Below, one piece after another: positions 1 through 35,895 of a stretch of DNA of 35,895 bases. The notes beneath the pieces were generated by a model that saw nothing but the letters and a program-made list of their open reading frames with translations, searched no databases and had not been told where the DNA came from. A program made the position numbers and the translations under genes. Each line of letters begins with the position of its first letter. The stretch's first letter is position 1. The stretch is from a virus. The stretch spans positions 1-35,895 of the IMG/VR virus record IMGVR_UViG_3300010370_000106. One strand, 5' to 3'.

Positions 1-627
1 CTCATCGTTTACAAACTTACCTGTTCCACCAGAAGTAAGAGAAATACGAGTTCTTGGATAATATGCTTTCATTGTATCATCAATTTCTGCTACACCAGTT
101 TCAATAATTTCTGAAGAGAAAACATATTGTTTCATTTTCAGCGCATATACATACACATTACCTCCACGACCACGACCTAATGTGTAATACATTGCTTGAT
201 TACTTTCATGCTCAACATAAGTAATTTCGTAGATACTTGTGAGCATAGGAATGTAAATCAAATCTCCTTCACGTGGTCGTGTCAGACCATTGACTGTATA
301 ACGAAAACGGAGTCTTGAAACTAAGAAGGTTACTTCATCACGAATTTCTAAACCAAACTTAGAAATGAAATCTCCTTCACCTTCCATACCCGTAACATTT
401 TCAAGATACATTTCAATTGGGTGAGCAGTGCGATATTCTTTGAGAACGTCTTCACCAAATAGATAATCTACTTCATCTCTTGTTGTTCTTGGTAAATAAT
501 AGACATCCAATCCATATATCTTGAGTGCTTCAATAACTAAATCTTCTACCAACAACTGTTCTGGAGTAACAGCATTGCCATTACCCAGACGAGATGGAAA
601 ATTATTGAAGTAAAAGTTAGTAGCCAA
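1..627 (-). CDS. gp14: Neck protein gp14 (partial, 3' end outside window)
   Basis: T4-like neck protein gp14, which with gp13 forms the collar joining the filled head to the tail. The reading frame is open from 627 to the window edge (209 codons), so the C-terminus is missing. The N-terminus reads TNFYFNNFPSRLGNG after the start, a strongly recognisable gp14 opening; PREGDLIYIPML lies further in. I place the start at a TTG (627-625), because the in-frame stop of gp13 is only two codons upstream and the gp14-specific residues begin immediately after. The next ATG would delete about 80 conserved residues. No strong Shine-Dalgarno is visible (only TGGA within the gp13 stop region), so translation is probably coupled to gp13. 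Identity is confident from family recognition; the TTG start is inferred. Confidence 0.9.
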   Translation of the reverse strand, partial: MATNFYFNNFPSRLGNGNAVTPEQLLVEDLVIEALKIYGLDVYYLPRTTRDEVDYLFGEDVLKEYRTAHPIEMYLENVTGMEGEGDFISKFGLEIRDEVTFLVSRLRFRYTVNGLTRPREGDLIYIPMLTSIYEITYVEHESNQAMYYTLGRGRGGNVYVYALKMKQYVFSSEIIETGVAEIDDTMKAYYPRTRISLTSGGTGKFVNDE

Positions 628-630
628 AGT

Positions 631-1584
631 TTATCCAGTAAATATTTCTGAAGGAAGTGAACCCATTTGATACATTTCTTCTTCCATTTTTGCTATTTCT
701 TCAGACGCTTCATCATAAATTTTTTGACCGTTGAGTGTTACGCCACCAGGCATTTGAATGCCCTCAAATTTTTTCAAATTATTACCCCATTGTTGTTTGA
801 TTTTAGCTGTAGCAAGTTGTTTCAGATAACGATCATTCCATAAATCTACTGTTCCAGACAATGTGGCTGTAGAATTACTGTGAGTTAGTGTCGGTGGTCC
901 TATCAATGTCAAACTGGTAGGAGATACGATGTTACCAACTTGTTTAGATTCTTCACCAATATTGATAAAATCAAAAGCAACTATTTCTTGATCAAATTTT
1001 GTGCCATATCCAGTTATTGTGTTGGACGATGGATCTCCAGACATCGTTCCTGTAAGAGTTACCGTATCAGGATTCAATACACGATAGCATTCTACGATTA
1101 CAAAATCTCCAGGTTGAACATCACGTGTCCAATCAATATCTAAAAACACTTTGTTTTGATGACGATTGAAACGGAACTGAGGAGTTCCTGAAAACAAAAG
1201 ATTCAATGTACGCAAGTGCTGCATTGTAATCTCATACGACACATATGAAACAGATGTAAAGTCATATAGATCGTGCAAACGTAATTGATAACGTAAGTCA
1301 AACATATTGATGGATGCATTTGATTGATCAAACGGCATTATGCCTATTACAAACTGAACTGCATCTGGACAATATATCCACTGACGATTGATATCTTCTT
1401 GCGTAATTTGATGTTTCATGAATAGCTTTTCAGTGCCATCATAGTGATAGTCACGCCAAAAAGATATTGCATCATCAATCCGATCTTCTACTTGATCATC
1501 ATCAACGTTGATTTCAAGAACAGGCCATCCTAATCTGCGTAGGCAGTATTCTTTGAATTGTTGTCTTGTGTTTATTTTTGCCAT
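631..1584 (-). CDS. gp13: Neck protein gp13 with an inserted beta-rich module
   Basis: T4-like neck protein gp13 (317 aa), partner of gp14 in head completion and tail joining. Diagnostic stretches are CLRRLGWPVLEINVDDDQ (about residues 14-31), RIDDAISFWRDYHYDG (35-50), and near the C-terminus FEGIQMPGGVTLNGQKIYD (273-291). Between NPD (171-173) and DLWNDRYLKQ (247-256) there is an extra stretch of about 73 residues. It contains GYGTKF and LTLIGPP and resembles the GTGTKF module in the 886-aa baseplate protein; from memory, cyanophage gp13 joins these flanks directly. The ATG is preceded by an ATAAATA box at 1598-1592 and no clear Shine-Dalgarno. It follows the 2057-aa fibre by 19 nt and sits 3 nt ahead of gp14. 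Identity is confident; the insertion is based on recalled family architecture. Confidence 0.92.
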   Translation of the reverse strand: MAKINTRQQFKEYCLRRLGWPVLEINVDDDQVEDRIDDAISFWRDYHYDGTEKLFMKHQITQEDINRQWIYCPDAVQFVIGIMPFDQSNASINMFDLRYQLRLHDLYDFTSVSYVSYEITMQHLRTLNLLFSGTPQFRFNRHQNKVFLDIDWTRDVQPGDFVIVECYRVLNPDTVTLTGTMSGDPSSNTITGYGTKFDQEIVAFDFINIGEESKQVGNIVSPTSLTLIGPPTLTHSNSTATLSGTVDLWNDRYLKQLATAKIKQQWGNNLKKFEGIQMPGGVTLNGQKIYDEASEEIAKMEEEMYQMGSLPSEIFTG

Positions 1585-1591
1585 AGTTGTC

Positions 1592-1598
1592 TATTTAT
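1592..1598 (-). promoter_or_regulatory. ATAAATA box immediately upstream of gp13
   Basis: The minus strand reads ATAAATAGACAACT directly before the gp13 ATG at 1584. The heptamer matches the core of the T4 late promoter TATAAATA except for its first base. It lies only 7 nt from the start codon, so a late transcript from here would be nearly leaderless. It may instead be chance in AT-rich DNA. Confidence 0.35.
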
Positions 1599-1603
1599 TT
1601 TAG

Positions 1604-4600
1604 TTATCCCAGAGCAATTGCAAGAGCGACTGCGCTATCAATTGCAGAGTTTGCAGCAGTAAATGCAGCATTTGCTGTATTACGAGCATACACATCAGTT
1701 GCAGAATTAGCAGCAGCAAAAGCACCGTTAGCATAAATTGCAGCAGAGTTTGCTACGTGCGATGGAGTATTTGCAGCGATTGCAGTGCCGTTAGCAAGAA
1801 CAAACGCAGCATTTGCTTGAATAAATGCAGAATTACCAGTATCGTATGCGCCCTGTGTAAATCCAATTACACTTACACCATTGACGGCAAGTGTACCAAA
1901 TACGTTTGTAATACCGCCAGCATTACCTATATTGATAGTTGTTGCTGCACCACCCATACGAATTGTAGTAGCGGTTGTATTAAATATTATGCCAATAAGT
2001 GATGCAGCAAGTATAGATGAAGTTGTTACAGATTGACCAAACACAGCCTTTTGTGTGTATAAAGTATCAGTTGATGGTTGATAATATAATTGAGTATTAC
2101 CACCAACAACAGTATTACCTGTAGCAGAATTTGCCAATACAATATAATGTAAACCGCTGCCAGATTTTGTTTGTAAGTTTACATAGTTCGCTACATTAGA
2201 TGTACCAGCAACGGTACTATTATTAGCAATTGAGTTTGCTAAATCGTATCCTGCGTTTGCTTGAATAAATGCAGCATTTGCATAAAAACCGGCAGAAACA
2301 GCTTTACTATCAGCAACGTTAGCAGCATCAAAAGCAAGACTAGCAACACCTGCAGCAGAGTTTGCTTGGATAAATGCTCCGTTTGCATAGATTGCTGCGG
2401 AATTTGCTACGTGACTTGGTGTATTAGCTGCGACTGCTGCACCATTTGCAAAATTGAACGATGAGTTTGCATGAATAAATGCGCTATTAGCATAAGATGC
2501 TGCCGAGTTTGCAACATGACTTGGCGTGTTTGCCGCAATACCAGCAGAGTTTGCTGTTGCAAATGCAGAGTTTGCATATTGACCAGTTGTGTTCTGTGCA
2601 GAAAATGCAGACTGTGCGTGAAGTATAGCAGCGTTAGCTTGAATGAAACCAGCATTTGCATGACTAAATGCTGCATTTGCTTGTAAAGTTGCAGCATTTG
2701 CGACAATGAAAGCAGCATTAGCATAACTACCTGCTGTTACTGCTTTTGAATCGGCTGTATTTGCAACGATAAATGCAGCGTTTGCGTGATTGAATGCTCC
2801 GTTGGCTACCGTAAATGCCGAGTTTGCATAAGTTGCTGTTGCACCCGCACCAACATCTTCGTATGCAACACCATCAGTTGTATACTTCCACTTCAGTTCA
2901 CTTTCATTCCAGAGTAAGTAAACATTTGCAGAAGAACCACGATCAACTTCTAGACCAGCATTGAGTGTTGGTGCAGCAGTCTGATCAATTGCAGCATTCA
3001 GTGTAATAATGTTATCTGCAATCAGAACAGTTTGTGTGTTTGCATAAACAGTATTACCAACAATAACAAGATTACCAGTAATCGTAACATCACCAGTAAT
3101 TTGACCACCCGTGTTTGCATTCAGCGAATTGTTTGCACGAACATAAGCTGCATTTGCATGACCAAACGAAGAGTTTGCATGAATGAATGCAGCATTTGCG
3201 TAATTACCTGATGCTACTGCTTTACCGTCGGCAACGTTAGCTGCAACAAATGCGCCATTTGCATAGACAGCAGCAGAGTTTGCAACATGTGACGGAGTGT
3301 TAGCGGAAATTGCTGTACCGTTTGCAAGAACAAACGCACCGTTAGCATAAATCGCAGCAGAGTTTGCAACATGACTCGGTGTATTAGCAGCAATTGCAGC
3401 CGAGTTAGCTTTATCAAATGCGCCGTTAGCATATGTACTAGCCGAGTTCGCAACATGACTTGGTGTATTAGCAGCAATGGCAGCAGAATTAGCAGTATCA
3501 AAAGCGCCGTTGGCGTATACGCTGGCTGAGTTAGCAACATGTGATGGTGTATTTGCTGCAATAGCAGTACCATTTGCAAGAACAAATGCACCATTTGCGT
3601 AGATAGCAGCGGAGTTTGCTACATGTGATGGCGTATTGGCATAAATTGCAATTGTGTTTGCTGAATTGAACGCAGCATTAGCATATGTTCCAGCGGAATT
3701 TGCATTAGCACTGACATCATTAGCAAATACAAAAGCAGCATTGGCATGTATGAATGCACTATTTGCGTGTATAAACGCGGCATTAGCATACTGACCAGTT
3801 GCGTTCTGTGATTGATATGCGCTATTTGCATGAATGAATGCAGCATTAGCATACTGACCAGTTGCATTCTGTGATTGATATGCGCTATTTGCGTGTATAA
3901 ACGCCGCATTTGCATACTGACCAGTTGCATTCTGTGATTGATAAGCAGCGTTTGCTTGAATGAATGAAGCATTCGCTGTATTATATAATACTTTGATTAC
4001 ATTTGCAGAAGTCAAAGTCGCAAATGTTATGTTGCCTGCACCATCAGTTCTAATATATTGATCATCAGAACCTCCAGTGATGTGAACATTCGCAATTGAT
4101 CCTAATAGAACACTCTTTGAGAGACTTATATCAACATTCGCACGAACATTGATTGTGTTGCTTGAACCGATGATACGCATCTGTTCATTCTCTTCATTCA
4201 TACCACCAGCAGCAAATATAACATCATTCTGTGGCAAGAATGTGCCTATTACAAGATCACCACCACTTGTAGATGTGTTACCGTGTGTGTAAAGATAACC
4301 ATCGTTTGGTCCAACTAATGTAAATTCTGGATCAGCATGTTCACTGCTACCGATACCCATATTAATATAAGTATCATCTTCATTACCGTTATCAGCAGTA
4401 GCAACATAATCACCAGACGCATCAGTTCCACCATTGATGTTTTGAATGTTTATTTGCGAATAATTATTTTCATTTGTTGATGCTTGAAAAACTGTGTGAG
4501 GTTGATAATCATATCCAGTTGGAATACCAGCATACAGTGCATTATGACCATTGGATGCATAGCCGAAAAACTGACCGCTATTACCAGTAATCGTTACAGA

Positions 4601-7600
4601 TGTAACATTACCTACAAAGTTGACATTGCCTAAAACACTAAGATCATTTTGAATTGTTACATTACCAGAGATCGTACCACCAGATGAACTGAATCTTGTG
4701 TTTGCAAAAGTGTACGCTGAATTAGAATGTATGAATGCAGCATTTGCGTAATTGCCAGTTGCATTCTGACTTTCATATGCACTGTTAGCATGTGCGAATG
4801 ATGCATTTGCTTGTATGAATCCACTGTTGGCGTGAATAAACGCACCATTTGCTACAGTAAACGCGGCGTTTGCATACTGCCCTGTTGTATTCTGAGACTG
4901 ATAAGCAGAGTTCGCATGAATAAAACCAGCATTTGCTTGAGTCAATGCTACATTTGATTGTGCAAATGCAGAGTTTGCATATGAGCCAGCAGAGATTGCT
5001 TTTGAATCGGCTGTATTAGCAGCAATGAATGCTCCGTTTGCATATACACTAGCAGAGTTTGCGACATGCGATGGTGTATTTGCAGCAATTGCTGTACCGT
5101 TTGCTAATTCAAATGCAGAGTTTGCATGAATGAAAGCAGCATTTGCGTAGTTACCTGACGCTACTGCTTTACTATCGGCAACGTTAGCTGCAACAAATGC
5201 AGCATTAGCATGATGATATGCTGAATACGAAAATACATTTACTGTGTTTGCAAAATCAAATGAAGAATTTGCATGAATTAACGCAGCATTGGCGTATTGT
5301 CCAGTTGCATTCTGAGATTGATAAGCAGAATTGGCGTGTATAAAAGCAGAATTTGCATATTGACCGGTTGCATTTTGAGATTGATATGCACTGTTTGCAT
5401 GAACAAATGCAGCATTGGCGTATTGACCAGTTGCATTTTGACTTTGATATGCGCTATTTGCATGAATGAATGCAGCATTTGCATACTGACCAGTTGCATT
5501 CTGTGATTGGTATGATGCATTTGCGTGAATGAATGCTGCGTTAGCTTGAATAAATCCAGAGTTTGCGTGAATGAATGCAGCATTCGCATATTGACCAGTT
5601 GCGTTCTGACTTTTATATGCAGAGTTTGCATGAATGAATGCACCATTCGCTACCGTAAACGCAGCATTAGCATACTGACCAGTTGCATTCTGTGAGATAT
5701 ATGCAGCATTTGCATGATCAAAAGATGCATTTGCTTTGATGAATGCAGAGTTTGCATAGTGTTCAGCATCAGCAGAACCAATATCAAAATAACCTACGCC
5801 ATCATTTGTTACTGTCCATTTATTTGTAGTTTCATTCCAAAGTAAATAAACATTTGCTTCTGAACCACGATCAACTTCAATACCAGCATCTAGTACAGGA
5901 GCAGATGCTTGATTGATAGCAGCATTGAGTGTGATGATATTATCACCGATCAAGACCGTCTGTGTGTTGACGTATGTGGTATTTCCAGTAACAGTCAGAT
6001 TACCAGTAATGCGAACATCACCAGTTACTGTGCCGCCAACGTTTGCATCTAAAGAATTGTTTGCACGAACGTATGCAGCATTTGCATATTGACCAGATGC
6101 ATTCTGTGAAATATAAGCAGCATTTGCTTGTGCATATGCAGAGTTTGCTTGAATGAATCCAGAATTAGCATGGAAGAAACTTGAATTAGCTTGAGTAAAG
6201 CCAGAGTTTGCATGATTGAACGCTACGTTTACGTGATTATAAGCGCCGTTTGCTTTAGCAAAAGCACCGTTAGCGTTTGCGAATGCAGCATTTGCCATTG
6301 CAAGCCCAGCGTTTGCGTTTGCAAAAGCTAGTGCAGAAAAGACACTCAAATCTACATTAGAAGCAAAAATGTAGTTAGAGAAAATTGCATTTGCACCCGT
6401 AATGCTACCATTTGTGCCTGTTGTTGTCAGACTATTTGATGTAACATTACCAACAACAATTACATCACCAGTGATTGTACCACCAACGTTTGCATTCAGT
6501 GAGTTGTTTGCACGAACAAATGCAGCATTACCTGTATTGAATGCAGCGTTAGCTTGAATAAATCCAGAATTTGCATGATTGTAACTTGCATTCGCTTTTG
6601 CAAAAGCACCGTTAGCGTTTGCAAAAGAGGCATTTGCATGATTGAATGCAGAATTTGTTTTTATGAACGCAGAATTTGCGTGGATAAATCCACCGTTAGC
6701 GTGATTGTATGCAGCATTAGCTTGGATGAATCCAGAATTTGCGTGATTGAATGAAGCGTTTGCTTGATAAACTGCGCCAACAAAAGTAGGTAAAAGTGTA
6801 TTTGATAACGTGAAGTCTAAAACTTCACCATCAAATGTTGCTATGCCGCTTGAATTGCTGATCGTCAAACCACCGATATTCAGTGTGCCTGGTCCTAAGA
6901 ACAATGAATGCCAACGATACTCTGTGTTACCTAAATTCCATGTGAGATCACTATTTGGGGTAATTGTACCGCCAACAGAAATATTACCTGTAACTAGACC
7001 ACCAACATTTGCATTGAGCGAATTGTTCGCACGAATGTATGCTGCATTTGCATGATGATATGATGAGTTAGCTTGGATGAATCCAGAATTAGCGTGATCA
7101 AATGCTGCGTTTGTTTTTATGAACGCTGAGTTTGCATGAATGAATCCTGCATTTGCTGTATTGAATGCAGGTTGAATTTGTGGAAATACATTATTAGCAG
7201 CAGCAAAGGATGCATTCGCATGATCAAATGCTGCGTTAGCTTTGATGAATGCTGAGTTTGCATATGATGCAGTTGCAGAACCACCTAGATCATCGTAACT
7301 TGTTCCGTCATTTGTAAATTGCCATTTATCAGCAGTCTCATTCCAAAGCAAATAAACATTTGGTTGTGCGCCACGATCAATTTCAATACCAGCATTCATT
7401 GTCGGTTGACCCGACTGACTGATTGCAGTATTCAATGTAATGATATTATCGCCAATCAATACTGTAGGAACGTTTGCTGCAATTGAACCACCAATGATGT
7501 TTAGATTACCTTGAATCGTAATATCACCAGTGATTGTGCCGCCAACATTTGCATTCAGTGAATTGTTCGCACGAATGAACGCAGCGTTTGCTTGTGCATA

Positions 7601-7777
7601 TCCAGAAGTTTGACGAGTAAATAAATCATAACCACCAATTGCAATCGCTCCGTTACTGTCTGGAGTACCAATGAATAATGTATTGCTTGTATATGAATAT
7701 GCTGGTTCACCAACATTTAGTTTAGTTGGTGTGCTTGTTACTAACGAACGTTTTATTTGAATAGATGAATTTGCCAT
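1604..7777 (-). CDS. Giant heptad-repeat tail fibre / virion structural protein (2057 aa)
   Basis: Very large fibre-like structural protein. The N-terminus (QIKRSLVTSTPTKLNVGEPA, then YSYTSNTLFIGTP) is a type seen on fibre-like virion proteins of aquatic T4-like phages. Most of the chain is a 7-residue repeat, A-N-x-(A/G/S)-F-x-x, with well over 100 heptads grouped in 21- or 28-residue superunits (SAYQSQNATGQYAN..., AANTPSHVANSA...). Three copies of a roughly 90-residue domain (TVLIGDNIITLN...GIEVDRG...VYLLWNE) lie at about 7555-7280, 6060-5780 and 3130-2850. A non-repetitive block at about 4710-4020 (ALYAGIPTGYDYQ, ATADNGNEDD, THGNTSTSGG) resembles a phage fibre knob domain. The C-terminal region at 2225-1860 contains TQLYYQPSTDTLYTQ. 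The A/F spacing fits a trimeric coiled coil, but conserved Asn and the TPSHV heptads leave a solenoid possible. There is no obvious Shine-Dalgarno. The exact tail position is unknown. Confidence 0.8.
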   Translation of the reverse strand: MANSSIQIKRSLVTSTPTKLNVGEPAYSYTSNTLFIGTPDSNGAIAIGGYDLFTRQTSGYAQANAAFIRANNSLNANVGGTITGDITIQGNLNIIGGSIAANVPTVLIGDNIITLNTAISQSGQPTMNAGIEIDRGAQPNVYLLWNETADKWQFTNDGTSYDDLGGSATASYANSAFIKANAAFDHANASFAAANNVFPQIQPAFNTANAGFIHANSAFIKTNAAFDHANSGFIQANSSYHHANAAYIRANNSLNANVGGLVTGNISVGGTITPNSDLTWNLGNTEYRWHSLFLGPGTLNIGGLTISNSSGIATFDGEVLDFTLSNTLLPTFVGAVYQANASFNHANSGFIQANAAYNHANGGFIHANSAFIKTNSAFNHANASFANANGAFAKANASYNHANSGFIQANAAFNTGNAAFVRANNSLNANVGGTITGDVIVVGNVTSNSLTTTGTNGSITGANAIFSNYIFASNVDLSVFSALAFANANAGLAMANAAFANANGAFAKANGAYNHVNVAFNHANSGFTQANSSFFHANSGFIQANSAYAQANAAYISQNASGQYANAAYVRANNSLDANVGGTVTGDVRITGNLTVTGNTTYVNTQTVLIGDNIITLNAAINQASAPVLDAGIEVDRGSEANVYLLWNETTNKWTVTNDGVGYFDIGSADAEHYANSAFIKANASFDHANAAYISQNATGQYANAAFTVANGAFIHANSAYKSQNATGQYANAAFIHANSGFIQANAAFIHANASYQSQNATGQYANAAFIHANSAYQSQNATGQYANAAFVHANSAYQSQNATGQYANSAFIHANSAYQSQNATGQYANAALIHANSSFDFANTVNVFSYSAYHHANAAFVAANVADSKAVASGNYANAAFIHANSAFELANGTAIAANTPSHVANSASVYANGAFIAANTADSKAISAGSYANSAFAQSNVALTQANAGFIHANSAYQSQNTTGQYANAAFTVANGAFIHANSGFIQANASFAHANSAYESQNATGNYANAAFIHSNSAYTFANTRFSSSGGTISGNVTIQNDLSVLGNVNFVGNVTSVTITGNSGQFFGYASNGHNALYAGIPTGYDYQPHTVFQASTNENNYSQINIQNINGGTDASGDYVATADNGNEDDTYINMGIGSSEHADPEFTLVGPNDGYLYTHGNTSTSGGDLVIGTFLPQNDVIFAAGGMNEENEQMRIIGSSNTINVRANVDISLSKSVLLGSIANVHITGGSDDQYIRTDGAGNITFATLTSANVIKVLYNTANASFIQANAAYQSQNATGQYANAAFIHANSAYQSQNATGQYANAAFIHANSAYQSQNATGQYANAAFIHANSAFIHANAAFVFANDVSANANSAGTYANAAFNSANTIAIYANTPSHVANSAAIYANGAFVLANGTAIAANTPSHVANSASVYANGAFDTANSAAIAANTPSHVANSASTYANGAFDKANSAAIAANTPSHVANSAAIYANGAFVLANGTAISANTPSHVANSAAVYANGAFVAANVADGKAVASGNYANAAFIHANSSFGHANAAYVRANNSLNANTGGQITGDVTITGNLVIVGNTVYANTQTVLIADNIITLNAAIDQTAAPTLNAGLEVDRGSSANVYLLWNESELKWKYTTDGVAYEDVGAGATATYANSAFTVANGAFNHANAAFIVANTADSKAVTAGSYANAAFIVANAATLQANAAFSHANAGFIQANAAILHAQSAFSAQNTTGQYANSAFATANSAGIAANTPSHVANSAASYANSAFIHANSSFNFANGAAVAANTPSHVANSAAIYANGAFIQANSAAGVASLAFDAANVADSKAVSAGFYANAAFIQANAGYDLANSIANNSTVAGTSNVANYVNLQTKSGSGLHYIVLANSATGNTVVGGNTQLYYQPSTDTLYTQKAVFGQSVTTSSILAASLIGIIFNTTATTIRMGGAATTINIGNAGGITNVFGTLAVNGVSVIGFTQGAYDTGNSAFIQANAAFVLANGTAIAANTPSHVANSAAIYANGAFAAANSATDVYARNTANAAFTAANSAIDSAVALAIALG
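2850..3130 (-). repeat. Third copy of the IITLN/EVDRG/LLWNE domain
   Basis: Intragenic duplication in the 2057-aa fibre, with sister copies at about 5780-6060 and 7280-7555. All three follow NSLxANxGG and ITGD-type residues, and carry IITLNxAI, a G(I/L)E(V/I)DRG motif and VYLLWNE, ending YxDxG. This third copy reads IADNIITLN where the others read IGDNIITLN. Such repeated domains could be globular beads between heptad rods. Boundaries are approximate. Confidence 0.75.
3230..3660 (-). repeat. 84-nt tandem repeat array encoding TPSHV heptads
   Basis: Five consecutive units with an exact 84-nt period, anchored by GC(A/T)ACATG at plus-strand 3282, 3366, 3450, 3534 and 3618. Each encodes 28 residues, i.e. 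four heptads such as ANTPSHV-ANSAAIY-ANGAFVL-ANGTAIA. The period is a multiple of 21 nt, so gain or loss of units keeps both reading frame and heptad register. The same heptads occur in the 593-aa fibre at 27098-28879. Confidence 0.85.
3781..3969 (-). repeat. 63-nt tandem repeats (three units)
   Basis: Three near-identical 63-nt units start at 3781, 3844 and 3907. On the minus strand each encodes 21 residues of the SAYQSQNATGQYAN-AAFIHAN type (three heptads). Nucleotide identity is high and differences are mostly silent or conservative, which suggests recent duplication or gene conversion with the related array at 5287-5727. Confidence 0.85.
5287..5727 (-). repeat. 63-nt tandem repeats (four consecutive plus two displaced units)
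   Basis: Units begin at 5287, 5350, 5413 and 5476 (exact 63-nt spacing), with further copies at 5581 and 5665. The displaced spacings (105 and 84 nt) are multiples of 21 nt. Each encodes the SQNATGQYAN superunit also found at 3781-3969, around 4860-4920 and in the separate gene at 18480-19181. The pattern is consistent with in-frame recombination between heptad-encoding blocks. Confidence 0.85.
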
Positions 7778-7788
7778 TTTTTTAGAGC

Positions 7789-8043
7789 TTAGAATGTGCC
7801 GCCGTCAATACTAGTAACAGCCGCAGAGGCAATTTTGAATTCGTACCGATTATTTGCTGAACTAAAAACTAATGATTCGCCATCTTCAACACCTACAGTT
7901 GAGACATCATTGATTTCAGCAAGAGTAATATTTGGTTTAGGAGCAAAATCAGATGCAGCAAGTGTAGTTCTATTTGGTTGCTGTACTGTAATTGTTCCTA
8001 GTGTGTTGTTTCTGAGTGAAACAGAGCCTAATGTCAATGGCAT
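7789..8043 (-). CDS. Small virion-associated protein (84 aa)
   Basis: Unnamed 84-aa protein between the 111-aa protein and the giant fibre. It starts MPLTLGSVSLRNNTLGTITV and carries INDVSTVGVEDGESLVFSS, then NNRYEFK, ending SIDGGTF. The DVSxxGVxDGExLVF...YEF pattern is a short beta-rich segment common in phage fibre proteins, often just before a C-terminal DGGTF-type end. The ATG at 8043 is preceded by GAGG at good spacing. The stop of the 111-aa gene is 3 nt upstream and the fibre starts 11 nt downstream, so all three are probably one transcript. It is probably a minor virion component or fibre attachment element. No enzymatic motif is visible. Confidence 0.7.
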   Translation of the reverse strand: MPLTLGSVSLRNNTLGTITVQQPNRTTLAASDFAPKPNITLAEINDVSTVGVEDGESLVFSSANNRYEFKIASAAVTSIDGGTF

Positions 8044-8046
8044 TTA

Positions 8047-8382
8047 TTACCTCGTTACAGATGGTAATACAATTGCTGTACCTTCAATAACTCTAGTTTT
8101 TGAATTGTCTGTGCTATTTGTAATGACTAAATCGTAGACATATCTTCCTGGAGTAAGCAATGCAGTATTTGCCGCAGTCATTGTCAATGTTATTTCGCCA
8201 TTTGCATTACCCGTGATTGTTGCTGCAAGTGTATTTGCAGATGAAGAGTAATAAGATTTGCGGAGCTGAGATGCTGCTGAGTATGTGGTCAAATTCACTG
8301 CATCACCCTGTGCATCATTTACAGTCACGACTGATGTTAGATTAGCACCTTGCTCAAGTGTAAGTTCCAAATAAGCTGCCAA
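8047..8382 (-). CDS. Beta-sandwich-like small virion protein (111 aa, TTG start)
   Basis: Protein of 111 aa starting AAYLELTLEQGANLTSVVTV after the initiator, with SQLRKSYYSSSA in the middle and a C-terminal RYVYDLVITN...VIEGTAIVLPSVT. The 'elt.eqGa...R.G.Y.YDl.i......vieG...v.p.vT' pattern is a recurring short phage tail protein resembling an Ig-like or BppU-N-type beta domain; this assignment is by pattern only. The start is TTG at 8382-8380, supported by AGGAG eight nt upstream and the absence of a nearby in-frame ATG. A CTAAATA box at 8413-8407 and the terminator before it make this the first gene of a new transcription unit running into the giant fibre and probably the neck genes. Confidence 0.72.
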   Translation of the reverse strand: MAAYLELTLEQGANLTSVVTVNDAQGDAVNLTTYSAASQLRKSYYSSSANTLAATITGNANGEITLTMTAANTALLTPGRYVYDLVITNSTDNSKTRVIEGTAIVLPSVTR

Positions 8383-8406
8383 AGTGTTTTCTCCTTTTAT
8401 TTGTAG

Positions 8407-8413
8407 TATTTAG
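8407..8413 (-). promoter_or_regulatory. Candidate T4-late-type promoter (CTAAATA)
   Basis: The minus strand reads CTAAATACTAC, followed by AAATAAAAGGAG, 24 nt before the TTG start at 8382. It resembles the T4 late promoter TATAAATA and sits between an intrinsic terminator (8436-8460) and the next gene, exactly where a fresh promoter is needed. Confidence 0.6.
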
Positions 8414-8435
8414 TCAAATGTGGAATTGGTAGAAA

Positions 8436-8460
8436 CAAAAAACCCCGCCGAAGCGGGGTT
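8436..8460 (-). terminator. Intrinsic terminator with UUCG tetraloop
   Basis: The minus strand carries an 8-bp stem AACCCCGC / GCGGGGTT closed by a TTCG loop and followed by a run of six T (two belong to the stem) and then GTTT. A GC-rich stem, stable tetraloop and U-tract are the hallmarks of a Rho-independent terminator. It lies 26 nt downstream of the 241-aa adhesin stop and ends the adhesin region. The plus-strand side has no comparable T-tract, so it works on minus-strand transcripts. Confidence 0.92.
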
Positions 8461-8485
8461 GAATAAATTGAAAAACAATTATTGA

Positions 8486-9211
8486 TTAACGGAAAACTTG
8501 GAAATAAACAAATGCGGCATCTATACTGGCGGCTTCCGGATTTGGCCTAGTTGAAATGCGATATGAAGTTGTTGTGAGTGTTACTTCAGGAGTCAAAACT
8601 ACGCAACCGGCATTACCTATAGGCCTTGCTCCTGCATTTACAGAATAATTTATGTCCGGCATTGCTTGTGTAAAATTAATCGTATATTCGCCAGTACCGT
8701 TATCCGTAATACTAGACACATTGAACGCCGCACGAATTGCTACAGTGCCAGTACCGTTAAAGTTAACCCATGCTTTACACAATCCAGGTGCAACATCATC
8801 AGCCGTTACAAGCTTATTCGGCTCAACGAATGATAGTCTTGTATTCGTTGAGGTATTTGCAGCAGCCGTTGAAAGAATGATTGTGTTTGCGTTGACAACC
8901 GAAGAAACTGTCGTACCATATCCAAAACCTGCACCATACACAATCATACCTGCACTGATCGTTCCTGTATTAGATGTAAAGGTAACTGAAGTGTTTCCTA
9001 CAGCAGTATTTGCATTTGATGTCGTAACATTATAAAGATTGTTCTGTGTTGCAATCAAATTTGGCGACAGCATACCATAGGTTACAGTGTTTGCAGTCAG
9101 TTGCAGACCATTTGTGTTTGCCAATAAAATTATTTGACCAGTGTTACTTACTATTTGAAAAGTATTACCTGAATCAAGCTGAATTTTATCTACAACAAGA
9201 GTACCTGCCAT
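8486..9211 (-). CDS. Tail fibre / adhesin, paralogue A of the VNFxGT module (241 aa)
   Basis: Fibre-type virion protein of 241 aa. The N-terminus MAGTLVVDKIQLDSGNTFQI is an attachment-like segment seen in many short phage fibre proteins. The middle (about 55-135) carries NVTTSNANTAVGNTSVTFTS and SSVVNANTIILSTAAANTST. The C-terminal half carries KAWVNFNGTGTVAIRAAFNV, then SSITDNGTGEYTINFTQAMP, ending in a variable tip and FVYFQVFR. The same middle and end occur in the proteins at 14652-15896 and 15960-16592. The ATG at 9211 overlaps the stop of the chaperone-like gene upstream (TAATG), so translation is coupled. It is the last gene before the terminator. A role in binding the cell surface is inferred from context, with no known receptor. 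Confidence 0.8.
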   Translation of the reverse strand: MAGTLVVDKIQLDSGNTFQIVSNTGQIILLANTNGLQLTANTVTYGMLSPNLIATQNNLYNVTTSNANTAVGNTSVTFTSNTGTISAGMIVYGAGFGYGTTVSSVVNANTIILSTAAANTSTNTRLSFVEPNKLVTADDVAPGLCKAWVNFNGTGTVAIRAAFNVSSITDNGTGEYTINFTQAMPDINYSVNAGARPIGNAGCVVLTPEVTLTTTSYRISTRPNPEAASIDAAFVYFQVFR

Positions 9212-9660
9212 TATTCTTCCTCAGTTTCAAGTGTAGGCCATGTCAACGAATATACAACTTGCTGAAGTGCTTCAACATCATCTGCTTCATTGATAGCAGT
9301 TTCATTTGTTTCTGCTGAAGAAATAACTGCTGCACGATACGTTGCAATCGCTGTAGGAACATTGACTTGACGTTCAATCTTTCTGATAATCATCCAATCA
9401 GTAGGCGCTAACAATTTGTTTGAAGTATCTTTGACCTGTGCAACAAAAGATTCTTTGAGCGTTTCAAGTGGACGTGGATTATTCTTTTCGCCATTCCAGT
9501 AAAACCGATCATCTTCACGAACAGCATCACCGACTTCAGTAATTCCGATTGCAGCTTTTTCTGCTGCTGAAGAAAGTCTGAGCCAGTTGGCTGGATATTG
9601 AATACCGTTTACTGTAAATGCTACGTCTGTTGATAGAGGTTTGTCGTTCAGTAAAAACAT
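9211..9660 (-). CDS. Tail fibre assembly/chaperone-like protein (DUF4376-like, 149 aa)
   Basis: Protein of 149 aa with a two-part layout typical of phage fibre-assembly proteins. An N-terminal half has NGIQYPANWLRLSS, a GITEV segment and RFYWNGE. A mostly helical C-terminal half has LKESFVAQVKD, LLAPTDWMIIRKIE (about 83-96) and VEALQQVVYSLTWPT. The L-x-x-T-D-W-x-x-x-R-K motif and following helices match the DUF4376 / tail-fibre-assembly style as I recall it. Such proteins usually help a neighbouring fibre fold or attach. It lies 42 nt after the 776-aa adhesin and overlaps the 241-aa adhesin by TAATG, so either could be its client. It has a good Shine-Dalgarno (AGGAA) and a CTAAATA box upstream. 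Confidence 0.75.
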   Translation of the reverse strand: MFLLNDKPLSTDVAFTVNGIQYPANWLRLSSAAEKAAIGITEVGDAVREDDRFYWNGEKNNPRPLETLKESFVAQVKDTSNKLLAPTDWMIIRKIERQVNVPTAIATYRAAVISSAETNETAINEADDVEALQQVVYSLTWPTLETEEE

Positions 9661-9683
9661 TTTTTTGTTCCTATGTTGTTCTT

Positions 9684-9690
9684 TATTTAG
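9684..9690 (-). promoter_or_regulatory. Candidate late promoter (CTAAATA) for the 149/241-aa pair
   Basis: The minus strand reads CTAAATAAAG in the 42-nt gap after the 776-aa gene, 23 nt before the ATG at 9660, with AGGAAC between. It has the same box and spacing as at 8407-8413. Confidence 0.5.
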
Positions 9691-9702
9691 TCACGATATT
9701 GG

Positions 9703-12033
9703 TTATCTAGCAAGAGCGTTTTTGAATGGGGCTTCAGCAAAAGCCATATAGATATACGTCCAACCTGAATTATTTGCGTATTCTGAATTACGTCTTGGCT
9801 TGAATCCGTTTGATAAAATGTCAATACCATTTGTATCTGTAAACTCAGCAATGGAAGCACTTGGAAACAATTCTAAAACTGAAGCATTTGATGTATTTCT
9901 TGCTGTATCCCAAATTGTCCAGACTGTACTTGATGTGGAGTTGCTTGAAGCTTTTACCAGTACAAAACGAGGACGGAATCCTGTGTATATAAACGGTCCA
10001 TCAGTAGATCCGTTACCTGTGTAGCTGCCAAACTTGGAGAAGCCTGCGACTTCGGAGAATAAGTATGCTATTGAACTTTCAGATGCAGGTATTGCAGCAG
10101 AGCTTGAACCAAATGTCGTTGATGTCGGCGCTGGAACGGCTGTCCCTAAAGTACCGACAGCATTTGTATTGTTTAAGTTAAGATACGCTGTTGTCATGTT
10201 TGCCAGCGAAGTGTGAAATACTGTCCAGTTTGCAGTAGTCGGACCACGACCTTTCAAGATAATCATTGCCGGCGTTACGCCAAGGTTGTGATTGAACGAT
10301 GCGCTGCTTGCCGTGTTTGTAAACGTCACAATGTCAAAGCCCTGCGTTGCACCTTTTTGCCAAGTCCAACCAACATACGTGCCACCGCTGGCATTAACTG
10401 AGTTATCGCTGCCAACTGTAAATGTGTTTCCATCGAATGCTTGAATGATGGTTGTTCCAGTTGCTTCTGCATCAGTCGCATTGGATTTTAGATGTTTATT
10501 TCCACCGGTAACTGAATTAGCAAGACGGTTATCGTCAATGCCGTTGCGCTTTTTGACCCATGCAAAGTCAACTGTTCCAACATTTGCTGTGATTGCTCTG
10601 CTTGATGCGCCGTCACCACTCCACAATATCGTATCAAAATACCGATTGCCCTTCAGGATAGTCGGCTGTGGCAGATTCAGCGTGTTCAGTGCTTTAAAGC
10701 CTGTTGGTGGTGTATATGTGAATGGGCGCTGACCGAAGTTGGCGACATATGTTTGTGCATTACTGCTTGTGCCGTTGAAAAAAGCTGGGATAATTGGTTT
10801 TCCAAACAAGTTTGTACTAAACGCCACTCCTTGTGAAACGCCATTTTTATAGAACGACAATGATCCTGTATCAGCGTCATATGCGACACCAATAACATCG
10901 TTTGTTGTAAACGATGCTCCGTATGATGCGGCAGTATTATTGTAGTAAGTCTGTCCTGTACTATAATAAGCCCACCCGTTTGTCGTAGTATAGGTTCTGT
11001 TCGTTGCAGCCGCAGATTGATCTGAAACACCTATCATTGACGAAAACACAGATCCGTTGGTTGGTACAACTTCCCAGTACCACTTTCCCACAGTCATTAC
11101 AAAATTACCAAATGCTGAAGACGATGTTCCAGCAGGCACGGACAAGTTTAAATTTCCGCTAGTAAGTGTGCCATTATTATTATCAATAGGATTCAACGTT
11201 GCATAATTCCCTCGCCCATTACCTCCATCACCAAACTGTGTAGGTACATCCAACATTGAATCGTAAGTTGCACCAGCAGTTACGCTGATGTTGTTCGGTG
11301 TCCAGTCGTTCCCGTTGCCGCTATAGTCTTTACCAATCGCTGCTGCTGTTGCTGCGCTGTTGTCAGAGAAGTTTAGATAGAAGCCGTTCGTTCCGTAAGT
11401 GCCAGTATATTTTTTTGGTTGCCACACACCAGTAACAAGACTAGTTTCACCGAACGAAGATGGCGTTAATGCTTGACCGTCGATGAAGTTAATCTCGGTT
11501 AGGTAGCCATCATATTTTCCCGGATCAACAGTTTGATACGCATAATTCCCAATGTAATGAACATTGTTGCTATTGATTAATCTATAAGTTGTAGAAAACG
11601 ACGAGCTATTAATAACTTGTTGGTTATTTACCCAAACTATCATACTTGATGTAGGGGCATCAAACTTCATTACTACATGATACCAAGCAGATGGGTCACG
11701 AAATACTGCTGTTGAGGTCACATTAACTGTGTAATTTGATGCGTTACTATACTGGTAATACCACAATCTATCGCTTGAATCAAAAGCAAGCACGGATTGA
11801 GTATATGTGCTTCCAGTAATACATGAACTAAATAGAGTATTGAACGCCCCTAAAGTTCCGCGCTTTGTCCATGCGCTGAATGTCCATTGTGTTGTAGACC
11901 CCGAAGCACCTAAAGTTCTGTTTAGGTATCCAGTATTTGACCGCAGACGCACAGAGCGTTGAATTCTATAACCTAACCGATTACGATGTCCACCTGCTGC
12001 TGTTGCAGTAGCTAAATTAAATAATGAACTCAT
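9703..12033 (-). CDS. Multidomain receptor-binding adhesin with LamG-like and SPRY-like domains (776 aa)
   Basis: Large adhesin. Residues about 28-215 look like a concanavalin/LamG-like jelly roll: SVRLRSNTGYLNR, WTFSAWTKRG, AWYHVVMKFD, YIGNYAY and DGYLTEINFIDGQALTPSSF. Residues about 220-270 include NGFYLNFSDNS and DYSGNGNDWTPNNIS. Residues about 280-450 resemble a SPRY/B30.2-type domain: GKWYWEVV, SMIGVSD, GVAYDADTGSLSFYKNGVSQ. The rest (FDTILWSGDGAS, GFDIVTFTN, SFNHNLGVTPAMIILKGRG, SGWTYIYMAFAEAPFK) matches a C-terminal domain often attached to such proteins in environmental phages (DUF7483-like, from memory). The short N-terminus (SSLFNLATATAAGGH) gives little room for a virion anchor. 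The start overlaps the preceding stop (TAATG). Base composition is richer in GC than the wedge genes. Carbohydrate binding is inferred from the folds. Confidence 0.82.
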   Translation of the reverse strand: MSSLFNLATATAAGGHRNRLGYRIQRSVRLRSNTGYLNRTLGASGSTTQWTFSAWTKRGTLGAFNTLFSSCITGSTYTQSVLAFDSSDRLWYYQYSNASNYTVNVTSTAVFRDPSAWYHVVMKFDAPTSSMIVWVNNQQVINSSSFSTTYRLINSNNVHYIGNYAYQTVDPGKYDGYLTEINFIDGQALTPSSFGETSLVTGVWQPKKYTGTYGTNGFYLNFSDNSAATAAAIGKDYSGNGNDWTPNNISVTAGATYDSMLDVPTQFGDGGNGRGNYATLNPIDNNNGTLTSGNLNLSVPAGTSSSAFGNFVMTVGKWYWEVVPTNGSVFSSMIGVSDQSAAATNRTYTTTNGWAYYSTGQTYYNNTAASYGASFTTNDVIGVAYDADTGSLSFYKNGVSQGVAFSTNLFGKPIIPAFFNGTSSNAQTYVANFGQRPFTYTPPTGFKALNTLNLPQPTILKGNRYFDTILWSGDGASSRAITANVGTVDFAWVKKRNGIDDNRLANSVTGGNKHLKSNATDAEATGTTIIQAFDGNTFTVGSDNSVNASGGTYVGWTWQKGATQGFDIVTFTNTASSASFNHNLGVTPAMIILKGRGPTTANWTVFHTSLANMTTAYLNLNNTNAVGTLGTAVPAPTSTTFGSSSAAIPASESSIAYLFSEVAGFSKFGSYTGNGSTDGPFIYTGFRPRFVLVKASSNSTSSTVWTIWDTARNTSNASVLELFPSASIAEFTDTNGIDILSNGFKPRRNSEYANNSGWTYIYMAFAEAPFKNALAR

Positions 12034-12425
12034 TAGACTAGACCAGTGATTGCGTCAACAATAATTGTTGTTGAGTTTGCGACATAATATGTGAGTAAAT
12101 CAATTGCATTGACTGCTGTTGATAATGTAGGTGCTGAGTTTGACTGAAACTTGTAGTACGAACCATATGAAATTGTATTTGATCCAAGTGTCTGACGAAC
12201 AAAGATACAACCTGATTGACCTGTTTTGATGTTAGTTGGATTTGCTAATGTAGCGTTGTTTGCAAGACCGACTTCAAAATTGTTCGCTGCATTCAAATCA
12301 AGTGTGATCGTACCGCCAGCATAAGTGATTCCAGGAACAGTCGTGCAGGGCGTTGATCTTGCGCCACCAGTCAGCGTCAATCCGTTGTCTGTCGTTATTG
12401 CGTCTATTTTAAGTGAACCTGCCAT
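12033..12425 (-). CDS. Short tail fibre protein with the N-F-E-V-x-L beta domain (130 aa)
   Basis: Fibre module of 130 aa. After an N-terminal attachment-like segment (MAGSLKIDAITTDNGLTLTG, similar to the 241-aa paralogue's MAGTLVVDKIQLDSGNTF) it contains GTITLDLNAANNFEVGLANN, NIKTGQSGCIFVRQ, YYKFQSNSAPTLSTAVNAID and LLTYYVAN. This 'LDL...NNFEV.L..N.TL...G..G...VRQ...PTLST..NA.D.L.YY' pattern is a widespread C-terminal domain of phage tail fibres. The ATG has a good AGGA upstream. It overlaps the 776-aa adhesin by one base, so the two are translationally coupled and may form one appendage, with this as the small linking piece. Confidence 0.75.
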   Translation of the reverse strand: MAGSLKIDAITTDNGLTLTGGARSTPCTTVPGITYAGGTITLDLNAANNFEVGLANNATLANPTNIKTGQSGCIFVRQTLGSNTISYGSYYKFQSNSAPTLSTAVNAIDLLTYYVANSTTIIVDAITGLV

Positions 12426-12441
12426 TTTGTTTTCCTAAAAA

Positions 12442-12864
12442 TTAAATTATTACCCAAACAGCACCATTGGACACGGTTACTGTTCTGTTATTTGCAATTG
12501 TCAATGGTCCAGCGGAACTTGCATTGTATAGTGTGGGAATCGTAACGTTTTCTGAGATTGTGTTTGGATTGATCCGAATGATACCATATGTATCTGCTGA
12601 TAAGTACGGATTTGTCAGAACACGATTACCTAAGTAAACAACTTCAATGTTATTTGAACCCGCTGGCGGTGCTTCAGTAAACACAAGTTTACCTGCAATG
12701 AGTGCATATGAATCTGTTTTCTGTTTGACACCAGAAATTGAAACGATAACCGACGGTTCGTTTCCGTGTGGATACGCTAGATTATATTCAGTCGTAGAAC
12801 CATCACCTGAAAAGTATTCAGATTGGAACGATCCGTTAACGAGTTGATTTCCTAAATATGACAA
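12442..12864 (-). CDS. Short tail fibre protein, 'xYLGxxL' family (140 aa, TTG start)
   Basis: Fibre module of 140 aa. It opens SYLGNQLVNGSF, then YFSGDGSTTEYNLAYP and VIVSISGVKQ, with LVFTEAPPAGSNNIEVVYLG at about 62-81. The same beta-hairpin unit ('F.GdGstt.y.L......i.V.v.GV.Q....y.v.g..l.Ft.aPP.G..nI.V.y.G') occurs in the 414-aa protein at 14652-15896. The C-terminal part (ADTYGIIRINPNTI, TIANNRTVTVSNGAVWVII) resembles small fibre-tip segments; the 71-aa protein at 17903-18118 ends in similar GARWVIM. The start is TTG with AAGGA upstream, and the same sequence context recurs at 15896. An ATAAATA box precedes it. Confidence 0.75.
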   Translation of the reverse strand: MSYLGNQLVNGSFQSEYFSGDGSTTEYNLAYPHGNEPSVIVSISGVKQKTDSYALIAGKLVFTEAPPAGSNNIEVVYLGNRVLTNPYLSADTYGIIRINPNTISENVTIPTLYNASSAGPLTIANNRTVTVSNGAVWVII

Positions 12865-12883
12865 AGTATGTCCTTTTTTTCTT

Positions 12884-12890
12884 TATTTAT
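12884..12890 (-). promoter_or_regulatory. Candidate late promoter (ATAAATA) for 12864-9703
   Basis: The minus strand reads GAATAAATAAAG across the stop codon of the 57-aa gene, 19 nt before the TTG start at 12864, with AAGGA between. Same family of boxes as upstream of the other adhesin mini-operons. Confidence 0.45.
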
Positions 12891-13060
12891 TCTGGTGTTT
12901 CTGATTCATCAGCAGGTTCTGGTGTGTTACCCTCAGAGAGCCACGCGACAAACTCAGGATAGTCAGCGGTGCAAGTCAGGCGGCATTTTCCATCATCATC
13001 AATGCGGGCATATATTTGCTGCTCATTTTGAATAGTAAGTATTTTTTTAAAAATCATCAT
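12887..13060 (-). CDS. Small tail-fibre-associated protein (57 aa)
   Basis: Short gene of 57 aa. The translation begins MMIFKKILTIQNEQQIYARI, with CRLTCTADYPEFVAWLSEG in the middle and NTPEPADESETPE at the end. A 'YPxFxAWLxEGNTPEPAD' C-terminus is a familiar ending of small proteins encoded next to phage tail fibres, so a fibre-chaperone or accessory role is likely (pattern recognition only). The start ATG at 13060 overlaps the stop of the 364-aa adhesin as ATGATG; a second ATG at 13057 is an alternative start. The overlap indicates translational coupling to that adhesin, its likely partner. It ends in an acidic tail. Confidence 0.75.
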   Translation of the reverse strand: MMIFKKILTIQNEQQIYARIDDDGKCRLTCTADYPEFVAWLSEGNTPEPADESETPE

Positions 13061-14151
13061 AACTCCGCAGAGAAACCAAGATAGCCGTTTGCCGAATTTG
13101 TCCTAAGAGCAGTGGCATTACCTGCGCTCAATCCAGTGGATACAATGCAATCCACCATACCCATACTATTGGTTGTAGAACCAGCGAACACAGGAACAGA
13201 AGTCAACGTCAAAGTTGATGTGCCCGCGTTAAACAGGTGATAATCAGACGCAGTTCCTGATTGCTCTAGAGACGTTGGTCGCGTTCGCATAGTGACGGGA
13301 AACGGGACATAGACAATAGCACCTGATGGGGCGTACGCTTGTCCACCAAAAGCAAGCATTCTGCTATCAAAGGCTGGACTTAGCCGATAGTAATATCGCT
13401 GACACATCACTAACTCCGTACCATACGGACGATAGTCAAAAGCTGTAGCAACACTTCCTTTTTCTAGCTGAACACCTGTAACATAGAAAGTGGCTCCGTT
13501 GGTTCCGACTACGCTGGTGGCTCCTGTTGGGGCGCGAAGAGTTGATCCAGACCAAGCACCTGCCGTCCCTGAAACAGAAGCACCTGCTCCCATGTTGAAG
13601 TTCACTACGATGCCACCGCTGGTATCGGTCGACCATGTACCAGTCGTGTCGCCGGGAATGGTGATGGTTTTTGTCTCAAACGCATTGGCTGCGCTGATCG
13701 TATAAGTAAACGGATAAACGCGGTCAGTTGCACCGTTAGAAATTGTCCCGCCAAAAGTGCCTGTCAAAGAAGAACGCACCCGAAAAGACAATGTGACAGC
13801 TTGCGCGTTTGCGGTGCCCCATCCAAGATCAGCAATATTGAAACCCTCAATGACCTGCTGGACAAAAAAGAACTCCGACGCTCCGACGGTGTAAGCCGAC
13901 GAAGAAGTTACCAGTAATGAGTTGATGAATCCTGCGGGGGCAGTGGTGCTGCGTTGTACGGTGAATTTAGAAGCCGCGCTGCCATAGCAAGACCAACGAT
14001 CTACGGTGTAAACGACTGAAGTGGTTTGCGTCACACTCGCACCAGCATTGCGCTGATCAATCGCCATCGCACCGTTAATAATACGATTCTTGAAACCGAA
14101 CGGTGATCCAGATGAATTGTTGATACTGTCTATTGCTGTTTGAATAGCCAT
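13057..14151 (-). CDS. Tail fibre / carbohydrate-binding-like adhesin (364 aa)
   Basis: Adhesin of 364 aa opening MAIQTAIDSINNSSG, then FKNRIINGAMAIDQRNAGAS and YTVDRWSCYG (about 20-57). The 'F.NRIINGaM.IDQRNaGAs.t.....Y..DRW' motif is widespread in phage tail-fibre and receptor-binding proteins and heads a jelly-roll, carbohydrate-binding-like domain. FVQQVIEGFNIADLGWGTA and VTLSFRVRSSLTGTFGG continue the same pattern, and YVTGVQLEKGSVATAFDYRP (about 222-241) is its usual end. The remaining 125 residues form a separate beta-rich tip. A hand count of 13541-13640 gives 55 G+C of 100, against 26 of 100 in a gp6 sample, which suggests acquisition from elsewhere. It starts right after the stop of the 75-aa chaperone-like gene. 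Confidence 0.83.
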   Translation of the reverse strand: MAIQTAIDSINNSSGSPFGFKNRIINGAMAIDQRNAGASVTQTTSVVYTVDRWSCYGSAASKFTVQRSTTAPAGFINSLLVTSSSAYTVGASEFFFVQQVIEGFNIADLGWGTANAQAVTLSFRVRSSLTGTFGGTISNGATDRVYPFTYTISAANAFETKTITIPGDTTGTWSTDTSGGIVVNFNMGAGASVSGTAGAWSGSTLRAPTGATSVVGTNGATFYVTGVQLEKGSVATAFDYRPYGTELVMCQRYYYRLSPAFDSRMLAFGGQAYAPSGAIVYVPFPVTMRTRPTSLEQSGTASDYHLFNAGTSTLTLTSVPVFAGSTTNSMGMVDCIVSTGLSAGNATALRTNSANGYLGFSAEL

Positions 14152-14379
14152 TTATTCTACGCTTAGTTGTTTGAGTTCGTTTGTTGTTGTTGCAGTATCA
14201 GCTAATTGTGTAATATCACGAAGACGCTGTTTCTCTGCAACAATCTCTGTTGTGTCTGCATTTGTTTCTAATGCACGTTGAAATTGAACGTCCAATGCTT
14301 CAAGCAGTGGCGCTCTTTCTGCACGAAGTCTGTCTTTAGTGATATCTTTTGCTTTGCTTAGATTTACAGTAATAGCCAT
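14152..14379 (-). CDS. Small chaperone-like protein, helical 'LLExLDVxFQRA' family (75 aa)
   Basis: Protein of 75 aa: AITVNLSKAKDITKDRLRAE, then RAPLLEALDVQFQRALETNA and EKQRLRDITQLADTATTTNE, ending LKQLSVE. It is mostly helical and charged, with no membrane segment. The 'R..Rap.L..LDv.f.rA.e......i...Kq.LRDit' pattern is a recurrent small protein next to phage tail-fibre genes, usually taken as an assembly or chaperone protein. I chose the ATG at 14379 because it overlaps the previous stop (TAATG) and gives the family-like N-terminus; an upstream frame extension reads unlike the family. It precedes the 364-aa adhesin directly. Confidence 0.75.
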   Translation of the reverse strand: MAITVNLSKAKDITKDRLRAERAPLLEALDVQFQRALETNADTTEIVAEKQRLRDITQLADTATTTNELKQLSVE

Positions 14380-14603
14380 TATTGACCTCCAATACCATGA
14401 GCAGCACCCATTGATGAGTCTAGTTCCCATGCGTTTCTAAATGTACGATCTTCAGGAATATCAGATGCATCAACGATCCAATATTCTTTACCTGCTGGTA
14501 CATCTTTCTTTGCGATCTGCTCAATAGTCAGACCAGCAGATGGTGCAGGAACAATGATTGATACTCCACCATTTTCATTTTCAAAAATAATTCTTGAATT
14601 CAT
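14379..14603 (-). CDS. Small tail-assembly-associated protein, 'IPEDRTFRNAW' family (74 aa)
   Basis: Protein of 74 aa: MNSRIIFENENGGVSIIVPA, then LTIEQIAKKDVPAGKEYWIV and ASDIPEDRTFRNAWELD. The 'vP.g..Y.ivd.sdiP.DRtFRnAWe' signature is common in small phage proteins encoded before the 75-aa type family, and the two may work as a pair. Function is not established; assembly assistance to the neighbouring fibre is inferred from position. It has AAGGA upstream of the ATG and an ATAAATA box 31 nt upstream, making it the first gene of the unit 14603-12887. Confidence 0.72.
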   Translation of the reverse strand: MNSRIIFENENGGVSIIVPAPSAGLTIEQIAKKDVPAGKEYWIVDASDIPEDRTFRNAWELDSSMGAAHGIGGQ

Positions 14604-14634
14604 TTTTTAGGTTTCCTTTTGTGTTGATATAATC

Positions 14635-14641
14635 TATTTAT
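14635..14641 (-). promoter_or_regulatory. Candidate late promoter (ATAAATA) for 14603-12887
   Basis: The minus strand reads GAATAAATAGATTATATC in the 48-nt gap after the 414-aa gene, followed by AAAAGGAAACC before the ATG at 14603. Confidence 0.5.
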
Positions 14642-14651
14642 TCTGTGTCTT

Positions 14652-15896
14652 TTAGCGGAAAATAGCAACGCTAAGATCATTCAGATCGTTTCCAGCATTT
14701 GCCGAATTGTTAATTTGTATTGGAATATAAGAGACCGTTTTTCCCGATGCATCCGGGCATCTAGTGTTATGGGATGGTGTTCCGCACACAGAAGAATAAT
14801 TAGCATCTGGCATCGCAGTTGTAAAATTGACTGTATACGCTCCTACACCGGTATCCGTAATACTTGATACATTGAATGCTGCACGAATTCGTACTGTTCC
14901 TGTACCATCAAAATTCACCCACGCTTTTGCAACAACAGGTGATGCAACATGCGACACTAACAGTTTGTTGGGTGTATAGAATGTCAGTGATGTATTTGTT
15001 GATGAGTTTGCAGCAGCAGACGAAATTGTAATTGTATTTGCATTGACAACAGAAGTAACAACTGAACCTACGTTGATTGTTGCACCAGTGACAAACATAC
15101 CAACAGTAATCGGTGCTGTATTTGACCGATAAGTTACTGAAGTATTTCCTGATGCCAGTGTACAGTTAGCAATAACTGCTTGCATATCAGTGAATGATGC
15201 AACATCATTTGATGCAATATGCGTAAAGTTCAACAGATTCATCGTCACATTACCAGATACGGTAACATCACCAGTTACACTCATACCATTTGTAACAACT
15301 GGATTTGACAGTGTTGTGCCTGGTGGAATTGCAGTGACAGTTGTTGTTGTTCTGAATCCCAAATGACGAACAGAGATCAGTGAGTTTGCTGATACAGTGC
15401 TTGTGAAGATAACGTTTTTACCTGAAAGACTGTAGTGTTCTGGTGCTCGTTGAACGATACCATCAATCGTTACAAATACTGTGTTTGCATCAGCGGGCTG
15501 TTCAGTCAAAACATACGTTCTACCTGCGCCGTTTGCAGTAAAGTTATCTGTCGTAAATAACCGAATATTGTTTGCAAGTTTATTGTAAGTAACAGAACCA
15601 TCAGGTAATGTTATCTGTGCGCCTGTTTGATAATTGCGATAAACAACATAAACATTATTTGTACCTGTTGGCGGTGCTTCAGTAAATGTCAGTGATGCGC
15701 CCGAGACACTGTACGAAACAATAGGCTCTTGCTGGACATTTTCAACAAACACTTCAATATCTGTTGGAAATGACACTGCACGTGATAATGTAAATGCTGT
15801 CGTAGAAGCATTACCTGAAAACCGATCAGCATCAGAAACAGGCGCTGCTGATCTGAACGGATCAAACGGTAATGAATTTTGCCCAATGTATGCCAA
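14652..15896 (-). CDS. Tail fibre / adhesin, paralogue B of the VNFxGT module (414 aa, TTG start)
   Basis: Fibre protein of 414 aa. It opens AYIGQNSLPFDPFRSAAPVS, followed by two beta units: RFSGNASTTAFTLSRAVSFP with FTEAPPTGTNNVYVVYRNYQ, then RTYVLTEQPADANTVFVTID with VQRAPEHYSLSGKNVIFTS. TLPDGSVTYNKLANNI lies between them. A GNVTMNLLN stem leads to the shared C-terminal region (SVVNANTITISSAAANSSTN, KAWVNFDGTGTVRIRAAFNV, YTVNFTTAMPDANYSS) also found at 8486-9211 and 15960-16592. It ends DLSVAIFR. The N-terminal unit matches the 140-aa protein at 12442. The start is TTG with AAGGA upstream. A CATAAATAC box lies 25 nt before it. It appears to be a single-gene unit. Confidence 0.8.
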   Translation of the reverse strand: MAYIGQNSLPFDPFRSAAPVSDADRFSGNASTTAFTLSRAVSFPTDIEVFVENVQQEPIVSYSVSGASLTFTEAPPTGTNNVYVVYRNYQTGAQITLPDGSVTYNKLANNIRLFTTDNFTANGAGRTYVLTEQPADANTVFVTIDGIVQRAPEHYSLSGKNVIFTSTVSANSLISVRHLGFRTTTTVTAIPPGTTLSNPVVTNGMSVTGDVTVSGNVTMNLLNFTHIASNDVASFTDMQAVIANCTLASGNTSVTYRSNTAPITVGMFVTGATINVGSVVTSVVNANTITISSAAANSSTNTSLTFYTPNKLLVSHVASPVVAKAWVNFDGTGTVRIRAAFNVSSITDTGVGAYTVNFTTAMPDANYSSVCGTPSHNTRCPDASGKTVSYIPIQINNSANAGNDLNDLSVAIFR

Positions 15897-15921
15897 AATA
15901 TGTCCTTTTTATTTTACTTTG

Positions 15922-15928
15922 TATTTAT
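15922..15928 (-). promoter_or_regulatory. Candidate late promoter (CATAAATA) for the 414-aa adhesin
   Basis: The minus strand reads ACATAAATACAAAG in the 63-nt gap between the 210-aa and 414-aa genes, 25 nt before the TTG start, with AAAAAGGACATA between. The core and downstream AC are close to the T4 late consensus. Confidence 0.55.
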
Positions 15929-15959
15929 GTAGCTTGCAGAAGTTCATGTGTTGTCACTG

Positions 15960-16592
15960 TTAGCGGAAAACTGAAACAAACACAGACGCCGCATCTGATT
16001 GTGTAGAGGAATCACCACCACTCGTTCTAACAGTAACCGACGTAGTTGTATATCCTTCCATCACCCTTATTTTTGAAGAAATAGATGCTGTTGATGCGGA
16101 CGCATTTACACAATAGTTTACATCAGGCAATGCTTGCGTAAAGTTCACTGTGTAAATACCAGTACCATCATCTTGAATACTTGATACGTTGAATGCTGCC
16201 CGAATAAGTGTTGCAGTAGTTGTTGCAGTGCCGTTGAAGTTCACCCATGCTTTACACAATCCTGGTGCTGCAACATCCGCAGTCATCACACGATTTGGTT
16301 CAACAAAAGATATTCTTGTGTTTGTTGCAGTGTTTGCTGCTGCTGATGAAAGCAAAATTGTATTTGCATTGACTACAGAAGATACTGTAACACCTCTACC
16401 AAATCCTGCTGCATAGATAATCATTCCTGCATTGATTCTAGCAGTATTTGATGTGAATGTTACATATGAATTACCCGTAGAAGTATTTGCATTTGCAGTA
16501 ACAACATTATACACATTGTTTTGCGTTGCAACTCCAGCAATAATTGAACCATCACCAAATGTTATGTTATCGCCACTATATACAATTGCCAT
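15960..16592 (-). CDS. Tail fibre / adhesin, paralogue C of the VNFxGT module (210 aa)
   Basis: Short fibre protein of 210 aa. The N-terminus MAIVYSGDNITFGDGSIIAG is a minimal attachment-like segment. The rest is almost wholly the module shared with 8486-9211: NVYNVVTANANTSTGNSYVT, SSVVNANTILLSSAAANTAT, GLCKAWVNFNGTATTTATLI, YTVNFTQALPDVNYCVNAS, ending in FVSVFR. Compared with the other two copies it has a 4-residue insertion (TTAT) after VNFNGTA and a different tip (about 165-200). The start follows a good AAAGG and lies 2 nt after the stop of the chaperone-like gene. It is last in the unit that starts at 18446. Confidence 0.8.
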   Translation of the reverse strand: MAIVYSGDNITFGDGSIIAGVATQNNVYNVVTANANTSTGNSYVTFTSNTARINAGMIIYAAGFGRGVTVSSVVNANTILLSSAAANTATNTRISFVEPNRVMTADVAAPGLCKAWVNFNGTATTTATLIRAAFNVSSIQDDGTGIYTVNFTQALPDVNYCVNASASTASISSKIRVMEGYTTTSVTVRTSGGDSSTQSDAASVFVSVFR

Positions 16593-16594
16593 TC

Positions 16595-16885
16595 TTAGCC
16601 CTTTGGATATTTGTCTTTGACTGCTTGAATCTGAGCAGCCATTTCAGCAGGAAAAACACCCGCACGAAATAATGCATCTAATTGATCACCAATAGATGGA
16701 TATTCCATGACTCGTTTTTCTTGATAAGATAAAGAGTTGAAAATCTCTTGTTCTTTTTGCTGTCTAATTTCTGTTGCTTGTTCTTCAGTAATAAGAACAA
16801 GTCTTGAATCAATCCATGCATCTTGTGAACCGTCAGATTCATATGCATAAATTTCATTTGTGTTTGGGTCTTTGTAATATTTCAT
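16595..16885 (-). CDS. Tail-fibre chaperone-like protein, 'YPSIGDQLDALF' family (96 aa)
   Basis: Protein of 96 aa beginning MKYYKDPNTNEIYAYESDGS, then SQDAWIDSRLVLITEEQATE, a charged helical middle, and MEYPSIGDQLDALFRAGVFP. The 'YyKd...e.YAYesDGSQDa.I' start and 'YPSIgDQLDALf' end mark a common small phage protein found among tail-fibre genes, probably an assembly factor. I start at 16885 rather than an ATG nine codons upstream, because the family N-terminus is there and the upstream codons overlap the previous gene. No strong Shine-Dalgarno is visible (GAGAAAA). Likely client: the 129-aa or 210-aa fibre on either side. Confidence 0.73.
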   Translation of the reverse strand: MKYYKDPNTNEIYAYESDGSQDAWIDSRLVLITEEQATEIRQQKEQEIFNSLSYQEKRVMEYPSIGDQLDALFRAGVFPAEMAAQIQAVKDKYPKG

Positions 16886-16893
16886 AATTTTTC

Positions 16894-17283
16894 TCAACGA
16901 AGCTCGTACCAATACGCTATGGAAAAGTTGGCAGTATTTGTTACCGAATATGACACATTGTTAGGAATGATATAAAAAAACGGTGAACCGCCACCGCCAC
17001 CACTAGGAGTAAACTGGACAGTGCCAACTACCGATCCTGCAATGTTGAACACACCAGTCATATTTCCTGATGCAGTAGGACTTACAACAACCATAATAGG
17101 TCTACCTGTTGTATTTGTGTATGTAGTTCCAGTAGCACGACTTGATGTTACATTTGTCCAAGTCTGATCAGCACCGATAGGAACAACAGATGAATTCAGA
17201 TTTGTTGATGTTACTACACCGCTGGGCAATCCACCACTTGATAATCCTGCTATTGTTCCGTCACCACTAAGAGTAAGTGCCAT
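16894..17283 (-). CDS. Short tail fibre protein (129 aa)
   Basis: Fibre module of 129 aa opening MALTLSGDGTIAGLSSGGLP, a typical anchoring start of small phage fibre proteins, followed by a beta-rich tip: DQTWTNVTSSRATGTTYTNT, GRPIMVVVS, then a Gly stretch GGGGGSPFF and a C-terminal FSIAYWYELR. The 'W.nvt.sR..GttYtN.tgrpI.v.v' motif with a YxxxR-type end is a recurrent fibre-tip fold in phages. AAGGAG lies seven nt upstream of the ATG. It comes 13 nt after the 201-aa gene. Receptor binding is inferred from type only. Confidence 0.75.
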   Translation of the reverse strand: MALTLSGDGTIAGLSSGGLPSGVVTSTNLNSSVVPIGADQTWTNVTSSRATGTTYTNTTGRPIMVVVSPTASGNMTGVFNIAGSVVGTVQFTPSGGGGGSPFFYIIPNNVSYSVTNTANFSIAYWYELR

Positions 17284-17296
17284 TTAGTTATTCTCC

Positions 17297-17902
17297 TTAT
17301 TCCCACATGATGTTTATAGTGCCAGCATCAAAAGTGTCTGTGCCGTTAATAGTTACGCGAATCATACCTAAAGATGAAGCCAGTGCTTTAGCGCCAACAA
17401 TCGTAGTCTCAGTATTAGTGTTACCTATAATAACGATCATTCCATCAACAACCCAAGTATTTGTCGTTGCGTCCAGTAAATCAAAAACAACTTTTCCAGT
17501 AAGCGGATATGCGGCTGACCACGTTGTAGCGTAAAGTTTAATATCACTTGAATATGCAGCACTGTATGCGTGATAGCTAACACCAGCACCACCATGCGTA
17601 ACAGAATAACCAGTATATCCAGAAGTTTCTGGACTAGTTCCTGGACCAATTTGCAATACAGGCGCGTTCGTACTATTGGTTGATACGTTATTAAACATCA
17701 CTGTAACACGTTTTGCCCACGACGGAATCCCTGGAAAATCAACGTATGTTCCTGATGCAGTTACCGCTACACCACTAACTAATTGACTTTGACCTAATGT
17801 ACGAAATGTTACGCCGTTTTCTTGTAAATCTAAAGTAGGAGAAGAATCTGCTGTAAGTGTTGCAGTAATAATACCTGATGTTGTTGTATTTAATTTTGGC
17901 AT
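17297..17902 (-). CDS. Tail fibre protein with 'DFPGIPSWAKRVTV' beta domain (201 aa)
   Basis: Fibre module of 201 aa. The N-terminus PKLNTTTSGIITATLTADSS is followed by TYVDFPGIPSWAKRVTVMFN (about 52-71), NAPVLQIGPGTSPETSGYTG and a C-terminus DTFDAGTINIMWE. The 'sGT.vDF.gIPsw.KRi.v.f..vStng....lQiG...g.e.sGY...' through 'R.t.ngtDtFDaGtiNI.we' pattern is widespread in phage fibre and structural proteins. Its ATG overlaps the end of the 71-aa gene closely (ATGTAAATG), with no Shine-Dalgarno, so coupling is likely. Confidence 0.77.
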   Translation of the reverse strand: MPKLNTTTSGIITATLTADSSPTLDLQENGVTFRTLGQSQLVSGVAVTASGTYVDFPGIPSWAKRVTVMFNNVSTNSTNAPVLQIGPGTSPETSGYTGYSVTHGGAGVSYHAYSAAYSSDIKLYATTWSAAYPLTGKVVFDLLDATTNTWVVDGMIVIIGNTNTETTIVGAKALASSLGMIRVTINGTDTFDAGTINIMWE

Positions 17903-18118
17903 TTACATTATCACCCATCTTGCGCCACTTCCAAGTGAAACGAACCGACCATCAATTATCGTTATCGGACCAACAGAGTATCCGTTTTCGTTTGTTTGGA
18001 ATGTGTAGCTGTTATAAATTGTGTTTGAAGTTGCAATAATTGCGCTACCCAATTGAATAGCTGTGTTGGTACTTGCAGCAGTACCGATCAAGCCACCCTG
18101 AACTCTAGTAATTGCCAT
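17903..18118 (-). CDS. Small fibre-associated protein (71 aa)
   Basis: Protein of 71 aa: MAITRVQGGLIGTAASTNTA, then SNTIYNSYTFQTNENGYSVG, and PITIIDGRFVSLGSGARWVI before a final M. The 'YtF.tn.NgySvGPitI.dG..VslgsGArWvI' ending is typical of small C-terminal fibre segments; the 140-aa protein ends in a similar way. I start at the ATG at 18118, one base after the previous stop, rather than the upstream one at 18145, whose extra residues (LLCWRYHN) look like read-through of the neighbour. Function is unknown beyond virion association. Confidence 0.7.
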   Translation of the reverse strand: MAITRVQGGLIGTAASTNTAIQLGSAIIATSNTIYNSYTFQTNENGYSVGPITIIDGRFVSLGSGARWVIM

Positions 18119-18119
18119 A

Positions 18120-18446
18120 TTATGATATCTCCAACAGAGAAGCAATAATATCTATTGTGTTATTCGTTGATGAGTTTGCTCTCAATTGGTCTGCTGCTTC
18201 CAAGACAAGTTTCTGTTCACCACCAATTGGTACCAATGTTGAGCCAGAAAGAATTGGAACATTTGCAATGAGAACGTAATCAACGCCTGACCGACGAAGA
18301 TGAATATTTGCGGTCACTGTTCCGGTTGATTTGTTGGCAATCGTCATACCAATCAGTGTGGTTTGTGTTGCAGAAGGACAGGTGTAAATCGTGTTCCCTG
18401 TCGTTTCAATGTTGACGTTTGCTCTTGATCTAAAATTGTTAGCCAT
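18120..18446 (-). CDS. Small virion structural protein (108 aa)
   Basis: Protein of 108 aa: MANNFRSRANVNIETTGNTI, YTCPSATQTTLIGMTIANKS, VTANIHLRRSGVDYVLIANV, PILSGSTLVPIGGEQKLVLE, then a helix-like AADQLRANSSTNNTIDIIAS. The 'i..t..tiYt.psatqttliGmtiaN......v.v.l.....dy.i.nvpi..GstLv..gg.qKlvLe..D.lra.s' pattern is a well-known small structural protein of tailed phages, probably a beta-sandwich. It is the first gene of a six-gene unit, with a perfect TATAAATA late box 20 nt upstream and AAGGA before the ATG. Confidence 0.78.
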   Translation of the reverse strand: MANNFRSRANVNIETTGNTIYTCPSATQTTLIGMTIANKSTGTVTANIHLRRSGVDYVLIANVPILSGSTLVPIGGEQKLVLEAADQLRANSSTNNTIDIIASLLEIS

Positions 18447-18466
18447 TTATAATGTCCTTGATTCTT

Positions 18467-18474
18467 TATTTATA
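18467..18474 (-). promoter_or_regulatory. T4-type late promoter (exact TATAAATA)
   Basis: The minus strand reads GATATAAATAAAG, containing TATAAATA, an exact match to the T4 late promoter core, in the 33-nt gap between the 233-aa and 108-aa genes. A second ATAAATA overlaps the upstream stop codon (18483-18477). It is the best promoter match in the window. Confidence 0.68.
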
Positions 18475-18479
18475 TCTAT

Positions 18480-19181
18480 TTATCCTAAAGCAATTGAAAA
18501 TGCTACAGTCTGATCTATCGCTGCATTAGCGGCAGTAAATGCTGCGTTTGCTTGAATGAAGCCAGAGTTGGCGTGAATAAATGCGCCATTTGCTACTGTA
18601 AATGCTGAATTTGCATATTGCCCCGTGGCATTCTGACTTTGATATGCGCTATTTGCGTGAACAAATGCAGCGTTTGCATATGATCCTGCACTGAGTGCTA
18701 CAGAATATGCAGAAGTAATATTCGCATAAATTGCGGTGTTTGATGAACCTACTAAGTAAACAACATTTGCTGTGTTGAGATTACCGTAGTTGATTGTTGC
18801 ATTTGACAGTGTTGTGTTGCCAACGATGTTTGCTGATCCACTGACTAGAAGATCATCAAATCCAATCTCATCTAAAGATACGTTACCGCTAATTGTAACA
18901 TTACCATAAACAAACAAATCACCGCCAATGTAACCGTTGCTGGTCACATTTATTGTTGCAACGTTACCAGTCAGATTGAATGAGTTTGCTTGCAGCGTAT
19001 TGATGTTTGCAAGATTACGAACATTCAGTGATGAACCATCTCCCTCAATAAAGATTGAAGAATTTGCTAAAAATCCACCGCTGGTATTGTTTGTGAGATT
19101 GTTTGCAACGGCAATTAGTTCAGAAGTGGCTGATAACCATTCTTGAAATGTATTAGCGGTAGTAAGTTGATTAATTGCCAT
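18480..19181 (-). CDS. Short heptad-repeat fibre protein (233 aa)
   Basis: Fibre-like protein of 233 aa. The start MAINQLTTANTFQEWLSATS and then ELIAVANNLTNNTSGGF is a known N-terminus of structural proteins in aquatic T4-like phages. A beta stem follows (GGDLFVYGNVTISGN, SGSANIVGNTTLSNATINYG). From about residue 160 it carries A-N-x-x-F heptads including HANSAYQSQNATGQYANSAF, which also occur in the 2057-aa fibre. It closes with AANAAIDQTVAFSIALG, nearly the same ending as the giant fibre (AANSAIDSAVALAIALG). It overlaps the upstream small gene by 11 nt. It looks like a miniature version of the giant fibre and may share a docking partner. Confidence 0.78.
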   Translation of the reverse strand: MAINQLTTANTFQEWLSATSELIAVANNLTNNTSGGFLANSSIFIEGDGSSLNVRNLANINTLQANSFNLTGNVATINVTSNGYIGGDLFVYGNVTISGNVSLDEIGFDDLLVSGSANIVGNTTLSNATINYGNLNTANVVYLVGSSNTAIYANITSAYSVALSAGSYANAAFVHANSAYQSQNATGQYANSAFTVANGAFIHANSGFIQANAAFTAANAAIDQTVAFSIALG

Positions 19182-19410
19182 TTGGTGTTCTCATTCTTGT
19201 GAGTTCATAAAGCATATTCTTTATTTCACTCATATCGGTTTCTAGTTTGTGAACTTTGTCTTTGAGGTCATTTTTTTCTTGTAGCTGTTTTAGTGCAATC
19301 TCACGTTCAGCCAGATACTTTTCCAAACCTACTCTGTCAGTATTTAGAATAGCTTTGGAATGAGTATCTCTAATAAGACCATTGTTTCCATCAATTTTGA
19401 CTAATGACAT
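19171..19410 (-). CDS. Small coiled-coil virion-associated protein (79 aa)
   Basis: Protein of 79 aa: MSLVKIDGNNGLIRDTHSKA, then ILNTDRVGLEKYLAEREIAL, then a predicted coiled coil (KQLQEKNDLKDKVHKLETDM, SEIKNMLYELTRM). The 'GLiRDt.SkAil..D..gleeYl..R....' N-terminus is a familiar small protein located next to large structural genes of cyanophage-like T4 phages; its job is unknown. It is preceded by GAGAGGAT at the end of the 2009-aa gene (4-nt gap) and overlaps the following 233-aa fibre, so it is translationally linked to both. A bridging or fibre-assembly role would be a guess. Confidence 0.78.
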   Translation of the reverse strand: MSLVKIDGNNGLIRDTHSKAILNTDRVGLEKYLAEREIALKQLQEKNDLKDKVHKLETDMSEIKNMLYELTRMRTPNGN

Positions 19411-19413
19411 GGT

Positions 19414-22400
19414 TTATCCTCTCGGCAAAGCAATTGTACGAAGATCACGAATCTTTGGTACATCCGTTGTGCTTTCTCCAGACATCACAATCTTGATTGA
19501 GAACGTCTTGAACCGATCAAATGAACTTGAGCCTGATGTATATGTGACTGAGTTATTTGCTTGATTGTTGATACCAGGAGCAAATGTCAGTTCACGATAA
19601 TCAAATGTATTTGTTGAAACAAAATTATTTGTGCCAGTCAATTCAGTCATCAATTGATAGTTCTTATCATCAAACTGATCAGGATCCGAACTAGAAAGAA
19701 TCTTGTAGTAAACATAGATGTTTGTTCCAGGTGGACGATATGCAGTCAAATAAACACGCAAGTCACCAGATTCAAATCCATCAGCAAGTGTTACTGATCG
19801 TGTCATGTAACGAACTTTACCATTACCACCAGATTTTGAATCTTCACCGTTGACGATAACTGATGCACCATTTGCTGATGTACCGACACACAAATTACGG
19901 CTAGATCCACCTGCACCAGTCAAACCATCTCCTGTAGTCACTGTAGATGCAAATAGATTGATTGTAGGTGATGTTGTGTAACCTGAACCTCCGTTTCCTG
20001 GAAGTACCCATGTACGTGAGATTTGTCCTCCTACAACATTCGCATAGACTGTTGCACCTGAACCATTACCACCAGAAACACTCAATTGATAGAATCCATC
20101 TATCATATTCACACCAGTATTTGCAACAATGATTGAATCATTCGTTAGTGGCAAATCATTGATGAGATTTTCAATCGCAATAATATCCATTCGTGAAGAA
20201 TCAATCAATGGAGAAATATCAGGATTTGTCGTTGCCATTGTTGCTTTGAGAATGAATGTATTATTGCCAGTTGTTGGATTCAATACACGACGACCGTATC
20301 CATCATTCATCTCATAGTTTTCTAACGGAATGATTGATTGATAGCCAGCCATACCACCCGTACTTTTCTCTGAATTGAACGAGTATGTGATTGATGTATT
20401 ACCCAAAACAACATCCGATGTAGACAAGAATACTAAATCATATGGAACATTTGCAGTTGGATTATTAACATTGAAGTATGCAGTCGCGGATGAATCAAAC
20501 TGACTGCGATACATTCTAAACATCATATCCGCGTTTTGATCAGCAACCCATGTTGAACCATTTTGTGACAAGAATAATGAACCGCCATATGGTTGTTCAG
20601 AAATTAGTGTCTGACTCTTGACATCTTTTGTACCTTTTTCTGCAACCCATACTTTATATTTGTTTGAGTTTGCAATCAGAACAAACGAATGTTCTCCTGG
20701 TTGCATATAAACGGGACTATCAAACACAAATTCGGTGTAATTTTCTGGATTATCAAAATCTGGTGCCGTTGTCAGATTAACTAGATCGGGCGTCAATGTA
20801 ACCGTTGAGAATGGATAAACAACAGAAGATGAAGGATAACCATTAACTGCTGGACGAATTTGTAATGTTACAGGAACATTGTCATCTTTTTCTTCAAAAC
20901 ACAAACAAATCTTCTCAAGATATATACCCTGATTATGAATAACCGGTGATACCAAGAATGTTTGTGCGAGAGGATCAACATATCCAACAACCACTTTTGT
21001 AGTCGTAGATTCTGTAATCACTCTTTCATCGGTTACCACAACACGCTCAATTTCTGGAACAGTTGCAGAAATAATAGTTTCTTCTTTTGTTTGTAACAAT
21101 CCTTGTGCAAAGAACGATGCATCTCCATTTGAAGTAGATGAACCCAAATCACCAGATTGATTATCAATCAAACGGAATCGTTTTTCACCCACACGGAAAG
21201 TACCAGTAGGAATAAAGAATATGCCAGCAACCCGACCATTTCGTGTTGTCTCTAAATTACCTATTGAGTATATTGATGTATTATCAGGAGTTGTTGTCCA
21301 ATTGACCGAAACATTTGCTGTACGAGTAAGTGCGTTATAAGCATTCATCGTTCTTTGTTGACCCGCACCTGTACCCGAAACAATGTAAATGGTATTGCTA
21401 TTTGCTGTATTTGCATACAATATTTCATTGTTTGAGCCTGATGCATCAACACGAAGTGTAATTGTGCTTACAGTTGCGGCGTTTGCGTTGGCACTGTAGT
21501 GTTCATAACCAGCAATACGAACAGAAGTTGCTGATGTAGAACCGATCAGATTTGCATTTGCAAGATTGAATGCTTTTGTTGGATTAACAGACACAACAGA
21601 CAAAACTTTGTTTGATCTCTGTACAGTCAAACATGTGCCTTCAACAGTGTTTGTTAGATTATTATAAATGTTTGCAGTTTCAAAATTTCCAATTGCAGTA
21701 TTATATTTGAGTCCACCTTTTACAAATATAAAACGATTTGCTTTTGCAACATATTTTGAAACATTTGTACTATCAAAAAACGAATATAATGTGCCTTCTG
21801 GTTTAAAGTTTGAACCTTTGAAAAGCACATTGCGATTACGCATATAAGGTATAATTGAAACATCAACAACACGATTGCCAACAGAACGGGTAATTGTTCC
21901 TACAGACAGAGTTTCAGAAATACCAGAACGAGTTTGACCAATTTCTTGCGTAGTAGTTGTTACTGCATATTGTGGACGACGACCGCTACCCGGAGCTTGT
22001 AGGGTTGTAGATGTTGTTGGCGTACCATATGAAATGTTTTGCCAGCTATCCCATTCAAGTTGTGTTGCTCCACCTACACGATCTATAATTTCTTGCCATG
22101 CATCTTTATCACCACCAATGTTCACAAGAACATCCGGTTTTTGGTTAACATCAATCCATGTATCAGATTTAGGATCAAGCTTGATTCTACCAAGGAAATT
22201 TACAACATTGAAAGGATTGACGTTGATTGACTTTGATGCTTTTGGTTGATCAATAAACTGAACTTCCGTTGAACCAATAGTAATGTTTGGTCCTTTTCTG
22301 CTGTGTCCTGAAGAAGTTGCGCCATCAAATGACAACAAGTGGTTTGAAATATTAAATGTTGGACGGAGTTCATTTTGTCTAATGTCAATTGCAGCATTAT

Positions 22401-25400
22401 AATCTGTTTTTGTCACATCAGCAATTGCATGACCTTTGAACGAATCAGTAATCAGACCGTTTTTGAATCTTTGTAAACCTGTTGTATCACGAATTGTCAA
22501 GTCTTGTTTATTCAGAGTATCTTGTTCAAGCAATGACAAAGATGTGTAATACTCAAGATTTTCAACACGCTTTTCAATTGCTCCAATATCACGCATTGTG
22601 TAACGTTTGTTATCATTGTAAATGACTGAAATTTCTGCTGTATCCGAAACATACGCTGGGCTAACAAGCGTATACAAAGTCATTGAGTCTGTTTTATCTT
22701 TTGGCGGCACAGGGAAAAGATCCGGTTTGCCTTGAATAACTTCAAACGTCTTATTCTTGTTCAAAATAACTTTATCAACACGCGGTAAATAATATTGATA
22801 ATCTAAATTTATATTTGAACCAACAACTGGTATACTACCCGATGAACTAAATGTAATTTCATTTGCCCTTGCCGCTGTAGTTCCAGCAAGACGAACTGGA
22901 CGAAAATCTATACAATCACGCAGTTTGAATTGTTTTTGATTTGTTGAAGTATAGACTGGAATATCCGAATAATCAGGATATGAAGATACTGTAAAGTAAC
23001 CATCACCCGATGATGTATAATGATCAAACCGAACGAGCAGATTACCTGTTGGTGGTGAATTATTTGATTTTAGACGAATTGATGCATGATCATAGAACGA
23101 ATCTCTTTGTCCAGTATCAAGCGTGTAACGAGAAGTTACATTGACAGCAGTAGGTAAATTTGCTGTGCTGATTTCATTAGAGCCAAAATCAAAAATAGAA
23201 TTGATACGAGCAACATCAGAGATGAACAATTTTTGTGCAGCACCTGGTGTTTTTACGACGGTATTGGCTAGAATATGAACTTGACCAATTGTTGGGAATA
23301 ATATGACTGTGCCGTTACCAAATATATCATTTCGTGTTGTTCCTGATGTAGTCGCAACATTTTGTGCTGCATTTACGAGTGTTTTATTCTTTTGTGTTGA
23401 TGTTGAAACATCAATCGTAGCAATAATATTTGCCTTGAATGATGTACCTGCACCAGTCACAGTCAATTGATTTCCAGAAATTGAGTATAAATCAGAAGAT
23501 AAAACTTGTCCTGTAAAATAACCTGTTCCTGTAGGATCGGTAACAACTACAGTATAATTAGAAAGTTCCGCTAATGTTGAAGTTGCAGATGCTAATGCTT
23601 CTCCAGTGTCTAGAGCCAATGTTGCTATGCCACTTGCATTGAATGTCTGTCCTGTTCCTGAACCAGAATATAATTTTTTATATGAATAAACGAAATCAGT
23701 AATGCTATTGTTTGCAATATATTCTTCACCAATTGGGAAAACAATAGATTCAAGTTGAGAATCAGTAATAACAACATCACCAAATGTTGATGATGCATCT
23801 TTTGAACGCTCATCAATGTTTACAGCAAACGTTGGTGTAGCTCCACCAACAATCATACTTTTCGCATCATTGAAATCAAAATCAATTGTCCAAGTAGAGT
23901 TTGCTGCAACATTTGCAACTGCTGGAGCAGTTATAAATGGTTCAGAAAGCGTAACTGTTTGCGTTGTACCATTATAGTTGATAATTGTTTTTGGTGCTTC
24001 ATTTGAGCCTGGACCAGAACTAATTCTAAATCTTGCACCAACATATGCATTGTTTATGTTACTGTATAAATGTCCAAGCACAGTATTTGCAATCTGAATT
24101 GATGTTACATTGATTGTGCTATTGACAGTTCCAGTAATTACATTACTTACATTTACATCAAAAAGGTAAGTTCTGTAAACATAAGTATTTGCGTTTGCCG
24201 AATTTGTTGAAGTTTCATATGCAATTGATTTGATTCGTGCAGTACCAATTTTGGTATTTGCAACATTAGCGGTAACTGTTCTATCAATACTTGCATTTGA
24301 AACGCAATGCAAATCAACTAAACTTGTACCGCCAATAGGTGGTGTACCATAAATCGTATTTGCATAAACAAAACCACCATAGTCTGCTGAAACTGCTTTG
24401 TTTCCAACACTTACTGTTGTTCTTGGTTTTTCATAAGTAATAACTGTAGGTGAAATTGTTTCTGTTTCATAACCATAGATGTATGCTTTACCTGGTGATA
24501 AAACAACATTAGCGTATGCAGAATTATTTGCACTTGTTTCTAATGAAAGCGTAAATGGACGAACTGTGTAATTACCAGACTCATCATATGTTCGTCTGGC
24601 TAAAGAATCTTCTAGAACGGAATAAAGTGGATACTTTGCCTCTTTTGTAAGTACACCCTTTTGAATTTGAGAAATCTCAATAAATTGAGTTGTATCTGTT
24701 GAGTCTAAAGTTCTTGTAGCAAGTGTCAATACAATCTTGTACCGATCTGAACCAGGTGCTTGATAATTACTTGCTGTTTGTGCAGGATCAAGTAAAGATG
24801 TATCGCTTGTGGGTTCAACAATAACTTCACCAACTTCAAAACCAACACGAACATTAGCCGTATTGGCGCTATACTTTGAGAGTGCTACCGTTTGAGGAAG
24901 ATTCTTGATAAAGAAACCTTCGTAATAAAAAATACCTTCATTGACAGAAAATATTTGTGCTTCTCCAGTTCCTGAAGAAGCTATGTTTGCATAAACTGGA
25001 TTTGTTTCAAGCGTCTGTATTGTTTCGCTATCAGTAAATGGAGTACCAATTATCTGTTTGATATAAAGAGTTTTTGGTTCACCTGTCGTTGTGTTTTCAT
25101 CATATACTTTGATAACTTCTGCTTGTTTTGTTGGATTCGTTGGATTATCAACGAGTGTTTTACCTTCAAAGTCATTGATATTTACCGTAGTTTCTGCATA
25201 CGCTGAAGACACATTTAGATAGGTTGCAGTCTGAACAACTGTTTGTCCACCACTTACCAAAGAACCATTGACAAAAACATGATTACCAAAACGACCTACT
25301 TGATTTTGTAGTAGAGTTTGAAGTTGAGTTAATTCTCTGGCTTGAACAGCATATCCAGGCTTAAACAACATGCGAAGAAATAGTTTATCTTCATCAAAAT

Positions 25401-25443
25401 CGTCGTAGTATGGATTTACATTAAAATTAGTATTAAGTGCCAT
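19414..25443 (-). CDS. Giant baseplate/virion structural protein, DUF4815-type N-terminus (2009 aa)
   Basis: Protein of 2009 aa. The N-terminus NPYYDDFDEDKLFLRMLFKP followed by GYAVQARELTQLQTLLQNQV matches the DUF4815 family found in large virion proteins of marine T4-like phages. Later landmarks are KEAKYPLYSVLEDSLARRTYD, SPGKAYIYGYETETISPT, SLLEQDTLNKQDL, a PKSDTWIDVNQKPD region and YVDPLAQTFLVS (a processing- or attachment-type motif common in this family). The C-terminal quarter has FYQLSVSGGNGSGATVYANV and GSGYTTSPTINLF, a module also present in gp6, gp8 and the gp7-position protein, and then YRPPGTNIYVYYKILSSSDP. It lies right after gp8, where T4 has gp9 and gp10, so it is probably the peripheral baseplate piece carrying fibres. 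That role is inferred from position. Confidence 0.8.
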   Translation of the reverse strand: MALNTNFNVNPYYDDFDEDKLFLRMLFKPGYAVQARELTQLQTLLQNQVGRFGNHVFVNGSLVSGGQTVVQTATYLNVSSAYAETTVNINDFEGKTLVDNPTNPTKQAEVIKVYDENTTTGEPKTLYIKQIIGTPFTDSETIQTLETNPVYANIASSGTGEAQIFSVNEGIFYYEGFFIKNLPQTVALSKYSANTANVRVGFEVGEVIVEPTSDTSLLDPAQTASNYQAPGSDRYKIVLTLATRTLDSTDTTQFIEISQIQKGVLTKEAKYPLYSVLEDSLARRTYDESGNYTVRPFTLSLETSANNSAYANVVLSPGKAYIYGYETETISPTVITYEKPRTTVSVGNKAVSADYGGFVYANTIYGTPPIGGTSLVDLHCVSNASIDRTVTANVANTKIGTARIKSIAYETSTNSANANTYVYRTYLFDVNVSNVITGTVNSTINVTSIQIANTVLGHLYSNINNAYVGARFRISSGPGSNEAPKTIINYNGTTQTVTLSEPFITAPAVANVAANSTWTIDFDFNDAKSMIVGGATPTFAVNIDERSKDASSTFGDVVITDSQLESIVFPIGEEYIANNSITDFVYSYKKLYSGSGTGQTFNASGIATLALDTGEALASATSTLAELSNYTVVVTDPTGTGYFTGQVLSSDLYSISGNQLTVTGAGTSFKANIIATIDVSTSTQKNKTLVNAAQNVATTSGTTRNDIFGNGTVILFPTIGQVHILANTVVKTPGAAQKLFISDVARINSIFDFGSNEISTANLPTAVNVTSRYTLDTGQRDSFYDHASIRLKSNNSPPTGNLLVRFDHYTSSGDGYFTVSSYPDYSDIPVYTSTNQKQFKLRDCIDFRPVRLAGTTAARANEITFSSSGSIPVVGSNINLDYQYYLPRVDKVILNKNKTFEVIQGKPDLFPVPPKDKTDSMTLYTLVSPAYVSDTAEISVIYNDNKRYTMRDIGAIEKRVENLEYYTSLSLLEQDTLNKQDLTIRDTTGLQRFKNGLITDSFKGHAIADVTKTDYNAAIDIRQNELRPTFNISNHLLSFDGATSSGHSRKGPNITIGSTEVQFIDQPKASKSINVNPFNVVNFLGRIKLDPKSDTWIDVNQKPDVLVNIGGDKDAWQEIIDRVGGATQLEWDSWQNISYGTPTTSTTLQAPGSGRRPQYAVTTTTQEIGQTRSGISETLSVGTITRSVGNRVVDVSIIPYMRNRNVLFKGSNFKPEGTLYSFFDSTNVSKYVAKANRFIFVKGGLKYNTAIGNFETANIYNNLTNTVEGTCLTVQRSNKVLSVVSVNPTKAFNLANANLIGSTSATSVRIAGYEHYSANANAATVSTITLRVDASGSNNEILYANTANSNTIYIVSGTGAGQQRTMNAYNALTRTANVSVNWTTTPDNTSIYSIGNLETTRNGRVAGIFFIPTGTFRVGEKRFRLIDNQSGDLGSSTSNGDASFFAQGLLQTKEETIISATVPEIERVVVTDERVITESTTTKVVVGYVDPLAQTFLVSPVIHNQGIYLEKICLCFEEKDDNVPVTLQIRPAVNGYPSSSVVYPFSTVTLTPDLVNLTTAPDFDNPENYTEFVFDSPVYMQPGEHSFVLIANSNKYKVWVAEKGTKDVKSQTLISEQPYGGSLFLSQNGSTWVADQNADMMFRMYRSQFDSSATAYFNVNNPTANVPYDLVFLSTSDVVLGNTSITYSFNSEKSTGGMAGYQSIIPLENYEMNDGYGRRVLNPTTGNNTFILKATMATTNPDISPLIDSSRMDIIAIENLINDLPLTNDSIIVANTGVNMIDGFYQLSVSGGNGSGATVYANVVGGQISRTWVLPGNGGSGYTTSPTINLFASTVTTGDGLTGAGGSSRNLCVGTSANGASVIVNGEDSKSGGNGKVRYMTRSVTLADGFESGDLRVYLTAYRPPGTNIYVYYKILSSSDPDQFDDKNYQLMTELTGTNNFVSTNTFDYRELTFAPGINNQANNSVTYTSGSSSFDRFKTFSIKIVMSGESTTDVPKIRDLRTIALPRG

Positions 25444-25453
25444 TTATTAACCT

Positions 25454-27085
25454 TTAGAATCTAACAATAAGTTTGATATTTTCAGCTTGACCATCTTCCC
25501 GATCAATCTTAGTAACATTTTCTGCGTAAATAATATCGCCTGTATATGGTTCCAGTTCTGGATTAGATGAACTAGTAATTATTCGTTGCGTCCCAGAGTT
25601 TGCTCCAGTCAAAGTTTCACCAGCAGAAAACGAGCCGTATTTATTGGAAATTTTGATAACGTTGGCATCTTGATCAACGACAAAACCATATGCTTTTGAG
25701 TTTGCTGGATCAGATCCCTGATAAACATACTCATCTAACTGATAAGATGCGCCAGAAAGCACAGTAACGTTAGACGTTTGAACAAAGATTGTATTTGCGT
25801 TTGCTAAAGAAACTGCTCCAGTATTGCCATATTTATGCGGGTTTATCAGCAATCCATACTGTCGGAAGTTTGTATTTGCTGATATTTTACCACCTTCGGT
25901 CGTATCAATTTCACCAATTCTAACTGCAACCATAACGTTATTGGCAAATAATTCTTTTGAAGGATTATAAGCGTGACCGTATTTTGGTGGCAAAATAACT
26001 CTAGCTGTTGCTCCTGAACCGGAACCATAAACGTAAGCGTTTGCTATAGTATAGTTTTTACCAATTGTTGTGACAACAATTTTTGATATGTTTGCTTGTG
26101 TTACTGTTGCGTTTATATCAGTATTTGATAAAACAGTATTTGCGATTGCGCCTGTTCCATCTCCGTTTATATAAACACGTGTTGCAAGAGCCAACTGAGT
26201 CAGTGTATTTGAACCACCGCCATTTGCTGTTGTACTTGAAGAGAGAGATATATTTCCGTTAGAGTTTTCAATCGCGGTGATGTATGTTCCTGTCGGTATA
26301 CCTGTTCCAGAAATAGACATATTGGCTAGATTAGCTAATGAAGACACACTAAAAATATTACGAACTAAAACTGTATTTGAGAAATGTAAATGCTTCGTTC
26401 CTGAAGCATAAGAATCAACTACAATATTAGATGCTTCACGATAATTTGAGCCGTTTGCTGTTACAATAATTGAAACGAGTTCTCCAGAAACAACGCCAGT
26501 TGAGCTTACATCATAATCGAATTGTGCTGTTGATTCTGGTACTGGTATCCATTCTGAAGTCAAAAATTTGTTTGATGACTGTACACTGTACATGTATTTC
26601 CAAATGTAACCATCAGATGTTGCAATATTACCATTTGATGTTGTAAAATCGCCAGTAGGCATTACTGTTGAGTTTGATGTTACACCATTTGAAGAAATCG
26701 CATTAGACACACACTTATACACATTTTTTTCTGAGGTCATTACATACATGCCCTTCAGATTTTGCGTTGTATTTGCAGAGAGAAGTGTGCTGAAAGATAT
26801 CGTATCATCATACTGACGATACTTTGTATTTGCTGTCCAAAGAACACGAGGAATTACCAGTTCAACATCGCCGCCTGTAACTTTTTTAGCAGCAATCATA
26901 TTGTCCCAAATACTCTTTTCTGTCTTTACTGTATCTTCAAGATTTGGTGGACTTCCTTCATCTGCCCATGCTGTATGATTACCAATAAAGACGTAACCGA
27001 CGGTTGTATCGGTATTGGAAGAAAATGCTTCCTTGAAGTCTTTTGCAGCAATAATTTGAAGTTTTTTCGTGGTTACTGAAGTCAT
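25454..27085 (-). CDS. gp8: Baseplate wedge protein gp8
   Basis: T4-like baseplate wedge protein gp8. The N-terminal 200 residues match the family: QIIAAKDFKEAF, VGYVFIGNHTAWADEGSPPN, EKSIWDNMIAAKKVTGGDVE, VIPRVLWTANTKYRQYDDTI, MTSEKNVYKCVSN and SDGYIWKYMYSV. T4 gp8 is about 334 aa; this one is 543 aa, and the extra length is beta-rich, including VSIIVTANGSNY and SKIVVTTIGKNY with YGSGSGATARVILPP. The C-terminal half returns to family features (RQYGLLINPHKYGNTGAVSL, TGDIIYAENVTKIDREDGQA, ENIKLIVRF). In T4, gp8 dimerises on the wedge between gp6/gp7 and gp10. The ATG lacks a Shine-Dalgarno and is preceded by an ATAAATA box. Confidence 0.88.
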   Translation of the reverse strand: MTSVTTKKLQIIAAKDFKEAFSSNTDTTVGYVFIGNHTAWADEGSPPNLEDTVKTEKSIWDNMIAAKKVTGGDVELVIPRVLWTANTKYRQYDDTISFSTLLSANTTQNLKGMYVMTSEKNVYKCVSNAISSNGVTSNSTVMPTGDFTTSNGNIATSDGYIWKYMYSVQSSNKFLTSEWIPVPESTAQFDYDVSSTGVVSGELVSIIVTANGSNYREASNIVVDSYASGTKHLHFSNTVLVRNIFSVSSLANLANMSISGTGIPTGTYITAIENSNGNISLSSSTTANGGGSNTLTQLALATRVYINGDGTGAIANTVLSNTDINATVTQANISKIVVTTIGKNYTIANAYVYGSGSGATARVILPPKYGHAYNPSKELFANNVMVAVRIGEIDTTEGGKISANTNFRQYGLLINPHKYGNTGAVSLANANTIFVQTSNVTVLSGASYQLDEYVYQGSDPANSKAYGFVVDQDANVIKISNKYGSFSAGETLTGANSGTQRIITSSSNPELEPYTGDIIYAENVTKIDREDGQAENIKLIVRF

Positions 27086-27091
27086 AATTTT

Positions 27092-27098
27092 TATTTAT
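27092..27098 (-). promoter_or_regulatory. ATAAATA box immediately upstream of gp8
   Basis: The minus strand reads TAATAAATAAAAATT directly before the gp8 ATG at 27085, overlapping the stop of the 593-aa fibre. As before gp13 and gp25, the box is about 6 nt from the start codon and there is no Shine-Dalgarno between. Confidence 0.3.
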
Positions 27099-28879
27099 TA
27101 TGGTATTGGTGTGTTACTGTTCAAAGTATATACCAGATTTGCTAAACGATCAATTGCAGCATAAATGGTTGTTGGCGGTGAAGTTGCCCAAATTGCTGAA
27201 TTTGCAGCAGTATAATCATCTGCTGTATTTGCGGCATTGAATGCTGCATTTGCATGAATAAATCCACTGTTTGCATGAACAAAAGATGCATTAGCTTGAA
27301 TGAATGCAGCATTTGCAGTATTACTCGCATTGTTTGCGTTTGCATCAAGTGTCAGCGCAAGAAGTGAATTTGTCAGCGCAGTATTCGCAGTATCAAATCC
27401 AGAATTTGCATGATTGTATACTAGAGTTACTGTACTTGATACAGAATTTGCTTTATCAAATGCACCATTTGCATAAATCGCAGCAGAGTTAGCCACATGT
27501 GATGGCGTGTTTGCAGCGATTGCATTTCCGTTAGCAAGAACGAATGCGCCGTTTGCGTAGATTGCAGCAGAGTTTGCAACACCCGAAGCAGTATTTGCGG
27601 CAATTGCAATTCCATTTGCAGCATCAAACGCAGAATTTGCTTGAATAAATGAAGCATTTGCTAAAGTCAATCCAGAGTTTGCAACGCTTGACGGCGTGTT
27701 AGCTGCAACTGCAATTCCGTTTGCTAAGACAAACACTGCATTTGCTTGAACAAACGAAGCATTTGCATGGTTATATCCACTTGTTGCTGTTATCTGTGCG
27801 CCACCGGCAGTAATAACTGAATTATTTGCTGTAGTAAATGCACCGTCTGCACGTGTACAAGCAGTATTCGCTTTTGCAAAAGCGGCATTGATATAATTTG
27901 AATCTACCGAAGTTGATATAGTGTTCGCAAAGTTGAAAGCCGCATTTGCATGATTGAACGAAAGATTCGCAGTCAGACTTGGCGTATTAGCTTTGACGAA
28001 TGCACCATTTGCATAAATCGCAGCAGAGTTTGCAACATGTGATGGCGTATTAGCTACCAAGAAAGCAGAGTTTGCATAAGAAGCAGCAGCATTTACTGTA
28101 TCATATGCAGAATTAGCTTGAATGAATCCAGAGTTTGCAACAATAAACGATGCGTTTGCTTGATGGAACGAATTGTTTGCAAATGTATTTACTGTATTAC
28201 TAAAATCAAAAGATGCATTTGCATGATTGAATGCAGCGTTTGTTAGAGTGAATCCTGTGTTTGCTTGAATAAATCCTGAGTTTGCATGATTGAAACTTGC
28301 GTTGGCTGTATTTCGTGCATACGTATCTGTTGCTGCACCAGTCGCAGTATTAGCGGCGTCAAATGCTGCGTTTGCATGAATGAACGCAGAGTTTGCATGA
28401 ACAAATCCAGAATTTGCATATGAGCCAGCAGAGTTTGCTACATGCGATGGAGTGTTAGCAGAAATTGCTGTTCCATTTGCTGTCAAAAATGCCGAGTTAG
28501 CATGAATAAATGCCGCATTTGTTAGAGTGAATCCTGTGTTCGCTTGAATGAATCCTGAGTTCGCATGATTGAAACTTGCATTTGCATGAATAAAACCAGA
28601 GTTTGCATGATTGAATGATGCGTTCGTTCTTGCAAAACCCGTGTTTGCTTGAATGAATCCAGAATTTGCATGATTGAAACTAGCGTTGGCTTGATCAAAT
28701 GCAGCATTTGCTTTTGCAAATTCTCCGTTACCGATTCGTGTGTCTAAGACACTGATGGTCATTTGTTTGGTTACAGGAGTTCCAGAACTTTTATCAACAA
28801 CAAGAATTACCGTGTTATCGGTATTTGCGTCAAGCGCAGTCAATGTTGTGAGTGATGTAATTTTAGTTGTTGTACTCAT
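27098..28879 (-). CDS. Heptad-repeat tail fibre protein (593 aa)
   Basis: Fibre protein of 593 aa. The N-terminal 50 residues (KITSLTTLTALDANTDNTVI, LVVDKSSGTPVTKQMTI) are a small non-repetitive domain, probably the attachment point. From residue about 53 nearly everything is A-N-x-(A/G/S)-F-x-x heptads (ANAAFDQ, ANASFNH, ANSGFIQ, ANTGFAR and so on), with TPSHVANSA heptads shared with the giant fibre at 1604-7777. The C-terminus (NSAIWATSPPTTIYAAIDRL, ANLVYTLNSNTPIP) is distinct. The F and A spacing fits a trimeric coiled coil. The gene sits between the gp7-position protein and gp8, where T4 has no fibre gene, so it may dock on the wedge. It has no Shine-Dalgarno. Confidence 0.8.
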   Translation of the reverse strand: MSTTTKITSLTTLTALDANTDNTVILVVDKSSGTPVTKQMTISVLDTRIGNGEFAKANAAFDQANASFNHANSGFIQANTGFARTNASFNHANSGFIHANASFNHANSGFIQANTGFTLTNAAFIHANSAFLTANGTAISANTPSHVANSAGSYANSGFVHANSAFIHANAAFDAANTATGAATDTYARNTANASFNHANSGFIQANTGFTLTNAAFNHANASFDFSNTVNTFANNSFHQANASFIVANSGFIQANSAYDTVNAAASYANSAFLVANTPSHVANSAAIYANGAFVKANTPSLTANLSFNHANAAFNFANTISTSVDSNYINAAFAKANTACTRADGAFTTANNSVITAGGAQITATSGYNHANASFVQANAVFVLANGIAVAANTPSSVANSGLTLANASFIQANSAFDAANGIAIAANTASGVANSAAIYANGAFVLANGNAIAANTPSHVANSAAIYANGAFDKANSVSSTVTLVYNHANSGFDTANTALTNSLLALTLDANANNASNTANAAFIQANASFVHANSGFIHANAAFNAANTADDYTAANSAIWATSPPTTIYAAIDRLANLVYTLNSNTPIP

Positions 28880-28881
28880 TT

Positions 28882-31542
28882 TTAGATTCTAAGAATTAGT
28901 GATGATTCGGTTTCCAAAATAATTTCATCTTCTGTTGTAATTAGTTGTGCGCTGAGATTGTCAGACGCAAGATTATCCAGTCCTGGCAGAACTCTTTCTG
29001 ATGTCAAAATAATCATCGTTTGCTGATTTGCAAGCGTATTGAATGGGCTTGAAACAGTCAGTTCTGTATTACTTATAATACTATTTACAGTGCGTATTAC
29101 ATTGTTTACAGCAATGTTGGAGCCAATTGACAAGAATCCTAATGCGTTTGCTGTATTGAATTTTGTTCCTGTACCAATAACAAAAATCGTGCTGTTGACA
29201 TTGACTGTGCCGGCAATTGTATATGAATATTCATCAAGTGAGAAATTTTTTGTTTCTGCTGTTGTGATTGAATTTTTCTCAGCAACATTTTCTTTGTTGA
29301 ACCAGCTATAGTCAATATAGCCTGCTGGATGAATCAACTCTTTGAATATGTTTTTATATCGTGAAAATTCAACTTGTGAAGAAAGCACATATGAATAGTT
29401 GATGAAATATTCTTCTCCAGGTAATCTTCTATCACTTGAAGATAATAACGAATCGGATGTTCTCCAACGACCTTCTGAATTCGTAATTGCCTGTTCAATT
29501 TCAACATTACCTTTCGCACCACTGCCAGTTTCAGATTGAAAAAATACAGTAGGCTCATATTTATATGCTTGTCCAGGATCTTTGACACGAACTGAAAGAA
29601 TCTCACCGGGTCTTTTTGTACCAGCAGCAGATAGTTGTTCGCCGTCAGATACACAAGAGTGGATAAATATATCTGCTCCAGTTCCTGTTGTTGAAGAAAT
29701 TGTAACTGTTGGAAAATTATTCTGCGTATAATTTATTCCACCAACAGGATGTCTTTCGTATGCACCGACTCTTCTTCCTGTTGATGTTGTAGTAAATGCG
29801 ACATTCACGTTGACACTTGTTGCACTTGCAATTGCATTGACAATTCTTGTTTCATTATTTACAATGATTCTATCACCAATAGCAAGTTCAGTATTGAACT
29901 TTGTTCCAGTGCCAACAATTGTCACATTTGATGCTTGTATATTTGCCGTTCCAGTAATACGACTTGGCTGCATGTATATACGTTTGACACCGCCTGTTGA
30001 TGTTACTTCACCAACAACAGCAGCGGCACCTTCACCGTAAGTTCCTAAAGGATTTGCGCCAAACACCACTTCATCACCCGGAACATATCCACTGCCAGCT
30101 GTAACTATGTCAATACGGCCGATACCTTTGAGCGACTTGACTGAACGTTCTGCTGAACCAGTCATCGGTTGAAAAATTGCACCATTTGCATCCAAAATAG
30201 GAGCAGTGTTGACAACACCTGTTGCACTCAACAAAACTAATTTAGAGATTGATCCAACAGTCAGCGTTTGAAAACTCAACGCATCGGCAATTTTTGTGTT
30301 CACATTCTGTGAAGCAATTTTTGGTGATGGAAAACCATAGTCAGCAGAAGAAATCAAATTACTTGAATGATTTGAAATCAAGTCTGTTGCAACAACATAA
30401 GTGTTTGCGCCAAATTCTCCAGAAGTATCAATTGCATCAACAACAATTCTAGCAACTTGATTATTTGGACTTATTGTAACATTTGATGTGACTGTGAATA
30501 TTGCACCACCATCAGATACGTTGGCAAATTCAATTGTGCCAGAGAACACAGAATCAACTTCACCTAATGCTTCTTTTTTTGGTGCACCACCAGTTAGAAT
30601 TGCAAAATCACCTACTCTGTAACTTTGTCCACCATCAATAACATTGATTTTACGGATAATAGAAAATGTTTCTGTGCGAACATCAACTTGATTGCCATCA
30701 GCATCAATGATTGGAATAAGTAAATCTTCACCGTTTGCAAAAGTTCCAACAACGCTACTCTTACTTACAACAAGTTCAACAGGAAATCCTAAATTGATTT
30801 CATCTGTAATGACTCTCTTTGTTGCGCTTTCAATGAGTGCTGAAGCACCAGAAATGCTTCCTGTTACTTTTCTATTACCAAACAAACTAACGTCAAAATT
30901 CAAATAAAGCACACGAATTTCTGCATTGTTGCTTGGTGCTGTATTGAATACTAGTTTTGAATACTCCTTGAGAGTATGAAAGTTATTTGTTTGAAGAACA
31001 TTATCAATGTACACAACAATATCATCGGACGCAACTGACTGTGCCAGTGTAAACGTTTTAGCAGTTCCGTTACCGCGATGATAACTTTGAATGTTTTTTG
31101 TTGTTCTGAGAATGCTGTTAGATACCCATTTACCATCTGACGCACGAAGGATATTATCTTTAGGATAGATAACATCTACTTCTTGACCAAATAGCAAACG
31201 AAATAAAAACTGAAATGATTTCTCGGATCCTTTTGCCAGATATAATGGCAAAGCTTTTTTGATAAGTAACGCTTTATCAATCGCAACATCTTTTGGAAAA
31301 AGTGTTGCAAAAGAATTGAAGAAATTGTTTTCAAAATCATTGATTGATTCATCAACGTCAGAAACATTACGAAGTGCTTTTGCCGCATTCGTCAAATCAT
31401 TTTTTTGCGTTCCTTGTTTCTGCTCAAGAAACTCATAATATGCTTCCAAAAATGATTGAAACAAAGGATACTCATTCCGAACAAATTCCGGAAGTTGACG
31501 ATTGATAAGTACCGATGTTCTAAGACTAGTATTTGCAGCCAT
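28882..31542 (-). CDS. Baseplate wedge-type protein in the gp7 position (886 aa)
   Basis: Protein of 886 aa directly after gp6. The N-terminus (VLINRQLPEFVRNEYPLFQS, FLEAYYEFLEQKQG, then KALPLYLAKGSEKSFQFLFR and LLFGQEVDVIYPKDNILRAS, up to about residue 140) is a well-conserved domain found on large baseplate proteins of aquatic T4-like phages. It is reminiscent of the gp7 / P2 gpI side of the (gp6)2-gp7 wedge core. After it come repeated beta modules: GGQSYRVGDFAILTGG, GSGYVPGDEVVFG and PGQAYKYEPTVFFQ, plus two GTGTKFNT modules (about 29955-29785 and 29210-29010). ELIHPAGYIDYSWFNKE lies near the end. The start overlaps the gp6 stop (TAATG). Gp7 equivalence rests on position and N-terminal resemblance only. 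Confidence 0.65.
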   Translation of the reverse strand: MAANTSLRTSVLINRQLPEFVRNEYPLFQSFLEAYYEFLEQKQGTQKNDLTNAAKALRNVSDVDESINDFENNFFNSFATLFPKDVAIDKALLIKKALPLYLAKGSEKSFQFLFRLLFGQEVDVIYPKDNILRASDGKWVSNSILRTTKNIQSYHRGNGTAKTFTLAQSVASDDIVVYIDNVLQTNNFHTLKEYSKLVFNTAPSNNAEIRVLYLNFDVSLFGNRKVTGSISGASALIESATKRVITDEINLGFPVELVVSKSSVVGTFANGEDLLIPIIDADGNQVDVRTETFSIIRKINVIDGGQSYRVGDFAILTGGAPKKEALGEVDSVFSGTIEFANVSDGGAIFTVTSNVTISPNNQVARIVVDAIDTSGEFGANTYVVATDLISNHSSNLISSADYGFPSPKIASQNVNTKIADALSFQTLTVGSISKLVLLSATGVVNTAPILDANGAIFQPMTGSAERSVKSLKGIGRIDIVTAGSGYVPGDEVVFGANPLGTYGEGAAAVVGEVTSTGGVKRIYMQPSRITGTANIQASNVTIVGTGTKFNTELAIGDRIIVNNETRIVNAIASATSVNVNVAFTTTSTGRRVGAYERHPVGGINYTQNNFPTVTISSTTGTGADIFIHSCVSDGEQLSAAGTKRPGEILSVRVKDPGQAYKYEPTVFFQSETGSGAKGNVEIEQAITNSEGRWRTSDSLLSSSDRRLPGEEYFINYSYVLSSQVEFSRYKNIFKELIHPAGYIDYSWFNKENVAEKNSITTAETKNFSLDEYSYTIAGTVNVNSTIFVIGTGTKFNTANALGFLSIGSNIAVNNVIRTVNSIISNTELTVSSPFNTLANQQTMIILTSERVLPGLDNLASDNLSAQLITTEDEIILETESSLILRI

Positions 31543-33599
31543 TATACGATTTCTAATGTGGTAACAATTGCCAATGGATCTTCTTCATCTATCGTAATGA
31601 TAGTGTTTTTAGCTGTGCTAATAATACCTTTTTCAGATTCAAACGAAAGACGAATGAATCCATCAGGCGCAGATACACTCAAAATGCGAATATCAGTTAT
31701 TGCCACAACTCCATTATCATAATCAATTGTACCAGCATTTGAATTGACAATTTGTTTTTGTGAAAAATCATCGTAATAAACTGTCTGTAATGAACCTGTT
31801 CGTGCATCAATAATAGCTTCTGCTGTTGCACCAAAACCATTACCACCTGTGATTGATACAGTAGCACGTGTATAATTGATACCGCGATTTGTAATTGTTA
31901 CATTTTGCAATGTGCCGTTTACAATTGTTGCTGTTGCAGTAGCGCCTGTTCCGTCGCCTGTAATAGTAACAGTTGGTGCTGATGTATAATTCTGTCCAGG
32001 ATTCAAAATACGAATTGATGCAATGCCTGTATAAGACTGCGGCAACTCTTCAAAGAAAATTTCTCTTTGTGTTCCAGTTGAATCAAAAACAACAAACTGT
32101 GTTGATGTCATTTTGTTTGTGACTGTTCCACGATGTAAAGGAACATTGAAATTTATTGTATACGGAGTTGATGAACCTAAAGATGGTTTGAATCTCTTTT
32201 GAACACGAACAACAACTTCCGAACCAATAATCGTATTTGTATCAACAGCATCAACTGCATCTTGTGCCTTTGATAAAACAAAAGTTGACTCAAACTTGTC
32301 AAGATTATTGTCCTTGTATTCCAAGATAGCAGACAGTACATTATTTTTTAGTTCATCTCCAGTCAATATCGTTTTCTTAGGATTATACAAGACATTTGAA
32401 TTTATCAACAAGTAAAGATATTCTGGATCACGAATAATTGTGTTGACTGCAACAATCGCTTTTGGTTTGATTATGTCATCAATAATTTTTTGTTTCTCAA
32501 CATCTGAGACATAGTAGCCTGTTTTAGGTTGCATTGAAACAAAAACTGTACCAAAAACAGGGGGGTTTTCATTTTCACCACCCCAAACAGAAATAGAGTT
32601 GATTGTTGGATAATTCTTTTTGATATATGCAGCATAATCTGAATATGTAACTAATCTGTTTTGAGTAGTGAATTGAACAGGAGCGGAAAACTTGATCTCA
32701 TCAATACTTTCTTTTTCTGCACCACCTGAAGCCGGACTTACTGGATCAACAGCAAATTCAATTTCTGCATCATTCAGAGAATCAACTAAAGATTCAGTTA
32801 TAACAAAATTATTTGCTCTGTTTGCCAACTCACCGTTTGTTGTGAGATATTCAATTGTAATAACAGAACCATCTTCTAGTTTTTTTCCTATTTTATTATC
32901 ACCAAAATAAATTTGATATTCTTCGGATAGAGACTCTTGTAGGAAAAATACTTCAGATTGAGAAGTTGTATTACTTGAATCAGTCGCTAAAAGATAAACG
33001 GAAACTTGTGTGTTTGATGCACTCGGCTGAACAGAAACTCTAATCGTTGATGTATCAATTGATGTGTCAGGAAGCAAAAATACTTGTTTTGGATTTTGCG
33101 CTTCACTGTGAACATACAAATAATTTACAAGTGTACCCTCATAGATAGGTAAGTTTATAAAAGTATAGTCTGTATTAGATTTCGTTACCGTTGTGTCTTC
33201 TAAAGTAACGAAATTGTAGCTGACACCATCAACATCTTCTGAGAAGAATGTATATCCTTTAGGTATAGTTAAAGTTCCTGCTGTATTTGTAGTTGTGTTT
33301 CCTGTGAAATTGATAAACGCTCTTGCTGCTTTACGGGAATAAGGAACATATCCTAAAGATTTTGCGTGAGAGACAACCGAATTACGAAGCAAAGCTGTAT
33401 CCATAAAAGCTTCGTTTGCAACCATATTCAAATAATATGCTTGATAGTGCGTATTGTATGCAAGAATATCAAGCAGAACGCTCAGACCAGAACCCTCAAA
33501 ATTATAATCAGTAAACTCCGACTGTTGACTTAAAAAGTCTTTTAAATTTTCTTTGATCGTATCAAAGTCAAGTTCGGTTACTCGTAAACGATCTACCAT
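31542..33599 (-). CDS. gp6: Baseplate wedge protein gp6
   Basis: T4-like baseplate wedge protein gp6 (685 aa; T4 gp6 is about 660), which forms the ring around the hub with gp7 and gp53. The N-terminal 120 residues match the family: VTELDFDTIKENLKDFLSQQ, FTDYNFEGSGLSVLLDILAY, NTHYQAYYLNMVANEAFMDT, ALLRNSVVSHAKSLGYVPYS. The central part has SRKAARAFINF, VSPASGGAEKESIDEIKFSA, QNRLVTYSDYAAYIKKNYPT and PVFGTVFVSMQPK. Residues about 525-605 hold two units of the NPGQNYTSAPTVTITGDGTG / NRGINYTRATVSITGGNGFG type that also occur in neighbouring baseplate proteins. It starts 1 nt after gp25 with AGAGAG as a weak Shine-Dalgarno. Confidence 0.92.
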   Translation of the reverse strand: MVDRLRVTELDFDTIKENLKDFLSQQSEFTDYNFEGSGLSVLLDILAYNTHYQAYYLNMVANEAFMDTALLRNSVVSHAKSLGYVPYSRKAARAFINFTGNTTTNTAGTLTIPKGYTFFSEDVDGVSYNFVTLEDTTVTKSNTDYTFINLPIYEGTLVNYLYVHSEAQNPKQVFLLPDTSIDTSTIRVSVQPSASNTQVSVYLLATDSSNTTSQSEVFFLQESLSEEYQIYFGDNKIGKKLEDGSVITIEYLTTNGELANRANNFVITESLVDSLNDAEIEFAVDPVSPASGGAEKESIDEIKFSAPVQFTTQNRLVTYSDYAAYIKKNYPTINSISVWGGENENPPVFGTVFVSMQPKTGYYVSDVEKQKIIDDIIKPKAIVAVNTIIRDPEYLYLLINSNVLYNPKKTILTGDELKNNVLSAILEYKDNNLDKFESTFVLSKAQDAVDAVDTNTIIGSEVVVRVQKRFKPSLGSSTPYTINFNVPLHRGTVTNKMTSTQFVVFDSTGTQREIFFEELPQSYTGIASIRILNPGQNYTSAPTVTITGDGTGATATATIVNGTLQNVTITNRGINYTRATVSITGGNGFGATAEAIIDARTGSLQTVYYDDFSQKQIVNSNAGTIDYDNGVVAITDIRILSVSAPDGFIRLSFESEKGIISTAKNTIITIDEEDPLAIVTTLEIV

Positions 33600-33600
33600 T

Positions 33601-34023
33601 TTATCTAATTCTCTCTAGAAAAAAATTGATTGTAATTGTGTCTTGGCTGTTCAGTATATAAAATGTTAATTTAACATTATAACGATTTTCATCTGGTATT
33701 GGATCAGCAATAATCTCAGTAACAGAAACTCTAGGTTCATAATTTGCTATGACTTCTGTTATTGCTCTCTCAAGGTGAGTTGATGTAATTTCATCAAGCG
33801 GCTCAAACAAAAGGGCCCTGACATTACTTCCAAAATTTGGATTGAAAGGCTTTTCATAAAAGTTTGTAAAAACAAGATTTTTAACTGAATTTATTACAGC
33901 ATACTCATTTAGATGCTTAGTCACATCTTTTTTTACAGGATGAACATTAAATCTTAAATCCAAGTCCCTGTAAGTTACATTCGTTGGAATTAATGGGTTA
34001 TTTTGTACAATTATTGATGCCAT
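33601..34023 (-). CDS. gp25: Baseplate wedge protein gp25
   Basis: T4-like gp25 (140 aa; T4 gp25 is 132), the wedge component that starts sheath assembly around the tube. It has the GPW/gp25 family layout: YRDLDLRFNVHPVKKDVTKH (about 18-37), VKNLVFTNFYEKPFNPNFGS, NVRALLFEPLD, and the signature EPR at residues 96-98 within NYEPRVSVTEI, then YNVKLTFYILNSQDTITINF. It lies between the gp5-like spike and gp6, the same gp5-gp25-gp6 order as in many aquatic T4-like phages. There is no Shine-Dalgarno; an ATAAATA box lies just upstream. Confidence 0.94.
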   Translation of the reverse strand: MASIIVQNNPLIPTNVTYRDLDLRFNVHPVKKDVTKHLNEYAVINSVKNLVFTNFYEKPFNPNFGSNVRALLFEPLDEITSTHLERAITEVIANYEPRVSVTEIIADPIPDENRYNVKLTFYILNSQDTITINFFLERIR

Positions 34024-34027
34024 GTCT

Positions 34028-34034
34028 TATTTAT
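34028..34034 (-). promoter_or_regulatory. ATAAATA box immediately upstream of gp25
   Basis: The minus strand reads TGAGATAAATAAGAC directly before the gp25 ATG at 34023. The box begins just after the gp5 stop codon and ends four nt short of the ATG. Confidence 0.3.
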
Positions 34035-34035
34035 C

Positions 34036-34959
34036 TCAGTTTCCGATGAACACTGTGCCAGAGCTGCCTATGATAGGCTGATTTCCAATAGTATCATCAT
34101 TCTGAACCAAGTCGCCTTTTCTAGCGGCTCCGTTTGTTCCTTGATTCAGATTGATTGTTTTACCGTTTATTTTTATGTCGCCAGTAACATTCAAATTATA
34201 ATTACCGTCAACGTAAATTTGAACGTCACCCTGAACATAGATTGCATCATCTCCGGCAACTACTGTGTATTTGTCTTTTTGAATTCTTTCTGAACGTGAG
34301 CCATCTGGTCCCCATTCTGTGTATGAACCTGAGCGGTGATAGATGTGTACACGCTCTGCATCTTTTGTATCATCAAATTCTAACGCATGACCTGATTCTG
34401 ATTCATAAACATTGTTGTATGGATACTGTGCTTTATAGTACGACTCTGGTTCAACTTTATTTGCTTTGTTAGCCTTTTTATTCTTTACAATCTCAGATGG
34501 ATATTTGGCATCGTTCCTTGCAAGTCTTGACGTTGTAGGTTCATCTAGTTTTCTTGGATAAGGAGTTGCTTTTTCATCAGGTTTTACTGGAGCAGATTTC
34601 AACTGTGCTTCTTTTCTTTGATCGTTGAAACCTTTTTGAGAATCAGCACTCTTTAGTGGTATCTTAGGAAAAACGCCAACCATAACAGGCTCTTGACCAT
34701 TTTGTCCATCTTTAAAAAAACCAAACACCATATCACCTTCACGTGGTGTATGCATGTTAGCAAAAGTTAACGGAACAATTGTTTCTGCCCAAGGTAAATC
34801 TTTTGTTTGTAAACCTAGTTTATTTTCGGTGTGCCAGCCAACACAACGAACACGGCAACGACCCAACTTGAGTGGATCGTTACGGTCTTCTACAACACCG
34901 ATGAACCAATAAAAACCATCTTTACCAATAAAACTATTTGTTTTTTGTGAGTTTATCAT
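34036..34959 (-). CDS. gp5: Gp5-like baseplate spike: OB-fold plus PAAR-like end, no lysozyme
   Basis: Central spike of the baseplate hub (307 aa). Residues about 10-100 are a gp5 OB-fold: GKDGFYWFIGVVEDRNDPLK, LGRCRVRCVGWHTENK, LPWAETIVPLTFANMHTPRE, GDMVFGFFKDGQNGQEPVMV, GVFP. A Lys-rich linker (about 103-175) stands where T4 gp5 has its lysozyme domain; no lysozyme sequence is visible. Residues about 178-270 form a VgrG/gp5-C-like beta region: YESESGHALEFDDTKDAERV, HIYHRSGSYTEWGPDGS, AIYVQGDVQIYVDGNYNLNV. The last 33 residues contain GAARKGD and IIGSSGTVFIGN, closely resembling the ARxGD...GSxxVFI core of PAAR spike-tip proteins. It follows the hub gene by 5 nt. Confidence 0.85.
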   Translation of the reverse strand: MINSQKTNSFIGKDGFYWFIGVVEDRNDPLKLGRCRVRCVGWHTENKLGLQTKDLPWAETIVPLTFANMHTPREGDMVFGFFKDGQNGQEPVMVGVFPKIPLKSADSQKGFNDQRKEAQLKSAPVKPDEKATPYPRKLDEPTTSRLARNDAKYPSEIVKNKKANKANKVEPESYYKAQYPYNNVYESESGHALEFDDTKDAERVHIYHRSGSYTEWGPDGSRSERIQKDKYTVVAGDDAIYVQGDVQIYVDGNYNLNVTGDIKINGKTINLNQGTNGAARKGDLVQNDDTIGNQPIIGSSGTVFIGN

Positions 34960-34964
34960 AATGA

Positions 34965-35895
34965 TTACGAAGTTTTCTTACGTGCCAATGCATCTTGTTG
35001 TGAAGTTCCTGTCATCTTTCTTTTATCTGTTGTAGAATCCGTCATGACTTCTATAGTCGTGGTATGTCTGTTAAGGGCCAAAGTGTGTCGTGTTGCAGTA
35101 ATAATATATTTTCCATTCAACGACTCATCTTTTCTCGTATCGTTCGGAGATTTTACTGCAAACGGAGCAACATCAAGATTTACCATTTTTCCAGAAGTGA
35201 GTGAAAAATTACCAGGCATGGCAACTTTTAATTTTCTTGAAGCTAAATTTGAAAGAATAAATTTTCTTTGTGTGATTATTTTTTCATAACTTTCATTGAA
35301 GTTAATTGAACCTGGAGAATTCTCTTTTATATAATTACTCTTTGTTCGTCCATCTATTCTAGAATATACAGATTTATTTGAATCATATGAATTTAGTAAA
35401 CTTGTACCGTTTACGTTTGTCATATTAGTTGACAATGGATTTTTATTAGCATGTTGTGATTTTGAATAAACATCATCAAAAGTGTTTTGTTTTACTCCAA
35501 CAAATCCTGTTGATGTGTCAAAACCAACTAGAGAACTTGAAAAAACACCACTTTGTATTTTATCCACAATATCAGTTTGCGATAGTATTTCAATTCCTTT
35601 TGCCATGAACATTTCAGTTTCTGGAGTCTCACGTGTCAGATTTTTTGAACCAAATTTTATTGGTTGAGGTAACACTTCTTTTTGAGATAGAAGAGTGGAT
35701 AATCTGACGAAATTCATACTTGTATTATCAGAGTAAAAAACAAAATCAGGAATTTGATTTATACCTATGGCTCTTTTTGCACACCACTCAACGGCTTGTA
35801 ATGGGTTCAAATTAGGCACAACAATCTTTCTTTCACCAAAAGATTTTTCAACATTTAGTGTTTGTTTTGTTTTTAGAACATCTGATAAAATAAGA
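34965..35895 (-). CDS. Gp27-like baseplate hub protein (partial, 5' end outside window)
   Basis: The frame is open to the window edge (309 residues visible), so the true start lies beyond 35895; a GTG at 35819 is internal because in-frame codons continue upstream without a stop. The C-terminal third has MPGNFSLTSGKMVNLDVAPF and DESLNGKYIITATRHTLALN, then RHTTTIEVMTDSTTDKRKM. The 'sGk.v.l......sLnGkYiItatrHtl....y.t..ev..Ds' pattern is shared by gp27, gpD and VgrG hub proteins that sit between the tail tube and the spike. NPLQAVEWCAKRAI near the visible start fits the hub N-terminal half. Position directly before the gp5-like spike supports this. T4 gp27 is about 391 aa. Partnership with gp5 is inferred. 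Confidence 0.72.
   Translation of the reverse strand, partial: LILSDVLKTKQTLNVEKSFGERKIVVPNLNPLQAVEWCAKRAIGINQIPDFVFYSDNTSMNFVRLSTLLSQKEVLPQPIKFGSKNLTRETPETEMFMAKGIEILSQTDIVDKIQSGVFSSSLVGFDTSTGFVGVKQNTFDDVYSKSQHANKNPLSTNMTNVNGTSLLNSYDSNKSVYSRIDGRTKSNYIKENSPGSINFNESYEKIITQRKFILSNLASRKLKVAMPGNFSLTSGKMVNLDVAPFAVKSPNDTRKDESLNGKYIITATRHTLALNRHTTTIEVMTDSTTDKRKMTGTSQQDALARKKTS

Follow-up and report, generated by a model that had tools for sequence, protein, structure and literature searches.

The tips of T4-type fibres are said to change by recombination at conserved motifs, as Tetart et al. (cited in PMC9004378) reportedly found in 1996 for the exchange of the gp37/gp38 adhesins. Pelagimyophages and cyanomyophages have a host recognition cluster (HRC), a hypervariable, fibre-rich region with conserved flanks that precedes gp14, a neck gene (Zaragoza-Solas et al. 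2020, PMC7029224). According to the part of that account used here, the HRC is typically, not by definition, about 34-45 kb long and carries glycosyltransferases, and other T4-like phages have a fibre module alone at the same position. The metaviromic islands of marine phages (Mizuno et al. 2014, PMC3909814) exhibit variation in fibre C-termini and in recognition genes, with constant N-termini. In the Alteromonas phages A5 (gp8/gp9) and V22 (gp26/gp27), a fibre is accompanied by a cognate downstream chaperone containing DUF4376, and such modules are common to distant phages (PMC10579305, PMC7289586). In gp24-gp25 of phage Pam3 (PMC9608196, PDB 7YPX) and in Tfa of phage Mu (5YVQ), a variable N-terminal domain of about 55 residues binds the distal fibre.

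The window analysed here (the whole stretch of 35,895 nucleotides of viral DNA) exhibits, in its ORF list, 16 genes at 8.5-18.4 kb flanked by baseplate genes and neck genes; these 16, and all features located below, are on the minus strand. In transcription order, the array is preceded by gp5, gp25-like, gp6, g886, g593, gp8, g2009, g79 and g233. It consists of g108, g80, g201, g129, g105, g210, g414, g74, g77, g364, g57, g140, g130, g776, g149 and g241, where g105, g80 and g77 correspond to ORFs of 96, 71 and 75 aa after a check of their starts. On its 3' side follow a terminator, g111, g84, g2057, gp13 and gp14. All ORFs named in a preliminary description of this DNA are present on the minus strand with the lengths given there. 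Profile searches place homologues of gp5, gp6 and gp8 on one side of the array and homologues of gp13/gp14 on the other, which agrees with the earlier placement between baseplate and neck, with the correction that a giant fibre of 2057 aa, itself mosaic, also precedes the neck genes. As far as the HRC is covered by the portion of its description used here, the array resembles it in its site between baseplate genes and gp14, its hypervariability, its conserved flanks and its tail-fibre genes. Unlike the typical HRC of that description, it spans about 18 kb when taken from g79 through g2057, and it is made nearly entirely of fibre and assembly-type genes; none of the 20 proteins scanned from the array and its flanks gave a Pfam match to a glycosyltransferase. 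Judging from these matches, the region is probably the host recognition cluster of a T4-like aquatic myovirus. Annotated phages provided no near DNA match to the window, and an Rfam scan and a tRNA scan were both negative. psbA is missing from all 7 records searched, so that there is no sign of a typical cyanophage.

Matches to tail-fibre PHROGs or fibre-type Pfam families were obtained for eight proteins (g129, g210, g414, g364, g140, g130, g776 and g241), in line with the initial count of at least eight fibre modules. The PHROG/Pfam searches gave no clear fibre match for g201 and g108, and a weak one for g80. Assembly-type small genes amid the fibres are likewise supported by chaperone-type matches for g149 (phrog_4912), g77 (phrog_4912, and weakly PF16778) and g105 (phrog_188). 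The late-type promoter boxes reported earlier are enriched: of 30 genes, 9 have a TAAATA box at most 70 nt upstream, whereas random placement would give 1.07 (none of 5000 draws reached 9). Within the array they are found only before g108 (18483 and 18473), g414 (15928), g74 (14641), g140 (12890) and g149 (9690), the 16 array genes thus being served by five boxes. Another box (8413) lies upstream of g111, after the terminator. This terminator, an 8-bp stem followed by a T run (8441..8460, read from 8460 to 8441), was located at the end of the array as described and is kept in the closest relative, the contig G001. The total of terminator-like sites across the window is not above chance, nor is the result of a simple sigma-70 scan of the window.

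The array may thus be read as a late-transcribed set of trimeric-type fibre genes, all fibres of which would be produced jointly and mounted on the same virion. Reverse transcriptase (PF00078) was not found in 11 records, most of them fragments but including genomes of 162 and 169 kb, with working positive controls; a diversity-generating retroelement, which requires this enzyme, was rejected on that basis. Serine recombinase (PF00239) was not found in the same 11 records, mostly fragments, in a search confined to this recombinase type; with all array genes on one strand, an invertible fibre cassette was also rejected. Some phages do switch fibres via inversion or retroelements, and many adhesins for a single tail could suggest alternative cartridges, of which one or a few are expressed or mounted at once, the rest being a silent or switchable archive. 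The single gene orientation, the conserved late boxes, the intact ORFs, the purifying selection on the constant genes and the lack of a detected reverse transcriptase or serine recombinase in those records argue against such an archive, which we consider improbable. The kept late boxes, the intact ORFs and the undetected reverse transcriptase and resolvase rather favour, at the sequence level, joint display of the array fibres on one virion.

The gene set and order of G001 are identical to those of the window and its connector DNA is 91-100% identical, but five slots are replaced. Synonymous divergence (dS) from G001 amounts to 0.88-2.79 in g201, g129, g364, g57, g776 and g241, versus at most 0.22 in the remaining array genes, except g414, the end of which is replaced too. 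This contrast, together with the mosaic DNA profile, indicates replacement and not point mutation, and the same gene order with five replaced slots points to slot-by-slot allelic replacement. Tips contact receptors and would face strong selection, from which fast adaptive point mutation without recombination might be proposed; since the tips are nearly saturated with synonymous changes (pS 0.52-0.73) and their neighbours have few (0.02-0.2), with abrupt borders, this explanation was rejected and is hardly credible. The slot pattern comes mainly from one close relative, because G023 hardly differs from G001. The loci compared come from IMG/VR contigs, and the junction of G023 at the g364 border, located where its contig ends, might stem from chimeric assembly. 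An assembly artefact in a hypervariable region is nevertheless very unlikely to account for the variation: in the replaced blocks the ORFs are intact and the flanks run on without a break, on contigs of 26-46 kb, and a similar frame and the pair are known from cultured phage genomes; Melnitz, grown on Methylophilales H5P1, has a similar layout with one g364-like/g57-like pair. In farther relatives the frame is kept and the array is variable: genes are gained, lost or fused, and the g364+g57 unit is present in 0-4 copies.

These comparisons make it likely that the locus is a host-recognition cluster of constant connectors, in which five slots and blocks of g2057 are replaced singly by recombination, g57 moving with the g364 tip. 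The exchanged parts, putatively receptor-binding, would be swapped one at a time with related phages. The exchangeable cartridges of the preliminary description therefore survive as tips swapped as alleles in fixed slots, as seen in dS and the DNA profile. Gain or loss of modules is not observed against G001, whose same set and order had been named in advance as evidence against the idea, and appears only at larger distance. Exchange concerns g201/g129, the g414 end, g364+g57, g776 and g241, but g108, g80, g210, g140 and g130, also counted as modules, are near-constant. Of the small assembly-type genes, g57 changes with its tip, but g105, g74, g77 and g149 are unchanged beside changed tips.

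Slot A (16894..17902) consists of g201 (17297-17902) and g129 (16894-17283), both replaced distal parts, with DNA identities to G001 of 0.57 and 0.65, a trough at 17850-16880, and dS of 1.18 and 0.88, respectively. Slot B is the last ~60 aa (about 14652-14840) of the fibre g414 (14652..15896), for which DNA identity is 0.97-1.00 N-terminally and 0.39-0.54 over the final 200 nt. Slot D is g776 (9703..12033; DNA 0.61, dS 1.33), an SPRY and DUF7483 adhesin (PF24299, 9.9e-86; PF00622, 3.5e-19) with homologues in Pelagibacter, Methylophilales and Roseobacter phages and in cyanophages. Slot E is the phrog_11355 fibre g241 (8486..9211; 5.5e-22; DNA 0.71, dS 1.01). Sequence searches of the PDB gave no match for g364, the SPRY domain only for g776 and nothing credible for g108. 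Outside the originally described span, the giant repeat fibre g2057 (1604..7777) exhibits, in its DNA profile against G001, three internal replaced blocks (about 4900-3880, 3680-3100 and 2430-1700), in which pS is mostly 0.4-0.8 versus 0-0.2 N-terminally.

The constant genes are under purifying selection (dN 0-0.07). Upstream of the array, the repeat fibre-like frame gene g233 (18480..19181) is 97% identical to G001 in amino acids and has full or N-terminal homologues in the relatives compared. The first array gene g108 (18120..18446; 100% aa, 99% DNA to G001) is also present in relatives. The connector g80 (17903..18118; 92-93% to G001) has a weak C-terminal match to phrog_5342, and its C-terminus resembles that of g140 (45% over 40 aa). 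The assembly-like g105 (16595..16885; phrog_188, phrog_9114) is 97% identical in amino acids, and g210 (15960..16592), a near-constant fibre with a phrog_11355 tip (2.7e-19), is 94% identical; g210 shares 62% identity with g241 and 51% with g414. The small genes g74 (14379..14603; 99% aa) and g77 (14152..14379; 91%), the latter Phage_tail_APC-like by two weak matches (PF16778, 0.039; phrog_4912, 0.0038), have counterparts in the relative L037, again 3' of a phrog_11355-type ORF. A 140-aa homologue of the connector g140 (12442..12864; 97% aa to G001) is found at 66-71% identity in G008, G012, G014, G016, G017, G018 and L037. The small fibre g130 (12033..12425; phrog_4757, phrog_7760) and the fibre-assembly-like g149 (9211..9660; phrog_4912, 1.1e-4) are 98% and 94% identical to G001 in amino acids. 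The block 3' of the array, g111 (8047-8382) and g84 (7789-8043), is 99-100% identical, and g111 matches phrog_3304 'L-shaped tail fiber protein assembly' (1.3e-22). The near-constant connectors g108, g80, g105, g210, g74, g77, g140, g130 and g149 probably form attachment points or aid assembly.

Slot C is the fibre g364 (13057..14151; phrog_4492, 1.4e-50; DNA 0.54 and dS 2.79 to G001) with its partner g57 (12887..13060). Structure prediction of a tip and its small partner, as initially suggested, succeeded for g364 (AF2, pLDDT 82.4) and gave a low-confidence model for g57. The g364 model comprises a CBM4-like body (residues 45-231), a helix (243-253) and a tip domain (254-364), and in a fold search the body matches CBM4-2 4bj0 (E 1.2e-5, TMt 0.70). 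The body/tip border (13393..13479), TGVQLEKGS...YGTELVMCQRYYY, has invariant columns and is the exchange junction. In most informative motif-bearing pairs, breakpoints lie about 24 to 31 aa after the motif, some being elsewhere in the fibre; their cluster is just after the YGTELxLCQRY helix, mostly between fibre body and tip. Exchange would thus occur at a conserved border between CBM-like body and distal tip, the downstream g57 going along with the tip.

The g57 protein resembles the N-terminal domain of fibre chaperones, and its domain elsewhere heads proteins carrying DUF4376 or Phage_tail_APC. A gene with the g57 domain is also present in a podovirus of P. putida KT2440 belonging to the vB_PpuP group. 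For 203 of 204 unique g57 homologues, the directly upstream ORF belongs to the g364-like fibre family, a pairing that is nearly exclusive across myo-, podo- and siphoviruses; for six g364-like fibres in S-N03 a g57 partner was not detected. In pairs with the same tip and different bodies, g57 identity is 0.69-0.94, a level (at least 0.69) reached by 4.2% of 12,845 background pairs. Where bodies are at least 0.9 identical, g57 identity is 0.34-0.71 with unrelated tips versus 0.67-1.00 with a shared tip. Four metagenomic pairs have tip and g57 in common and differ in body and downstream DNA; four further pairs show the converse, with different tip and g57 but the same body and downstream DNA. 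Among the 35 pairs with g57 identity of at least 0.80, about 17 have unrelated tips, many being in a chaperone-like group of ~118 aa. Over 73 pairs, neither Mantel nor partial Mantel tests gave a significant relation between g57 and tip distance, probably as a result of saturated distances, and the association was judged by the class comparison of pairs instead.

From these sequence relationships, g57 is probably a minimal tip-specific chaperone or cap. Like the genes of Tfa-type chaperones, its gene lies directly downstream of the fibre gene. With 57 aa, it ends just past its GNTPEPAD motif and lacks the C-terminal trimerising domain of Tfa-type chaperones, so that we describe it as working like these and do not class it as a member. 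It might instead belong to the virion as a small component, or serve as a passive anchor for recombination, kept beside the tip by linkage only: its 3' 20-aa motif is more conserved than the whole protein (0.78 versus 0.52) and may be a crossover site only, and g57, of ~165 bp and directly downstream, could be co-transferred with the tip from physical linkage alone, as adjacency predicts. Nor did its low-confidence model yield a usable match in a fold search, and a profile search of the PDB gave chance matches only. Its pairing almost solely with a single fibre family across three phage groups, the place of the domain at the head of DUF4376 and Phage_tail_APC proteins, and a g57 sequence that tracks the tip and not the body speak against a non-chaperone role, which we hold to be rather unlikely. 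The chaperone reading of g57 forms part of a wider and still tentative proposal, somewhat short of an even chance: a multi-slot array whose slots change independently, with a g364 slot whose minimal tip-recognising chaperone forms a two-part cartridge with its tip and travels with that tip among myo-, podo- and siphoviruses, and constant assembly genes that serve all slots.

Like the A5/V22 modules, the g364 fibre has its own downstream small partner across distant phages; those chaperones are of 195-239 aa with DUF4376, whereas g57 has no DUF4376, follows its own fibre family and occurs in 0-4 copies per genome. It matches the N-terminal domain of Pam3 gp25 and Mu Tfa in size and logic, although gp25 has a C-terminal helical trimerising domain absent from g57 and was missed by the PDB profile search. 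As in metaviromic islands, tips vary and N-terminal parts are constant; those islands were inferred from read recruitment, whereas whole contigs here reveal the boundaries and a co-moving small gene. Tip change and recombination at conserved motifs recall T4-type gp37/gp38, but the proteins are unrelated and several slots are concerned at once. Neither the replacement of single slots between frames that are almost the same nor the g364+g57 unit has a counterpart in the portion of the HRC account (PMC7029224) used here.

The hypervariability of fibre clusters makes the host range of environmental phages difficult to predict. If the slots, borders and partners hold, a border motif together with a short gene downstream would allow tips to be recognised in metagenomes, and a phage genome would reveal how many candidate receptor-binding parts it encodes and of what kind. 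The g57 protein would be a small candidate for the minimum required of a fibre chaperone.

All accepted genes of this viral fragment (35.9 kb) lie on the minus strand. In the direction of transcription, the gp5-, gp25- and gp6-like genes, g886, g593, gp8, g2009 (2009 aa, matching phrog_358), g79 and g233 precede the adhesin array (about 8.5-18.4 kb), which consists of g108, g80, g201, g129, g105, g210, g414, g74, g77, g364, g57, g140, g130, g776, g149 and g241, genes being named roughly after product length in amino acids. A terminator, g111, g84, the 2057-aa fibre gene g2057, gp13 and gp14 follow. The protein lengths and coordinates in the preliminary description agree with our gene calls. 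Eight array products match fibre-type families, and g105, g77 (weakly) and g149 match assembly-type families. TAAATA late boxes occur upstream of 9 of the 30 genes (1.07 expected), five of them inside the array, so that a late-type box before "most groups" was a fair statement; the terminator reported at the array end is confirmed (8460-8441) and is also kept in the nearest relative.

The host recognition cluster of pelagimyophages and cyanomyophages is likewise hypervariable, rich in fibres and placed before the neck gene (PMC7029224), and a comparable arrangement is seen in the cultured methylophage Melnitz, with gp8-, g2009-, g79-, g108-, g414-, g364-, g57-, g149-, g111-, gp13- and gp14-like genes. 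The locus is therefore a further member of an already known type of region.

The nearest relative, G001 (IMGVR_UViG_3300032287_001415), is identical to the window in gene content and order, and the DNA identity between them switches sharply between high and low along the locus. Near-constant connector genes (g79, g233, g108, g80, g105, g210, g74, g77, g140, g130, g149, g111 and g84) show 0.91-1.00 identity, against mostly 0.35-0.7 in the replaced parts, namely the distal portions of both g201 and g129, the final ~200 nt of g414, the g364-g57 pair, g776, a large share of g241 and three internal blocks of g2057. Synonymous divergence is 0.88-2.79 in replaced genes and 0-0.22 in connectors; the g414 body also differs partly, with near-saturated synonymous sites only in its last block. 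Such saturated sites adjoining nearly unchanged ones mean replacement by recombination. The case for individual slots is carried by close genomes that amount to two independent ones, namely the window on one side and, on the other, G001 paired with its close relative G023. The N-terminal half of g2057 (1604-7777) is mostly 97-100% identical to G001 in DNA, and with its three internal replaced blocks this gene behaves as a further variable fibre, beyond the span described earlier. A common ~400-nt domain of g241, g414 and g210 (8749-9048, 14900-15199 and 16226-16525; 60-76% identity) marks them as paralogous tips of a single kind.

Relatives whose g108 is at 63-70% keep the frame g2009-g79-g233-g108 ... 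gp13 wherever it is covered, and most of them g111 and g84 as well, while the array varies in genes, gene number and fusions. The g364-g57 unit is present in 0-4 copies per genome; one locus (L031) has a fusion of N-terminal g414 with C-terminal g364, and g776 is in two pieces there and in L010. Of the module gain, loss and swapping envisaged for related genomes, swapping thus holds against G001, in unchanged gene order; these comparisons show tips swapped in place over short distances and modules gained, lost and fused over long ones. Two distant loci (L057 and L059; g2009 at 32%) have one to three genes only between a long fibre and g111, so that the array can be nearly empty. Homologues of the SPRY and DUF7483 adhesin g776 (9703-12033) occur in Pelagibacter podoviruses, cyanophages, and Roseobacter and Methylophilales phages; this adhesin therefore crosses phage types.

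In the predicted structure model of g364 (pLDDT 82.4), a beta-sandwich body is followed by a helix at residues 243-253 and then by a distinct tip domain. The body fold of this model matches chiefly carbohydrate-binding modules (e.g. CBM4-2 4bj0, E-value = 1.2e-5, TM 0.70 by target). The most conserved motif sits at the body-tip border. Among pairs with a recognisable motif, the change point was estimated near residue 254 (window numbering), just past the helix, in 10 of 17, and near the border motif in 3 of 3. G023 and G001 are 99-100% identical from g57 to gp14 and have different g364 bodies up to the border motif, the junction in G023 lying at a contig end and calling for caution.

We gathered g57-like genes from all loci, including by a motif scan independent of g364; the g364 profile for judging upstream ORFs was made before that scan. 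Among the matches listed, a g364-like ORF lies upstream in 203 of 204 unique cases. In comparisons whose pairs are not fully independent, g57 identity is 0.69-0.94 where the tip is common and the body is not (n=6), a level of at least 0.69 being reached by 4.2% of 12,845 background pairs; with body identity of at least 0.9, it is 0.34-0.71 for unrelated tips (n=7) and 0.67-1.00 for common tips (n=10). In four cases the DNA profiles show a common tip and g57 set between a body and a downstream stretch that have both diverged, and in four others an unrelated tip and diverged g57 flanked by a common body and common downstream DNA. Part of this co-transfer could result from linkage alone, and tips are unrelated in about half of the very similar g57 pairs. 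In five loci (L268, L269, L276, L309 and L331), ~118-130 aa proteins that carry the g57 domain are nearly identical while most preceding fibres differ, so that some partners are common to several tips. A g364-like fibre followed by a g57-like gene also occurs in cultured or complete myo-, podo- and sipho-type phages; in S-N03, with six g364-like fibres, no g57-like gene was detected.

As to one virion or ALTERNATIVES, we favour the production of all array adhesins together, because the genes share one direction, late boxes are conserved, genes are intact and dN is low in constant genes, and because searches of 11 records, most of them fragments, for a reverse transcriptase and a serine recombinase detected neither. 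A search for psbA found none.

All functions in the locus are predicted from sequence and models. The g57 domain also stands at the N-terminal end of larger proteins carrying DUF4376 or Phage_tail_APC, and the fibre chaperones of Alteromonas phages V22 and A5 carry DUF4376 (PMC10579305). The Pam3 chaperone grips the distal fibre with its variable first 55 residues and trimerises through a C-terminal helical domain (PMC9608196); g57 corresponds in size and place to the first part only. By this analogy g57 is probably a minimal tip chaperone or cap; structure and sequence searches did not connect it directly with either Pam3 gp25 or Mu Tfa. A g57-like match is also present in 25 P. putida KT2440 podovirus records; in vB_PpuP-Kaagvere (954-3372) the tail-fibre gene is immediately followed by the gene of the 123-aa protein that contains the match, and this phage offers a system for laboratory work on the small partner.
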